From: Paragemmobacter ruber
GTDB lineage: Bacteria; Pseudomonadota; Alphaproteobacteria; Rhodobacterales; Rhodobacteraceae
Direction of reading: 5' to 3'
Assembly (NCBI RefSeq): GCF_009908315.1
Contig: NZ_JAAATW010000006.1
Coordinates: 1 to 55,903, forward strand
DNA: 55,903 nucleotides
Made by a program: the position numbers and the translations under genes. Below are positions 1 through 55,903 of the stretch, piece after piece (the stretch's first letter is position 1; each line of letters begins with the position of its first letter). Below the pieces are notes generated by a model. The model had not been told where the DNA came from and did no database searches. It saw only the letters and a program-made list of their open reading frames with translations.

Positions 1-330
1 GACAGTGAAGCTGACACTCACATCATCGGATGTTACCACCCTAGTGAGCCGATATGCAAACAATCCAAACGCCGATGCGCCCAAACCGCCCGCATATCCC
101 TTCATAAATCCATCAATGTCAAAGAGCGTTCCAGACACAAAACAAGCCGCACGCCGATACCAGCGTCGCTTCCCGCCTTGCCTCCAGAGTTTTTTCGCTA
201 CGGCTTCTGCCGCAACTTCCGTCGTCTTCGTTTCGCCGTTCAGCGTCGCGTCGTCTTCGGTGAGCGGTTATCTACGGTTCTCGTCCCGGGGCCGCAAGAG
301 GAAAATGACGGGAAGATGACGATTTTTTCG
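1..330 (-). promoter_or_regulatory. Probable rRNA operon leader (with boxA) running off the left edge
   Basis: Read on the minus strand, this stretch has the look of the leader upstream of a 16S rRNA gene that would start just beyond base 1. At 117-128 the minus strand reads CGCTCTTTGACA, a close match to the boxA antitermination signal (E. coli TGCTCTTTAACA). It is followed by AAGGGATATGCGGGCGG and, near base 10, GTGTCAGCTTCACTG, the kind of sequence I associate with Rhodobacteraceae 16S leaders. A weak sigma70-like promoter could lie near 255-290 (minus TTGCGG, 17 nt, TAGATA). No protein-coding frame here is convincing. The 16S gene itself is not visible, so this is an inference from the leader only. 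Confidence 0.5.
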
Positions 331-560
331 GCGGCCCAAGAAAACTTGGGGTTTGCAAGGGCCGGATCGCAAGATTTCGCTTGGCCCCCCTGCCGCCAGC
401 CCCGATGATCGCGCCTTCCGGACCGCCAGACCGCCGATTCCGGGCCGAGTCATCCCCGAGTCACCCCCGATTCACCCCGGTTCATCTCCTGTCGCGAGGT
501 GAATCACCCCCCTCTCCCCGCCCCGCGCCTGACCCCGCACCTCCTCCGCCGCCAAACGCA
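331..560. other. Gene-free spacer
   Basis: This is the rest of the space between the probable rRNA leader and the terminator of the amidohydrolase gene. It is C-rich with short runs of repeated CACCCCCGA-type words near 450-480. The open frames here look like composition artefacts and none has a ribosome binding site. I see no further feature. Confidence 0.5.
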
Positions 561-583
561 GGCCCCGGCGCATGGCCGGGGCC
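561..583 (-). terminator. Hairpin terminator after the amidohydrolase gene
   Basis: A perfect 9-bp stem (GGCCCCGGC at 561-569 pairing with 575-583) with a 5-nt loop lies about 20 nt past the stop codon at 604 on the minus strand. The downstream tract has only a short T run (TGCGTTT), so termination may be partly Rho-assisted. Confidence 0.6.
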
Positions 584-603
584 GGGCACCTTTTGGCCGA
601 CCC

Positions 604-2265
604 TCAGGCGAACCCCTCTGCCGCATAGGTCACCCTGCCCCCCGCAACCGTCAGCGCGATTCCCATCGCGCCAATGGTCAGGGGATCGGCCGCCTCGATA
701 TCCCCATCGAGCAGCACCATATCCGCGGCCATCCCCACCCGCAGCGTGCCGGTGATGTCGTCCCAATGTCCCGCCCAGGCGCCCCCCGCCGTATAGGCGT
801 GCAGCGTCTCCATCAGGCTCAGCCGCTCATCCCCTGCCCCGTCATAGGGCACGCGGGTCATCGCCGCCTGTATCCCCCGGAGGACCGACACATCCGTCAC
901 CGGCCAGTCGCTGGCATAGGCCACCGCGGCGCCGTGATCCTTCAGCGTCTTCCACAGATAGGCGTCGCGCCACCGCGCGCGGTGAAAGACGTGGTCCATG
1001 GTGGACATGGGGAAATCCATCACCCCCGGCGGATGCGGCGGCTGCACGCTTGCCGTGATCCCGAGGGATCCCAGACGCGGCACATCGGCCCGGTCGATCA
1101 GCTCGATATGTTCGATCCGGTGGCGCATGTCGCGCAGGCCATTGGCCCGCCCCGCCGCCTCATAGCCATCGATCGTCTGGCGCACCGCCGCATCGCCGAT
1201 GGCATGGACCGCGATCTGCAGACCGCGCCGGTCGATCTCGGTGCAGATCGCGTTGAACCGCTCCGGCGGGAACAGCGGATCGGCCCGATGCCCCGGCGCC
1301 CCGGGATAATCGTGCAGCATATAGGCCGTGCGGCTGTCCACCACCCCGTCCATGAACATCTTCACAAAGCCCGACCGCACCCAATCGCCGTCGAATTCCG
1401 CCGCCATGGCGCTGGCGCGGTCCAGTTCCGACAGCTCCATGTGGGGCTTCATGTGGAAGGGCACGCGCACCCGCGCCGTCAGCCGCCCCTGTTCCTCCAG
1501 CGCGGCCAGCAGCGCGCAGGTGTAGCGGTTGCCATCCATGTTCACCATCGTGGTGATCCCATGCGCCGCACAATGGGCAAGCCCCGCCACCACCTTCTCA
1601 AGGTCCGCGGCAAAGGTCGCCGCATCCGGCCAGGGGTCCGGCTCCCCCCCGGTCGCGATGCCCAGCTGCAGATGCGCCTCGCCCCCCAGCGCCAGCACGG
1701 GACCAAAGGCCTCGAACTCCCGCAGCTCGCCCGTGGCCGTGCCATCCGGCCCCATCACCACCTCATGCCCATGCGGCATCTGGGCCCCGTGCAACAGCCC
1801 CGCCTTCTCCAGCGCCATCGTATTGGCCCAGACGGTGTGATGATCCGGCGCCATCATCGCGATGGGCCGGTCCGCGATCACCCGGTCCAGATCGGCCCGC
1901 GTGACCGGTTCCCCCAGAATCTCGTACGCCGCCCCCTGCGCCATCAACAGCGCGCGGTCGGGGTTCTTTGCCGCATAGTCCAGAAACGCCGCACGCAGCG
2001 CCTCGAACCCCATCACCCCGCCGATCTGCAACTGCACCAGTTCCGACCCGCCCAGCACCAGATGCAGATGGCTTTCCACGAAACCGGGCAGCAGCGTCCG
2101 CCCCCCCGCATCCACCACCCGCGTCCGGGGCCCCGCCAGCGCCGCCACCTCGGCGCCGCCCACCACAGCGATCCGGCCCGCCCGCACCGCCACGGCTTGC
2201 GCGAAAGGCCGCCCCGCATCCATCGTGATGACCCGTGCATTCTTCACGATCAGATCAACATCCAT
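604..2265 (-). CDS. Amidohydrolase family protein (YtcJ-like, amidohydrolase_3)
   Basis: This 553-aa protein is a metal-dependent amidohydrolase of the amidohydrolase_3/YtcJ group. The N-terminal beta domain carries LIVKNARVITMD. The metal-binding HxH lies at His66/His68 in VESHLHLVLGG. Further on come KMFMDGVVDSRTAYM, the HAIGDAAV motif with a ligand-type His, and ASDWPVTD near the end with the conserved Asp. Family members hydrolyse amide or imine bonds of small, often cyclic, substrates; the substrate here cannot be read from sequence. I chose the ATG at 2265 because GGGGCAGGG precedes it; the frame stays open upstream but without family sequence. The preceding agmatinase-family gene lies 110 bp away across a terminator-like repeat, so this is probably its own unit. 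There is no signal peptide, so it is likely cytoplasmic. Confidence 0.85.
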   Translation of the reverse strand: MDVDLIVKNARVITMDAGRPFAQAVAVRAGRIAVVGGAEVAALAGPRTRVVDAGGRTLLPGFVESHLHLVLGGSELVQLQIGGVMGFEALRAAFLDYAAKNPDRALLMAQGAAYEILGEPVTRADLDRVIADRPIAMMAPDHHTVWANTMALEKAGLLHGAQMPHGHEVVMGPDGTATGELREFEAFGPVLALGGEAHLQLGIATGGEPDPWPDAATFAADLEKVVAGLAHCAAHGITTMVNMDGNRYTCALLAALEEQGRLTARVRVPFHMKPHMELSELDRASAMAAEFDGDWVRSGFVKMFMDGVVDSRTAYMLHDYPGAPGHRADPLFPPERFNAICTEIDRRGLQIAVHAIGDAAVRQTIDGYEAAGRANGLRDMRHRIEHIELIDRADVPRLGSLGITASVQPPHPPGVMDFPMSTMDHVFHRARWRDAYLWKTLKDHGAAVAYASDWPVTDVSVLRGIQAAMTRVPYDGAGDERLSLMETLHAYTAGGAWAGHWDDITGTLRVGMAADMVLLDGDIEAADPLTIGAMGIALTVAGGRVTYAAEGFA

Positions 2266-2291
2266 CCCTGCCCCCGTCCCTGTCTGGCTGG

Positions 2292-2356
2292 CTTCATCTT
2301 GGTCAAAATACCCTGGGGGAGCGTGGCCGAAGGCGGCGCGGGGGGCAAGGCCCCCC
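2292..2356. repeat. Intergenic repeat element, copy 1 (hairpin plus CCAAGATGAAG tail)
   Basis: On the minus strand, 19 nt after the stop of the agmatinase-family gene, a perfect hairpin (2340-2346 with 2350-2356, loop AAG) is followed by GGGTATTTTGACCAAGATGAAG (complement of 2292 onward, given in part). Two more copies at 10071-10117 and 18327-18420 have the same order: stop codon, G/C hairpin, GGGTATTT, CCAAGATGAAG. This copy probably acts as the terminator for the upstream gene. Confidence 0.7.
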
Positions 2357-2375
2357 TCACCTCCGCCAGACGCGA

Positions 2376-3356
2376 TCAGCCCCGCGCCGCCACCCGCTCG
2401 GCCATCACGCAAAGAAGTTCGAACATCAGCGATATCCCCAGCCAGGCCGTCCCGCCCGACGGATCGAAAGGCGGGCTCACCTCCACCAGATCGGCCCCCA
2501 CCAGATCCAGCCCCCGCAGACCCCGCACCACCTCCAGCGCCTGCCAGCTGTTCGGTCCGCCCACCTCGGGCGTTCCCGTCCCCGGCGCGAAGGTCGGATC
2601 GACGAAATCAATGTCATAGGTCACATAAACCGGCCCCGCCCCCACGATCGCGCGCGCCTCGGCCATCACATCCTCCACCCCGCGGCGGTGGAACTCGCCG
2701 ATGGGGATGATGCGGATGCCGTTTGCTTCCGCGAAATCCCAATCCTCCCGCCCATAGGCCGTGCCGCGGATGCCGATCAGGACGTATCGCTTGGGGTCGA
2801 TCAGCCCCTCCTCCACCGCGCGGCGGAAGGGCGTGCCATGGGTATAGCGCCCGGTCCCGAAATAGACGTCGTTCAGGTCGGTATGGCTGTCGAACTGGAT
2901 CATCCCCACTGGACGCGCCTTCGCCACCGCCCGCAGGATCGGCAGGCTGCACAGATGATCCCCACCCCCGGTCAGCGGCAGCACCCCCGCCGCCACCACG
3001 CGGGCGTAGAACGCCTCCATCCGCGCGAGGCTGTCCATCAGATCGCCCGGATTGGGCGGCACATCCCCCAGATCGGCACAGCGCGCCAGCTCAAAAGGCG
3101 CCACCCATGTCGCCCCGTTCTGCGCCCGGATCATGGTGGACAGATCGCGCAACTGGCGCGGCCCATGGCGCGGCCCGGGGCGGTTCGTCGTCCCGCCATC
3201 CCAAGGCGCGCCGATCAGCCCGATCTGCACCTGCGCCAGTCGCGGATCCTCCAGCCCCACATGCGGCAGCCGCATGAAGGTGGGGATGCCTGCGAATCGC
3301 GGCAGGTCAAACCCCGACACCGGCCTGAAAAACGCCTCATCCACCATCGCCCGCAT
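2376..3356 (-). CDS. speB: Agmatinase / guanidinobutyrase-type ureohydrolase
   Basis: This 326-aa protein belongs to the arginase/agmatinase superfamily, which uses a binuclear Mn centre to hydrolyse guanidino groups and release urea. Visible metal ligands are His134 in GGGDH, Asp156/His158/Asp160 in FDSHTDLND (usually DAHxD, here DSHTD) and Asp248/Asp250 in TYDIDFVDP. Length fits agmatinase, guanidinobutyrase or guanidinopropionase; the sequence does not tell which, so the symbol is a family-level label. The start at 3356 has AAGGGGAC just upstream; an ATG three codons later is the alternative. It diverges from the bactofilin gene across a 200-bp gap and ends in the hairpin repeat element at 2340-2356. 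Confidence 0.8.
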   Translation of the reverse strand: MRAMVDEAFFRPVSGFDLPRFAGIPTFMRLPHVGLEDPRLAQVQIGLIGAPWDGGTTNRPGPRHGPRQLRDLSTMIRAQNGATWVAPFELARCADLGDVPPNPGDLMDSLARMEAFYARVVAAGVLPLTGGGDHLCSLPILRAVAKARPVGMIQFDSHTDLNDVYFGTGRYTHGTPFRRAVEEGLIDPKRYVLIGIRGTAYGREDWDFAEANGIRIIPIGEFHRRGVEDVMAEARAIVGAGPVYVTYDIDFVDPTFAPGTGTPEVGGPNSWQALEVVRGLRGLDLVGADLVEVSPPFDPSGGTAWLGISLMFELLCVMAERVAARG

Positions 3357-3556
3357 GTCCCCTTGCTGATTCCCGCCGCCATTTCAGCCGCCCCTCCCCC
3401 GCTTGTCAGGCCCACAACCGACATCCCCGCCTACAACCAGCGGATAGGATCGCCCGAAATCCCCCTCTCCCCGCCGATCCGCCCCCCTCCCGCCCGCCTG
3501 CACTCTTGACCCCTGCGCCCGCTTCCCCCCTTATCGGCCTACATCCGGAGGACCCC

Positions 3557-3931
3557 ATGTTCAGCAAGACCGATCCCCTCGCCCCGACGGCCCCGCCGCA
3601 GCGCGCCCCGAACCCAAATGCCGGGAAATCGGTGCTGGCGTCCGATCTGCGCATCACCGGCGAAATCTCCTCCACCGGCGCGGTCGAGGTCTTTGGCGAA
3701 GTCGATGGCAACCTCGCCGCCCGCAGCCTGATGATCGGCAGCGAAGGCAGCGTCAAAGGCACCGTCTCGGCCGAAACGATCGAGGTGAAGGGCACGCTCG
3801 ACGGCCGCGTCAGCACCGAAAGCTTCACCCTGCGCGCCACGGCCCGGGTGCAGGCCGATGTCACCTATGCCGGCCTCATCATCGAAAGCGGCGCCCAGAT
3901 CGAAGGCCGCTTCACCCGCCCGAAAGGCTGA
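3557..3931 (+). CDS. Bactofilin family (polymer-forming cytoskeletal) protein
   Basis: This 124-aa protein is a short bactofilin (DUF583). After a Pro-rich disordered head, residues from about 25 to 120 form the right-handed beta-helix pattern of repeated hydrophobic/glycine steps (VLASDLRITGEISS, VEVFGEVDGNLAA, GSVKGTVSA, IEVKGTLDGRV). Bactofilins polymerise without nucleotide into filaments linked to cell shape, stalk or envelope organisation. The ATG at 3557 is preceded by CCGGAGGACCCC, an ideal ribosome binding site; the upstream extension of the frame is not conserved-looking. A strong terminator follows at 3968-3989. No neighbouring peptidase is visible to hint at its cell-wall role. 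Confidence 0.88.
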   Translation: MFSKTDPLAPTAPPQRAPNPNAGKSVLASDLRITGEISSTGAVEVFGEVDGNLAARSLMIGSEGSVKGTVSAETIEVKGTLDGRVSTESFTLRATARVQADVTYAGLIIESGAQIEGRFTRPKG

Positions 3932-3967
3932 CAGGACAGCGCCGATCCGCCGCCCCGGCGCTCTGGC

Positions 3968-3991
3968 AACGGCCCCCTCGGGGGCCGTTTT
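3968..3991. terminator. Bidirectional terminator between convergent genes
   Basis: A 10-bp perfect stem (AACGGCCCCC / GGGGGCCGTT) with a 2-nt apex is followed by TTTT on the plus strand. It sits 36 nt after the bactofilin stop and 28 nt after the stop of the convergent DUF1349 gene, so it can serve both. Confidence 0.85.
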
Positions 3992-4018
3992 GCTGCGCCA
4001 CGGTCGCGCCTTTTGGGG

Positions 4019-4624
4019 TCAACTGCCGTCCCGCAGGTCCTCCGGGGCGCCCGCCGTCAGCGTCACCCGGTCCACCCAGACCTCGCACCCTGCCCCGGTC
4101 GGCGACTGCGCGACGATATCCACGGCGACAACACGGCCCGGCAGCGCGAAAAAGCGCAGCAAATCCCACCGCGCCCCATCGACCGAGATGTGAAAGGCAT
4201 AGGCCGCCCCGGTCCAGCAGGCCCGCAGGAACAGCGCCTCACCTTCGCAATCCGGCCCGTTGGCATCATCTGACACGCCGCGCGTGACCACACTCACCGC
4301 CATCGTCCGCCCGTCAGGCGATCGCTCGAAGGCGAGCTTCGCCCAGTCGCCTGCCCCGCCAATCCCTGAATCCGTGCGCAGCATCAACGCCCCCGCATCG
4401 AAAGCCGCCGCAAAGCGCGGCGCCACCCGCGCGGTGAGCATCCACGGCCCCTCCGGGCAGGTCAGCCGCAACCCCGGCAACCGATCCACCGCCGCTCCGC
4501 CATCGGGGGGCGAAAAGGCATCCGTCCCGCCCCCCGCCGCGATCACCGCCCCGCCAGTCAGATGCCGGACGCTCCCATACTCAGCGCCCACCACCGCCAA
4601 GGTGCCAAGGTCAATCTCGGCCAT
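4019..4624 (-). CDS. DUF1349 family protein
   Basis: This 201-aa protein matches the DUF1349 pattern, a concanavalin-A-like beta-sandwich of unknown function. The telling segment is FDAGALMLRTDSG...WAKLAFERSPDGRTMAVSVVTRGVSDDANG, followed by the SVDGARWDLLRFF turn near residues 150-165. No signal peptide or membrane segment is present, so it is probably cytoplasmic. The ATG at 4624 follows GAGGGGGCG. It lies 39 bp downstream of the hotdog thioesterase on the same strand and may be co-transcribed with it. Related folds bind sugars, but no catalytic residues can be named. Confidence 0.8.
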   Translation of the reverse strand: MAEIDLGTLAVVGAEYGSVRHLTGGAVIAAGGGTDAFSPPDGGAAVDRLPGLRLTCPEGPWMLTARVAPRFAAAFDAGALMLRTDSGIGGAGDWAKLAFERSPDGRTMAVSVVTRGVSDDANGPDCEGEALFLRACWTGAAYAFHISVDGARWDLLRFFALPGRVVAVDIVAQSPTGAGCEVWVDRVTLTAGAPEDLRDGS

Positions 4625-4663
4625 GAAACGCCCCCTCTCGCCTCTCCACGCAACCGCCCGCCA

Positions 4664-5098
4664 TCAGCGCCCTTCCACCGCCCCCGGCGGGATCGAATAG
4701 GTCATCGACGCCCGCGCCACCGGCTCGGTCACGCCTTCGGAATACAAAAGCGCATCCCCCACCGCCAGCACCCGGCCCAGCTTCAACAGCCGCGCCTCCG
4801 CCCGCACATCCTGCCCCGCCGCAGGCTTGCGCATGAAATCCATGCTCGCATTGGTCGTCACCGCCAGCGCGACAGGCCCCAACCGGCTCAGGATCGCCAG
4901 GTACAGCGCCACATCCGCCAGCGCGAACATCGACGGCCCCGACACCGTGCCGCCGGGCCGCAGATGCCGCTCGGCCACCCGCAGCCGCAGCGTCACCCCA
5001 TCCGCATCGGCCCGCTCCACCGCGAAATCCGCCGCCACCTGCCCGAAATCCCGCAAAAGGAACGCCGTCAGCGCCTCGCGGTCCATCTTCAATTCCAT
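4664..5098 (-). CDS. PaaI-type hotdog-fold thioesterase
   Basis: This 144-aa protein is a single hotdog domain of the PaaI/YbgC-like thioesterase group, which hydrolyses acyl-CoA esters. The segment RPGGTVSGPSMFALADVALYLAILS contains the helix and the Gly/Ser-Asp region that form the active site in this family, followed by the beta-strand TTNASMDFMRKPAAG and LKLGRVLAVGDALLYSEG. The ATG at 5098 has GAGGGA eight bases upstream and is preferred over a Met four residues later. It is divergent (58 bp) from a crotonase gene, which fits a shared acyl-CoA context, though the substrate is unknown. Confidence 0.82.
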   Translation of the reverse strand: MELKMDREALTAFLLRDFGQVAADFAVERADADGVTLRLRVAERHLRPGGTVSGPSMFALADVALYLAILSRLGPVALAVTTNASMDFMRKPAAGQDVRAEARLLKLGRVLAVGDALLYSEGVTEPVARASMTYSIPPGAVEGR

Positions 5099-5156
5099 CC
5101 GCTTCCCTCTCCCCGCTTCTCCCCCTATCGTCTGGCAAAGCCGATGGGGGGATGCA

Positions 5157-5945
5157 ATGACCGATGACCTGATCCAGCGCGAAGATGCGGGTGGCATCGC
5201 CACGCTCACCCTCAATGCGCCCCACAGCCTCAACGCGCTGTCCACCGCCATGATCGCCCGGCTGACGGCAGAGCTTGACCGCCTCGCCGCCGACCGCGCC
5301 ACCCGCGTGGTCATCCTGCGCGGCGCAGGACGGGCCTTCTGCGCGGGCCACGACCTGAAAGAGATGCAGGCCGCCCGGGCCGGGGCCGACAAGGGCGCCG
5401 CCTTCTTCCGCCAGCTCTTCGATGCCTGCGCCGCCATGATGCAGCGCCTGCCCGCCCTGCCCCAGCCCGTCATCGCGCAGGTCCACGGCATCGCCACCGC
5501 CGCAGGCTGCCAGCTGGCCGCCTCCTGCGATATGGTCGTGGCCGCCGAGGATGCCCGCTTCGGCGTGAACGGGGTGAATATCGGCCTCTTCTGCTCCACC
5601 CCGATGGTGGCCCTCACCCGCAAGGTCCCTCCCGCCGTCGCGTTCGAGATGCTGACCACGGGCGAATTCCTGCCCGCCCCCCGCGCCCGCGAGGTGGGCC
5701 TTGTGAACCGCATTGCCGCGCCCGCCGACCTCGATACCGCCACCCGGGCGCTTGCCGAAACGCTGGCCGCCAAGCTCACCGCCGCCGTCCGCATCGGCAA
5801 GCGCAGCTTCTATGATCAGATGGGTCTGCCGCTCGATCAGGCCTATGCCCTGACGGGCGACCGCATGACCGAAAACATGCTTTGGCGCGACACCGAAGAG
5901 GGCATCAGTGCCTTCCTCGAGAAGCGCGCGCCCGATTGGGCCTGA
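5157..5945 (+). CDS. Enoyl-CoA hydratase/isomerase family protein (ECHDC3-like)
   Basis: This 262-aa protein is a crotonase-fold protein. The oxyanion-hole signatures are clear: GAGRAFCAGHDLKEM and HGIATAAGCQLAASCDMVVA. Compared with rat mitochondrial enoyl-CoA hydratase, both catalytic glutamates appear replaced: CELAMMCD becomes CQLAASCD (Glu to Gln) and the FGQPEILLG segment becomes FGVNGVNIGLF (Glu to Gly). The GLFCSTPMVAL motif is typical of ECHDC3-type proteins. It therefore probably binds CoA thioesters but may not be a normal hydratase. The ATG at 5157 follows GGGGGG. It starts 58 bp from the divergent thioesterase gene. Confidence 0.85.
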   Translation: MTDDLIQREDAGGIATLTLNAPHSLNALSTAMIARLTAELDRLAADRATRVVILRGAGRAFCAGHDLKEMQAARAGADKGAAFFRQLFDACAAMMQRLPALPQPVIAQVHGIATAAGCQLAASCDMVVAAEDARFGVNGVNIGLFCSTPMVALTRKVPPAVAFEMLTTGEFLPAPRAREVGLVNRIAAPADLDTATRALAETLAAKLTAAVRIGKRSFYDQMGLPLDQAYALTGDRMTENMLWRDTEEGISAFLEKRAPDWA

Positions 5946-6140
5946 CCGCGCTTCCGCATCCATCCAGAAGTGACCGGCGCTTAGGTCCAGATGCCCCGCA
6001 GCGGGCCGACTCACCCCCGCCGACCTTATGGTTAACGCCGTCAAAAGCCACCGCGCGTGCATACACCTGTCTGCACACGGACCTGCACGCGTTACGGCAC
6101 CGGCCAAAACACGGGCGCCGCCCCAATTAACCCTGCGTTC

Positions 6141-7313
6141 TCAACGTCTTGCCGCCAGCGCCCCCGCCGCCGCCAGCGCCAGCCCGAACGCCACCCCGAT
6201 CATCAGCCACACCCCACCCAGCGCCATCAGCCCCGTCCCGATCAACGGCGCCACCGCCAGCGCCGCCAGGCCCGGAATGGCCATCATCCCCGCCACCGCG
6301 CCATAGCGCCCCTCGCCGAATGTCTCGGCCACCAGCACGGGCCGCAGGATGGTGATGATCCCCATCGCCGCCCCCTGACAGGCCGCAAACCCCACCGCCG
6401 CCACCGGCCAAACCACGGCCAACCCAAGGAAAACCGGCGCCACCACCAACGCGCCCACGGTGATCCCGGCCGCCGCCCCGGTTCCCACCCGCGCCCCCGC
6501 CCCCGCCAGCGCCAACCGCCCCAGCACCTGCGCCGGCCCCACCACCGCCGCCGCCAGCACCGCCAGATCCGGCGCCACCGCCAGCGCCTCCAGCATCGGG
6601 CGGATCAGGTTCACCAGCATCCAGTGGTTCAGGTTCACCAGCGAAAACAGCACCGCCAGCCCGATGAACCCCGGCATCCGCAGCATGGCCCCCCAGCCCA
6701 GCCGCGGCACATCCCGCGCCGCCACCGCCGCCTGCGTCCCGCGCTGCAACACCCGCGCCGCCCAGACCTGCAAGGGCAGCATCACCCCCAGCGCCACGCC
6801 CACCGCAACCCAGACCGCGCCCCGCCAGCCCCAGCCCGCCGCCATCCACGCCCCCGCCGGAAAGGCCAGCGTCGAGGCCAGCCCCGCCACCAGCGTCACC
6901 CGCGTGATCGCCCCCCGCGCCTCTGGCCCGAAACGCCGGATCATCATCCCGAAACACACGTCATACAGGCACAGCGCCTGCGCCAGCCCCAGCCCGATCC
7001 AGCCCGCAAACCAGCCGATCTCGCCCCCGGCCAGCGCCAGACAGGCCAGCGCCGCCGCACCAATCACCGGCCCGGCCGCCATCATGGCCACCGCCTGCCC
7101 CCGATCCAGCGCCCGCCCCACCGCTGGCGCCACCGTGGCCGCGACCAGCGTCGCCACCAGCGGCCCCGCCGCGATCACCCCGTCAGACAGCCAGCTTTCC
7201 CGCTGCCAATACAGAAGCAGCGCCGCGAAAACATAGAAAAAACAGGCATATCCCAGCGCCTGCGTCAGGGCGAGCGTCCAGACCGCCCGCCCCTCACCCC
7301 GTTCAAAGGTCAT
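6141..7313 (-). CDS. MFS transporter
   Basis: This 390-aa protein is very hydrophobic, with about twelve predicted membrane helices and no large soluble domain, the pattern of a major facilitator. An RALDRGQAV segment lies in the first cytoplasmic loop (MFS motif A region), and FGPEARGAITR lies before helix 5. The substrate is not predictable. Its start overlaps the 3' end of the M32 carboxypeptidase gene by 11 nt, so it is the last gene of a ctaA-M32-MFS unit. Base composition is extremely alanine/glycine-codon rich, like the neighbours. Confidence 0.8.
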   Translation of the reverse strand: MTFERGEGRAVWTLALTQALGYACFFYVFAALLLYWQRESWLSDGVIAAGPLVATLVAATVAPAVGRALDRGQAVAMMAAGPVIGAAALACLALAGGEIGWFAGWIGLGLAQALCLYDVCFGMMIRRFGPEARGAITRVTLVAGLASTLAFPAGAWMAAGWGWRGAVWVAVGVALGVMLPLQVWAARVLQRGTQAAVAARDVPRLGWGAMLRMPGFIGLAVLFSLVNLNHWMLVNLIRPMLEALAVAPDLAVLAAAVVGPAQVLGRLALAGAGARVGTGAAAGITVGALVVAPVFLGLAVVWPVAAVGFAACQGAAMGIITILRPVLVAETFGEGRYGAVAGMMAIPGLAALAVAPLIGTGLMALGGVWLMIGVAFGLALAAAGALAARR

Positions 7314-8775
7314 AGATCACAGCAAACTTCGCCTCGATGTAATCCAGAAGCGGCCCCTCATCCGGGGCAAAGCCGCAGGCATGGGCGATGGTGTCGCGCG
7401 GCGACCGCAGCCCGCCATGCCGCTGCACCCGCGCGCGCAGCCATTCCGTCGCAGGCCGGGCATCGCCACGCGCCAGATGGTCGTCCAGATCGGGGATATC
7501 GGCCCGCAGCGCACGGTGCAGGCAGCCTGCGTAAACATTCCCCAAGGTATAGGTCGGGAAATAGCCAAACAGGCCCACCGACCAATGCACATCCTGCAAC
7601 ATGCCATGCGACGGCCGATCCACCGCCACCCCGAAATCGGCGGCGAACCGGTCGTTCCACGCCGCTTCCAGATCGCCCACCGCCAGATCGCCCCGGATCA
7701 GCGCGCGCTCCAGATCAAAGCGCATCATCACATGCAGGTTGTAATGCACCTCATCGGCCTCGGTGCGGATATATCCCGCCTGCACGCGGTTCACCGCCGC
7801 GTGGAAGGCGTCCGCATCCCTTACGCCAAAATCGCCAAAGCGGTCACGCATTTGCCCGAACATCCAGCCGGTGAAGGCGCGGCTGCGGCCAAGCTGGTTT
7901 TCGTAGATGCGGCTCTGGCTTTCATGCACACCCATAGACACGCCCGATCCAAGCGGCGTCAGGCGATAATCCGGGTCTATGCCCAGCTCATAGCAGGCAT
8001 GACCCACCTCATGGATGGTGGAATAGAAACAGTTGAACGGATCCGCCTCCGCCACCCGCGTGGTGATCCGCGCATCATCGCCCGAACCTGACGAAAAGGG
8101 ATGCACCGCGATATCCAGCCGCCCCCGGTTCCAGTCATAGCCAAAGGCCGTCGCCAGATCGCGGGCCATGCGCAACTGCGCCTCTTCACCGAATTTCCCT
8201 GCGATACCAGCAGGTTGCCGCGCAGCACCCAGAATGCGCGCGCGCAAATCCACCAGCCGGGGCCGCATCCGGGCGAACATCGCACCGATGCTTTCCGCCG
8301 TCGCACCCGGCTCGTAATCGTCGATCAAGGCGTCGTAAGGGTCGCCCCCCTGAGCCAGCGCGGCCCCCTCTTCCTGCCGCAGGCGGATCACCTCGGCCAG
8401 CACCGGCAGGAAGCCCGGCACATCCTCGCGCGCCCGCGCCTCGGCCCAGATGCCCTGCGCCATGGATGTCACCCGCGCGATCTCCTGCGCCAGCCGCGCC
8501 GGCACCTTGGTCGCCCGCGCGTAACTCCGCGAAATCAAACGGATTTGCGCCGCCGCCACCGCATCGGCAGGCACCGCCGACGCCAGCCAGTCCGCAATCC
8601 GCGGATCGGTGCGCCGCGCATGCAGCACCCCCTCCATCGCGGCCAATTCCTCTGACCGCTGCTCCGCCGCGCCCCGCGGCATCACCGTCTCCTGATCCCA
8701 GCCCAGCCGCCCCGCCACCTGCGCCAGCGCCTCGGTCTCGCGCTGGAACGCCATCAGATCGTCATAGGCCGTCAT
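7303..8775 (-). CDS. Carboxypeptidase M32
   Basis: This 490-aa protein is a metallocarboxypeptidase of family M32 (Thermus/Pyrococcus carboxypeptidase type), which removes C-terminal residues using one divalent metal ion. The zinc motif HEVGH is at residues 255-259 in YSTIHEVGHACYELG, followed by the family motif ESQSRIYENQLGRS. Length equals the usual about 500 aa. The ATG at 8775 overlaps the stop of ctaA as ATGA, so translation is probably coupled; the longer open frame upstream lies inside ctaA. No signal peptide is visible, so it is cytoplasmic. Confidence 0.92.
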   Translation of the reverse strand: MTAYDDLMAFQRETEALAQVAGRLGWDQETVMPRGAAEQRSEELAAMEGVLHARRTDPRIADWLASAVPADAVAAAQIRLISRSYARATKVPARLAQEIARVTSMAQGIWAEARAREDVPGFLPVLAEVIRLRQEEGAALAQGGDPYDALIDDYEPGATAESIGAMFARMRPRLVDLRARILGAARQPAGIAGKFGEEAQLRMARDLATAFGYDWNRGRLDIAVHPFSSGSGDDARITTRVAEADPFNCFYSTIHEVGHACYELGIDPDYRLTPLGSGVSMGVHESQSRIYENQLGRSRAFTGWMFGQMRDRFGDFGVRDADAFHAAVNRVQAGYIRTEADEVHYNLHVMMRFDLERALIRGDLAVGDLEAAWNDRFAADFGVAVDRPSHGMLQDVHWSVGLFGYFPTYTLGNVYAGCLHRALRADIPDLDDHLARGDARPATEWLRARVQRHGGLRSPRDTIAHACGFAPDEGPLLDYIEAKFAVIYDL

Positions 8776-9941
8776 GCCGTCCCCTCCCGGATCGAACCCG
8801 CCACCGGATAGCCCGCCAGATGACGCGCCCGGATGATCAGCACCCAAAGGATGACCGCGCCCACCTGATGGGTGATCGCCACATGCACATGCGCCGCCGT
8901 CAGCACCGCCGCGATCCCCAGCACCATCTGCGCCACCATCATCGCCATCACGCCATGGAAGGCAGCCCGCGTCGCCGCATGGGCCGACTTGCGCCCCCGC
9001 AGCCAGACGACAATGGCAAAGGCGAACAGAAGATAGCCGCTCATCCGGTGCATGAACTGCACAAGCCCCGGATTTTCAAAGAAGGCATGCCAGATGGGCA
9101 GGCTGCCCCCCTGCCCGTCCGGCACATAGAAGGCATCCGCCGGGAAGAACTGCCCGTTCATCAGGGGCCAGGTCGGAAAGCCCCGCCCGGCATCAATCCC
9201 GGCCACCAGCGCCCCCAGCAGGATCTGCAGAAAGGCGAAATGCATCAGGCCCGTGGACAGCGAAAACAGCTTCGCCTCCCGCCCCCGCCGCGCCTGCATC
9301 AACGCGGCCTCTGACCGCCCCAGCAGAAAGACATACCACGCGATCAGCCCAAGGATCACGAAAGCCAGCCCCAGATGCGTGGCCAGGCGGTACGAGGCCA
9401 CATCCAGCATCGTCCCCGTCAGGCCCGATGACACCATCCACCAACCGATGGCCCCCTGCAGCCCGCCCAGCGCCCCAAGGCCAAGCAGCCGCCCGGTCCA
9501 GCCTGCCGGGATCTGCCGCGCCACCAGAAACCACAGGAACCCCACCGCCCAGACCAGCCCGATCACCCGGCCAAGCTGCCGATGCCCCCATTCCCACCAA
9601 TAGATGACCTTGAATTCCTCAAGGCTCATCCCCTTGTTCTGCAACTGATATTCCGGGATGACGCGGTATTTCTCGAACTCCGCCTCCCAGGTCGCCTGAT
9701 CCAGCGGCGGGATCGCCCCCGTCACCGGCCGCCATTCGGTGATCGACAGACCCGCATCCGTCAGCCGCGTCATGCCGCCCACGGCGATCATCGTGGCGAC
9801 CAGCAGGAACAGCGCCACCAGCCACAGCCGGATTCCCCGCCGCGCCCCTTGCGCCCGGGCCGCGATCATGCCCCCCTGCGGCGGCGGGGCGGATGCCACC
9901 CCCTGCCCCACCTCTTCAAAGATGCTGCGCTTGCCTGCCAT
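8772..9941 (-). CDS. ctaA: Heme A synthase (COX15/CtaA)
   Basis: This 389-aa integral membrane protein oxidises the heme O methyl group to a formyl group, giving heme A for aa3-type cytochrome oxidase. Eight transmembrane helices are apparent. Heme-ligating histidines are seen in WEWGHRQLGR, ATHLGLAF, FMHRMSGY and ITHQVGAV. The first helix is followed by GGMTRLTDAGLSITEWRPVTG, a hallmark of the COX15 family. The ATG at 9941 has GGGAG 8 nt upstream; an earlier in-frame start lacks support. It heads an operon with the M32 peptidase and MFS genes. Confidence 0.95.
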   Translation of the reverse strand: MAGKRSIFEEVGQGVASAPPPQGGMIAARAQGARRGIRLWLVALFLLVATMIAVGGMTRLTDAGLSITEWRPVTGAIPPLDQATWEAEFEKYRVIPEYQLQNKGMSLEEFKVIYWWEWGHRQLGRVIGLVWAVGFLWFLVARQIPAGWTGRLLGLGALGGLQGAIGWWMVSSGLTGTMLDVASYRLATHLGLAFVILGLIAWYVFLLGRSEAALMQARRGREAKLFSLSTGLMHFAFLQILLGALVAGIDAGRGFPTWPLMNGQFFPADAFYVPDGQGGSLPIWHAFFENPGLVQFMHRMSGYLLFAFAIVVWLRGRKSAHAATRAAFHGVMAMMVAQMVLGIAAVLTAAHVHVAITHQVGAVILWVLIIRARHLAGYPVAGSIREGTA

Positions 9942-10070
9942 GTCGCCGTCTCCCTCATTCGGCGCGGAGGGTATGCCCACCCCCCGCCCCCTTCAAGGGG
10001 CTGCGGCGAAGAGCGCCGGGCAGCACCCCCGCCTGCCCGCCGGATCCGCAGAAAGATTAGGTCCCTGCCG

Positions 10071-10117
10071 CTTCATCTTGGCGGAAATACCCCGGGGGTC
10101 CGGGGGCTGGCCCCCGG
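10071..10117. repeat. Intergenic repeat element, copy 2 (hairpin plus CCAAGATGAAG tail)
   Basis: Same architecture as the copy at 2292-2356: on the minus strand, 22 nt past the trmJ stop comes an 8-bp perfect stem (CCGGGGGC at 10100-10107 with 10110-10117), then GGGGTATTTCCGCCAAGATGAAG-like sequence ending at 10071. It is likely the trmJ terminator. Confidence 0.7.
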
Positions 10118-10139
10118 TCCGACGCCCGCCAGAGGCGCC

Positions 10140-10886
10140 TCACTCCCCCTGCTGGCGCAGCTTATAGGCAATCTGCCGCAGCATCCCGTGAAAGGTCTGC
10201 ACCTCGGCCCGCGTCAGCCCCAGCCGCGCGAACATGTTGCGCAGGTTCAGCTTCATATGCGCCACCTTGTCGGGCGGAAAGAAAAAGCCCGCCGCCTCCA
10301 GCCGTTCCTCGAAATGATCCGACAGCCGCTCCACCTCGGCCCGTGTGGCGAAATCGGTCCGCGCCAGCCCCATCACCTCCGGCGCGACCGTCTCGGTCTG
10401 CCGCCGCCATTCATACCCCAGAAGCAGCGCGCATTGCGCAAGGTTGAGCGAGGGGAAATCAGGGTTCACCGGCACAGTCACGATGGCATTGGCCGGCGCG
10501 ATATCCTCATTCTCCAGCCCTGCGCGTTCGGGGCCGAACAGCACGCCCACACGCTTGCCTTGCGCAACCATGGCCCGCGTCATCTCCATCGCGCGCTCGG
10601 GCGTGACCACGGGCTTGACCAGTTCCCGCCCCCGCGCGGTGGTCGCAAAGACAAAATCGCAATCCGCAATCGCCGTGGGGATGTCGGGGAATATCCCCGC
10701 GTGATCCAGCACCCGCCCCGCGCCCGACGCCATCGCCACCGCCTTGGGATTGGGCCAGCCGTCGCGCGGGTCCACGATCCGCATCCGCTCCAGCCCGAAA
10801 TTCAGCATGGCCCGCGCCGCCGCCCCGATATTCTCGCCCATCTGCGGGCGGACAAGGATGAAACAGGGCGGGATCGTCTCGGTCAC
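10140..10886 (-). CDS. trmJ: tRNA (cytidine/uridine-2'-O-)-methyltransferase TrmJ
   Basis: This 248-aa SPOUT-class enzyme methylates the 2'-OH of nucleotide 32 in the anticodon loop of tRNAs using AdoMet. The trefoil-knot motifs are visible: ENIGAAARAMLNFGL near the N-terminus, LFGPERAGLENED in the middle, and SLNLAQCALLLGYEW as the C-terminal knot. A helical tail with LNLRNMFARLGLT follows. I place the start at a GTG (10886), since GGAAGGAGTGCGCCC lies directly upstream and the resulting length is typical of TrmJ; the frame remains open upstream. It is divergent from the ThiE-like gene. Confidence 0.9.
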   Translation of the reverse strand: MTETIPPCFILVRPQMGENIGAAARAMLNFGLERMRIVDPRDGWPNPKAVAMASGAGRVLDHAGIFPDIPTAIADCDFVFATTARGRELVKPVVTPERAMEMTRAMVAQGKRVGVLFGPERAGLENEDIAPANAIVTVPVNPDFPSLNLAQCALLLGYEWRRQTETVAPEVMGLARTDFATRAEVERLSDHFEERLEAAGFFFPPDKVAHMKLNLRNMFARLGLTRAEVQTFHGMLRQIAYKLRQQGE

Positions 10887-11012
10887 GGGCGCACTCCTTC
10901 CGGGTTGTCCCGCGCCAGATACGCGCCCCTGCCCCACCGGACAAGCCCACCCCACCCTCGCCTTCCCCACAAAACTGCGCTATTGCCGCCCAAACCCCTG
11001 CCGGAGCGCCCG

Positions 11013-11630
11013 ATGGCCGACCAAGACCGCCCGCAAATCTACCTGATCACGCCCCCCGAACTGGACCTCGACACCTTCCCCGACCAGCTCGCCGCCGTGC
11101 TGGACAGCGCCGAGATCGCCTGCCTGCGCCTGTCCCTCGCAACGCGGGACGAAGACCGCATCCTGCGCGCCGCCGATGCCATCCGCCACACCGCGCACCA
11201 GCGCGACGTCGCCGTGGTGATCGAACGCCATGTGCTCATGGTCGAGCGGCTGGGTCTCGACGGCGTGCACCTCACCGATGGCGCGCGCTCCGTCCGCAAG
11301 GTCCGGAAGGACCTGCCCGATGCCATCATAGGCGCCCATTGCGGCACCACCCGGCACGAAGGGATGACGGCAGGCGAAAACGGGGCCGATTACATCTGCT
11401 TCGGCCCCATCGGGGCCACCCCCTTGGGCGACGGGTCCCGCGCCGACTGGGACCTGTTCGAATGGTGGTCCGAGGTGATCGAGGTGCCCGTCGTCGCCGA
11501 AGGCGCGCTGACGGCGGAACTCGTTGAAAAATTCGGCCCCGTCACCGATTTCTTCGCCCTGGGTGAAGAAATCTGGTCCAAGCCCGACCCCGCCACAGCC
11601 CTCAAGGCGCTGCTTGCCCCCTTGGGTTGA
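11013..11630 (+). CDS. Thiamine-phosphate synthase-like TIM-barrel protein
   Basis: This 205-aa protein has the ThiE/TenI barrel layout: IYLITPPELDLD, RDVAVVIERHVLMVERLGLDGVHLTDG, GAHCGTTRHEGMTAGENGADYICFGPIG and VVAEGALTAELVEKF. Compared with active ThiE, several catalytic features are altered. The QLRxK strand reads CLRLSL, the NDR/ND metal region reads IERHV, and the FPTxTK loop reads IGATPLGDG. It may be a divergent ThiE, a TenI-like paralogue, or an enzyme with another phosphate substrate. The ATG at 11013 follows CCGGAGCGCCCG. It ends at a perfect 28-bp palindrome that separates it from convergent olsA. Confidence 0.7.
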   Translation: MADQDRPQIYLITPPELDLDTFPDQLAAVLDSAEIACLRLSLATRDEDRILRAADAIRHTAHQRDVAVVIERHVLMVERLGLDGVHLTDGARSVRKVRKDLPDAIIGAHCGTTRHEGMTAGENGADYICFGPIGATPLGDGSRADWDLFEWWSEVIEVPVVAEGALTAELVEKFGPVTDFFALGEEIWSKPDPATALKALLAPLG

Positions 11631-11637
11631 CGCCCCC

Positions 11638-11665
11638 GTAGGATGGGCAATATTGCCCATCCTAC
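11638..11665. repeat. Perfect 28-bp palindrome (REP-like), bidirectional terminator candidate
   Basis: The half-site GTAGGATGGGCAAT is followed directly by its exact reverse complement. It lies 7 nt after the ThiE-like stop and 3 nt before the convergent olsA stop. The GTAGGATGGGC...GCCCATCCTAC core resembles widespread proteobacterial REP-type palindromes. With its position between convergent genes it could terminate both transcripts or stabilise their 3' ends. Confidence 0.75.
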
Positions 11666-11668
11666 CCG

Positions 11669-12463
11669 CTACAGCCGCCCCTCCAGCCCCTTGCGCACCT
11701 CCGCCTCGCAATGCGCAGCCAGCGCCTTGCGATCCGGGAAGGCATCCACCGGCACTGGCTCATGGAAGACCACCTCCACCCAGCCCTGCCGCTTCTCGGC
11801 CAGCACCATGATCAGGTGTTCGGCAAATTCCATATCGCCCCACCAGCCGTAGAAACGCGCATCCCGCCCCTCGGGCGCACGGTAGGCGATGGTCACCGGC
11901 TGGATCCACATCACCTCCTCCAACCCATGCGACCAGAAGGCCGCAAAGAGCGTGGATTTGAACGGCAGCACACGGATCGCATCCGTGCTGGTGCCTTCGG
12001 GAAAGAACATCAGGTGATGCCCCGCCCGCAGCCGTGCCTCGAACACCTGCTGCTGCCGCTTCGCCTCGCTCCCCTTGCGGGCGATGAACACCGTGCCCGT
12101 CGCCCGCGCCAGCCAGCCGATGGCGGCCCAGCGCTCCACCTCCGACTTGGCCACGAAATACCCCCGCTGCGCCGCATTCAGCGCAAAGATATCCAGCCAT
12201 GACGCATGGTTGGCCACCACAGCGCCCCGCTGCCGCATCACCTGCCCCCGCACGACCAGCGGCATCCGCAGGATGACAAAGGCCATCCGGCACACGAATT
12301 GCGTGATCCACGGCGTCCATGGCCGTTGCATCCCGAACAGGGGCCGCTCCACCACCCGCAGCAGCAGCAGCAGGACAAGACAGCCATAGGTCACACCGCC
12401 CAGGATCATCCCGCGCCAGACCACCCGCAACCATCCCGCCACCGTGATCCGCGGCATCGCCAT
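11669..12463 (-). CDS. olsA: Lyso-ornithine lipid / 1-acylglycerol-3-phosphate acyltransferase (OlsA/PlsC family)
   Basis: This 264-aa membrane-associated acyltransferase carries the catalytic HX4D motif in NHASWLD and the acceptor motif FPEGTST. An N-terminal hydrophobic helix (residues about 18-36) anchors it to the inner membrane. The immediately upstream gene is olsB, so the likely role is O-acylation of lyso-ornithine lipid to give ornithine lipid; a general PlsC (lysophosphatidate acyltransferase) role is the alternative. The start is uncertain: the ATG at 12463 has no good ribosome binding site, and a TTG at 12500 would overlap the olsB stop (TTGA), giving coupled translation and 12 more residues. 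Confidence 0.75.
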   Translation of the reverse strand: MAMPRITVAGWLRVVWRGMILGGVTYGCLVLLLLLRVVERPLFGMQRPWTPWITQFVCRMAFVILRMPLVVRGQVMRQRGAVVANHASWLDIFALNAAQRGYFVAKSEVERWAAIGWLARATGTVFIARKGSEAKRQQQVFEARLRAGHHLMFFPEGTSTDAIRVLPFKSTLFAAFWSHGLEEVMWIQPVTIAYRAPEGRDARFYGWWGDMEFAEHLIMVLAEKRQGWVEVVFHEPVPVDAFPDRKALAAHCEAEVRKGLEGRL

Positions 12464-12495
12464 CCGGCTGTCGCGCCAGTCCTGCGGCCCCTCGG

Positions 12496-13272
12496 TCAAG
12501 CCCGGCCCCGCGTGTAATAGCCGCGATGCCGCTCGCTCATGCGGGCGGTGTCCATCACCAGACAGACATCCGTCGTGTTGAAGGCCCGGTCGATGAAGGC
12601 CCCCTCGCCCACGAACCCGCCCAGCCGCAGATAGGCCTTGATCAGCGCGGGCGTCGCCGCCATCGCGGCCCTGCGATCCAGCGCCTCGGGCGGTTGCAGG
12701 TCCATCCGTTGAAACCCCGGCGCCCGCGCCCGCACCCGCAGCGCGGGCGGCGCCAGATGGTGATGATGCAAGTAGGCCAGCGACGGCGTCAGCCGCCCCA
12801 CATCCGTGCCGTGAAAGCTGGCCACCCCGAACAGGATCTCGATCCCCCGCTCCAGCACATAATCGGCCAGCGCGTTCCACAGATGGAACATCGCCGTCCC
12901 CCCGCGGTGATCACGATGCACGCAGGACCGGCCCAGTTCCAGAAGCTTGCGCCCGCTGGCCCGCAGCGGACCAAGGTCATACTCCCCTTCGGAATAAAAC
13001 CGCCCCTCCGGCCCCAGCCGATCTGACGGCAGCAGGCGATAGACCCCCACCACATCCTCCAGCAGGGCCGGATCGCGCCGCGTGTCGATCAGCAGCAGAT
13101 GATCGAAGATGTCGTCGAACCCGTCCCGCTCCAGCCGCGCCGCATGGTCCACCAGCGGCCCGTCCGCGCCCAGTTCTTCGACAAAGACCGAATAGCGCAG
13201 CCGCTGCGCCGCCCGCAGGTCCCGCGCATCCCGCGCCAGACGCAAAGTGAAGACGGTCTCCTCGGCGATCAT
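12496..13272 (-). CDS. olsB: L-ornithine N-alpha-acyltransferase OlsB
   Basis: This 258-aa GNAT-fold protein resembles OlsB, which transfers a 3-hydroxyacyl chain from acyl carrier protein to ornithine, the first step in making phosphorus-free ornithine lipids. Characteristic segments are AQRLRYSVFVEELGADG near the N-terminus, LELGRSCVHRDHRGGTAMFHLWNALADY (acyl-donor site) in the centre, and GVASFHGTDVGRLTPSLAYL. The partner acyltransferase gene follows within 32 nt. The ATG at 13272 is preceded by GGAGGGG at somewhat long spacing; a GTG eight codons upstream is possible. Confidence 0.88.
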   Translation of the reverse strand: MIAEETVFTLRLARDARDLRAAQRLRYSVFVEELGADGPLVDHAARLERDGFDDIFDHLLLIDTRRDPALLEDVVGVYRLLPSDRLGPEGRFYSEGEYDLGPLRASGRKLLELGRSCVHRDHRGGTAMFHLWNALADYVLERGIEILFGVASFHGTDVGRLTPSLAYLHHHHLAPPALRVRARAPGFQRMDLQPPEALDRRAAMAATPALIKAYLRLGGFVGEGAFIDRAFNTTDVCLVMDTARMSERHRGYYTRGRA

Positions 13273-13414
13273 GTGGCCCGTCCGCCCCTCCGGCACAACA
13301 CCTGCCCCCCGGCCCATCTATGCTGCGCCCGGCCCTTATGCAACAGCGGCACAGGCCGGCCCCAAATCATCAACCAAGGGTTGCAATCCATGCGCAACGC
13401 CCCATCATCCCCGA

Positions 13415-13603
13415 TCAAGCCCCTCCGTCAGAGGCATCAAAGACCAGACGCAGGTCAACCTGCCTGCCATCAATCACCACCTTGCCCCGATGTTCGAAAT
13501 TCACCGTGATCCGCCCCCCGATGTTCGACTGCACCTGTCCCAGTCCCCAGTCCGGCTCCTGGGGGTGTCGCACCAGCATGCCCGGCTCCAGCAATGAGTT
13601 CAT
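13415..13603 (-). CDS. DUF3553 small protein
   Basis: This 62-aa protein is one small beta-barrel-like domain of the DUF3553 family, with EPGMLVRHPQEPDWGLGQVQS and GGRITVNFEHRGKVVID as the recognisable segments. The WGLGQVQ...VNFEHRGK arrangement recalls nucleic-acid-associated Tudor/CarD-like folds at the C-terminus of some helicases, but the function of the free-standing form is unknown. It is divergent (32 bp) from chpT. The ATG at 13603 follows GGAGAGACGG. Confidence 0.8.
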   Translation of the reverse strand: MNSLLEPGMLVRHPQEPDWGLGQVQSNIGGRITVNFEHRGKVVIDGRQVDLRLVFDASDGGA

Positions 13604-13635
13604 CCGTCTCTCCTTACCCAGTATCGGAGCATTCC

Positions 13636-14238
13636 ATGCCCGCCCAGCCCGACCTTTCCGCCCTGCTCGGCTCGCGCCTCTGCCATGATCTTATCGGCCC
13701 GATCGGGGCCATCGGCAACGGGGTGGAACTGCTTCTGCTGTCCGGCACCGGGCGCAGCGACGAGGTGGCGCTGATTTCCGAAAGCGTGGCGGCGCTGAAT
13801 GCGCGCATCCGTTTCTTCCGCGTGGCCTATGGGATCGCGCGCCCCGATCAGACCCTGCCCCGGGGCGAGGTGCTGGATATCCTGTCCAATCTCTTTCCTT
13901 CGGGGCGCATCACGGTGCTGTGGGACAGCGCGGCCGATCTGCCGCGGGGCGAGGTGAAGGCGGCCTTTCTGCTGCTGCTGTGCGCCGAACAGGCCCTGCG
14001 CAGCGGCGGCCGCATCGTGGTGGCGCAGAACAAGGCCGGATGGTCCATCGACCTTGCCTCGCCGCGCCTGCGCCATGACCCGCGCCTCTGGGCACAGATC
14101 GACGCCACGGCCCACCCCGCCGATGCGGCGATCGATCCCTCGGAAGTGCAGTTTCCCCTTGCCGGTCAGGCCTTGGCCCGGATCGCACGGCGGCCACGGA
14201 TCACGGTGACGCCCGAAACGATCTGCATCAGCTTCTGA
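13636..14238 (+). CDS. chpT: Histidine phosphotransferase ChpT
   Basis: This 200-aa protein matches ChpT, the dimeric phosphotransferase that relays phosphate from hybrid kinase CckA to the master regulator CtrA and to CpdR in alphaproteobacteria. The phosphorylatable histidine is His17 in [22 protein letters not shown] (split here as [13 protein letters not shown]). A pseudo-HATPase domain without ATP-binding motifs follows. In Rhodobacterales the CckA-ChpT-CtrA relay governs motility and gene transfer agent expression, which agrees with the chemotaxis cluster elsewhere in the window. GGAG lies 7 nt before the ATG. Its 3' end overlaps the convergent proA by 11 nt. Confidence 0.88.
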
Positions 14239-15499
14239 TCGTGCCGTCACCGGTGACCAGATACTTGAAGCTCGTCAACTGCTCTGCCCCCACCGGCCCG
14301 CGCGCGTGCATCTTGCCTGTGGCGATGCCGATCTCGGCCCCCATCCCGAACTCGCCCCCGTCGGCAAATTGCGTGCTGGCATTGCGCATCAGGATCGCGC
14401 TGTCCAGCCGCTGAAAGAACCGCGCGGCGGTGGCATCGTTCTCCGTCAGGATGCATTCGGTATGCTGGCTGCCATAACGGCGGATGTGGTCGATCGCGCC
14501 GTCCACGCCCTCCACGATCCGCGCCGCGATGATCATGTCGAGGAATTCGCAGCCGAAATCCTCAGGGCGCGCCGGAACCGTGCCGGGGATCGTCAGCAGA
14601 TCGCCCTCGGCCCGTACCTCGACCCCGCGCGCCACGAGGTCCGCCACCAGCACGCCCCCGTGCCGGTCCCAGAAAGCCCGGTCGATCAGCAGACATTCCG
14701 CCGCCCCGCAGATCCCCGTGCGCCGCGTCTTGGCGTTGATGACCACGCGCCGCGCCTTTTCCAGATCCGCGTCGCCATCGGCATAGACGTGGCAGATCCC
14801 TTCCAGATGGGCAAAGACCGGCACCCGCGCCTCGCGCTGGACCAGCCCCACCAGCCCCTTGCCCCCGCGCGGCACGATCACGTCAATCCACTCTACCGCC
14901 CGCAGCATGGCCTCCACCATGTCCCGGTCCCGCGTCGGCACCAGCTGGATCGCCGCCTCGGGCAACCCCGCCGCGCGCAACCCCTCGACCAGACAGGCAT
15001 GGATCGCGGCCGAGGAATGAAAGCTTTCCGATCCCCCCCGCAGGATCACTGCATTCCCCGCCTTCAGGCACAGGGCGCCCGCATCCGCCGTCACATTGGG
15101 ACGGCTTTCATAGATCACGCCCACCACGCCCAACGGCGTGCGCACCCGCTGGATATGCAGCCCCGTGGGCCGATCCCATTCGGCCATCACCTCGCCCACC
15201 GGATCCTTCTGCGCGGCTACGGCCCGCAAGCCTGCGACGATCCCGCCGATCCGCCCCTCGTCCAGCCGCAGACGATCCATCATCGCGGGCGACAGTCCCT
15301 TCGCCTCGCCAAAGGCCATGTCCTGCGCGTTGGCGGCAAGGATCGCCTCCCGCCGCGCCCATACCGCATCCGCCGCCTCCTCCAGCGCCGCATGTTTGCG
15401 TTCGGCCGGCGCATAGGCCAGTTCCGCCGCCGCCGCCCGCGCGGCCGCCCCGATCCGGCCCATCATGCCGACCGCGTCTTCCTGTGCCCCGTCTGCCAT
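14228..15499 (-). CDS. proA: Gamma-glutamyl phosphate reductase
   Basis: This 423-aa NADPH-dependent enzyme reduces gamma-glutamyl phosphate to glutamate semialdehyde, step two of proline synthesis. The catalytic cysteine is Cys264 in [11 protein letters not shown]. Other family segments are [33 protein letters not shown] and IPRGGKGLV-type [13 protein letters not shown]. The ATG at 15499 follows GGAAGG at good spacing, and the length is normal for ProA. It is last in the obgE-proB-ABM-proA unit, 64 bp behind the ABM gene. Confidence 0.96.
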
Positions 15500-15563
15500 C
15501 TGCCCAACCTTCCGTTCGTTCCCACCCCGCATCGCGGGGTTGTCCGGCATCCAAATGAACCGT

Positions 15564-16088
15564 CTACAGCGCGGGCGCTTCGGCCCGATCCGTCATGGAA
15601 TAATCGCGCGTCACCGAAAAGATGCGCACCTCTTCGGCCCCATCCGCCCGCGCCGCCGCCGCCATCTCCAGCGCGGCGGACCCGTCCGCGACCTCGCCCA
15701 GGGTCAGGAACCAACCCGGCCGGGTCACGCTTTCATGGGCCCGCCCCGGCCCGGCCGCCGCCGCGCCATAGGCCGCCACGACAAACCGCCCCACCCCATC
15801 AGGCTGCACCTCCGGCCCCACACGGATGCGGTAGCGTTCGAAATGCACCGTCCGCCCCGCCGCCTGGCTGGCGCGATGCGCACCCTCGCAGCGCCAGGCC
15901 CGGATCGCATCCTCACCCTGCCAATGCTGATGCGACAGGATGGCGTCCGGCTGATCGAGCGGCCGGAACCGCTCCAGATACAAAAGCCCCGGATGCGCGC
16001 CGAGCAAGGGGCGCAAACGATCCACATGGGCAAAGTACTGCGGCATGTGACCCGGCTTCGGCTGCATGTCGAAGAACAGCGCATGCAT
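15564..16088 (-). CDS. Antibiotic biosynthesis monooxygenase (ABM)-like domain protein
   Basis: This 174-aa protein looks like a ferredoxin-like alpha/beta-barrel of the ABM superfamily, possibly as a tandem pair. The first half has [30 protein letters not shown] and [15 protein letters not shown]; the second half has [10 protein letters not shown] and [12 protein letters not shown]. In ABM proteins such barrels bind heme or small aromatic or quinone compounds, often without cofactor. It starts one base after the proB stop (TGAGATG), so it is almost certainly co-translated with proB, yet no proline-related role is known. The function is unassigned. Confidence 0.7.
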
Positions 16089-16089
16089 C

Positions 16090-18245
<2,156 letters not shown>

Positions 18246-18326
18246 TCATCAGGGGCGCCCGTGGCGACATTGCCCCAAGGCGATAGTGGACAATGCCCAA
18301 AGGCTCAAGCCTTCCCTCGGCAGGCC

Positions 18327-18420
18327 CCTTCATCTTGGCCCAAATACCCAAACCCGCCCACCGCAAACGCAGCGGCCGCGTTTCGGGAACCGGGGGGTGC
18401 GGGGGGCCGGACGGCCCCCC
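18327..18420. repeat. Intergenic repeat element, copy 3 (hairpin plus CCAAGATGAAG tail)
   Basis: Minus strand, 9 nt after the GNAT stop: an 8-bp perfect stem (18401-18408 with 18413-18420), then a 60-nt spacer, then GGGTATTTGGGCCAAGATGAAGG ending at 18327. Its layout matches the copies at 2292 and 10071, with a longer spacer between hairpin and tail. It is probably the GNAT gene terminator. Confidence 0.65.
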
Positions 18421-18429
18421 GCCACGCCC

Positions 18430-18990
18430 TCAATCCAGCTTGCGGATATAAGTCCAGGTCGGCACGCGGGCATTGCGCGCCACCGAGAATGTCTCTGCAT
18501 CGCCCAGATACTGGAAGCCCGCATTGGTCAGCACCCGCGCCGAACCGGGATTGTCCTGGAACACTTCGGCAAAGATCGTGCGGTTCTTCTGCGGATTGGC
18601 CGCGATCAGCGCGCGCAGCGCCTCGGATGCGAAGCCCGTATTCCAGAAGGCAGGCGCCACCCAATAGCCGATTTCCGACTGGCCGCGATCCCATTTCGTC
18701 TCGTCCATCCGCTTCAGGCTGATCACGCCCAGCACCTCGGCCAGACCGGAGGCCGCGCCATCCATCACCCAGACATCCTCATCCCCGCCCACCTGCATGG
18801 CACGGGTGACAAAGGCCTCTGCCGCGCCCGGGGGCAGTGGATGCGGGATCGACCGCGTCGCCTCGGCCACGCGCCGATCGCCGGCATAGAGCGCGAACAG
18901 CCCGGCATCCGACCGGCGCACCGGGCGCAGGATGAACCGTCCGGCCGCGATGGCACCCTCGGGCAGAGCGGCAATCTTGTCGAGCATCAT
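18430..18990 (-). CDS. GNAT family N-acetyltransferase (RimJ/RimL-like)
   Basis: This 186-aa protein is a GNAT acetyltransferase of the RimJ/RimL type, which acetylates N-terminal or small-molecule amines with acetyl-CoA. It shows GRFILRPVRRSDAGLFALYA (strand and helix 1), SEIGYWVAPAFWNTGFASEALRALIA (acetyl-CoA binding region) and VFQDNPGSARVLTNAGFQYLG (typical N-x-x-S-x-x-V-L-x-x-x-G-F). The ATG at 18990 follows AGGAGGGAAGCC. It lies between rpmA and obgE on the same strand, as in many Rhodobacterales. The substrate is unknown. Confidence 0.88.
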   Translation of the reverse strand: MMLDKIAALPEGAIAAGRFILRPVRRSDAGLFALYAGDRRVAEATRSIPHPLPPGAAEAFVTRAMQVGGDEDVWVMDGAASGLAEVLGVISLKRMDETKWDRGQSEIGYWVAPAFWNTGFASEALRALIAANPQKNRTIFAEVFQDNPGSARVLTNAGFQYLGDAETFSVARNARVPTWTYIRKLD

Positions 18991-19177
18991 GGCTTCCCTC
19001 CTGCTGAAGCGCATGTCGGGGGTACAATAGCCCCCTTCAAGTGGTTACGGCACGAAGCGCGGTGAAATGAGCCCGCACTCCGGCTTTTTTGCGACCGGCC
19101 CCACGGGATCCTCTCCCCTAGGCCGCGGCGCAGGCTCCTCTCCCGCGCCACCCCGGCGCCGGGCCGGAAAATGACTT

Positions 19178-19225
19178 GGGGGACCGGCCTGTCAGCCGAT
19201 CCCCCGTTTACAATCCGATTGTAAA
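19178..19225 (-). terminator. rpmA terminator hairpin plus adjacent inverted repeat
   Basis: An 11-bp stem (19178-19188 with 19195-19205, one T-G wobble, 6-nt loop) lies about 29 nt past the rpmA stop. Directly next to it, 19207-19225 is a second perfect inverted repeat, TTTACAATC-C-GATTGTAAA. The first hairpin is the likely terminator of rplU-rpmA. The AT-rich second one could assist it or act as an RNA processing or binding site. Confidence 0.6.
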
Positions 19226-19233
19226 GGTTCGGC

Positions 19234-19503
19234 TTACTCGGCTGCCTCCGCGACCGGGAGAACCGAAATGAAGGTGCGGCCTTTCAGGCCCTTCTTGAAG
19301 GTCACCTTGCCCTCAGTCACAGCAAAGATCGTGTGATCGGTGCCCATGCCGACGCCCTGACCCGGGAAGTAGGTCGTGCCGCGCTGGCGCACGATGATGT
19401 TGCCCGGGATGGCGGTCTGGCCGCCATAGAGCTTCACGCCGAGACGGCGACCGGCGCTGTCGCGACCGTTGCGGGACGAACCGCCTGCCTTTTTATGTGC
19501 CAT
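19234..19503 (-). CDS. rpmA: 50S ribosomal protein L27
   Basis: This 89-aa protein is L27, at the peptidyl transferase centre. It starts [20 protein letters not shown], the universal N-terminus that reaches the tRNA CCA ends, and continues [22 protein letters not shown]. There is no cleavable N-terminal extension as in Firmicutes. It follows rplU by 13 bp in the usual order. Confidence 0.98.
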
Positions 19504-19516
19504 GGGGTTTTACTCC

Positions 19517-19972
19517 TTATTCCGCAGCGGCTTCGGCGGCCTTTTTGGCGCGCTTCGGTTTCGCAGGTGCTTCCGCAGCCGGGGCGGCGGCAGCGTTGTG
19601 GGCGGCGCGGCGCGCATCGGCCGTGCCGGTCGCAGCAGCGACGCCCGACTTATCGGCACCCGTGGCCAGCACTTCGGTCACGCGGACCAGCGTCAGTTGC
19701 TGACGGTGGCCTTTGGTGCGCTGCGAGCTGTGCTTGCGGCGGCGCTTGACGTAGTGGATGGTCTTTTCGCCCTTGATCTGGTCGATCACCTCGGCCACGA
19801 CCGCCGCACCCTTCACGGTGGGCACGCCGACGGTGACGGTCTCGCCACCGACCATCAGGATTTCATTGAACTGGATCTTGTCACCAGCGGTGGCAGCAAG
19901 CTTTTCCACGCGCAGAACGTCACCCGCCTGCACCTTGTACTGCTTGCCACCGGTCTTCAGGACCGCGAACAT
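19517..19972 (-). CDS. rplU: 50S ribosomal protein L21 with C-terminal extension
   Basis: This 151-aa protein has a standard L21 core (residues 1-103: MFAVLKTGGKQYKVQAGD, IHYVKRRRKHSSQRTKGHRQ, LTLVRVTEV), which binds 23S rRNA. After it comes a roughly 48-residue Ala/Lys-rich tail (AAAPAAEAPAKPKRAKKAAEA). Such tails are common in alphaproteobacterial L21 and are presumably disordered. The start at 19972 is fixed by MFAVLKTGGKQY and a GGAAGAGG upstream. It is transcribed from the promoter at 20112-20140. Confidence 0.97.
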   Translation of the reverse strand: MFAVLKTGGKQYKVQAGDVLRVEKLAATAGDKIQFNEILMVGGETVTVGVPTVKGAAVVAEVIDQIKGEKTIHYVKRRRKHSSQRTKGHRQQLTLVRVTEVLATGADKSGVAAATGTADARRAAHNAAAAPAAEAPAKPKRAKKAAEAAAE

Positions 19973-20111
19973 GGGTCTTCCTCTTCCTAGCTCCGCGCCC
20001 TGTGGCCCCCAGTTACGGGCGTTCCGGGGTATCCCCGCCTCGGGCAGCGCGCCCTGTCGGGCGTCATCAAAAACGATACCCGCCAAGACTCGCGCCTTGC
20101 CGGGATGGCGG

Positions 20112-20140
20112 CTTATCGGGGCAACGTCCCGCGAAGTCAA
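20112..20140 (-). promoter_or_regulatory. rplU-rpmA sigma70-type promoter
   Basis: On the minus strand, TTGACT (20135-20140), a 17-nt spacer and GATAAG (20112-20117) form a good housekeeping promoter. Transcription would start near 20105, leaving a leader of about 130 nt before rplU, long enough for an autoregulatory r-protein leader structure. No known leader motif was verified. Confidence 0.6.
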
Positions 20141-20172
20141 GCCCGATCGCAACCACCCGACGGATTGTCGGA

Positions 20173-21150
20173 TCAGATATCCTGCCCCTGCAGCTGCCGC
20201 GCGACAGCCACGCCCAAGGCGCGGGAGATCGGAGTGAACACGTCGTCAAAAGCCGCGAAAAGGGCCGCGTTCAGCGCCCGCCCGGCATCGCTTTCGGAGA
20301 AAGCCAGATACTGTTCCAACTCCTCATCCGTCAGCGGCCCATAGGCCAGCGTCAGATAGGAATACAGCCATTCCGTCGTCTGCTGCCGCACATCGGCTTC
20401 CTGCGCCCAGACATCGGTCAGCATCTGCTCTTCCGTCATCTCGCCGCCGAAAGCGCCGCCTTCCTGCATCCCGCTGTAGAAGGCAAGATTTGCGTTCAAC
20501 GCCCCCATCACGTTTGATTCGATCAGATCATTGGCCGCCGCGAAGCGTTCCAGAAGATCCACCCGCGCTGTCCCGCCCGCTGCCAGATCCTCCCACGCGA
20601 TCCGGGCCGCTTCCTCGGCAGCGTCGTCCAGAAGGGTGCGCCGCGCCTCTACCTCAAGGCTCAGCACCTTCTGCCCAAGATCGGATCCGAAAAACGCCTG
20701 CATCTCGGCAATCGCCTGCGGCGCCTGCGCCAGTTCGCGCGTCACCGTCGCGACCAGCGCCTCTTGCATGCGGGCGGTGTCATAGATCATCGACACCGAA
20801 GCCTCCCACCCCTGCCCCCCGGCATCGGGGAACATGTCGGCCTGCAGCGTGCGCCCGTATTCCACCCCCTCTTCACGCAGGATGGCAACGATGTCGGCGA
20901 TCTTCATCGTCTCCACCAGCGCAGCGACCTGCGCCACCACCGCCGGATCGACGGTCTCAACCCCGGCCGTCGCCGCCTCTGCCGTGTCCGGCGTGGCCTC
21001 TTGCGCCCAGGCGGCAGACGGCGGCAGGATGCCTGTGGGGACAGCCCCCACCAGCGCCATGGCCAACAGCCCCGCGCGCGCCACGCGGCACAACGCCGTG
21101 CCTGTCCCCGCCGCACCCGGCCGGCCGCGTTCCATCATCCCGGTTTCCAT
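20173..21150 (-). CDS. DUF2059 exported protein
   Basis: This 325-aa protein begins with basic residues and a hydrophobic signal segment (about 20-40) ending AAWA-QE, so it is exported to the periplasm. Two helical DUF2059-like repeats follow: AQAPQAIAEMQAFFGSDLGQKVLSLE in the first half and LTDEELEQYLAFSESDAGRALNAALF in the second. The phrase in which a residue segment leads to F..S..G with a following helix is typical of DUF2059, whose function is unknown. The ATG at 21150 follows AAGGGTGGCGAGC; Met residues a few codons later are alternatives. Confidence 0.75.
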   Translation of the reverse strand: METGMMERGRPGAAGTGTALCRVARAGLLAMALVGAVPTGILPPSAAWAQEATPDTAEAATAGVETVDPAVVAQVAALVETMKIADIVAILREEGVEYGRTLQADMFPDAGGQGWEASVSMIYDTARMQEALVATVTRELAQAPQAIAEMQAFFGSDLGQKVLSLEVEARRTLLDDAAEEAARIAWEDLAAGGTARVDLLERFAAANDLIESNVMGALNANLAFYSGMQEGGAFGGEMTEEQMLTDVWAQEADVRQQTTEWLYSYLTLAYGPLTDEELEQYLAFSESDAGRALNAALFAAFDDVFTPISRALGVAVARQLQGQDI

Positions 21151-21400
21151 GCTCGCCACCCTTCCCATGCCGCCTCGCCGTCGCAGCACGCCGCACCACC
21201 AATAACCGCGGCACCGCTGCCCGACCTTTCCAGAAGAGCTAGAGACTGTCACCTCAAATGCCAACCCGCCCCACCCACATCTGCGCGATCACCCGCCCGG
21301 CCCGCGCGAAGTAAGGCTTTCCCGAAAATCCCGGAGAATCGGTCTTGCAACCCCCCACCGGTCCAGCTAGACACCCGTCCCTGACGACCCCCAACGGCAC

Positions 21401-21490
<90 letters not shown>

Positions 21491-21879
21491 TTGATTCCCT
21501 TGAAGACGTGTGCAGGGTTCTGCGCCTGTCGAGTTGATTGTTTTCCGTGGTTTGTTCGGAATGGGATCGGCCACCGGTCTTTCATCCAGCCGTGACCAGG
21601 GCCGGTTTAGATTTCCTGCGCTTTGGCGAGGGATGGGCAATCGCCCGGCGCGCGGCACCATGATCGCGTGCGGAGGGACGGGCGATTGCGGTGGTCAGGT
21701 GCGGGCCGTGCGCTCATGCAGTCTTGTGCACAAGGCCCGTGACAGATGTGTCAAGGATCGCCGCAATCCGTGCGCGCGTCACATCTTCCACCGCGTTCAG
21801 CACATGCAAGCAACCACCCACAGGGCGGACTTCGCCTGCACGAGATCGCGCGCCCAGCGGGCATTGCCCGGTGCTTCGA
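21491..21879. other. Gene-free stretch after tRNA-Ser
   Basis: No convincing gene lies here. On the minus strand, 21714 onward gives a frame whose end reads HVLNAVEDVTRARIAAILD. Just upstream, in another frame, comes VLIEAPGNARWARDLVQAK. This could be a frameshifted remnant of a gene that followed the PanB-like gene, or chance in GC-rich DNA. There is no integrase and no duplicated tRNA 3' end, so no island is supported. Confidence 0.4.
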
Positions 21880-22008
21880 TCAGAACAGGCCCCCCTTGCC
21901 CTTGGCCGTGAAACGCGTCTTGCGTCTGCGCGGCGTCCGGGCCGCGTCGCCACTGCGCGAAGGGCCCTCATCCCTGATCTGGGGGATGTCCGCACAGACG
22001 ACGGTCAT
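21880..22008 (-). CDS. Possible 42-aa protein or truncated gene at the end of the moc-like operon
   Basis: The ATG at 22008 overlaps the stop of the PanB-like gene as ATGA, the same coupling used throughout this operon. It opens a 42-codon frame starting MTVVCADIPQIRDEGPSRSG and ending in a basic segment (RRRKTRFTAKGKGG). I do not recognise it. Because family-like sequence seems to continue in other frames below it, it may be the head of a frameshifted gene. Confidence 0.3.
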   Translation of the reverse strand: MTVVCADIPQIRDEGPSRSGDAARTPRRRKTRFTAKGKGGLF

Positions 22009-22808
22009 CGTGCTGTCTCGATGCGTGCCAGGAAGGACGCGGCCTCCTCTGGGGCCATGCGGACGATATGGCGGTCTTCCGGATAGGCCCCCGATGCCAC
22101 ATCCGAGATGAACTCGCGGAACGCCGCGATGCGCTCTGACTGCAGGCGGTCGAACTCTGCCGCGAAGTTCCGATAGACCTTGGAATGGCGGGGCATATGG
22201 CCGCGATTTGTGCCAAGGATGTCCTCGGCAAACAGGTACTGCACATCGCAACCCGGACCCGATCCCATCGACCACAGCAGGATTCCCACCCGCGCGCTGA
22301 TCGCGCTCGCGACCTCGACAGGCACCACCTCGATCTCCACGGCAAAGGCCCCGGCCTCTTCGTAGGCGCGCACCTCCTCGAACAGGACCATCGCCGCATC
22401 CGCCGTCTTGCCCACCGCCTTGAAGCCGCCCGTCCAGGTCGCGCGCGACGGCACCAGCCCGACATGCCCCACCACGGGGATATGCTCTTCGGCCAGATAG
22501 CGCACCGTCCCCAGACCGGCCGAGCAGTAGAGCGCATCCGCCCCCGCCATCAGCATCCGGCCCGCAAAGCGCAGATAATCCTCGCGCGTTCCAGCCTCGC
22601 GGTGATCCACACCCGTCATGGAAAACAGCGTGGGGGCCACCTGCCGATACTCCGGGTCGGTCGCCAGCGCGGGTGGGATCGACACCACGTCGATCCCTGC
22701 CGCCTCGGCGGCTGCCGCCTCTTCCAGGGTGAAGATGCGCAGCATCGTCAGCTGCCCCTTTCCCTTGCGGGCCCGCAGGTCGGCAACGGTCGGTTTCCGG
22801 CGGGTCAT
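22005..22808 (-). CDS. PanB-like (ketopantoate hydroxymethyltransferase family) protein with altered active site
   Basis: This 267-aa protein aligns with PanB, a TIM barrel that transfers a hydroxymethyl group from methylene-tetrahydrofolate to a 2-oxo acid. Kept features include GHVGL (His115, E. coli GHLGL), GGFKAVGK (E. coli GGYKVQGR), EIEVVPVEVA with Glu160 (E. coli ECVPVELA) and a C-terminal SGAYPEDRH. Lost features include the Mg-binding GDS, read here as IPPALATD; the second metal Asp, where the segment is FSMTGVDHREAG; and KIEGG, which reads YCSAGLG. It is therefore unlikely to make ketopantoate. It is the last main gene of the transport/oxygenase operon, overlapping the ferredoxin gene by ATGA. 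One possibility is handling of the C1 unit released by the oxygenase; a lyase of the related PEP-mutase type is another. Confidence 0.65.
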   Translation of the reverse strand: MTRRKPTVADLRARKGKGQLTMLRIFTLEEAAAAEAAGIDVVSIPPALATDPEYRQVAPTLFSMTGVDHREAGTREDYLRFAGRMLMAGADALYCSAGLGTVRYLAEEHIPVVGHVGLVPSRATWTGGFKAVGKTADAAMVLFEEVRAYEEAGAFAVEIEVVPVEVASAISARVGILLWSMGSGPGCDVQYLFAEDILGTNRGHMPRHSKVYRNFAAEFDRLQSERIAAFREFISDVASGAYPEDRHIVRMAPEEAASFLARIETAR

Positions 22809-23128
22809 TGCGTTTCCTCCAGCCCGATTTCCACCCGGTCCCCGGCCACGCGCACGGGGTAGATGCGCAGGTTGACGCAGACCGGCGCCCGCAGCGCCGC
22901 CCCCGTCTTGTAGTTGAAGCGCCCGTTATGCTTGGGACATTCGATCTGGTCCCCCATCACAAGCCCGTCGGCCAGATGCACCCGCTCATGCGTGCAAAGC
23001 CCGTCCGTGGCAAAGAAGGCCCCTGCAGGATCGCGGTAGATGGCAAAGCTCGCCCCGCCATGATCGAAGCGCAGAACATCCTCAGGTTCAATATCGTCCA
23101 GCCCGCAGGCCTCTATCCATTTGGTCAT
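22805..23128 (-). CDS. Rieske [2Fe-2S] ferredoxin (MocE-like)
   Basis: This 107-aa protein is a soluble Rieske-type ferredoxin. The cluster ligands are Cys45-x-His47 (CTHERVHLADG) and Cys64-x-x-His67 (ECPKHNGRF), with normal spacing. It resembles ferredoxins of multicomponent oxygenases and MocE of the rhizopine moc genes. It sits 3 bp downstream of the MocD-like oxygenase gene, so it is the likely electron donor to that enzyme. No ferredoxin reductase gene (a MocF equivalent) is in the window, so a reductase elsewhere must be used. Confidence 0.88.
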   Translation of the reverse strand: MTKWIEACGLDDIEPEDVLRFDHGGASFAIYRDPAGAFFATDGLCTHERVHLADGLVMGDQIECPKHNGRFNYKTGAALRAPVCVNLRIYPVRVAGDRVEIGLEETQ

Positions 23129-23131
23129 GTC

Positions 23132-24232
23132 TTACCCCATGCTTGCCCGTTCGGGCACGGTTGTGTGGAATTCCTCGCGATAGGGCCGCGCCGTCGGGGG
23201 CAGCTCCCTGCGCAGGTAATAGCCCGGCTCGCGCCGCTGCCGCAGGATCGCCGGCACCATCTCGCGGAAGGCCGACCAGATCGACGGGTTCGCAGGCGGC
23301 AGGTCGTGCTTGATCAAGGCATGCAGCCGCGGCAGGGCGTGATAGGGCACCATCGGGAACATGTGATGCTCCACGTGGTAGTTCATGTTCCAATAGATCC
23401 AGCGACTGATCGGGTTCATCAGAACCGTCCGGCTGTTCAGGCGGTGATCCACGACATCCTCTGCCAGACCGCCATGCTGGATCAATCCGGTCATGAACAT
23501 ATGCCAGCACCCATAGATCCGCGGCCCCCCGATCAGCATCAGGGGCAGGATTGACCCCATCCAGATCGCCGCAACCACGGCCGCCCCCTGAATGGCCACA
23601 TGGATGCGCGCCGCCAGGATTGCCTTGGGGATCTCGCGCTCCGGGATATAGTCGCGCTCATCCGCCGTCAGTATCCCCGCCGCGTTCCGCAACAGCACCT
23701 TGAAGGATGCCCAGATGTCCAGAATTCCAATGAAATGCAGCAGGTTGGGCAAGATCCCGGTCGGATGCATGAAGGCGATCTCGGGGTCGCGCCCCACGAT
23801 GATCGTGTCCGTATGATGGCGCGCATGGCTCCAGCGCCAGCTTACCGGGTTGCGCATCACCATGAAGCTGGCGATGTGATAGACGACATCGTTCATCCAT
23901 TGCGTGCGGAACGCCGTGCCGTGCCCGCATTCGTGCCAGCGGCTGTCGCAGGCCGATCCGTACAGCACGCCATAGACCATGAAGAAGGGCACCGCCGTCC
24001 AGCTTCCCCAAAAGGCGATGCCCCCCGCCGCCGACAGGACGAGCAGCCCGATCCAGATCGCCGTATCGCGCAAGGCAGGCCCGTCCCTGCGCTGCATCAG
24101 CTCTTTCATCACCTTGCGCGGCACCTCGGAATGATACCACTCCGCCGATGCAAGGCCGAGTTCGACCGCCCGCCGCGCACTTGGCCCGGTCAGGCTATAA
24201 TCGCGCTTCTGGACAAACGGCAACGTCGTCAT
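23132..24232 (-). CDS. Membrane fatty-acid desaturase superfamily oxygenase (MocD-like)
   Basis: This 366-aa membrane protein has the three histidine boxes of diiron desaturases/hydroxylases: HECGH (100-104), HARHH (136-140) and HVEHH (286-290). Hydrophobic pairs lie at about 57-95 and 205-240. It resembles MocD of rhizopine catabolism rather than a lipid desaturase, and its neighbours (Rieske ferredoxin, Gfo/Idh and TIM-barrel sugar enzymes, sugar ABC transporter) favour a small polar substrate. Likely chemistry is hydroxylation of an O- or N-alkyl group leading to dealkylation and release of formaldehyde. The start at 24232 overlaps the DUF4432 stop as ATGA. Confidence 0.8.
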   Translation of the reverse strand: MTTLPFVQKRDYSLTGPSARRAVELGLASAEWYHSEVPRKVMKELMQRRDGPALRDTAIWIGLLVLSAAGGIAFWGSWTAVPFFMVYGVLYGSACDSRWHECGHGTAFRTQWMNDVVYHIASFMVMRNPVSWRWSHARHHTDTIIVGRDPEIAFMHPTGILPNLLHFIGILDIWASFKVLLRNAAGILTADERDYIPEREIPKAILAARIHVAIQGAAVVAAIWMGSILPLMLIGGPRIYGCWHMFMTGLIQHGGLAEDVVDHRLNSRTVLMNPISRWIYWNMNYHVEHHMFPMVPYHALPRLHALIKHDLPPANPSIWSAFREMVPAILRQRREPGYYLRRELPPTARPYREEFHTTVPERASMG

Positions 24233-25431
24233 GTCGTGATCTCCTTGGTCTTCTGAGCCCGCGTCAGGGGCCGGAAATTGCCCGAAGGTTCGGGAAAATC
24301 ATCCTCGGGCTGTGGCGCTATGGCGCGGATTTCCGCCTCGGCCTGCGCGATGGCCGCTGCCCCGTCGAGAACCTCGAAGGACAGCGCATAGTCGCAGCCC
24401 TCGCCCGGTCCGAGCCAGATCATCTCGCCCCTGTCGCGGGCCGCCTGATCGCCCAATACGTGATGCGTCGAAGGTTCGATCGCCATCGCGTAATTGCCCG
24501 ATTGAAGATACTGCCACTGAAAGTGGCAGGGCAATTCCGCCTTGCGTGTCACCACCTGCAGGCCAAGCGCGAGGCGGTCATTCACGATTGCGACCGGGAC
24601 GCGGCCCGCTGCATCGGCGCGCATCTCATGCTGCCAGACCTGTTCGGAAAACTCGTCAACCGGGCCACCCATACGCCTGTATCCGACGCCCTGCGCCCGG
24701 TAACCCGCGCCGCCATGCGCCGCCCAGACCACGTCCTCCACCGGCGCGACGAAGCGCGCCCCCTCATCCAGCACCGGATAGCCAAGATTGACGTGGTAAA
24801 AGATCATGTGCGGCGTCGGCCTGAAACCTGCATTCTCGACCCGGTCAGTCAGGCGGATCGTGTCCCCGCCCAGATCGGCCTCGATCCTGCGGCGCAGCAC
24901 CAGATGCTCGCCAAAGACCGCGGCCTGCACCACATCGGCCTCGGCCCAAAGGATGCAGCGCTCCCCCTGCCAGCTTTCGCCATATCCGCGCAGCCGTGCT
25001 GGCACCCCTGTCACGCGTCCATGCAGGACATGCGTGATGGTCCTGCGGTGCGGATAGCCATAGTTGGACGCGTCAACCGTTTCGGGACCCAGCGTGTGAT
25101 CCAGGCCGCAAGTCACCAGAAACCCCGAAAAGGAACGCGCCCAGCCAAGCCCGCCTTCGCCTTCGGCATCATGCAGCGCGGGGTTGCGGAAACCGGTGGG
25201 CGAATGCCAGCCGATGGCGCGCCCCTTGTGCTCTACCTCCGCCAGATCCATCGCGCGATCGACCATCACGGTGAAGCGCAGGCCCGTCCCGGTGCGGAAT
25301 TCCAGCATGCGCTGCCCACGCTCCACCCCGTCGCACAGCGTGACGAGGCGCACCCCTCCAAATTGCGAAAGGCTTCCTGTCCGCCGGGACAGATCAAGGC
25401 GTGAGTTTTCCCGACCGTAGAGATGAACCAC
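24229..25431 (-). CDS. DUF4432 family protein (aldose-1-epimerase-like)
   Basis: This 400-aa protein is a beta-sandwich of the galactose-mutarotase-like DUF4432 family. Typical segments are LEFRTGTGLRFTVMVDRAMDLAEVEHKGRAIGWHSPTG (given in part as DRAMDLAEV), SFSGFLVTCGLDH and FYHVNLGYPVLDEG. Family members sit in sugar and sugar-acid gene clusters and are thought to interconvert anomers or isomerise; no reaction is certain. I chose the GTG at 25431 because AGGAG lies eight bases upstream and the protein then starts VVHLYGRENSRL; the frame is open further upstream without support. It couples to the MocD-like gene through an ATGA overlap. Confidence 0.78.
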   Translation of the reverse strand: MVHLYGRENSRLDLSRRTGSLSQFGGVRLVTLCDGVERGQRMLEFRTGTGLRFTVMVDRAMDLAEVEHKGRAIGWHSPTGFRNPALHDAEGEGGLGWARSFSGFLVTCGLDHTLGPETVDASNYGYPHRRTITHVLHGRVTGVPARLRGYGESWQGERCILWAEADVVQAAVFGEHLVLRRRIEADLGGDTIRLTDRVENAGFRPTPHMIFYHVNLGYPVLDEGARFVAPVEDVVWAAHGGAGYRAQGVGYRRMGGPVDEFSEQVWQHEMRADAAGRVPVAIVNDRLALGLQVVTRKAELPCHFQWQYLQSGNYAMAIEPSTHHVLGDQAARDRGEMIWLGPGEGCDYALSFEVLDGAAAIAQAEAEIRAIAPQPEDDFPEPSGNFRPLTRAQKTKEITT

Positions 25432-25492
25432 GGCAACCGCTCCTGCTGCTTTCAGGGACCAGGGGGTGGCGGCTTCCCGCCACCCGATGTGA

Positions 25493-26407
25493 TCACAGAC
25501 CGTTCGCCTTGAACTTGCCGTCAAGGAAGGCCTTCGCCCGAGGAATGTCGTCCTCGGACAGATGTTCGATGATGACGGGGATGTTCGGATGCTTCTCGGC
25601 CAGCCGCTTCAGATACAGATCATAGTTAAGTGAGCCGAGCCCCGGCGCCGGAAGTTCGATCTCTCCCACGCCCCGGAAGGTGTGCGATTCCAGCGCATCC
25701 TCGTCGCCGATATCGGCATGCTTTTCCGATTTGTCGTCGCCAGACCGCTTCACGTCCTTGGCATGGGCGATGCGGATATGCTGGGTCAGCGTGTCAAAGA
25801 CCTGATTCAGGATCTGATCCATGCGGTCGATGTTGTGCGTCTCGAAATAGTTCGTCGGGTCCATCAAGAGGCCAAGCCCGGGATGATCGACCTGTGCAAA
25901 CATCTTCACCGTCTCCTCGACGCTGCCCACCACGTTGTTCACATAGGTCTCCAGCAGGAAGGTCGCGCCATGGTCATAGGCGGTCTGGGCGAGGTCGGCG
26001 ATGACCTTGCGGCACTCCTCGAACCCCTCCTCGGTCTTGTTCTTCGGATGGTGGACCCAGTCGGATTCCGTGTTGTAGGTTCCCGTCTCGGAAATCACAT
26101 AGGGCGTGCCAAAGCTGCGGGCATTGCGGATGATTTCCTTCAGATAGCCGACGCGCCGCGCCCGCTCGTCCTTGTCGGGATGAATGATGTTCGTATAGCC
26201 CGAAATGCAGCAGATCGGCAGGTTGTGGTCGCGGAAGGTGTCGCGCACACGCTTTGCCTTGTCCGCGGTGATCTGCCCCGCCGACAGGTCGATATCCTTG
26301 AAATGCAGGTCAAGCTGCACGGTAGTAAACCCCTGCGACTGGATCCGTCGCGCAGTCTCCTCAAGGCCATAGGGGTAGTATCCGGTGAAGATGCCCGAAT
26401 GAAGCAT
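25493..26407 (-). CDS. Sugar phosphate isomerase/epimerase-type TIM barrel
   Basis: This 304-aa protein is an AP-endonuclease-2/xylose-isomerase-like TIM barrel. Probable metal ligands are Glu in LLETYVNN (residue 153), Asp in LLMDPTNYFE, His in IAHAKDVK and Glu in VIIEHLSEDD. The family includes inosose dehydratases, MocC and 3-keto-sugar epimerases. Next to a Gfo/Idh dehydrogenase it probably isomerises, epimerises or dehydrates the keto product of that enzyme. GGGAGGACTACACC precedes the ATG at 26407. It lies 61 bp before the DUF4432 gene. Confidence 0.85.
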   Translation of the reverse strand: MLHSGIFTGYYPYGLEETARRIQSQGFTTVQLDLHFKDIDLSAGQITADKAKRVRDTFRDHNLPICCISGYTNIIHPDKDERARRVGYLKEIIRNARSFGTPYVISETGTYNTESDWVHHPKNKTEEGFEECRKVIADLAQTAYDHGATFLLETYVNNVVGSVEETVKMFAQVDHPGLGLLMDPTNYFETHNIDRMDQILNQVFDTLTQHIRIAHAKDVKRSGDDKSEKHADIGDEDALESHTFRGVGEIELPAPGLGSLNYDLYLKRLAEKHPNIPVIIEHLSEDDIPRAKAFLDGKFKANGL

Positions 26408-26427
26408 GGTGTAGTCCTCCCTTTGTT

Positions 26428-27516
26428 TTAGTCTGTCTTGATTTCGGAAAGGCGCACGGTGCGCCCCTCCGCGATCGATCGATATCCCGCCTCGATCAGC
26501 GCGACCGTCCGCACGTTGTCCGCCACCGACAGCGCAGGCGAAAGGCCGGTGGTCACGGCGTGCTGCAACTGCTCCATCACCCCGATGAAGGCATGCGGAA
26601 ACCACATCGTTCCCCAGGTGGGCGTGACCCACTCACCCTTCGTCGTCTTCTGCGACGCATACGTCAGGGTCGATGCCGCCCCGGTGGGCCAGCCGATCGT
26701 TCCCTTGGCCACCCCGGCCGTCCCCTCCACCCGGAACGTGATGTGCTGATCATCGCGATACCCCTCGGCGCGCGGGCCGGACCAGACATCCTCGAGCGAC
26801 AGGGCCAGCACACCCGACGGAAAGCGCAAGGTAGAGACGGTGATCCCGTCGCTATGGTCGAACTTGGTGCGCGGGTCCTTGCGCGTCAGCGTGGTGATTT
26901 CCTCCGGGTCACCGAACAGGAACCGCAGCACGTCGAGATGATGCACCGACATATTGGCCAGCGTCAGGCGGTCATATCCTTCAAGGAAGCCCTGCCAATG
27001 CGGGATGGCATGCATGTCGATCTGGGCAAAGACAATCTCGCCCAGTTCCCCCCGATCAAGGATCTGCTTGAGCACGCGCATCGACTGGTCATAGCGCATG
27101 TTCTGGTTCACGCTCAGGATCTTGCCCGCCGCCGCCGCCTCGTCCCTGAGCGCGATGGCCTCGGCCAATGTCAGCGCGAGCGGCTTCTGCGCGAGGATGC
27201 CCTTGATATGCGGCTGCTTCAGCGCAGCCCGGATCAGCGCGGGCTGCTGGTCCGGCGGATAGGCGATGTCGAGGATCGTGATGGATGGATCGGCGATCAG
27301 GGCCTCGGGCGTGTCATGCACCTTTCCGATGCCCCAGCGCTCTGCCACCGCCGCCGCCCTTGCCGGCGTGCGGCTGGCGATGGCCACCACGGGAAATCCC
27401 GCCTCCTTGTAGGCGGCCAGATGGCATTCTGCCATGATCATGCCTGCGCCGATGCAGCCGATGGGCTGCTCCTTGCTCCTGACCGATGGATCCGGCTGGA
27501 AGTCATGCATCGCCAT
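26428..27516 (-). CDS. Gfo/Idh/MocA family oxidoreductase
   Basis: This 362-aa NAD(P)-dependent dehydrogenase has a Rossmann start (IGCIGAGMIMAECH) and the catalytic-loop motif at QKPLAL, where the usual EKP is QKP; the Lys is kept. The C-terminal beta-sheet domain has NQNMRYDQSMRVLKQIL and the substrate-side MSVHHLDVLRFLFG. Members oxidise hydroxyls of sugars, inositols or their derivatives. In this operon it probably oxidises the demethylated or imported polyol. The ATG at 27516 follows GGGGGGAAACCGAAC. Confidence 0.88.
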   Translation of the reverse strand: MAMHDFQPDPSVRSKEQPIGCIGAGMIMAECHLAAYKEAGFPVVAIASRTPARAAAVAERWGIGKVHDTPEALIADPSITILDIAYPPDQQPALIRAALKQPHIKGILAQKPLALTLAEAIALRDEAAAAGKILSVNQNMRYDQSMRVLKQILDRGELGEIVFAQIDMHAIPHWQGFLEGYDRLTLANMSVHHLDVLRFLFGDPEEITTLTRKDPRTKFDHSDGITVSTLRFPSGVLALSLEDVWSGPRAEGYRDDQHITFRVEGTAGVAKGTIGWPTGAASTLTYASQKTTKGEWVTPTWGTMWFPHAFIGVMEQLQHAVTTGLSPALSVADNVRTVALIEAGYRSIAEGRTVRLSEIKTD

Positions 27517-27537
27517 GTTCGGTTTCCCCCCTCTGTC

Positions 27538-28581
27538 TCATGCGCGGCGCAGGGCCTGACCGCCCGCGCCAAAGAAATGTGCCCGTCCCAGATCGACCGA
27601 CAAAGTCACCGCTGTCGCGACGCGGATATCGGGCTGACCGCGCATCAGGGCGCGCAGCATCCGGCCGCCCACATCCAGCGTCACCACGGTGGTTCCGCCC
27701 AGCGGCTCTACCTCCCAGACCTTCGCCACCGCGCCATGGCCATCATGCGCGCCCACGCGGATGTCCTCTGGCCTGATGCCGATCTCTGCGGTCCCTGCCG
27801 GGGCAAGTCCTTCAAGCCGGATCACGCCGCCGCCGCCCTGCACCATCGCGACCGGCAGGATGTTCATCGCCGGCGCCCCGAGGAGCTGCGCCACATAGGC
27901 CGAGGCCGGGTGATCATAGATATCCACCGGGCGGCCGATCTGGCGGATCGCGCCCCGTTCCAGAATGGCCATCCGATCCGCAACCGACATCGCCTCTTCC
28001 TGATCATGCGTCACATAGATCAGGGTTCGTCCCGCCTCGCGCTGGATGCGCTTCAACTCCACCCGCGTCTCTTCGCGTAGCCTTGCATCCAGGGCCGAGA
28101 TCGGGTCATCCATCAGGAAGGCAACCGGGTCTCGCACCAGTGCGCGCGCGATGGCCACGCGTTGACGTTCGCCGCCTGAAAGCTGCGCAGGCATCTTGTG
28201 CAGCACATGCCCGATATGCAGCTTGGCCGCTGCATCCTTCAACCGCGCACCGATCACGGCTTCGGCCTCGCCCCGCTCCACCAGCGGAAAGCGCACATTC
28301 TGCTCGGCCGTCATATGCGGGAAAAGCGCGAGGTTCTGGAACACCATGGCGATGTTGCGCCGCGCGGGCGACACCTCATTCACGCGGCGGCCATCAATCA
28401 GGATCTCCCCCTCATCCGGCCGCTCCAACCCCAGGATCAGACGCAGCATCGTCGTCTTGCCAGAAAGCGGCGGCCCGAACAGGCAGAAGAACTCGTTATC
28501 GGCCACGGTAAAACTGGCATTGTCCACTGCCACCGTCTGGCCATAGCGTTTGGTGACGTTGTGAAAGCTGATCTCCGCCAT
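27538..28581 (-). CDS. ABC transporter ATP-binding protein (MalK/UgpC type), variant Walker A
   Basis: This 347-aa carbohydrate-type ATPase has an N-terminal nucleotide-binding domain and a C-terminal OB-fold (TOBE) regulatory domain. Walker A is unusual (FGPPLSGKTT instead of GPSGCGKST). The signature LSGGERQRVAIARAL is canonical, Walker B is VAFLMDDP (MDDP rather than LDEP), and the H-loop is VTHDQEEA. It is encoded next to a second, different ATPase; the two likely form a heterodimer. It is the fifth gene of the operon, starting one base after the stop of the second ATPase (TGAGATG). Confidence 0.9.
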   Translation of the reverse strand: MAEISFHNVTKRYGQTVAVDNASFTVADNEFFCLFGPPLSGKTTMLRLILGLERPDEGEILIDGRRVNEVSPARRNIAMVFQNLALFPHMTAEQNVRFPLVERGEAEAVIGARLKDAAAKLHIGHVLHKMPAQLSGGERQRVAIARALVRDPVAFLMDDPISALDARLREETRVELKRIQREAGRTLIYVTHDQEEAMSVADRMAILERGAIRQIGRPVDIYDHPASAYVAQLLGAPAMNILPVAMVQGGGGVIRLEGLAPAGTAEIGIRPEDIRVGAHDGHGAVAKVWEVEPLGGTTVVTLDVGGRMLRALMRGQPDIRVATAVTLSVDLGRAHFFGAGGQALRRA

Positions 28582-28582
28582 C

Positions 28583-29674
28583 TCAAACCTCCCGCAAGGC
28601 TGCGCCAGTGGCGGCGTCAAACAGGCGCAGCGCCCCCGGATGGGGGGCGAGATGGACCAGATCACCCACCAAAACCCGGGTATCGTTGTCGAACACGGCC
28701 TTGGCCGTGATCCCGTCACGCTCGAGATGGACGATGGTCCGCGCCCCGATGCGTTCAACGAAACCCACCGTCATGCCAAGCCCCGCCCCCGCTGCGACGA
28801 GGTCCACCTGTTCCGGCCGGAAGCCGAACTGCACTCCCCCCTTTGCCCGCCGCGCCGCCGCCGCCAGCGGCGCGTCGAGCACCGCAGACCGGCCCAGCGC
28901 ACCCAGATCAATGCGCAGCCCCTCCGCCCCCTCGACGGGCACGCCCGCCAGCAGGTTCATCCCCGGTGCGCCGATGAACCGGGCCACGAAGACATTGGCG
29001 GGGTTGTTGTACACCTCCAGCGGCGTGCCCACCTGCTGCAGCACGCCATGATCCATCACCGCGATGCGGTCCGCCATCGTCATCGCTTCAAGCTGGTCAT
29101 GCGTGACATAGACCATGGTCTGGCGGAACTCGCGCTGGATGTGCTTCAGTTCGGTCCGCATCACCGCCCGAAAGGCGGCATCCACATTCGACAGAGGTTC
29201 ATCCAGCAGGAAGATGGCAGGCTCCATCATGGCCGAACGACCGATGGCCACCCGTTGCAGGATGTTCACCGACAGCCCCGAGGCGGGACGGTCCAACAGA
29301 TCCCCCAGTTGCAGAAGATCGGCTATGGCAGCAGTTCGGCGCGCGATCTCTGCCTTCGGCGACCGCGCCATGCGCAAACCGTAGTCAAGGTTCTGGCGCA
29401 CGGTCATGTGGGTGAAGATCGCGTAATTCTGGAACACGAACCCCACGCCGCGCCTGCCCATGGCAACGCCCGCCATGTCACGGTCGCCGAACAATATGCG
29501 GCCCTCGCTCGGCTCTTCCATCCCCGCGATCATGTTCATCGTCGTGGACTTGCCGCAGCCCGACGGCCCCAGCAGCGCCATGAACTCCCCGTCGCCTATG
29601 CTCAGGTCCATGCTTTTCAGCGCGGTGAACCCGCCGAACCGCTTCACCAGATTCTCCAGACGGATCGCGGTCAT
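28583..29674 (-). CDS. ABC transporter ATP-binding protein with degenerate signature motif
   Basis: This 363-aa MalK-type ATPase has canonical Walker A (LGPSGCGKST), Walker B (IFLLDEP) and H-loop (VTHDQLEA). The ABC signature reads LSVNILQRVAIGRS instead of LSGGQ-QRVA. Paired with the other ATPase, one composite site would be canonical (this Walker A with the partner LSGGE) and the other degenerate. The same arrangement is known from GlpS/GlpT-type glycerol importers of rhizobia. The C-terminal TOBE domain is intact. ATGA overlap joins it to the upstream permease gene. Confidence 0.9.
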   Translation of the reverse strand: MTAIRLENLVKRFGGFTALKSMDLSIGDGEFMALLGPSGCGKSTTMNMIAGMEEPSEGRILFGDRDMAGVAMGRRGVGFVFQNYAIFTHMTVRQNLDYGLRMARSPKAEIARRTAAIADLLQLGDLLDRPASGLSVNILQRVAIGRSAMMEPAIFLLDEPLSNVDAAFRAVMRTELKHIQREFRQTMVYVTHDQLEAMTMADRIAVMDHGVLQQVGTPLEVYNNPANVFVARFIGAPGMNLLAGVPVEGAEGLRIDLGALGRSAVLDAPLAAAARRAKGGVQFGFRPEQVDLVAAGAGLGMTVGFVERIGARTIVHLERDGITAKAVFDNDTRVLVGDLVHLAPHPGALRLFDAATGAALREV

Positions 29675-30615
29675 GCTGCCCGCTCCTTCCGCGCCATCCG
29701 CTTGATCGCCCAGACGCAGGCCACCGACAGAACGAGCAGGATCACAAGGGCGATGGCCGCCACGTAACCCCAGATCAGATCCTGCGTGGTGATCTTGTAG
29801 ATGTAGACGCTGATGGTTTCCGTCGCGACACCCGGCCCGCCGCCCGTCATGATGAACAGCGTGTCAAAGATCTTGAAACACTCGATCACCCTTATGGCCA
29901 AGGCGATGATGATGATCGTCTTCATCCGGGGCAGCACGATGGTCCGGAACTTCTGCCAAGGCGACGCACCAAGCAGCGTGGCGGCTTTCATCTGATCTTC
30001 CGGCACCCCGACCAGCCCCGCCAGCAGAATGAGGAACATCAGCGGCGTCCATTGCCAGATGTCCGCCACCATCACGGCCAGCATCGCCAGCATCGGATCG
30101 GAAAGCCACGCCACCGTCACCGGCATGCCGAGGAGCGACGACAGGATGTCATTCACCGGACCGCCCGACTGGAACAGCATGTAGAACATGTATCCGGCCA
30201 CGGCGGGGACAACCATCATCGGCATGATGAGGATGGAATAGAAGACACGCTTTCCCGGAAAGCTGTCGGCAAACAGCGTCGCAAGGGCAAGGCCCAGCAG
30301 GAATTCCACAGGAACGCAGACCACCATCACCAGCGCCGTTCGCCCCAGTGCGGACCACAGCCTCCCATCCCCCGCCACATCGACGTAATTGGCAAAGCCG
30401 TTCCACAGTTCATATGCGCGCGGCCAGCCCAGCCCCGAGAGCGGCGACCAGTCCGTCAGCGAGATGTAAAGCTGCATCAGCAGCGGAAAGACCGAGATGA
30501 ACAGCACGAGAAGCTGGGCAGGCAGCGTAAGCCGAAGCCCAAGGCGCGCGCCCTCATCAGCTTCGCGCGCGGCGGGACGGGCGGGCATGTCCTTGCTGAT
30601 TTCTGCGCTGGTCAT
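29671..30615 (-). CDS. ABC transporter permease (MalF/UgpA type)
   Basis: This 314-aa inner-membrane permease has six predicted helices, the first at about residues 30-50 ([20 protein letters not shown]). The EAA-type cytoplasmic loop reads [21 protein letters not shown] and docks with the ATPase. It pairs with the MalG-type permease encoded just upstream (ATGA overlap at 30612-30615). The ATG at 30615 is fixed by that overlap and by the short cytoplasmic head typical of this subfamily. Confidence 0.92.
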
Positions 30616-31472
30616 TGCTTCAACGCTCCGAAAGTCAGGCCACGGACAAGGTGACGCTGGATCATGATTCCCAGAAACACGGGCGGAACGGCGGCAATCA
30701 GTCCAAGCGCGGCCTTCGCCCCGTAAAGTTGCCCCGTCATCGAAGAGGAAAGCGATGCCATGTAGACCGGAATGGTCACCCATTCCCGCGTCGTCAGCAG
30801 CAGCGCGATCAGGTAATCGGACCAGTTCAGGATGAAGACGAACAGCGCAGCCGAAGCAAGCGGCGCCCGCATCATCGGCAGGGTGATCCGCCAGAACACC
30901 CGCCCCCGCGAACACCCCTCCACCAGGGCCGCCTCTTCGATTTCGCGTGGCATGTCATCGAAGAAGGTTTTCATCAACCAGAAGGCGAATGGCAGCGTGA
31001 CGATCCCGTAGATCAGCGCCAATCCCCACCATGTGTCCATCAGGTTCAGAAAGGACCACATCATCATCACGGGGATCATCACCGCCATCGGCGGAAACAG
31101 CCGCAGCTGGATCAGCGCCAGCGGCAGGTTGCCCCCTGCCCCGAACCGCGACAGCCCATAAGCCGCCGAAGTGCCTGCCGCCATCGCGATCAGCGTGCCG
31201 AGGCTGGCCGATAGTAGCGATGACAGGATCGGCTTCGCCGCCGTCCGATCCAGCGCCACGATCAGGTTCGATCCGCTCTCACCAAAGATGTAGCGGAAAT
31301 TGTCCAGCGTCGGCTCCTTGGGAAACCACGTCAGATCGGCCCCTGTCGCCTGCCATTCGGCAATGGGCTTGAAGGCCATGGACACCATCCACAGGATCGG
31401 CACCAGTGTGATCGCGCAGGCAAGCAGGATCGCCGCATATCGAAAGGCCTCGAAGGCCGGGGAACGTCTCAT
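30612..31472 (-). CDS. ABC transporter permease (MalG/UgpE type)
   Basis: This 286-aa permease has six predicted helices and the EAA loop [22 protein letters not shown] near residue 190. The N-terminal helix [20 protein letters not shown] and the FKPIAEW segment are typical of MalG-type subunits. The ATG at 31472 is chosen from [10 protein letters not shown]; its ribosome binding site is weak, so translation may depend on the preceding solute-binding protein gene 62 bp upstream. Confidence 0.92.
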
Positions 31473-31534
31473 GGGAAGATCAACTTTCGGGATAGGTCGG
31501 CCGGGGCACGCTCGGGCGCCCCGGCCCGTCACGA

Positions 31535-33145
31535 TCAAACCGGATCGAGAACCGTGGGCCATGCCGCCTTGTTGGCACGCACGGCCTCGATGATCTTCTC
31601 CTCACCTGTGCGGCGGGTGATCTTCTGCCATTCGTCGGCGGCATCGGCCATTGCCTGCTCGGCCGTCTTGGCGCCCGTAAGTGCCGCCATCAGGTTCTCG
31701 TCCAGCGCATTGTGGAACGCCGTCGCGCCCGGATAGTTGATCGACGGCACGGTCCGGGCCACGGTCTCGCGCACCACGTCCATGTGATAGCCGTGATAGG
31801 TCTCGCGCACCAAGGGATCGCTGAAATCCGACAGGCGGAAGGGATCGAAATACCCGCCCGGATTGGCCGTCATCCACGAATAGATCCGGCTCGATCCCAG
31901 CCACTGCAACAGCAGATACGCCACTTCCGGATATTGCGACTGCGCACTGACCATCCCGGTCAGCGAGAACCACAGCACCGAACGGCTGACGATGTTGCCG
32001 TCGATCTCACGCCCCGGCGGCAGCATCGACCCGACCTTGCCGGTCACAACCGACCCGCTGTTGCCCGCATTGTCTAGGAACTTTGGCAGGTTCGAGAAGG
32101 CGCAGGTGATGGCCGTATTCCCGCTTCCGAAGCTGCCATACTGCTCTGGCCAGCCCCAGCTCACCGCATCCGGCGAATGATAGGACAGTGAGGCGACATA
32201 TTCCTGCGTCGCCGCAATCCCCTGCTCCCCCGCAATCAGCGGCACACCGTCATCGCCGAACAGGAACTGGTTGGGCGAGGCCATGCTCGCATAGCGCTGA
32301 TACCAGTTGGTATAGCCCCAGCCCTGATTGCGCAGGTCGGTGCAGCCGAACATCCCCTTGTCAGGGCGATGGAAATGGGTGGCTACATCGTCCAGTTGCT
32401 TCCAGGTGCGCGGCGGCGCAAGGTCATAGCCATAGCTCTCCTTGAATGCCGCCTGCTCCGCCGCGTCTCCCAGTAGGTCGCTGCGATAGACCCAAGTCTG
32501 GAAATCGCCGTCGAGCGAAACGCCATAGGTCGATCCGCGATACTGATTGAGCAGCGCAACGCCCTGCGCCCCGCCGACATAACCGCGTTCGGCATCGTCC
32601 CATTCCGGCCGGTGTTGCGCGACATAGTCATCCAGCTTCGCGATGCCGCCCGACTCCGCCAGATCCCCCAGACGGTTCCAATCCGTCGAATAGATGTCAA
32701 ATCCGCCCGCCTTGGTGGATATGTCCTGCATCGTCTTGGTGAATTCCTGCCCGTTCGGCAGACCCACGATCTCGATCGCGATGCCGGTTTCCTTCTCCCA
32801 CAGGTCCTTGATGGAAGGCGCGCCCGCCGGGAATGGCTGGGTCAACTGGCCAATCGACCCGTCGGACAGGCCGACGACGATCTTGGCCGGGGCCTTGCCG
32901 GCCCCTTTCAACGCTTTCGCGGCCTCGATGGCACGCCCCTCTGGCGTGTCCGGCCCGTATTGGTAACGCTCGCATCCCGGAAAACCCGTCGGCCCGCCGA
33001 TCATGCCCGGGGCCAGCGCATCCGCCCCTTCGGCGCGGCTCGGCCGGATATAGCGCGGCGCGATTCCGATGGCCGCGCCATAGATAGCCAGCTTGCCACC
33101 GGTCGCAAGCAGTCGGCGCCGCGAAACGCGGTTCTGATTGGTCAT
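31535..33145 (-). CDS. ABC transporter solute-binding protein with Tat signal
   Basis: This 536-aa protein is larger than usual for sugar-binding proteins (about 420 aa) and resembles the long GlpV-like group. The N-terminus has a twin-arginine motif ([10 protein letters not shown]) and a hydrophobic stretch to about residue 30, so it is probably exported folded. [19 protein letters not shown] and [18 protein letters not shown] recall cluster-1 extracellular solute-binding proteins. As the first gene of the operon, with GGGAGGGATGCA before the ATG, it would be the most highly made component. The ligand is unknown; polyols and cyclitols are plausible from the neighbours. Confidence 0.9.
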
Positions 33146-33192
33146 TGCATCCCTCCCTATCGGGTTCGCCCCTCCCGACGCCCCGGATCGGA

Positions 33193-33221
33193 AATATTGA
33201 TGACATCAATCAGCAGGTCAA
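33193..33221 (-). promoter_or_regulatory. Operon promoter
   Basis: Minus strand TTGACC (33216-33221), a 17-nt spacer, and AATATT (33193-33198) form a sigma70-like promoter for the solute-binding protein gene. The start would be near 33186, giving a 40-nt leader. The spacer contains a perfect palindrome (33196-33210). Confidence 0.6.
33196..33210. promoter_or_regulatory. Candidate operator inside the promoter spacer
   Basis: ATTGATG-A-CATCAAT is a perfect 7-bp inverted repeat around one base. It overlaps the -10 region and the spacer of the operon promoter, where a bound repressor would block RNA polymerase. The divergent LacI-type gene at 33460 is the obvious candidate regulator. Several related ATCA/TGAT words recur between 33250 and 33410. 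Confidence 0.6.
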
Positions 33222-33459
33222 CTCATTTTTAATCATTTAACCGCAGATATACCCACCCTGATGATGCAATCTCGCCCAAAACAGAAGATGAAGCGCGATT
33301 TTCTGATGCAATTTGCTGTTGATATGGTCAGAATCTCCAGGCTCACCGCTTCAAGAGCTTGCCCATCCAAGAGTTAACATCATTTCACATCAATTTTCAT
33401 CATTTACACATTCCACATTCAGTGGCAGGTAGGGGGATGAACCTGATCGGAGCTTATGG
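33222..33459. other. AT-rich divergent regulatory spacer
   Basis: This is the rest of the 314-bp space between the operon and its divergent regulator. It is far richer in A and T than the rest of the window and has repeated short words (CTGATGATGCAAT, CTGATGCAATTTG, CATCATTTCACATCAATTTTC). No ORF or RNA gene is seen. It probably holds the regulator promoter and secondary binding sites. Confidence 0.5.
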
Positions 33460-34491
33460 ATGAACAGTCGCGTCACCCTGCACGACATCGCCCGCGCGGC
33501 GGGCGTGTCCGCTGCGACGGTCGACCGCGTCCTGAACAACCGCGACGGTGTGCGGCGCCGCACGCGTGACGTGGTGATGTCTGTCGCCCATCGCCTTGGC
33601 TATGTCAGCGAGGCGGATCTGCCGCCGGACGTGCGCAGCGTCGTTCAGCGTGTCACGCTGGTCTTTCTTCTCCCCGCAGGCACCAACAGCTTTATCAAGC
33701 TTCTCGCCCAGCAACTGGAACAGCAGGCCGCCGAACGACCCGACATAGACCTGCGCATCGAAGAGCTTGAGGGGTTCAATCCCACGACCGTCGCCGCACG
33801 ACTGGCCGAACTTCAGGGCGAGGCCCATGGCATCGGGCTCATCGCGCAGGACCACCCCGTCGTGCGCGAGGCCCTGCGCAGCCTCGACCGCGCCGGGGTT
33901 CCGGTGGTCACGCTCGCGTCTGACGTGCAAAGCGTGCCGCGTCTTGCCTATGTGGGCATCGACAACCGTCAGGCCGGGCGGCTGGCGGGGCAACTGATGG
34001 GCCGTCTGCTGCCCGCGCGCCAACACCTCAACATTGCCATGTTTGCCGGGTCTCTGTCCTATCGCGGCCACGAGGAACGCGAGATGGGCTTCCGCAGCAT
34101 TCTGCGTGACGAGTTCCGCAACATTCATATCGTTGAGATGCGCGAAGTCCTCGACGATCGCGAACGCGCCTATCATGAGGCGAAGTCGCTCCTGAAAATG
34201 TATCCCGATCTGGCCGGCATCTACAACGTGGGCGGCGGCACGCAAGGCATCGCCCGTTGCCTGACCGAGGCAGGGCGCGCACAGGATGTGATCCTGATCG
34301 GCCACGACGCGACCGAAGGCAACAAGCGCCTGCTCCTCGAGGGCACGATGGATGCGGTGATTGACCAGAACGCCCGCGTCGAGGCGCGCGAGGCGCTGAA
34401 CCTCCTCGTCGCCGCAACCCAGGGAAAGACCTACAACTTCATCCCGCCACGGCTGCATGTCATCTTTCGCGAAAACATCCCATACGATTGA
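33460..34491 (+). CDS. LacI-family transcriptional regulator (sugar-binding domain type)
   Basis: This 343-aa regulator has an N-terminal LacI helix-turn-helix (VTLHDIARAAGVSAATVDRVLN, shown here as SAATVDRVLN). Asp22 replaces the common Ser of TVSRVLN. A periplasmic-binding-like effector domain follows (VTLASDVQSVPRLAYVGIDNRQAG, IYNVGGGTQGIAR), similar to type-1 ribose-binding folds. GGAG lies seven bases before the ATG. It is divergent from the transport/oxygenase operon and is the probable regulator of it through 33196-33210, released by the imported sugar-like compound. Confidence 0.9.
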   Translation: MNSRVTLHDIARAAGVSAATVDRVLNNRDGVRRRTRDVVMSVAHRLGYVSEADLPPDVRSVVQRVTLVFLLPAGTNSFIKLLAQQLEQQAAERPDIDLRIEELEGFNPTTVAARLAELQGEAHGIGLIAQDHPVVREALRSLDRAGVPVVTLASDVQSVPRLAYVGIDNRQAGRLAGQLMGRLLPARQHLNIAMFAGSLSYRGHEEREMGFRSILRDEFRNIHIVEMREVLDDRERAYHEAKSLLKMYPDLAGIYNVGGGTQGIARCLTEAGRAQDVILIGHDATEGNKRLLLEGTMDAVIDQNARVEAREALNLLVAATQGKTYNFIPPRLHVIFRENIPYD

Positions 34492-35014
34492 CGGCATGCA
34501 ATCGCCGCAACCATAGCGCGTTCCGACGCTGCCCGTCGGCCGAGCAAGAACGCAGCTTGCACTACGGCATCCTTCAGACCGGCCGTGGATGCGGGTAACG
34601 GCCGGAAATCGGAAAGTCCCGCCTTGCAGCCACCGTTGCCGGTCATTTCCTGCGAGGGATGGATCCTTGCGCGGCAAGCCCGGGCATTTCCGGCACCATA
34701 CAGGCCGCAGGACGGATCGGGGTCATATCCAACCGACGGCCAGGGCAAGGCAAATCAGCCCTCTGCGGCCCCACGCTCGCCACGGCAGACGAACCTCACG
34801 TTCAGTGACCAGCCTTTGAGCGTTTGTCTTTCTGTCGTGTCAGAAAATGACAGCACTGCCTCTTTGCAATGGCAATTATCGTATCGGCAGCACAAGTTCC
34901 AATCCTTTCAGCCACCAGAAGTCACCCGGCCGAACAGACGCGGCCCACGACTGGACCCTATTCTTAAACCTGATTGAAGCGATATGCTCCACGCGGGGGC
35001 CGATCAGAGTGGGA
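34492..35014. other. Gene-free stretch with inverted repeats
   Basis: No coding frame here is convincing. I see a hairpin (CCGGCCGT...ACGGCCGG, 34578-34604) about 90 nt after the LacI-type stop, which may terminate that gene. Around 34838-34852 lies TGTCA-GAAAA-TGACA, an inverted repeat sharing the word TTCTGACA (on its other strand) with the operator candidate at 35044. Composition is less G/C-rich than neighbouring genes. Confidence 0.45.
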
Positions 35015-35044
35015 TTGACAGGTCGCCGCCGTCTCTGCCATTAT
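35015..35044 (+). promoter_or_regulatory. Promoter for the dehydrogenase-BKACE operon
   Basis: TTGACA (35015-35020) is followed after 18 nt by CATTAT (35039-35044). The -35 box is perfect and the -10 box matches four of six positions. The start would be near 35051, inside a palindrome. Confidence 0.55.
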
Positions 35045-35059
35045 TCTGACATTTCAGAA
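35044..35059. promoter_or_regulatory. Candidate GntR operator
   Basis: TTCTGA-CATT-TCAGAA is a perfect 6-bp inverted repeat covering the predicted transcription start. A GntR/FCD regulator is encoded downstream at 37899, and the same TTCTGACA word occurs at 34838-34852. Repression or activation cannot be told from the sequence. Confidence 0.5.
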
Positions 35060-35205
35060 ATGGTTCTGCTGATCGAGCCCGGGCCAAGCCGGGCCGCCAA
35101 ACCGACAGAGAGACCGCAAGGGGCACAGGCGCCCCAAGCCCATGCAATAGACAGCATGCTCCCCCCCCATGGGAAGCGCGCGGTCACCCCGCAATCGAGG
35201 ACGAA

Positions 35206-35532
35206 ATGACCGATGCCATCATCGTGGGGGGCGGCGCGCTGACCAGCGAACCTTGGGCCAATCCCGCCTGCACGGTGACACCGGGCGAAACCGGCGGACG
35301 GGACAGAAGCCCCCTCATGCTCACTTCGGCGGGCCACGCTGAACCGCTGAAGGCACTGAACGCCGACCCGGGCCATTTGACCCGCGCCGCACAGATGCCT
35401 GCGCAACCGTTGCGCCCCCTTCACCCTGCCCGCGATCTTGGCCGCACGGCCTATCGCGCCGCCGTCATGGCGCTGCGCGACGCCGCCGTCGGAACGCCGT
35501 GGCGCAAGACGATACATCAAGGAGACATGTGA
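35206..35532 (+). CDS. Hypothetical 108-aa protein, possibly an internally deleted gene
   Basis: The frame starts MTDAIIVGGGALTSEPWANP after GAGGACGAA, and its stop overlaps the next start (TGATG at 35530-35534), so it is placed as a coupled first gene. Third-codon positions are G/C-rich as in real genes here. The first ten residues look like a Rossmann-type start (IIVGGG), but no complete domain follows. The C-terminal part (LGRTAYRAAVMALRDAAVG) looks helical. It may be the joined ends of a deleted oxidoreductase gene, or an unrelated small protein. Confidence 0.35.
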   Translation: MTDAIIVGGGALTSEPWANPACTVTPGETGGRDRSPLMLTSAGHAEPLKALNADPGHLTRAAQMPAQPLRPLHPARDLGRTAYRAAVMALRDAAVGTPWRKTIHQGDM

Positions 35533-36422
35533 TGACGACAAAACCCAAGGTCGCGCTGATCGGCGCGGGCCAGATCGGCCGCAGCTGGGCGCTGCTTTTC
35601 GCCCGTGCGGGGCACCCGGTGGCGGTGCAGGACATCGACCCGGCGCAACTGGACGGTGCCGGGAATTGGCTGACCGAGAAAGGGGTCACGGTGACCCTGA
35701 CAACCGACCTCGGGCGCGCGCTGGCGGGTGCCGCTTACGTTCAGGAAAACACGCCAGAGCGGCTGGAGATCAAGCAGGCGACGTTCGCCGCCCTCGCCCC
35801 GCATCTTGCCTCCGACGCGATCCTAGGCAGTTCGACCTCTGCGCTGGAGCCTGATGTGCTGTTCGCAGATGCCCCGTTCCGCGACCGGGCCCTCGTGGTG
35901 CATCCGACCAACCCGCCCCATGTGCTGCCCGCGGTCGAACTCGCCCGCTCGCAATGGACGACAGACGCGGCGCTGACCGAAACACGCCGCCTGATGCAAT
36001 CCATCGGTCAGGATCCCCTTGTCCTGAAACGCGTCCTGCCGGGCTTTGTCGTCAACCGCCTGCAAGCCGCCCTCGTCAACGAAGCCATGGCGCTGGTCGC
36101 CCAAGGCGTTGCCGACCCGGATGAGATCGACATTGCCGTCCGCTCGGCCCTTGGCCTTCGCTGGGCCTTCATCGGCCCGTTCGAGACGATGGATCTGAAC
36201 TCTGCAGGCGGCTTCGAGCTTTACGCCCAAACCTTTGGCGCCATGTTCAACACCCTGCGCAACGACCTTCGGGCCCGCGACCCCGAGGCCTGGTCCACCG
36301 ACACCCCCGCGCGTATCGGCGCCGCCCGGCGCGCGATCCTTCCCTTGGACAGCCTTCCCGCCCGGCAGGCCTGGCGCGACGCGCAGGTCCTGCGCCTGCG
36401 CGCCCTCAAAGACACCCAATAA
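35532..36422 (+). CDS. 3-hydroxyacyl-CoA dehydrogenase family protein (lambda-crystallin / L-gulonate 3-dehydrogenase-like)
   Basis: This 296-aa NAD-dependent dehydrogenase has GAGQIG (residues 11-16) as its dinucleotide fingerprint. STSALEPDVLF and the active-site strand VVHPTNPPHVLPAVEL follow, then GFVVNRLQAALVNEAMALV and LRWAFIGPFETMDLNSAGG. These are closest to lambda-crystallin/L-gulonate 3-dehydrogenase and carnitine dehydrogenase, which oxidise a free 3-hydroxy acid to a 3-keto acid. With the BKACE gene 12 bp downstream, the product is probably cleaved with acetyl-CoA. AAGGAG lies eight bases before the ATG. Confidence 0.82.
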   Translation: MTTKPKVALIGAGQIGRSWALLFARAGHPVAVQDIDPAQLDGAGNWLTEKGVTVTLTTDLGRALAGAAYVQENTPERLEIKQATFAALAPHLASDAILGSSTSALEPDVLFADAPFRDRALVVHPTNPPHVLPAVELARSQWTTDAALTETRRLMQSIGQDPLVLKRVLPGFVVNRLQAALVNEAMALVAQGVADPDEIDIAVRSALGLRWAFIGPFETMDLNSAGGFELYAQTFGAMFNTLRNDLRARDPEAWSTDTPARIGAARRAILPLDSLPARQAWRDAQVLRLRALKDTQ

Positions 36423-36433
36423 GGAGCCTTCCA

Positions 36434-37375
36434 ATGCCGAAACCGAAAAGCCGCAAGGTCATCATCACCTGCGCCGTGACCGGCTCGATCCACACGCCCA
36501 CCATGTCGCCCCACCTGCCGATCACGCCCGCGGAGATCGCCACCAGCGCCATCGCCGCCGCCGAAGCCGGGGCCTCGATCTTGCACCTCCACGCCCGCGA
36601 TCCCAAGGACGGTCGCCCGACCCCCGATCCAGAGGTCTTCCGCGCCTTCCTGCCCCAGATCCACGCGGCCACCGACGCCGTCATCAACATCACCACTGGC
36701 GGCGGCCACAACATGACCGTGCAGGACCGCCTGGCCGCCCCCCTCGCCTTCAAGCCCGAGATGTGCTCGCTGAACATGGGCTCGATGAACTTTGGCCTCT
36801 TTCCCCTGAAAGACCGATACCCGTCCTGGAAACACGAATGGGAGCCCGCCTATCTGGAAAACTCGCGTGATTTCATTTTCCGGAACACTTTCAAGGACAT
36901 CGAATACATCCTGAAGCATCTGGGCGAGGACTGCGGAACACGGTTCGAGTTCGAATGCTACGACGTCGGCCACCTTTACACGCTTGCGCATTTCCTCGAT
37001 CGCGGGTTGGTCCAGGCGCCACTCTTCATCCAGACGATCTTTGGCATCCTTGGCGGAATTGGCGCCGATCCGCGCCACCTGATCCACATGCGCGAAACCG
37101 CCGATCGTCTGTTTGGCGATGCCTATGAATGGTCGATCCTTGCAGCCGGGCGCCACCAGATGGGGCTTGCGACCATGGGCGCCGTCATGGGCGGGAATGT
37201 GCGGGTGGGGTTGGAGGACAGCCTCTATCTGGGCAAAGGGACGCTGGCGGAAAGCAACGCGGCTCAGGTCAGCCGCATCCGCACCATCCTGACCGAACTG
37301 TCACTTGACATCGCGACCCCCTCCGAAGCGCGGGCGATGCTTGACCTCAAGGGCGCGGCGGCGACCGCGCTGTGA
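36434..37375 (+). CDS. Beta-keto acid cleavage enzyme (BKACE, DUF849)
   Basis: This 313-aa TIM barrel belongs to the BKACE family, which condenses acetyl-CoA with a 3-keto acid and yields acetoacetate plus a shortened acyl-CoA. The Zn-binding His51-x-His53 is in SILHLHARDP. NITTGGG follows, and the catalytic Glu lies in GNVRVGLEDSLYLG near the C-terminus. The family start ITCAVTGSIHTP is typical. It is in one operon with the 3-hydroxyacid dehydrogenase (12-bp gap, AAGGAGCCTTCC before the ATG). The substrate is unknown; candidates include sugar-acid-derived or carnitine-like 3-keto acids. Confidence 0.92.
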   Translation: MPKPKSRKVIITCAVTGSIHTPTMSPHLPITPAEIATSAIAAAEAGASILHLHARDPKDGRPTPDPEVFRAFLPQIHAATDAVINITTGGGHNMTVQDRLAAPLAFKPEMCSLNMGSMNFGLFPLKDRYPSWKHEWEPAYLENSRDFIFRNTFKDIEYILKHLGEDCGTRFEFECYDVGHLYTLAHFLDRGLVQAPLFIQTIFGILGGIGADPRHLIHMRETADRLFGDAYEWSILAAGRHQMGLATMGAVMGGNVRVGLEDSLYLGKGTLAESNAAQVSRIRTILTELSLDIATPSEARAMLDLKGAAATAL

Positions 37376-37898
37376 CGGCGTGGCGCTGGTCATGCGGCAG
37401 ACCGTCCGAAGCACCCGCCTGATCCGGCCGCCCAGCGTAGGCCAGCCAAGGCCATCCCTGGGCACCGGGCGGCAGCGGCGCGGGCACGCAGGACCGCCCA
37501 TCTCGCGCGGGCCGCGCAGGGCGCGCGCGGGGGATACCCCCCGCGCGCCCTGCCAGACTGCCCCGCCAAACCCGGGTGCCTGCCATGGGCTTGATCGGGG
37601 TTTCTGCGCGTGCCCTGCACGGGAAAGGGGCAGCATCGGACAGCATCCGCACCGACACAGCGTCGGTCAAAGGCATGGATGCCAACGCCGATACTGTGGA
37701 CTTCGGCGGCTTGCGGCGATCAGGGATTGCGCGCGACCCGTCGCTGCGTGCCTTTCAGGGAACCTTGCCATCGCCACGATCAAGGTCTGGCCAATCACGG
37801 TGCGGGCGCCCATCCTTGCTTGCGCCCGTCCGCGACTTGGCCGAAATTGCAGGGGGCGGCCAAATACTGCCCGTCCCGGCCCAGTTCGCGGTGATGAC
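37376..37898. other. Gene-free stretch with a large GC hairpin
   Basis: A long hairpin at 37516-37553 (about 16 paired bases with a 2-nt bulge; GCAGGGCGCGCG against CGCGCGCCCTGC around a GGGGGATACCCCC apex) lies 140 nt after the BKACE stop and may end that transcript. The remaining frames are composition-driven. The GntR gene begins at 37899 without a strong visible promoter. Confidence 0.5.
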
Positions 37899-38669
37899 AT
37901 GAACCATTCTCCTCCGCCCGACTCCGCGCCGCGCTCTCCCCAAGGCCGTCGTCCGACCGCCGCGCCCGATCTGCAACTGCCCGAGGGTGACGCCCCGATC
38001 GAGCGCAAGGTCTATGACGCGCTACGCTATGCGCTGATGTCGGGGCGGATGATGCCGGGGCAGATGCTGACGTCGCGCTCGCTATCGGACATGCTGGGAG
38101 TAAGCCACACACCCATCATGGCCGCGCTGAAGCGGCTTGAGGCTGACAAGGTGCTTGCGGGCCGCAACCGCAGCGCCTTCTACGTCAGCGAACCCGACCG
38201 CGACGAGTTTCACGAAATCCTCGACATCCGCCTTGTGCTAGAGGTCATGGCGCTGCGCCGCGCTGTACGGAACATCACCCCCGAAACACTCGCCAGGCTG
38301 CGCATCATCAACCAGTCATGGCTTTCCGTCGGCACGATTGCAGAAGGCCCCGCCACCCTGACCGCCGATGTGCTGGTTGAGCGGAAGCGCGCCGCCCTCG
38401 CCGCCAACTTCCGCTTCCATTTCGAAATCTACCGGCATTGTGGCTCAGCCACGCTGGTCGATCTGATCGAACGCTTCTGGCTGCGGATTGGCCCGATGCT
38501 GCATCGGTATTTCGCCGCCGATACCGTCGCCTCGATGACCGACGCCCACGAAGATATCTTGCGGGCGCTTGAGAACCGCGATGCCGAAGGGGCCGAACTC
38601 GCGCTGCGCTATGACCTGAGCACCGCCTTCGCGGTGATCGTCCCGCAGTTGCGCCGAAGCGGCGGCTGA
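37899..38669 (+). CDS. GntR family regulator (FCD subfamily)
   Basis: This 256-aa regulator has a disordered Pro-rich head, then a winged helix (IERKVYDALRYALMSGRMMPG, here GQMLTSRSLSDMLGVSHTPI) and an all-helical FCD ligand domain (FHEILDIRLVLEVMALRRAV; FRFHFEIYRHCGS with a metal-type His). FCD regulators usually sense small organic acids. The ATG at 37899 has only a poor ribosome binding site. It probably controls the upstream dehydrogenase-BKACE operon through 35044-35059. Confidence 0.88.
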   Translation: MNHSPPPDSAPRSPQGRRPTAAPDLQLPEGDAPIERKVYDALRYALMSGRMMPGQMLTSRSLSDMLGVSHTPIMAALKRLEADKVLAGRNRSAFYVSEPDRDEFHEILDIRLVLEVMALRRAVRNITPETLARLRIINQSWLSVGTIAEGPATLTADVLVERKRAALAANFRFHFEIYRHCGSATLVDLIERFWLRIGPMLHRYFAADTVASMTDAHEDILRALENRDAEGAELALRYDLSTAFAVIVPQLRRSGG

Positions 38670-38996
38670 CCACGCGCCGCGACCGTGCCAAGGGAACGCT
38701 GGTCGGGGTTCTGTTGACCTTTCGTCTTTCGCAGCCCGCCCCATTTCGATCAGTCAAGACCGGTCGCGCGATCATCCCCCGCGCTGGGATGCCCCGCATC
38801 CGCGTCCCGCTTTCGGTTTGGAAGCTGGCCGATATCCGTCACCAACGCGGTATCCAGACCGGCAACGAAACTGCGCTGCATCGTCGGACCACCCGTTCTG
38901 TCGGCCAAGCGGGCGGTTGCCCGCGATCGGCGGTTCTCACCCCTGCGCGTTGGCCCTATAGTGCCGTTCCCAAGGCGGGACGCGACAAGGCAGGGC
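38670..38996. other. Gene-free stretch before the second LacI gene
   Basis: I see no gene and no clear hairpin. It should hold the promoter of the LacI gene at 38997, but no convincing -35/-10 pair stands out. Confidence 0.4.
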
Positions 38997-39986
38997 ATGG
39001 CAGTCACACTCAAGGACGTGGCAGAACGCGCGGGGGTCTCGCGCTCCGCGGTGTCGCGCGCCTTCACCGAAGGCGCCTCGGTTTCGGCCCGGACCCGCGC
39101 CAAGGTGGCGCGCGCGGCCGAAGAGCTGGGCTATGCGCCCAACGCCCTGGCCTCCAGCCTCACGACGGGGCGGACGAAACTCATCGGCCTGATCGCGAAC
39201 AATTTCCACAATCCCCTGATCCTCGAGGTGTTCGATCTCTTTACCCGGGGGTTGCAGGATCGCGGCCTGCGCCCCCTTCTTGTCAACCTCAGCGGGGCGA
39301 CCGACCCCGCCGCCTCGGTCCGCATGCTGCGGCAATATTCGGTGGATGGCGTCATCGTCGCCTCCTCCACCCTGCCCCCCAGCTTTGCCGCCGCCTTCCG
39401 GCAGGCAGGCCTGCCCGTCGTCCACGCCTTCGGTCGGCCTGTCCCCGCGCCCGAGGTGCCCGTGGTGGGCATCGACAACTTTGCCTGCGGGCAGTTGGCC
39501 GCAGAAACCCTCATCCGGCGGGGCTATGCGCGTGTTGCCTTTCTCGGCGGCCCGCAAAGCGCCACCTCGACCCAGGACCGCGCGGCGGGTTTCCTCGCCG
39601 TCCTGCGGGATCATCCGCAGATCACGGTCAGCGCAAGCTATGCCTGCGACTACACCTTTGATGCCGGGCGTGCCGAAATGCAGCGCCTGCTCGCCGCCTC
39701 GCCCGCCGAGGCGTATTTTTGCGGCGATGACCTGCTGGCTGTCGGCGCGCTCAGCGCCATCACGGGATCAGGCCGGTCGGTGCCCGGCGATATCGGCCTG
39801 ATCGGCCTGAACGACATGGAGATGTCGCGCTGGCAGAACATCGCCCTGACGACCATCCGCCAGCCCGTCGCCGACATCATCGCCGCCGCGATCGACCTTG
39901 TGGTGGCCACGATCGAACAGCCCGACCGCCCCCCCGAAGTCCGCCTCTTTCCCTGCACGCTGGTCGAACGCGCCAGCTTGCGCTAG
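38997..39986 (+). CDS. LacI-family transcriptional regulator (inositol-type locus)
   Basis: This 329-aa LacI protein has a standard helix-turn-helix (VTLKDVAERAGVSRSAVSRAF), hinge region (NALASSLTTGRTKLIGLI) and effector domain (LILEVFDLFTRGLQDRG; YFCGDDLLAVGALSAI). I start it at the ATG at 38997, which gives MAVTLKDVAERAG, the usual LacI opening. Its last four bases overlap the convergent dehydrogenase gene. The likely operator is the perfect palindrome at 43182-43197, which has the central CG step preferred by LacI proteins. Confidence 0.9.
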   Translation: MAVTLKDVAERAGVSRSAVSRAFTEGASVSARTRAKVARAAEELGYAPNALASSLTTGRTKLIGLIANNFHNPLILEVFDLFTRGLQDRGLRPLLVNLSGATDPAASVRMLRQYSVDGVIVASSTLPPSFAAAFRQAGLPVVHAFGRPVPAPEVPVVGIDNFACGQLAAETLIRRGYARVAFLGGPQSATSTQDRAAGFLAVLRDHPQITVSASYACDYTFDAGRAEMQRLLAASPAEAYFCGDDLLAVGALSAITGSGRSVPGDIGLIGLNDMEMSRWQNIALTTIRQPVADIIAAAIDLVVATIEQPDRPPEVRLFPCTLVERASLR

Positions 39987-41116
39987 CGGAACATAGGGGG
40001 GCGCGCGTCCAACCATGCCCCGCCCGCCTTGGCCGATGCTACGGCACCATGCACCGCCGCCATCGACCGAACACCGCTTGCCGCCAAGGGCAATCCGTCG
40101 CGCAGCTGCCCCCGGATCGCATCCGCCAGATCGCAATAGATGTTCGCCACCGCCATGGGAAAGCCCTCGGGATGGGCAATCGCCACCCGGCTCAATCGCT
40201 TGGCGTCCGCATAAAGCCCCGCCTCACCCTTTTCCATGATCTGGGTCCGTCCGCCCACCGGGGTATAGATCAACTGGTTGGGCTGCTCGGACGCCCATCG
40301 CAGCCCCCCCGTCTCGCCAAACACCTGAATATCGAACCCATGCTGGCGCCCGATGGCGACCGAGGATGTCCACAGCCGCCCGACCGTCCCGCGCGACAGC
40401 CGAAAGTTCACCATCGCATCATCCTCCAGCACGCGGCTGGGAATGGTCGATGCGAAGTCCGCCGAAAGCGTCTCCACTTCATCATCGCAGATGAAACTTG
40501 CCATATGCAACGCGTGGATGCCGCAATCGGCAAACTGCCCCGAAACCCCCGCCATCGCCGGATCATAACGCCAGCGGACGCGCGGATTGTCGGCATCCGT
40601 CGCATCGCCATGATGCCCGTGGCTGAAATTCGTCACCACCAGCCGCACGCGCCCGATATCCCCTGTCCGCACCATGGCGCGCGCCTGCCGCACCATCGGA
40701 TAGGCAGAATAGCAATAGTTCACCGCGCAGAGGCGCCCCGTGCGCGCGGCCACCCGGACGATCTCTTCGCCCTCTTCCACCGTCATGGTCATGGGCTTTT
40801 CGCATAGAACGTGAAACCCCGCCTCAAGGAAGGCCTTGGTGATCTCGAAATGCGTGGCATTGGGCGTGGCGACCGTCACCAGATCCACCCGATCCTCGCG
40901 CCCCCGCTCGCCCGCCAGCATCTCGGCCCAGTCGCCATAGGCCCGGTCCGCCGCGATGCCCAAGCGCTGCGCGTAGTCCCGGCCCACCTCTGGCCGGTGA
41001 TCCAGCGCCCCGGCGACAAAGGCGAAATGCCCATCCGCCTGCGCCCCCAAGCGATGCGCCGGTCCGATCTGGCTGCCCTCACCGCCGCCGATCATGCCCC
41101 AGTTCAGCTTTTTCAT
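39983..41116 (-). CDS. Gfo/Idh/MocA family oxidoreductase (inositol/sugar dehydrogenase)
   Basis: This 377-aa dehydrogenase starts MKKLNWGMIGGGEGSQIGPAHR, with the Rossmann fingerprint GGGEGS. The catalytic EKPMTM loop is intact (LCEKPMTMTVEEGE), and the C-terminal domain has SGQFADCGIHALHMASFI, with His/Asp residues typical of substrate binding. Such enzymes oxidise myo- or scyllo-inositol and related sugars to the ketone. The ATG at 41116 follows GGGGGGG; a GTG two codons earlier is possible. It is third in a minus-strand operon with the IolE-like gene (12-bp gap). Confidence 0.88.
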   Translation of the reverse strand: MKKLNWGMIGGGEGSQIGPAHRLGAQADGHFAFVAGALDHRPEVGRDYAQRLGIAADRAYGDWAEMLAGERGREDRVDLVTVATPNATHFEITKAFLEAGFHVLCEKPMTMTVEEGEEIVRVAARTGRLCAVNYCYSAYPMVRQARAMVRTGDIGRVRLVVTNFSHGHHGDATDADNPRVRWRYDPAMAGVSGQFADCGIHALHMASFICDDEVETLSADFASTIPSRVLEDDAMVNFRLSRGTVGRLWTSSVAIGRQHGFDIQVFGETGGLRWASEQPNQLIYTPVGGRTQIMEKGEAGLYADAKRLSRVAIAHPEGFPMAVANIYCDLADAIRGQLRDGLPLAASGVRSMAAVHGAVASAKAGGAWLDARPPMFR

Positions 41117-41128
41117 GTCCACCCCCCC

Positions 41129-42019
41129 TCAGAACCCGATCGAGGAAAGATAGCCCCGGTTCCTGCGCGCATCTTCCGCGGGGCGCACATCCAGCGTCGG
41201 GTCGCAATCCTGCTCTACCGTGCACCACCCCTGAAATCCTGCCTCCAACAGGATCTGCCGCACCGCGGGAAAATCCACATCCCCCGTGCCAAGATTGCAG
41301 AAGATCCCCTGCCCGCAGGCATCATAGAACCCCGTGCTGTTGGCAATCGCACGGGCCTTCACGACCGGGTCGATATCCTTGAAATGCATATAGGAAATCC
41401 GCCCGATATGCCGCCGCATGAAGGCCACGGGATCGAACCCCGCATAGGAATGATGCCCGGTGTCGAAACAGATCTTCAGGATGCCTTCATCCACCTCATC
41501 CAGCAGCCGCTCCAACTCGGGCTCAAAGTCGATGAACCCCGCCGCATGGGCGTGGATGCCCACGATCAGGCCGTAATCCTCGGCCCCCATCCGCGCCACC
41601 GTGGCGATGCGGTCGCGGAACGCGGCCCATTCCGCCGCATCCATCTGCTCGGCCGCCGCCGCCCGGCCCGCCGTCGGCGCCCGGCGCGGCGAGATGGAAT
41701 CGATCAGCACAAGATGCCGCGCCCCATGCGCCAAAAGCGCCCGGCACGTCCGCCGCGCGGCATCCATCACCTCATCCCATTTCGCCGGGTCGTGAAAGGG
41801 CCGGAACACCACCCCCCCGATCAGTTCCATCCCGTGATCATCCAGCGCCGCACCCAAGACATCCGGATCTTCCGGCATGAACCCGACAGGACCCAGCTCG
41901 ATGCCCCGATATCCCGCCGCCGCGCATTCTGCCAGCACCTGCCGCCACGGCGGGTTGCGCGGATCCCCTGCAAACTCCACACCCCAGGAACAGGGCGCAT
42001 TTCCGATGCGAATGGTCAT
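41129..42019 (-). CDS. Inosose dehydratase-like TIM barrel (IolE/MocC family)
   Basis: This 296-aa TIM barrel starts IGNAPCSWGVEFA, which with ELGPVGFMPEDP and IGGVVFRPFHDP marks the IolE/MocC group. Metal ligands probably include Asp/His in KICFDTGHHSY, His in ISYMHFKDID and Glu in WCTVEQD. IolE dehydrates scyllo-inosose to the trihydroxycyclohexanedione; MocC acts in rhizopine breakdown. With the adjacent dehydrogenases and iolCBJ, an inosose dehydratase role is most likely, but an epimerase acting on a keto-inositol is possible. The ATG at 42019 follows GAGGATAAC. Confidence 0.8.
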   Translation of the reverse strand: MTIRIGNAPCSWGVEFAGDPRNPPWRQVLAECAAAGYRGIELGPVGFMPEDPDVLGAALDDHGMELIGGVVFRPFHDPAKWDEVMDAARRTCRALLAHGARHLVLIDSISPRRAPTAGRAAAAEQMDAAEWAAFRDRIATVARMGAEDYGLIVGIHAHAAGFIDFEPELERLLDEVDEGILKICFDTGHHSYAGFDPVAFMRRHIGRISYMHFKDIDPVVKARAIANSTGFYDACGQGIFCNLGTGDVDFPAVRQILLEAGFQGWCTVEQDCDPTLDVRPAEDARRNRGYLSSIGF

Positions 42020-42026
42020 GTTATCC

Positions 42027-43142
42027 TCACCCTTGCGCGACAGCGTGCCATTGCCCGTCTTCCGCCGCCTTGAACGCCGTCTCGATGATCGCCGATACGG
42101 CAAGCCCGTCACGGAAGGTGGGCCAGACCGGGCGCCCCGTGGCGATCGCCTGCAGAAAATCCCGCGCCTCGATGATGATCTGGTCCTGATAGCCGGTGCC
42201 ATGACCGGGACCCTGGCAGAAGGCGAGGTAATCGGGATGCCGGGGGCCGGTCAGGATACGCGTGAACCCCCGCGTCGCCTCGGGCCCGTCAGCGCGGTAC
42301 AGCCAGACCGCGTTCTGATCTTCCTGATCGAAGCGGATCGCGCCCTTCGTGCCGTGAATTTCATAGGCATAGCCCATCTTCCGCCCCGTCGCCACGCGGC
42401 TGACAAACAGATGCCCCATCACACCGGACGCAAAGCGCAACATCATCTGCGCCTGATCGTCGTTGTCCACAGCAACCGGCCCCGCCGGCCCGGGCCGCAC
42501 CGCGTGCACCGTCTCGATCCGCGCCGAAAGCGCCTCCACCGGCCCCATCAGCGCCAGCAGGCAATTGATCGGATGCGGCGCCAGATCGCCCATCGTGCCA
42601 TTCGCCCGCCCTGTCGTGCGCCAGGTCGCAGGCAATGCGGGATCGGCCAGAAAATCCTCTGTATGCTCGCCGCGAAACCATGTCACGCGGCCGATCGCGC
42701 CCTCGGCCAACAGCTGCCGCACGAATTGCGTGGCAGGCGTGCGCACATAGTTGAACCCGATCATGTTGGGCAACCCGGAGGTCTCTGCCGCCGCCACCAT
42801 CGCCCGGGCATCCGCCAGCGACGCCCCGAGCGGCTTTTCGCAGAACACCGGCTTTCCCGCCGCAAACGCCGCCTCGGCGATCGCGCGGTGCGTCTCTTGC
42901 GGCGATGCGATCACCACCGCCCCCACGCGCGGATCACCCACCACATCACGCCAGCTTTCGGCGGCCCGGGCAAAGCCATAGGAACGCGCGTGGCGCTCTG
43001 CCGAGGCAAGGCTTGTGGCCGCGATCACCTCGAGCCGGGGCCGCAGGGCGGTGTCGAACACCGCCCCCACAGCAGAATAGGCCACGGCATGGGCCTTGCC
43101 CATATATCCGCCGCCGATCAGTCCGATGCCGATCTCTGCCAC
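42027..43142 (-). CDS. Gfo/Idh/MocA family oxidoreductase (second, first gene of the minus arm)
   Basis: This 371-aa dehydrogenase has the fingerprint GIGLIGGGYMGKAHA, the catalytic loop FCEKPLGASLADA and NGTMGDLAPHPINCLLAL in the substrate domain. It differs clearly from the neighbour at 39983, so the pair may act on different stereoisomers (for example myo- and scyllo- or chiro-inositol). The start is a GTG at 43142 with GGGAGGCTTTCT upstream; no ATG fits. It is divergent from iolC across the operator at 43182-43197. Confidence 0.86.
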   Translation of the reverse strand: MAEIGIGLIGGGYMGKAHAVAYSAVGAVFDTALRPRLEVIAATSLASAERHARSYGFARAAESWRDVVGDPRVGAVVIASPQETHRAIAEAAFAAGKPVFCEKPLGASLADARAMVAAAETSGLPNMIGFNYVRTPATQFVRQLLAEGAIGRVTWFRGEHTEDFLADPALPATWRTTGRANGTMGDLAPHPINCLLALMGPVEALSARIETVHAVRPGPAGPVAVDNDDQAQMMLRFASGVMGHLFVSRVATGRKMGYAYEIHGTKGAIRFDQEDQNAVWLYRADGPEATRGFTRILTGPRHPDYLAFCQGPGHGTGYQDQIIIEARDFLQAIATGRPVWPTFRDGLAVSAIIETAFKAAEDGQWHAVAQG

Positions 43143-43181
43143 AGAAAGCCTCCCCGCTTTCAGCACCGACCGCGACGCTTG

Positions 43182-43209
43182 TTGCAACCGGTTGCAAAAG
43201 CTGTATCCT
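43182..43209 (+). promoter_or_regulatory. LacI-type operator and iolC promoter
   Basis: TTGCAACC-GGTTGCAA (43182-43197) is a perfect 16-bp palindrome with a central CG, the classic LacI-family operator form. It overlaps a plausible promoter for the plus arm: TTGCAA as -35 and TATCCT (43204-43209) as -10, spaced 16. The operator lies 40 bp from the minus-arm start, so one regulator could control both arms. Confidence 0.65.
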
Positions 43210-43265
43210 CAGGTCCCAGCACAGGCAAGCCCCGTTTCACGACGCACAGGCAAAAGGGGGAAACC

Positions 43266-43355
43266 ATGACCCACCCGAAAGGCCACGTCCCCCTGCCCGC
43301 CCACCCGGGCCGCGCGCGCGGCCTTTGGCCTGTATCGGCGCGGTACGTTCCATGA
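43266..43355 (+). CDS. 29-aa leader ORF coupled to iolC
   Basis: An ATG after AAAAGGGGGAAACC opens a 29-codon frame (MTHPKGHVPLPAHPGRARG at its start) whose TGA overlaps the ATGATG start of iolC. iolC has no ribosome binding site of its own, so its translation probably depends on ribosomes finishing this leader. A perfect 16-bp GC palindrome (43308-43323) lies inside the leader. It could be a regulatory leader peptide or an N-terminal remnant. Confidence 0.45.
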   Translation: MTHPKGHVPLPAHPGRARGLWPVSARYVP

Positions 43356-44365
43356 TGCCCATCCTCGACCGCCTGTCAGGGCGCAACTTCCTTGTCATCG
43401 GGCGGGCGGGCCTTGATCTTTATGCCGATCCGCCCGGAACCCGCACCGAAGATGCCACCCGCTTTACCGCGGCCCTCGGCGGATCATCGGCCAACATCGC
43501 CGTGGGTCTGGTCAAGCTGGGCTGCCGCGCCGCCCTTGTGACCTGCGTCTCTGACGATGCCATCGGCCGCTTCTGCCGCAACGCGCTGTCGCGCTACGGC
43601 GTCGATCAAGGCCATGTCCGCAGCGTGGCGGGCGAGGCGCGCAATTCGCTGGCCGTCGTCGAAACCCGGCTCGAGGATTGCCAATCCGTCATCTACCGCA
43701 ACAACGCCGCCGATTTCGCGATGACCTCGGCAGATGTCCAAGGGATCGACTTCACCGCCTATTCCGCCCTGATCACCACCGGCACCGTCCTCGCGGCCGA
43801 GCCGTCGCGCAGCGCGGCCTTTCACGCCTTCACCCGCGCCCGCGCCGCAGGACTGCCCCTCATCTTCGATCTGGACTACCGCCCCTACTCGTGGCGCTCC
43901 CGCACGGAGGCGGCCGATGTCTATTCGAAAGCCGCAGCAAACTGCGACGTGATCATCGGCAATGAAGAAGAGTTCGCCGTCATGGCGGGCGATCCCGACC
44001 AGGGCCTTGCCGCAGCCCGCAGCCTCGCCCGGCAGACCGCCCAGATCGTCATCTTCAAGATGGGCGAAGCGGGCGCGATCACCCTCACCCCCGATAGTGA
44101 ATTCGGCACCGGCATCTACCGCACCGCTGCCCTCAAGCCCACCGGAGCGGGCGACAGCTTCCTCGCCGGTCTTATCGCCAGCCTCGCCAGCGGCCACCCC
44201 CTTCGCTCGGCCGTTTTGCGCGGGTCCGCCGCGGCCGCCATGGTCGTCGCCCGTGTCGGCTGCGCCCCCGCCCTGCCCGACACGGCAGAGCTTGATGCCT
44301 TCCTCGCAACCCACCCCGGCCCGACCGCAGGCAGACAGGACCCCCATGCACATCGCCCCGCATGA
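43352..44365 (+). CDS. iolC: 5-dehydro-2-deoxygluconokinase (PfkB family)
   Basis: This 337-aa kinase phosphorylates 2-deoxy-5-keto-gluconate in inositol breakdown. The PfkB fold shows LVIGRAGLDLYADP at the start, GGSSANIAVGLVKLG (residues 43-57), FDLDYRPYSW and the anion-hole/catalytic GAGD at 265-268 (KPTGAGDSFLAG). It ends without the DUF2090 aldolase-like domain that many alphaproteobacterial IolC proteins carry as a fusion, consistent with the separate aldolase gene downstream. Two adjacent ATGs (43352 and 43355) could start it. It overlaps iolB by 20 nt. Confidence 0.88.
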   Translation: MMPILDRLSGRNFLVIGRAGLDLYADPPGTRTEDATRFTAALGGSSANIAVGLVKLGCRAALVTCVSDDAIGRFCRNALSRYGVDQGHVRSVAGEARNSLAVVETRLEDCQSVIYRNNAADFAMTSADVQGIDFTAYSALITTGTVLAAEPSRSAAFHAFTRARAAGLPLIFDLDYRPYSWRSRTEAADVYSKAAANCDVIIGNEEEFAVMAGDPDQGLAAARSLARQTAQIVIFKMGEAGAITLTPDSEFGTGIYRTAALKPTGAGDSFLAGLIASLASGHPLRSAVLRGSAAAAMVVARVGCAPALPDTAELDAFLATHPGPTAGRQDPHAHRPA

Positions 44366-45203
44366 CAACGCCAACCGCCCCATCGTGGACTGCAACGATC
44401 CGCGGGTGCCGTTGGTCTATTTCAACATCCTCAACCTGAAAGCGGGCGAAACCTTTCACTACCGCACGCCCGGCTATGAAACCTGCATCGTCCCCGCCAC
44501 CGGCACCGTGACGGTCGAAACACTGGGTGAAACCTATGCCGACATCGGTCAGCGCGGCGTCGATGTCTGGGATGGCGAACCCGAAGCGGTCTATATCCCC
44601 GCTGATGCGCCCGCCCGCATCACCGCCCGGACGGACACGGAAACCTTCATCGCGGGCGCGCGCTTTTCCGAAACCCTCCGCCCCTTCGCCATCCGTGCCG
44701 CCGATATCGACCCGGTCCAATACGGCTCGGACGACACGAAAACCCACCGCAAGATCAAGCACATCCTCGGGACCAAATACCATGACCGCGTCGGTCGCCT
44801 GCTGGTGTCGGAACTCTATACCGTCGGCGCGGGGGGCTGGTCCGGCTTTCCCAGCCACAAGCACGACACCGACCGCCACGATCCAGCCACGGGCGAGCTG
44901 ATCGAAACCCGCCATGATGAATGTTACAACTTCCGCTTCCGCCCCGATGTCGGATCTGGCCTGCAGATGATGCAACGCAGCGAAGATGAACCCGGCGATG
45001 CCTACCACATCATGAACCGATCCACCGTCCTCATCGACAAGGGCTATCATCCCTGCTGCGTCCTGCCGGGTTATGAGATGTATTACTTCACCATCCTCGG
45101 CGGGCAGAGCCAGCGCAGCCTGAAACAGTATTTCCAACCCACCCACGCGGGTCAGCTGCACACGATCCCAGGCATCATGGACATGGTGGCCAAGTTCAAA
45201 TGA
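44346..45203 (+). CDS. iolB: 5-deoxy-glucuronate isomerase
   Basis: This 285-aa bicupin isomerises 5-deoxy-glucuronate to 2-deoxy-5-keto-gluconate. Recognisable parts are LVYFNILNLKAGETFHYRTPGYETCIVP in the first cupin and GGWSGFPSHKHDTDRHDP with the metal-binding His-x-His and the later ECYNFRF Glu in the second. The C-terminal PGYEMYYFTILGG is typical of IolB. The ATG at 44346 lies inside the end of iolC; its stop overlaps the iolJ start as ATGA, so the three genes are translationally coupled. Confidence 0.94.
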   Translation: MHIAPHDNANRPIVDCNDPRVPLVYFNILNLKAGETFHYRTPGYETCIVPATGTVTVETLGETYADIGQRGVDVWDGEPEAVYIPADAPARITARTDTETFIAGARFSETLRPFAIRAADIDPVQYGSDDTKTHRKIKHILGTKYHDRVGRLLVSELYTVGAGGWSGFPSHKHDTDRHDPATGELIETRHDECYNFRFRPDVGSGLQMMQRSEDEPGDAYHIMNRSTVLIDKGYHPCCVLPGYEMYYFTILGGQSQRSLKQYFQPTHAGQLHTIPGIMDMVAKFK

Positions 45204-46069
45204 CCCTTGCCACGCTCGCGCAGGTTCTGCAGCCCGCGCTTCGACACGGATATGCCGTCCCCGGCCTGGTCTGTCTGGGGTGGGAGGATATGCGCGCCTA
45301 CACCGACGCCGCGCAGGCCGAACAGGCCCCCCTGATCCTGCAGGCTGGCCCCGGCTGCCGCGCCCATACGCCGCTGCCCATCCTTGCCGCGATGTTCCGC
45401 CACCTCGCCGCCAGTGTGGATGTTCCGATCGTGGCCCATCTCGATCACGCCGAAAGCCTCGACGAATGCAAAGCCGCCCTTGATGCGGGTTTCACCTCCG
45501 TCATGTTCGATGGCTCTCGCCTGCCGCTGGAGGACAACATCGCCCGCACCGCCGATGTCGCCGCCCTCGCCCATGCGGCGGCCGCGTCCTGTGAAGGGGA
45601 GATCGGCTTCGTGGGCTATGCCGCAGGGGCCGCGTCCCTCGGCACCGATGCGGCAGAGGCCGCCCGTTTCGCCCGTGAAACCCGGATCGACGCGATGGCC
45701 GTCTCCATCGGCAATGTCCATCTTCAGACACAGCCCGGCACCGGGCTTGACCTTGACCGCCTTGCCGCGATCGAAAGGCGAACCGCCACCCCGCTCGTCA
45801 TACATGGCGGCTCTGGCGTACCGCCCGACCAGCGCGCCCACCTCGCCGCCCGCAGCCATATCTGCAAGTTCAACATCGGCACAGAGCTTCGGCAGGTCTT
45901 CGGCCGGTCCCTGCGCGACATCCTCGCCGCCCATCCCGATCGCTTCGACCGGATCGAGATCTTGCGCGAAACCGAACCGCCCCTCACCTCTGCCGCCCGC
46001 GCCGTGATCCAAAGCTTGGGCGCCTCGCATCGCGCCGCCCTCTCGGCTGGCCCGACGCGCCCAGCGTGA
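45200..46069 (+). CDS. iolJ: Class II aldolase, probable 6-phospho-5-dehydro-2-deoxygluconate aldolase
   Basis: This 289-aa protein is a class II (zinc) fructose-bisphosphate aldolase family member. Features are AHLDHAES (His80, catalytic Asp82, His83), VMFDGSRLPLEDNI, EGEIGFVG, the zinc His in GNVHLQTQPG and LVIHGGSG. Directly behind iolC-iolB it most likely cleaves the phosphorylated deoxyketogluconate to malonate semialdehyde and dihydroxyacetone phosphate. Tagatose-bisphosphate aldolase is the alternative family function. Confidence 0.85.
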   Translation: MTLATLAQVLQPALRHGYAVPGLVCLGWEDMRAYTDAAQAEQAPLILQAGPGCRAHTPLPILAAMFRHLAASVDVPIVAHLDHAESLDECKAALDAGFTSVMFDGSRLPLEDNIARTADVAALAHAAAASCEGEIGFVGYAAGAASLGTDAAEAARFARETRIDAMAVSIGNVHLQTQPGTGLDLDRLAAIERRTATPLVIHGGSGVPPDQRAHLAARSHICKFNIGTELRQVFGRSLRDILAAHPDRFDRIEILRETEPPLTSAARAVIQSLGASHRAALSAGPTRPA

Positions 46070-46462
46070 TCGCAGCATCGTCAGGCGCGTACGATGCTTT
46101 GACTGGCGGCCCGCAAAAGGCAATCGTTTCCGGCGCCTGTAAGCCACATCGCAACATCGGGCCACCCATCCGCCGAGGGCATTCTGCCCAATCGCCCCTC
46201 CGCCCTGTCACGCCAGCGCCCAATTGCGCCTTCGCCCTCTTTCGCATGGACGGCCAATTTACGCCCTTCCCCAACCCGCCCAATCATGCCTCCGCCCGGC
46301 CATGACTGCGCGCAGTCGCCCCCCCGCCCAGTTTCACCGCCATTACTCCGCCGCCCCATCACTCCGCCGCCCCAATACACAGCCACCCGATCACGCCGCC
46401 ACCCAGCTAGGCCTCTGGCCAGATTGGCCGTCGTGGTCAGCGCGCGCCGCCACGTTGCAGCA
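46070..46462. other. Low-complexity gene-free stretch with short repeats
   Basis: Convergent space between iolJ and the last chemotaxis gene. It is dominated by imperfect CGCCC/CCGCC words. The clearest repeat is two tandem copies of a 16-bp unit ACTCCGCCGCCCCATC at 46345-46374. No RNA gene or clear terminator is visible, and the open frames are composition artefacts. Confidence 0.5.
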
Positions 46463-46981
46463 TCAAGAAATGATCGCGGCCCCGTCCCTCCTTTGCGGGG
46501 GACAGGTTCCCACCGGGGCCAGCAGCCGCCGCTGCAGCGCAGAAACCGGGGTACAAGCACGCACCTGCGCCGCCGATAGACAGCCATCGCTATCCCCCCG
46601 CCCGGCGAGCAGGGCCAACACCTTGGCTAAACCTTCGGCCTCCTGCCGGATCTGATCCGCCAACTGCAAGTCTGCCACAAGCGCCGGCACCAGCGCCGCC
46701 GCCTCCGGCGCCCCCCCATCCGTGGCGCGCCCTGACGACTTCGCCCCCTCTTCGCCGCCTGGTTCGTCGGCGGTCCAATCCGGCGGCCATTTTCCGCCCC
46801 CTGCCCCGGATTGACGCCGCGCCGCGATCAAGGCCGCACCCAGCGCGGCGTCGAGCTTGCGCAGATCGGCGGCCTGCCGTTCCGCCTCTGCCGCACAAGC
46901 CGCCAGCAGGACCGCAGGCGCAATCTCCTGCGGCGCGTCGAACGGCTCTTCCGTCGGGCCGGCGCCATCCTCCACAAACAT
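46463..46981 (-). CDS. Helical protein with DxxxQ motif, possible CheZ/CheT-like phosphatase
   Basis: This 172-aa protein is the last gene of the chemotaxis operon; its ATG overlaps the cheY stop (TGATG). Two amphipathic helices are likely (about 20-58 and 97-127), separated by a Gly/Pro-rich linker. The second helix reads LVADLQLADQIRQEAEGLAK, with Asp109 and Gln113 in the D-x-x-x-Q spacing used by CheZ and CheT to dephosphorylate CheY-P (CheZ: DLTGQ). Position directly after cheY fits such a role. Overall similarity to CheZ is not evident, so the call rests on motif and context. Confidence 0.55.
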   Translation of the reverse strand: MFVEDGAGPTEEPFDAPQEIAPAVLLAACAAEAERQAADLRKLDAALGAALIAARRQSGAGGGKWPPDWTADEPGGEEGAKSSGRATDGGAPEAAALVPALVADLQLADQIRQEAEGLAKVLALLAGRGDSDGCLSAAQVRACTPVSALQRRLLAPVGTCPPQRRDGAAIIS

Positions 46982-47367
46982 CACAGCGCCCCGACAACCT
47001 TTTCGATACAGGACTTCAACCCAAGCGTCGTGAACGGCTTCGAGATGAAGTTGTTCATCCCCAGCTTGTGACCGCGCGAGATGATCTCGCGGTCGGGTCG
47101 GCCCGTCATCAGGATGAAACCGATCCGCTGCGTCGATGTGTTAAGCCGCAGCGCCTCAAGCAGCGACAGCCCGTCCATGCCGGGCATGTTGTAATCAGAC
47201 AGCACCAGATGCACCGGATTCGCCACCAGACGGCGCAATGCGGTTGCCCCGTCCTTCTCAAAGGCGATCTTCTGGATTCCCATCTCTTCCAGCGCCTGTT
47301 CGACAAGGCCGCGGCTGACGGTCATGTCATCCACCACCATGAGTGTCAGGGTGTTTCTTAACGGCAT
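46981..47367 (-). CDS. cheY: Chemotaxis response regulator CheY
   Basis: This 128-aa single-domain receiver has the acidic pair in LMVVDDMTVSR, the phosphoacceptor Asp in LVLSDYNMPGMDG, the Thr in LMTGRPD and the Lys in FISKPF, so it should accept phosphate from CheA. YNMPGMDG is typical of CheY that binds the flagellar switch. It is one of two CheY genes in the cluster and precedes the DxxxQ protein gene. cheR lies 12 bp upstream. Confidence 0.93.
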   Translation of the reverse strand: MPLRNTLTLMVVDDMTVSRGLVEQALEEMGIQKIAFEKDGATALRRLVANPVHLVLSDYNMPGMDGLSLLEALRLNTSTQRIGFILMTGRPDREIISRGHKLGMNNFISKPFTTLGLKSCIEKVVGAL

Positions 47368-47379
47368 CGGGGTTCCTCT

Positions 47380-48312
47380 CTAGGTTTCACCGACAGGAAA
47401 TGAGGGGCCGTCCTCGGCAAGGTTACGGTCCGTTCGGCGATAGCGCGTGATCCCGCAAGGTTCGAAGTAAGGATCAAGCCGGGGATCCATCCGCTCGGAA
47501 TGGCCAAGGAAAAGCTGCCCCTGCGGCAGGATCCGGCTGGAAAATCGCCGCCAAAGGCTGTGGCGTGTTTCGGCGTCGAAATAGATCACCACGTTGCGGC
47601 AGAAGACGATGTCGAACTGGCCGGTGAAGGGCCAGATGCCCAACAGATTCAACGGCTCAAACCGAATTAGGCTCCGCAAGTCGGACGATACGGCAAGCCG
47701 ACCGTCAGGTGTTTCTTGCAGATGTCGCCGCAGCGACACGGGCACATCCTGACCAAGGCTCGCCTGGTCGTAGATGCCCCGTCGCGCCGTCTCGATCACC
47801 TTCGCGTCGATATCCGTGGCGAGAATGCGCAGGTCCAGCTGCGTGATTTCGGGCGCACGGTCAACCAGCGTTGCCGCGATGCTATAGGGTTCTTGCCCTG
47901 TAGAGCATCCGGCCGACCATATCCGCACCCGCCCGCCCGCCCGCGCCCGCGCGACCAGCGCAAGTGCCATCTCCGAAAGCGCATCAAAATGATGCGGCTC
48001 GCGGAAAAAGCGCGTGACATTTGTCGTGATGGCCGAGATCAGCGCATGCCGCTCCTCCTCGCCTTCCACGCTGTCAAGCACACGGATATAGGCCGCAAAA
48101 TCCGTTAGCCCCAGATGACGCAACCGATGCGCCAGTCGCGAGATCAGCATGCTGCGTTTCGCCGCGCCGATCACAATCCCCGTTTCACGGTGGATGCGCT
48201 GGGTGATCGCCGCAAACTGTGCATCCGTCAAATCAGGGGGCGCGTCCACGCCCCGCAAAGGCCTGTCAGGAAGCGCGATCGTCATGGGGCGGAACACTGG
48301 GCACTCATCCAT
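47380..48312 (-). CDS. cheR: Chemotaxis protein methyltransferase CheR
   Basis: This 310-aa AdoMet-dependent enzyme methylates glutamates of chemoreceptors. The N-terminal helical domain (TDAQFAAITQRIHRETGIVIG, shown in part) is followed by TNVTRFFREPHHFD, the AdoMet loop WSAGCSTGQEPYSIA, LATDIDAKVIE and FCRNVVIYFD. No pentapeptide-binding extension is seen. The start is uncertain: the ATG at 48312 (22 nt after cheW) and another at 48285 both lack strong ribosome binding sites. Confidence 0.93.
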   Translation of the reverse strand: MDECPVFRPMTIALPDRPLRGVDAPPDLTDAQFAAITQRIHRETGIVIGAAKRSMLISRLAHRLRHLGLTDFAAYIRVLDSVEGEEERHALISAITTNVTRFFREPHHFDALSEMALALVARARAGGRVRIWSAGCSTGQEPYSIAATLVDRAPEITQLDLRILATDIDAKVIETARRGIYDQASLGQDVPVSLRRHLQETPDGRLAVSSDLRSLIRFEPLNLLGIWPFTGQFDIVFCRNVVIYFDAETRHSLWRRFSSRILPQGQLFLGHSERMDPRLDPYFEPCGITRYRRTDRNLAEDGPSFPVGET

Positions 48313-48334
48313 GGTGGAGAAACGAAACGCGGCA

Positions 48335-48805
48335 TCACGGCCTCTCTCCGGCGCGGGGGGGCAAGACCGCGGAAAGTTCCAGTTTGCGCAGCATGCGGCC
48401 ATCTTCCAATGTGATGACATTGCTGATGAAGGCCCGGGTCGTATCGCAGCCGATATCCGGAACCGGCTTCAGCTCGGCCTCGCCGACCCCGAGGATGTCA
48501 GACACAACATCAGCCATAAGCCCGACGGTCTGATGGCCGAAGGTCACAATCACCACAACGTGGCGCGGGGTTGGCTGGGTGTTTCCGAGGCCCAATCGCG
48601 CGGCAAGGTCGATCACAGCAACAACGTTGCCGCGCAGATTGATCACCCCCATCACATAAGGGGGCGCATGGGGCAGAACGGTGGTGGGCGTCCAGCCGCG
48701 AATTTCGCGGACCACGTTGATATCAATACAATAGTCCTGTTCGCCGATCCGAAAGGCTACGACGTCACTTTGGTCAGCGGTGGCTTGCAGAATGGTTTGG
48801 CGCAT
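48335..48805 (-). CDS. cheW: Chemotaxis coupling protein CheW
   Basis: This 156-aa adaptor links receptors to CheA. The CheW double barrel is plain: VVAFRIGEQDYCIDINVVREI, LPHAPPYVMGVINLRGNVVAVIDLAARLG and GLMADVVSDIL. It lies three bases after cheA, so the two are co-translated. Confidence 0.96.
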   Translation of the reverse strand: MRQTILQATADQSDVVAFRIGEQDYCIDINVVREIRGWTPTTVLPHAPPYVMGVINLRGNVVAVIDLAARLGLGNTQPTPRHVVVIVTFGHQTVGLMADVVSDILGVGEAELKPVPDIGCDTTRAFISNVITLEDGRMLRKLELSAVLPPRAGERP

Positions 48806-48808
48806 ATG

Positions 48809-50938
48809 TCATCCATGTGCAGAGAGGGGGCGGGCAGTCGGATCGCAGGAGGCGCTTTCAACAATCTCGCGCGGATCGATGATCAGCGCGATGCGCCCAT
48901 CACCCAGGATCGTTGCCGCCGAAATGCCATGAACGGCGCCATAATTGTTCTCGAGGCTCTTTATCACGACCTGCCTCTGGTCATGGATTGCATGAGCGGC
49001 CAGAGCAGCGTGCCGACCCTCATCCGTTTCCACCATGATCAGGACCGCGGCCTCAAGATCCGTGATCGGCGGATACCCAAAGCTTTCCGCCAGATCGACG
49101 ATCGGCACCAAAGTGCCACGATTGGCGACCACGCGACCGGTGCGACCCAGGGCATGGAGCTGCGAAGGGGTCGGCCGGATCGTTTCGGTGATGGAAGCGA
49201 GCGGCAGCACCATGATCTCATGCCCGACGCTGATCAACATCCCCTCCAGCACGGCAAGTGTCAGGGGCAAGGCAATCGTGAATGTTGTGCCTTCGCCCGG
49301 CGCCGACTGAATGGTGACACGCCCCCCGAGAGACTGGATTTCGCGCCGCACGACATCGAGACCGACGCCGCGCCCCGACAAGGCCGAGACTTCCTGTTTG
49401 GACGAAAAGCCCGGAAGAAAGAGCAGGTTGTCGATATCGGCAGGGGCAAGTTGCGTTCCCGCCGGGATCAGGCCACGCTCCTCTGCCACGTCGCGCACGC
49501 GTGCGCGGTCAATCCCGCCCCCGTCATCAGAAACCTCGATCACCACCCGGCCCGATCGATGCGCGGCCGAAAGTGTGATCACGCCTTGCGGCGCTTTTCC
49601 CGCAGCCGCGCGAACCGAAGGCGCTTCGATCCCGTGATCCACAGAGTTGCGCAGCATATGCGTCAGCGGATCAACCAGCCGCTCGATCACCGTTTTGTCG
49701 ACTTCGGTCGCCTCGCCCAGCATGATGAGACGCACTTGCTTTCCCGTTGCGTCACCGGCCTCGCGGACGATCCGCTCCATGCGCTGGAAAACCGGCCGCA
49801 AAGGCTGGGCGCGGATCGACATGACGCTTTCCTGAATACTGGCGGCAAGCTGCTTTATCCCGTCTAGGCTTGTGGACACATCGCTATGGTCGCGCAGCCC
49901 CGCACTGGCAACGGCCTGCGCCAACATCGCCTCCATGATCACCAGTTCTCCGATCTGATTGATCAGCCGATCCACCCGGTCGAGGTTGACGCGAATCGTC
50001 GTCGTCATCGGAAGCGCAGTCGCGCCGTTTTCGCCGGGTGGCGCTGGGACGGCGGCAGGTGCGGCAAACGGTTTGGGTTGAACGGAAGACGCAGCCTTTG
50101 GCGCAGAAACCTCGACCGCACGCAACGAAACCGCTTGGTCGGCGGGACCGGCAATCGTGACATCCCCTTCCGCCTTGGCCGGTGACGGGTTCGCCGCGAT
50201 CTTCACCTCTGCCAGATTTCCGACAAATTCGAAGATCGCCCCGATTTCCTCATGCGAGGCAAACGTCGAAAGCGTCACAGTCCATCGCAACCGCGGCCGC
50301 CCAAGATCCATGTCTGACAGAAGAGGCACCCCGGCAAGATCGGCCATGACCTGCACCTCACCCAGTTCCGCCAGCGCCCGCAGCAGGGCCGCAGGTTCAT
50401 GACCGCAGGCGAAAAGATCTGCCGTAGGCACAAGCGTAACAGAATAAACAGCGGGGCTCGAGCTTCCGCCACCCTCCGGCGCAGCCACGTCCGGCAATTC
50501 CAGCGGCAAGGGCTGGAAGTCAAATACGTCGTCTTCCGTGCCACCGCCCGGTCCGGCTTCGGCCATGAGGTCGAGTTCCATCAGAACGGCTGCCATCTGC
50601 GGTGGCTCGGCCCCGCCGTCGCGCGCAACGTCGATGAGATCTGACAACACGTCGTAGGCGCGCAGCAACGCCTGGACTGCCACAACCTCCATCGCCAGCT
50701 TGCCCGACCGCATCAAGTCGAGCACTGTTTCGAAAACATGGGCGAATTCGACCAGTGACGTCAGTCCGAAAGCCCCGCTCCCGCCCTTGATCGAATGAAC
50801 CGCCCGAAAAACCTCGTGCACCGTTTCCATGTCCGGCGGCGCATCGGGACGCGCCATCCTTCCCAGCCCCTCACCCATTTTGGACAGAAGGTCCTCGCAC
50901 TCTTCAAAGAACGTCGCGCGCAACGAAGCGATGCTCAT
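48809..50938 (-). CDS. cheA: Chemotaxis histidine kinase CheA
   Basis: This 709-aa kinase has all five CheA domains. P1 carries the phosphorylated His48 in VFRAVHSIKGGSGAFG. A P2-like region and a Pro/Ala linker follow. P3 dimerisation has RVDRLINQIGELVIMEAMLAQ. P4 ATPase has N-box MLRNSVDHGIE and G-box VSDDGGGID. P5 is a CheW-like domain starting about LEGMLISVGHEIMVLPL. Its N-terminus reads MSIASLRATFFEECEDLL; the start is one base after the cheY stop. It phosphorylates the two CheYs and probably not the degenerate CheB receiver. Confidence 0.97.
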   Translation of the reverse strand: MSIASLRATFFEECEDLLSKMGEGLGRMARPDAPPDMETVHEVFRAVHSIKGGSGAFGLTSLVEFAHVFETVLDLMRSGKLAMEVVAVQALLRAYDVLSDLIDVARDGGAEPPQMAAVLMELDLMAEAGPGGGTEDDVFDFQPLPLELPDVAAPEGGGSSSPAVYSVTLVPTADLFACGHEPAALLRALAELGEVQVMADLAGVPLLSDMDLGRPRLRWTVTLSTFASHEEIGAIFEFVGNLAEVKIAANPSPAKAEGDVTIAGPADQAVSLRAVEVSAPKAASSVQPKPFAAPAAVPAPPGENGATALPMTTTIRVNLDRVDRLINQIGELVIMEAMLAQAVASAGLRDHSDVSTSLDGIKQLAASIQESVMSIRAQPLRPVFQRMERIVREAGDATGKQVRLIMLGEATEVDKTVIERLVDPLTHMLRNSVDHGIEAPSVRAAAGKAPQGVITLSAAHRSGRVVIEVSDDGGGIDRARVRDVAEERGLIPAGTQLAPADIDNLLFLPGFSSKQEVSALSGRGVGLDVVRREIQSLGGRVTIQSAPGEGTTFTIALPLTLAVLEGMLISVGHEIMVLPLASITETIRPTPSQLHALGRTGRVVANRGTLVPIVDLAESFGYPPITDLEAAVLIMVETDEGRHAALAAHAIHDQRQVVIKSLENNYGAVHGISAATILGDGRIALIIDPREIVESASCDPTARPLSAHG

Positions 50939-50939
50939 G

Positions 50940-51308
50940 TCACAGGCCCAGCACGCGATTGATGGTGGAGACGAGGCGCGCATCTTCAAAGGGTTTTACG
51001 ATCCACCCTGTCGCGCCGGCCGAGCGCGCGCGCTCCTTCAAGTCAGAGCCGCTTTCCGTCGTCAGAACGAGGATCGGGACATGCGGATGCGTCGCGCTGG
51101 CGCGGACGCCTTCGATCACCCCAAACCCATCCAGCCGCGGCATGTTGATATCGGTGATCACAAGATGCGGATCGGCATCAGCCAGGCGCGCAAGGCCCTC
51201 CAAACCGTCTGCCGCCAGATGGATCTGGAAACCCTCCCCCGCGAGGGCGGAAGCCACCAGTCCCCGCATCGTCGGGCTGTCGTCGATGGCAAGGATGCGG
51301 ATCGTCAT
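50940..51308 (-). CDS. cheY: Chemotaxis response regulator CheY (second copy)
   Basis: This 122-aa receiver has ILAIDDSPTMRGLV, phosphoacceptor Asp in LVITDINMPRLDG, Thr in LVLTTESGSD and Lys in WIVKPFEDA. It differs from the CheY at 46981 and may act as a phosphate sink or have a separate target. Start ATG 51308 overlaps the STAS gene stop as ATGA. Confidence 0.94.
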   Translation of the reverse strand: MTIRILAIDDSPTMRGLVASALAGEGFQIHLAADGLEGLARLADADPHLVITDINMPRLDGFGVIEGVRASATHPHVPILVLTTESGSDLKERARSAGATGWIVKPFEDARLVSTINRVLGL

Positions 51309-51601
51309 GCCGCATCTCCCGTCTTTGCCGCCACACCAATCCACGGCGCATCCGGCGCAAGGCCCATCGCCTCACAGGCAGCGGCGTACCGCAACGAGGG
51401 GGCCTGAATTGCCAGCGTTTGCCCATCAGCTGACCACTGCCGCCCTGCCGCAATAAGCACTTCCATGGCGAGTGCGCCCATGACCTCAACTTCCGACGCG
51501 TCCAGATCCAGCCCATGACCACGACGTTCAAGCAGCGCCGCGGCCAAGGCAGCTGCAGCCGAACTGTCGAGCCTGTTTGGCAAAATGAAGCGTTCCGTCA
51601 T
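51305..51601 (-). CDS. STAS-domain protein
   Basis: This 98-aa protein is a single STAS (sulphate transporter/anti-sigma antagonist) domain: ILPNRLDSSAAAALAAAL, LDLDASEVEVMGALAMEVLIAAGRQW (shown in part) and LAIQAPSLRYAAACEAMGL. It is the first gene of the che operon, with GGGAGGTGCGA before the ATG. The normally phosphorylated Ser/Thr of anti-anti-sigma factors is at the VMGALA position here, so control by phosphorylation is doubtful. STAS genes occur at the head of several alphaproteobacterial che operons; the role is unknown. Confidence 0.85.
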   Translation of the reverse strand: MTERFILPNRLDSSAAAALAAALLERRGHGLDLDASEVEVMGALAMEVLIAAGRQWSADGQTLAIQAPSLRYAAACEAMGLAPDAPWIGVAAKTGDAA

Positions 51602-51828
51602 TCGCACCTCCCGCTGGCCAGCACATCAAGGCAATCAGGATCACAGCGACCGGTCCCGACACTGCTGATCCGATCCGTAAGGTGCACCGCCGTCCCTTAA
51701 CGGTTGGTTTCCGGCCATCGGCGCGACAGAGAAAATTTTCCGGATCAGGGCAAAGGACGGAAACCTTTCATTCATCGGGGCATGTGATCGTCTGCGGCAA
51801 ATTCGGTCATGGGCGGTGTAACTTGGCG

Positions 51829-52833
51829 GTGAAGCGAAACGATCTTCAGAATGTGCAAACGGTGCTGGTGGCAGACCCCGTCGCCAACCGACGCAGGAAG
51901 CTCGCCCAAACGAAGGGTCCCGTCAGGGCGATCGAAGCGGCCTCACTTCTCGAAGCCTATCCCATCGCAGAAGAGATGGTGCCCGCGATGATCGCCATAT
52001 CCACGGATTTTCTGGCCGAGCCAGAGCTTGAAGGTTTCTTGCGCCTCGCCAAGATGCTGGAAAGCCGCGCTTTTCTGTTCGGCACGGATGGACGCGGCCC
52101 TGCGACAGGGCTTGTCGGCGCAAACTTGCCCTGCCTCGCCGTACGTTCCGGGGACACCATCCACGATCTGATCGTCCGAATGGCGGATCCACGCCTGCAT
52201 CTGTCGGCGGCGGAGGGCGATCTGCGGATCCCGGAACTGATCCTCATCGGCGCGTCCACTGGGGGTGTGGCCGCGATCGAGACGGTTCTGAAGTCGTTCC
52301 CCGCGGATTGTCCGCCCACGCTCGTCGTCCAGCATATCCGAGATGGTTTCGTGCCCGGCCTCGTGCGACGGCTCGACAATGCCTGCCGACCGCACGTCGT
52401 CGCGGCCGTCGATGGCGCGCGGCTGACGCGCGGCACGGTCTACTTTGCGGCTGAGCCGACACATCACCTGACCGTCGCCGGCCGACCCGGCGCGCTTCGC
52501 TGCGCGCTGGTTGCCGCCCCCCCCTGCCACGGCCATCGCCCGGCCGTCGATCCGCTGTTTGATTCAGCCGTCGCCTGCGGGGATCGCGTCGCAGCGGCGT
52601 TGCTGACCGGGATGGGAACGGACGGCGCACTCGGTTTGGGCAGCTTGCACCAGGCAGGGGCCCATACCATCGCGCAGGATCGCGACAGCAGCGTCGTCTG
52701 GGGCATGCCGCGCGCGGCAATCGAGTCGGGCGCCGCCGGGGACGTTCTTCCCATCGACAGGATCGGCGGCGCGCTTCTCGCCGCGCGGCCCCGCCGCACG
52801 GCGGATCTCCATCTTCGAAGGGTGGTCCAATGA
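51829..52833 (+). CDS. cheB: Chemotaxis methylesterase CheB with degenerate receiver
   Basis: This about 334-aa protein removes methyl groups from receptors or deamidates them. The C-terminal esterase has the catalytic triad: Ser in LIGASTGGVAA, His in LVVQHIRDGF and Asp in LLTGMGTDGALG. The N-terminal 110 residues fit a receiver in length (VLVADPVANRRRKL at the start) but lack the second acidic residue and any DxxMP phosphoacceptor motif, so activation by CheA looks lost. The start is uncertain; I use a GTG at 51829, with GTG 51784 and TTG 51823 as alternatives. Stop overlaps cheD as ATGA. Confidence 0.88.
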   Translation: MKRNDLQNVQTVLVADPVANRRRKLAQTKGPVRAIEAASLLEAYPIAEEMVPAMIAISTDFLAEPELEGFLRLAKMLESRAFLFGTDGRGPATGLVGANLPCLAVRSGDTIHDLIVRMADPRLHLSAAEGDLRIPELILIGASTGGVAAIETVLKSFPADCPPTLVVQHIRDGFVPGLVRRLDNACRPHVVAAVDGARLTRGTVYFAAEPTHHLTVAGRPGALRCALVAAPPCHGHRPAVDPLFDSAVACGDRVAAALLTGMGTDGALGLGSLHQAGAHTIAQDRDSSVVWGMPRAAIESGAAGDVLPIDRIGGALLAARPRRTADLHLRRVVQ

Positions 52834-53357
52834 CATTTCCAGCCGCGGCTGACAGCCGTCTCGTTCACGTCATTCAGGGCGACCACCATGTTTCTGACGA
52901 CGCGGCTGTCATTCAGACGACGGTGCTTGGCTCCTGCATCGCTGCCTGCCTCTTCGATCCTGTCCGCAGGATCGGCGGAATGAATCATTTTCTTCTGCCG
53001 GATCAAGCAGGGGCAGGCGATATCCGACATGCCGGCGCCGCGATGGAACGCCTGGTCAACAGCCTGATCAAGCAGGGCGCGCAGCGCGGCCGCATGGAGG
53101 CCAAGCTGTTCGGCGGGGCGCGGATGCTGGCCGGTCTGCCGGATATCGGCCATCGCAACGGCGAAGCCGCCCTCTCCTTTCTGGCCAGCGAAGGGATCGC
53201 CCTCCGCGCCCAAAGCATCGGCGGCACTCAGGCCCGCCGCATCCGCTATTGGCCCGCCTCGGGCAAGGCCCTGCAGCTGTTGCTCGACAGGGCAGACGAC
53301 ATCCCGCTTCCCCCGCGTCCGGCGATCGCGGCGCATGGGTCTATCGAATTGTTCTGA
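52830..53357 (+). CDS. cheD: Chemoreceptor glutamine deamidase CheD
   Basis: This 175-aa enzyme deamidates receptor glutamines. The catalytic Cys is in TTVLGSCIAACLFDP and the His in GGMNHFLLPD, as in CheD families. KLFGGARMLAG and ALRAQSIGGTQARRI are further family segments. It is coupled to cheB and lies 33 bp before the receptor gene. Confidence 0.95.
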   Translation: MTFPAAADSRLVHVIQGDHHVSDDAAVIQTTVLGSCIAACLFDPVRRIGGMNHFLLPDQAGAGDIRHAGAAMERLVNSLIKQGAQRGRMEAKLFGGARMLAGLPDIGHRNGEAALSFLASEGIALRAQSIGGTQARRIRYWPASGKALQLLLDRADDIPLPPRPAIAAHGSIELF

Positions 53358-53390
53358 CAGCGGCCTCGCCCCTGTCCATGGAGGATCAAC

Positions 53391-55349
53391 ATGCCCACCG
53401 TCTTTTCCCGTCTGTCCTTAGCGGCCCGTTTGTCCGTCTTTGTCGGATTGAGCCTTCTCGTGCTGGGAACGATCAGCGCGTCGATCGGCCTTTACCTGAA
53501 GGTCGGCACCAACCGCGACATCGCAGATCAGCAGGTCCACATGGCGCTTGAAATCTTTTCCGACGCGCTCGCATCCCAGACCGGCGCACTGGAAAGTGCA
53601 GCGCAGCCAAGCGGCGGCGAGGTGAATCTTCTGCACACGGGCGATCCCCTGCAGATCCCACCGGATTTGATCCGAAAAATTTCTGAACTGACGGACACCA
53701 AACTCACCTATTTCGAACGGGATGCCGCCACCGGCGCGTTCCGCCGCATCGCCTCCACCCTCACCGGGTCGGACGGCGAAAACGTCGTCGGCAGCGTGCT
53801 CGATCCGAACAGCCCGGCGCATGCCGCCCTGTCCCAAGGCGCCGATTTCGCGGGGGATATCGTCGTTCGCGACGTGCATTATTACGCGATCTATGAACCT
53901 GTCCGCAACGCGTCGGGCACGGTCGTCGGCGCCGTGGCTGCCGTGATCGACTGGAATGTCCTGCGCGATCAGATCATCGGTTTCGCCAGCGAGTTGATTC
54001 TGTTGACCCTGATTTGCGTCAGCCTCGGCTGTGCGGGAATCTATCTTGCGATCAAGCGTGAACTCGGCCCGCTGGCAAGCCTTGTGGTGGTGCTCAATCG
54101 TCTGGCAAGGCGGGACTATCTGGCAGAGGTCCCACCCACGACCGCAAAGAACGAGATCGGCGCACTGACCGATGCCTGCATCGCCTTGCGCACCGATCTG
54201 CTCGAGGGCGCACGCCTCGCGGAAGAGGCCGCATCGCAGCAGGCCGAGCGTGAAGGACTGCGCAAGGATCTGGCGCGCGTTGTCGATGACCTTCGCGCGG
54301 GCCTGTCGCGGCTGACGGAGGGTGACCTGACGACACCGATCCCCAGCACGGCCGACAACCCCTTCCCGGCCGAATACGATCCCCTGCGCCAGAGCTATAA
54401 CAGCGTGATCGAGCGCATCAGTCTCGTCATCGAGCAGGTCAACGCGATGGCGCAGGGCGTGCGGGACAGCGCGGCGGAAATCGCCGAGGCCAGCCGGGAA
54501 TTGTCCAGCCGCGCCGAAACGCAGGCCGCGACGCTGGAGGAGTCCGCGGCAGCCCTGACGGAGCTGACGCAATCGGTAGGCTCCACCGCCGAGCGCGCGA
54601 ACATGGCGCAAGAGGCGAGTTTCGGCAATCGAACCGGCGCAGAACGCGGATCGGATATCGTGCGAGAGGCGGTCACGGCGATGCAGGGGATCGAGCGTGG
54701 ATCAGAGCAGATCACGCGCATCATCGGCGTGATCGACGACATCGCCTTCCAAACCAACCTGCTTGCCCTGAATGCCGGCGTCGAGGCCGCCCGGGCAGGC
54801 GAGGCGGGGCGCGGCTTTGCCGTCGTCGCCTCGGAGGTGCGGCTTCTTGCCCAGCGCGCCTCGGAATCCGCGCGCGAAATCAAGGCCCTGATCACTGACA
54901 GCACCGAACAGGTGGATCGCGGGTCGGCGCTTGTGCGAAAGGCGGGGGATAGCCTTGCCGAAATCCTCGTCCGCGCGAATGAAGCCGCCAGCCTCGTGTC
55001 CGATATCGCGCTGGCTGCAGCCGAACAGGCCCGCGGTCTGACCGAAATCAACTCGGGCGTGAATCAGCTCGACACGGTGACACAGCAAAACAGCGCCGTG
55101 GCCGAAGAAACCTCGGCCGCCGCGGCAACGCTGAAGCTACGCTCTGAAGAGTTGATCACGGCCCTTTCCGGCTTCCGCTTCAACGCGACCCAGAAGTCGG
55201 ACGATCAGGCCTCAGCGTCCGGGCGCGCGCGTGCCGCTGAACCGACGATCGAGGCGAAGGTGGTGGATTGGGCGCCCGCCGTCGCCGCATCGGCAAACCG
55301 CCCGCGAGCCAATCGCGCCAAGGCGACGGGAACATGGGCAGAGTTCTGA
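53391..55349 (+). CDS. Methyl-accepting chemotaxis protein
   Basis: This 652-aa receptor has TM1 (about 14-37), a periplasmic Cache-like sensor (38-195, with FAGDIVVRDVHYYAIYEPV near its end), TM2 (about 196-221), a HAMP region (to about 275) and a second HAMP-like section before the signalling coiled coil. The kinase-binding tip is IDDIAFQTNLLALNAGVEAARAGEAG, given here as DDIAFQTNLLALN. The C-terminal tail is long and basic, without an NWETF pentapeptide. GGAGGATCAAC precedes the ATG. The ligand is unknown; Cache sensors often bind small acids or amines. Confidence 0.94.
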   Translation: MPTVFSRLSLAARLSVFVGLSLLVLGTISASIGLYLKVGTNRDIADQQVHMALEIFSDALASQTGALESAAQPSGGEVNLLHTGDPLQIPPDLIRKISELTDTKLTYFERDAATGAFRRIASTLTGSDGENVVGSVLDPNSPAHAALSQGADFAGDIVVRDVHYYAIYEPVRNASGTVVGAVAAVIDWNVLRDQIIGFASELILLTLICVSLGCAGIYLAIKRELGPLASLVVVLNRLARRDYLAEVPPTTAKNEIGALTDACIALRTDLLEGARLAEEAASQQAEREGLRKDLARVVDDLRAGLSRLTEGDLTTPIPSTADNPFPAEYDPLRQSYNSVIERISLVIEQVNAMAQGVRDSAAEIAEASRELSSRAETQAATLEESAAALTELTQSVGSTAERANMAQEASFGNRTGAERGSDIVREAVTAMQGIERGSEQITRIIGVIDDIAFQTNLLALNAGVEAARAGEAGRGFAVVASEVRLLAQRASESAREIKALITDSTEQVDRGSALVRKAGDSLAEILVRANEAASLVSDIALAAAEQARGLTEINSGVNQLDTVTQQNSAVAEETSAAAATLKLRSEELITALSGFRFNATQKSDDQASASGRARAAEPTIEAKVVDWAPAVAASANRPRANRAKATGTWAEF

Positions 55350-55737
55350 CCGCGCCCCTGCCCCCTGCCTCTGCGCTGGGCGATGGGCACCGGGTTCATC
55401 CCCGTCGCATGGCCAGTTGCGCCACAGCCCAACGTCCGCGGCGGCCGTGATCCCCGGCCGTCAAGGGCGGCCGGGGACCCTTTGTTCGCGTCAACATCAC
55501 CCCGCACGGAACCCTGCGGTCCCGGCGCGGGGGGGACGTTCCTTCCGCTAACCTGCGCAACCGGGCCCGTCTTGCTGGACGATGCAGTTTGTCCCTCATG
55601 CCGGACCTTCGGTCTGCAGGAGCCGCAAGCCGCCTCCGCCAGACAGCGCGCAACCTGAATTGAAACGCACCGCGCCGGGGCGCGGTCACGATCAAATCAC
55701 CGCAGGCGCAAGGTCACCTAGCCCACGGACACGCGAC
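55350..55737. other. Gene-free stretch between mcp and 6S RNA
   Basis: Apart from the terminator at 55452-55476 and the promoter region of the RNA gene I see nothing coding; open frames here are short and lack ribosome binding sites. Confidence 0.5.
55452..55484 (+). terminator. mcp terminator
   Basis: A 9-bp stem CCCCGGCCG / CGGCCGGGG (55452-55460 with 55468-55476) with a 7-nt loop is followed by ACCCTTTGTT. It lies 102 nt after the mcp stop. Confidence 0.65.
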
Positions 55738-55743
55738 CTATAT
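55738..55743 (+). promoter_or_regulatory. -10 element for the 6S RNA gene
   Basis: CTATAT at 55738-55743 lies about 8 nt before the proposed RNA start, in a short AT-rich patch. No clear -35 match is seen. Confidence 0.4.
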
Positions 55744-55750
55744 GGACCCA

Positions 55751-55903
55751 CGAAGGTAAGAGGATGATCGAAGAACCTGGTGCCCAGGGTCTGTTGTTAT
55801 GTTCCCGTTACGGGCACCTCTGCCGTTGATGGCCTCAGTAAAACAAGGGGTAGCAAAGGGCTGGAGTCACGGTCAACAGGCACGTTTTGTCCTACGGGGC
55901 CTG
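55751..55903 (+). ncRNA. ssrS: 6S RNA (probable, cut by the window end)
   Basis: The stretch folds as a long interrupted rod like 6S RNA, which binds sigma70 RNA polymerase as a promoter mimic. Outer pairs: GCCCAGG (from about 55781) with CCTACGGGGC near the end. A small hairpin CCCG-TTA-CGGG follows ATGTT, as in E. coli ATGTTCGCAAGCG. An inner stem TGCC-GTTGA pairs with TCAAC-A-GGCA. The 3' end may extend past base 55903. No ORF is present. The call rests on recalled family features, not on a covariance-model search. Confidence 0.65.

Follow-up and report, generated by a model that had tools for sequence, protein, structure and literature searches.

Pinitol, ononitol and other O-methyl cyclitols occur commonly in plants. 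Our literature search found no bacterial gene set described for demethylating them, the nearest being rhizopine mocDEF of Sinorhizobium and Rhizobium. This system acts on 3-O-methyl-scyllo-inosamine and, like the locus studied here, has a MocD-type membrane oxygenase together with a MocE-family Rieske ferredoxin; we take its operon to contain Gfo- and TIM-type genes (MocA, MocC) as well. According to the accessible parts of two reports, the mocD promoter of S. meliloti L5-30 is inducible by scyllo-inosamine (PMC10107442), and R. mesoamericanum upregulated its mocDEF and iol genes in response to Mimosa root exudate, in which pinitol was the most concentrated component (PMC5789663). The "moc" genes in the accessible text of PMC6341043 are mannopine genes, different from mocDEF, and were set aside. 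MocDE(F) is already known, and the new element is its PanB partner: the search returned no description of such a partner, nor of PanB together with MocE. In the window (the whole 55,903-nucleotide stretch of Paragemmobacter ruber DNA that was analysed) the gene for this partner stands last in the operon; in rhizobia the last gene of the module is annotated as a pantothenate enzyme.

Layout and conservation of the operon

The earlier note had described eleven genes on one strand, running from 33145 to 22005 with overlaps or gaps up to about 62 bp and facing a divergent LacI gene. All the reading frames were found where it placed them, and the likely starts give spacings from four-base overlaps (permease/permease, permease/ATPase, DUF4432/MocD and MocE/PanB) to a gap of about 62 bases between the stop of the solute-binding protein gene and the permease ATG at 31472. 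The LacI-family regulator, an ORF with LacI-family matches, lies at 33460..34491 on the plus strand; the eleven genes are on the minus strand, and where a longest ORF is given below the coordinates reflect our choice of start. Relatives of the regulator with 50–64% identity adjoin related operons. Upstream of the gene for the binding protein, positions 33196..33210 of the window form a perfect 7-1-7 palindrome, a possible operator; no convincing operator motif was common to nine upstream regions (two of them duplicates).

The importer comprises an extracellular solute-binding protein (31535..33145), two PF00528 permeases (30612..31472, longest ORF from 31562; 29671..30615, longest ORF from 30915) and two ATPases of UgpC/MalK type, identified by Pfam ABC_tran/TOBE_2 and NCBIfam (28583..29674; 27538..28581, longest ORF from 28758). 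The N-terminal signal of the binding protein contains RR, in agreement with the Tat-type (twin-arginine) signal assigned earlier. This protein matched none of the NCBIfam models, is 76.7% identical to a Pararhizobium qamdonense binding protein and, among solved structures, weakly matches 5iai and 5ysb, both of them sugar ABC binding proteins. With its two ATPases and long binding protein, the importer presumably resembles the GlpSTPQV glycerol ABC importer.

The sugar-processing half starts with a Gfo/Idh/MocA dehydrogenase (26428..27516; Pfam GFO_IDH_MocA, NCBIfam), whose best NCBIfam model is IolG (TIGR04380) at 81.7 bits, below the cut-off of 355 for membership. It is followed by an AP_endonuc_2 TIM-barrel isomerase or lyase (25493..26407, longest ORF from 26632; Pfam) and by a mutarotase-like DUF4432 protein (24229..25524; PF14486, 311 bits), whose start is either TTG 25524 or GTG 25431. 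The only solved DUF4432 relative found, 3ty1, is titled "hypothetical aldose 1-epimerase". The ABC-Gfo-TIM-DUF4432 cassette also occurs without MocD, MocE and PanB; the genes that then follow it code for SDR and lactonase or CoA-transferase, a pattern that fits a reducing sugar at least as well as a cyclitol.

Eighty named loci, the best 80 of at least 433 confirmed PanB-like relatives, were picked by PanB-like alignment alone. Some genomes give two loci, and the set partly repeats genomes of the 60-locus family sample described below (L144 = L034 and L153 = L035 are candidates). These loci contain DUF4432 (45), Gfo (46), TIM (45), MocD (79) and MocE (69), and all 80 have MocD and/or MocE. Because these genes recur, the arrangement of the operon is not due to chance. 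They co-occur in related genomes in both the family and the named loci, as the earlier note's reading required, and the pairing of DUF4432 with an altered PanB, to which it had drawn attention, is real and widely conserved (45/80).

The MocD/MocE oxygenase and its PanB-derived partner

The MocD-type membrane oxygenase (23132..24232; Pfam FA_desaturase, 125 bits) has three His boxes, HxxxH at 100–104 and HxxHH at 136–140 and 286–290, which are unchanged in all five aligned MocD rows, and it is 68% identical to the product annotated mocD in R. etli CIAT 652. In a quick tree it grouped with the S. meliloti and R. etli mocD genes, apart from most of the other FA_desaturases compared, which were unlabelled and of which 11 out of 30 were lost before the tree was made. 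The tree had 53 MocD rows, one (L077) from a locus without MocE or PanB. Two of these rows (L295 and L072, both 33%) fell outside the MocD group, and two "other" rows inside it are MocD themselves (L232 is the same as L036; L240 belongs to a MocD-MocE pair, L328). A place in a lipid-desaturase clade, which the earlier note had named as fatal to its proposal, was therefore not found, and the lipid desaturase was rejected on this tree position. The Rieske ferredoxin (22805..23128) passes the cut-off of the MocE family (TIGR02377, 161.1 bits against 136.15). Together with the MocD clade, this lends sequence-level support to the oxidative demethylation of MocD/MocE type suggested earlier. No ferredoxin reductase MocF was found among the genes of 22005–33145; R. 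etli MocF has its best match on a different contig of the genome, at 41% identity.

The PanB-derived protein (22005..22808) matches Pfam Pantoate_transf with 135 bits over profile positions 92–258 of 259 and belongs by sequence to the same family as the solved PanB proteins 1m3u, 3vav and 3ez4. It scores under both NCBIfam PanB cut-offs (121.9 against 272 and 98.7 against 207.55) and falls in a clade separate from true PanB. At D45, D84, K112 and E114, which we take to be the metal and keto-acid ligands of PanB, it has P, G, Y and S. In the true PanB alignment D84, K112, E114 and a GG pair are present in 20/20 rows. All 45 PanB-like rows have lost K112 and E114, 44 have lost D84, and the GG pair is deleted in 44, with Asp still at D45 in eight. 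H136 and E181, the presumed catalytic residues of PanB, are present in all 45 rows, and E158, Y94, W125, R207 and H208 are near-invariant residues new to these proteins. True panB and panC adjoin each other elsewhere in the genome, so that pantothenate is already covered; given also the sub-cut-off scores and the lost ligands, a spare pantothenate gene was rejected.

Our analysis of the window's family of PanB-like genes showed an oxygenase (MocD, PF04116 hydroxylase or VanA-type Rieske O-demethylase) or MocE within about 10 kb in 54 of 60 loci, against none in 20 control loci around true panB (three control stretches of 9 to 13 kb, the remainder of 20 kb). The 60 loci consist of 40 high-scoring ones, chosen by PanB-like score alone (not in strict rank order, some contig-end places being skipped), and 20 more distant ones. 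MocD or PF04116 occurs in 36/40 of the former, with MocE in 30/40 over the same distance, and in 12/20 of the latter, a weak Rieske match in L134 being uncounted. In four other distant loci (L133–L136) the neighbour of the PanB gene codes for a VanA-type Rieske oxygenase, and in L135 and L136 the two genes share four bases. Close to the PanB gene of L133, L135 and L136 there is also a GcvT-type folate-binding protein or homologue, against 0/20 controls. As the PanB relative is linked to three oxygenase classes, it follows oxidative demethylation and not one oxygenase. Neither an oxygenase nor MocE was found in six of the 60 family loci (L060, L068, L118, L121, L122 and L137) or in four of 15 further PanB-like loci of a phylum-wide sample (L296–L299).

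Counted from the MocD side, 33 of the 47 MocD genes with at least 60% identity have a PanB-like gene of at least 115 bits within 10 kb; none was found within that distance for the other 14, eight of which are in genomes without a listed PanB-like gene. Linkage falls off to 3/16 at 50–60% identity and 3/8 at 40–50%. This count used 76 PanB-like places of at least 115 bits, with five of 102–112 bits left out; it also lacks those few of the 20 distant loci that score below 115 bits, and some unlinked MocD genes sit at contig ends. Since many MocD genes have no PanB-like neighbour, MocD need not have this partner, at least not in cis. Distances among PanB-like proteins correlate with those among MocD proteins (Mantel r 0.846, 0/2000 permutations as high, 40 loci after removal of L124), a correlation confounded by shared ancestry, as are the tree results. 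The module is present in many legume symbionts and Rhodobacterales, with several copies in some genomes.

Proposed route and rival readings

We propose, with chances that we put as even, that the LacI-controlled operon imports and oxidatively demethylates a sugar, sugar alcohol or cyclitol that bears a methoxyl group, or a glycoside of such a compound, with the PanB relative serving the C1 unit. Oxidative demethylation by the operon is probable by analogy with MocDEF. We infer the class of the substrate, which would enter under LacI control. MocD would hydroxylate the carbon of the O-CH3 group, drawing electrons from MocE and from a reductase whose gene lies elsewhere, and the O-CH2OH hemiacetal would give the alcohol and a C1 unit at the formaldehyde level. 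The PanB-derived protein may be dedicated to this unit, a role whose chances we set a little short of even; against it counts a glutathione-dependent formaldehyde dehydrogenase (586.6 bits) encoded in the same genome. It most likely retains the half-site of PanB for the one-carbon unit and the general base, without the metal/keto-acid half-site, and would move the hydroxymethyl group or formaldehyde onto tetrahydrofolate, though folate as the acceptor is doubtful. PanB chemistry on an O-CH2OH donor would involve no enolate and hence need no metal; the metal of PanB serves keto-acid enolisation (PMC7770189, accessible part), so that loss of the metal residues fits a donor needing no enol. The Gfo/Idh/MocA, TIM-barrel and DUF4432 proteins would then oxidise, isomerise or mutarotate the freed sugar. 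That the PanB branch as a whole is a dedicated one-carbon transferase for MocD, PF04116 or VanA-type demethylases, passing C1 to tetrahydrofolate, is a tentative idea that we lean against.

An unlikely alternative is that MocD demethylates and the PanB relative acts not on C1 but on the demethylated skeleton, where a keto sugar would be the substrate of an aldolase, epimerase or lyase activity. PanB is a TIM-barrel, metal-requiring enzyme of aldolase type (PMC7770189; PMC4814558; accessible parts), the near-invariant E158, Y94, W125, R207 and H208 suggest a new substrate site, and MocD can occur without the PanB relative; but three unrelated oxygenase types, several transporter types and differing sugar enzymes make demethylation look like the shared factor, and H136 and E181 are retained in 45/45. 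It is quite improbable that MocD hydroxylates either a C-methyl group, like that of the C-methyl cyclitol laminitol, or a ring carbon, and that the PanB relative removes the resulting C-hydroxymethyl by retro-aldol. This is formally the PanB reaction reversed, would explain a PanB fold beside an oxygenase, and could draw the needed ketone from the iolG-type dehydrogenases of several clusters. However, a metal-assisted version would want exactly the lost ligands, the VanA_C domain found in the basal neighbours takes its name from O-demethylation, and MocDEF is known from an O-methyl substrate (PMC5789663, accessible part). A lipid desaturase grouped by chance with unrelated neighbours is scarcely credible: Pfam does assign FA_desaturase, but the clade position of MocD, its MocE partner and MocD and/or MocE in 80/80 named loci argue against it.

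The cyclitol reading of the earlier note stood in part: sister-clade MocD/PanB-like modules lie in or beside myo-inositol genes, whereas loci of the window's DUF4432 type lack iol neighbours at the score thresholds applied. A possible substrate in the window, although we do not favour it, is an O-methyl cyclitol (pinitol or ononitol, for example) that would feed the inositol pathway. An iol gene lies within about 10 kb in 15/40 PanB-like loci (iolB, C, D or E in seven) against 0/20 for true panB, and in L334 and L335 MocD lies within an inositol gene cluster. The window has an iolE/iolB-like set at 38961–46069, which begins 4.5 kb past the LacI gene, with iolC/iolD elsewhere in the genome; iol-like genes were found past LacI in none of the four relatives whose flank was examined (L310, L311, L314 and L315). 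In the accessible parts of the reports, exudate rich in pinitol induces both mocDEF and the iol genes of a rhizobium (PMC5789663), and relatives of the LacI regulator FixV, proposed to sense an inositol derivative, adjoin mocDEF (PMC3538637). Against this substrate, an iol neighbour occurs in 0/6 family loci of DUF4432 type compared with 12/32 others (Fisher p 0.15, suggestive only) and, by score thresholds, in 0/45 named loci of that type (weak iol-like matches in L192). The epimerase name of the solved DUF4432 relative and the MocD-free cassette with SDR and lactonase or CoA-transferase also speak against it.

If the C1 role of the PanB relative is true, the fate of the methoxyl carbon is explained and a new folate enzyme is added. 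As a one-carbon transferase it would keep that carbon, avoid free formaldehyde and act as the folate-based equivalent of formaldehyde-activating enzymes; many rhizobia and Rhodobacterales would then carry it under a wrong annotation as a pantothenate enzyme. If the C1 role is false, what remains is a large family under the wrong name, whose functional context is clear.

Comparison with known systems

Compared with rhizopine mocDEF (without the S. meliloti L5-30 moc sequence), the window has a LacI-family regulator and not MocR, a different ABC importer and no MocF, and adds DUF4432 and the PanB relative. The rhizopine binding protein MocB (NF052284) had no match in the window genome at E 1e-70 or better. 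Two of 385 genomes (G234 and G459) exceed the NF052284 cut-off, with iolC/D-like genes nearby and no MocD, MocE or PanB-like gene in 20 kb. Rhizopine proper was rejected on these grounds.

PanB has His136, Glu181 and the glycine motifs in common with the window protein, which has lost the metal and keto-acid residues. The VanA-type Rieske oxygenase of vanillate O-demethylase is the type beside the basal PanB paralogues (L133–L136); it is unrelated to MocD and absent from the window operon. We know of no PanB partner for the P450-based demethylation of 6-O-methyl-galactose in marine bacteria. That route is likewise an oxidative sugar O-demethylation to formaldehyde, with a different oxygenase (PMC10033563, accessible part).

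The accessible literature on rhizobial mocDEF genes leaves the PanB relative unmentioned. Rhizobial operons of the order LacI-mocD-mocE-mocF-"ketopantoate hydroxymethyltransferase" are found on pA of R. etli CIAT 652 and on pSymB of S. meliloti 1021 (SM_b20817-20820 region). They differ from the window in having MocF, in the lack of an adjoining ABC-Gfo-TIM-DUF4432 half and in being annotated as rhizopine or pantothenate genes, but share with it the divergent LacI, MocD, MocE and the same PanB relative (about 60–62% identical).

Layout and surroundings of the operon

ORF, Pfam and NCBIfam checks upheld the eleven-gene same-strand operon proposed in the earlier note, with the genes present and in the order claimed. 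Read from 33145 on the minus strand, an ABC importer comes first (a binding protein carrying an RR signal, a permease pair and two ATPases of UgpC/MalK type), followed by genes for a Gfo/Idh/MocA dehydrogenase (Gfo), an AP_endonuc_2 TIM barrel (TIM), a DUF4432 protein, a membrane oxygenase of the FA_desaturase fold (MocD), a Rieske ferredoxin (MocE) and a PanB-like protein (22005..22808), with which the operon ends at 22005. Adjacent genes overlap by up to four bases or lie up to about 62 bases apart, and a LacI gene at 33460 is divergent to the operon. A tRNA-Ser(cga) gene (21401-21490) lies about 500 bases past the operon end, near the ribosomal L21 and Obg genes (17211-20152). Because the G+C content of the operon (0.62-0.64) is below that of the left flank (at least 0.656), the operon may be an insertion near this tRNA gene.

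Also in the window are a gene for a beta-keto acid cleavage enzyme (36434-37375; 538.9 against a cut-off of 430 for the '3,5-dioxohexanoate:acetyl-CoA acetone transferase' model), adjoined by a 3-hydroxyacyl-CoA dehydrogenase gene, and, close to sugar clusters, chemotaxis genes for a CheA-like kinase, CheB and a Cache-domain methyl-accepting protein (48809-55349). At locus L316 (G000:C4:228457-235145), a glutathione-type formaldehyde dehydrogenase lies about 4.4 kb from a stand-alone MocF-like ferredoxin reductase.

The oxygenase and its PanB-like partner

The Rieske protein of the window is a MocE-family ferredoxin (161.1 bits against a curated cut-off of 136.15), and the oxygenase boxes HxxxH, HxxHH and HxxHH are unchanged across five aligned MocD rows. 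A tree of 72 oxygenase rows was built by a quick method from 53 MocD rows and 19 of 30 further FA_desaturase loci from the same family as the window (Rhodobacteraceae). One MocD group (SH-aLRT 91) takes in 51 of the 53 MocD rows together with two of the further rows, which are themselves MocD; two remote MocD rows with 33% identity (L295 and L072) were placed among other desaturases. The rhizobial mocD genes fall within this group and the next-best desaturase of the window genome falls outside it. Membership of a lipid-desaturase clade, which the earlier note had named as refuting its reading, was not what this tree gave: the MocD-like protein groups with rhizobial mocD. By analogy with the rhizopine-type proteins, MocDE probably demethylates a methoxylated polyol or sugar.

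PanB-like loci were chosen by PanB-like score alone from 198 genomes of the family. Among the 40 high-scoring loci retrieved, MocD or a PF04116 oxygenase was found within about 10 kb in 36, MocE in 30, and at least one of the three in 38, while none of them occurred within about 10 kb of the 20 control loci of true panB, the pantothenate gene. MocD or PF04116 was also present in 12 of 20 more distant PanB-like loci. The basal loci L133-L136 of the family have a Rieske oxygenase in place of MocD/PF04116, whose gene directly adjoins the PanB gene, with a four-base overlap in L135 and L136. Pfam found a VanA_C domain in the oxygenases of L134, L135 and L136, and the L133 homologue is 87% identical to that of L135. 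A GcvT-type folate-binding protein is close by in L135 (Pfam-confirmed), with homologues in L133 and L136; all 20 true panB loci lacked both the VanA-type Rieske oxygenase and the GcvT-type protein. Altogether, an oxygenase or MocE accompanied 54 of 60 PanB-like loci, in three unrelated oxygenase classes (MocD, PF04116 and VanA-type Rieske), and neither was found in the other six (L060, L068, L118, L121, L122 and L137). PanB-like and MocD distances agreed closely (Mantel r 0.846, with 0 of 2000 permutations as high, 40 loci), which owes part to shared ancestry.

The PF04116-type oxygenase substitutes for MocD, with the PanB relative retained, in L056-L059, L066, L069, L071, L306 and L307; MocE is also retained in most of these, and the Pfam run was on the L057 copy only.

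The co-occurrence of MocD-, MocE- and PanB-like genes, which the earlier note had put forward as a check, was borne out in a scan that took a single genome from each species. All of the best 80 of at least 433 PanB-like loci had MocD and/or MocE (MocD 79, MocE 69, both 68), in Mesorhizobium, Tabrizicola, Rhodobacter, Cypionkella, Rhizobium, Shinella, Ensifer, Aureimonas and other genera. These 80 loci also included the ferredoxin reductase MocF (15), Gfo (46), TIM (45) and DUF4432 (45). Among 398 genomes sampled across the phylum, 19 had PanB-like matches above 140 bits, every one of them from the window's class; the next matches, from 131 bits, were taken as true PanB. MocD, PF04116 or MocE was present in 11 of the 15 loci fetched from this sample, and none of the three in L296-L299. 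The partner derived from PanB is a genuine component and a conserved one.

In many Mesorhizobium loci, a second importer of ribose type is inserted ahead of DUF4432. In sister MocD operons, the ribose-type importer is followed by a final gene for a conserved protein of about 350 aa (L042:13329-14390, L333:13365-14417, L075:18687-19733), with no Pfam match for the L042 and L333 copies and no NCBIfam match for the L042 copy.

Searching from MocD at 60% identity or more, we found a PanB-like gene within 10 kb in 33 of 47 cases, and 39 of the 47 MocD genes were in genomes having one. Linkage was 3/16 at 50-60% identity and 3/8 at 40-50%. Locus L325 has the order LacI, DUF4432, MocD, MocE, followed by an SDR and a Gfo protein. 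Since linkage is partial, MocD is able to do without the PanB relative, which is a frequent but non-obligatory partner, at least in cis.

Sequence and descent of the PanB-like protein

The Pantoate_transf match of the window protein is limited to the second two thirds of the profile, and both NCBIfam PanB cut-offs are missed; a normal panB-panC pair is present elsewhere in the genome. We aligned 45 PanB-like rows (40 family loci, four named records and the window) with 20 true PanB. D45, D84, K112, E114, G115 and G116 are present in all 20 true PanB. Among the 45 PanB-like rows, E114 is in none, K112 is replaced in all (Y in 44, M in one), D84 is kept in one (G in 42), the G115/G116 pair is deleted in 44, and D45 is found in only eight; H136, G138, P141 and E181 are present in all 45. 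The roles of these residues (metal/keto-acid ligands versus base) are presumably as in the E. coli enzyme.

A tree separated 65 PanB-like/PanB-paralogue rows (the 45 and 20 more distant ones) from the 20 true PanB with a branch support of 100. The basal proteins of the L133-L136 group still have D45 and K112 as well as one or both of the glycines, and that of L135, the one basal protein tested, is over the PanB cut-off (280.9 against 272), which makes the loss of the keto-acid site a gradual one across the tree. In section 10 of PMC7770189, the role of the PanB metal is given as keto-acid enolisation; PMC4814558 describes a methylene-THF adduct formed by PanB and an equilibrium between methylene-THF and formaldehyde. 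One-carbon handling is the best explanation for the PanB relative, which we propose only tentatively.

Candidate substrates and known systems

The iol linkage would fit a methylated cyclitol. An iol gene was within about 10 kb in 15 of 40 PanB-like loci (iolB, C, D or E in seven of them), compared with 0/20 true panB and 1/20 distant PanB-like loci, and in L334 and L335 MocD is inside inositol gene clusters. In the window, a partial inositol-type cluster (38961-46069) begins 4.5 kb past the operon's LacI gene and holds a second LacI gene, two Gfo/Idh/MocA genes, an iolE-like gene (41129-42202; 170.8 bits, under the cut-off of 290), an iolB-like gene (43962-45203; 151.2 bits, under the cut-off of 205) and a class II aldolase gene (45200-46069). 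This iolE/iolB-like set is much like that beside MocD in L049, L053 and L334, and such genes are absent past LacI in the four relatives covered on that flank (L310, L311, L314 and L315). The iol-linked MocD rows are mostly in a sister MocD clade of the 72-row tree. PanB-like loci that carry DUF4432, as the window operon does, had, at the thresholds used, a neighbouring iol gene in 0/6 family loci versus 12/32 others (Fisher p 0.15), and in none of the 45 such loci among the best-scoring 80. The ABC-Gfo-TIM-DUF4432 half occurs without MocDE/PanB in Pararhizobium and Pseudosulfitobacter; there it is followed by genes for an SDR and for a lactonase or CoA-transferase, probably a sugar route (L079 3188-14232, L080 2373-12009). 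In Croceibacterium a DUF4432 gene adjoins a GH78 gene, and the sole solved DUF4432 relative found is named hypothetical aldose 1-epimerase. As these lines of evidence diverge, we retain two candidate substrates, a reducing sugar or a cyclitol, methylated in either case.

A literature search covering few subscription journals gave no description of the PanB relative with MocE, pinitol catabolism or DUF4432. PMC5789663 reports that R. mesoamericanum mocDEF homologues are induced 1.5- to 2.1-fold by Mimosa exudate, of which pinitol is the most concentrated component, and that iol genes are up too; its authors interpret this induction as rhizopine use. Scyllo-inosamine induces the L5-30 mocD promoter, according to PMC10107442. 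According to PMC3538637, rhizobial relatives of the LacI regulator FixV adjoin mocDEF, and FixV possibly senses an inositol derivative. SM_b20817-20820 are named in PMC11387232; of these S. meliloti 1021 genes, SM_b20818 encodes MocD, and the PanB-like gene comes next after SM_b20820. On S. meliloti 1021 pSymB and in R. etli CIAT 652 alike, the gene order is LacI, MocD, MocE, MocF and the PanB relative.
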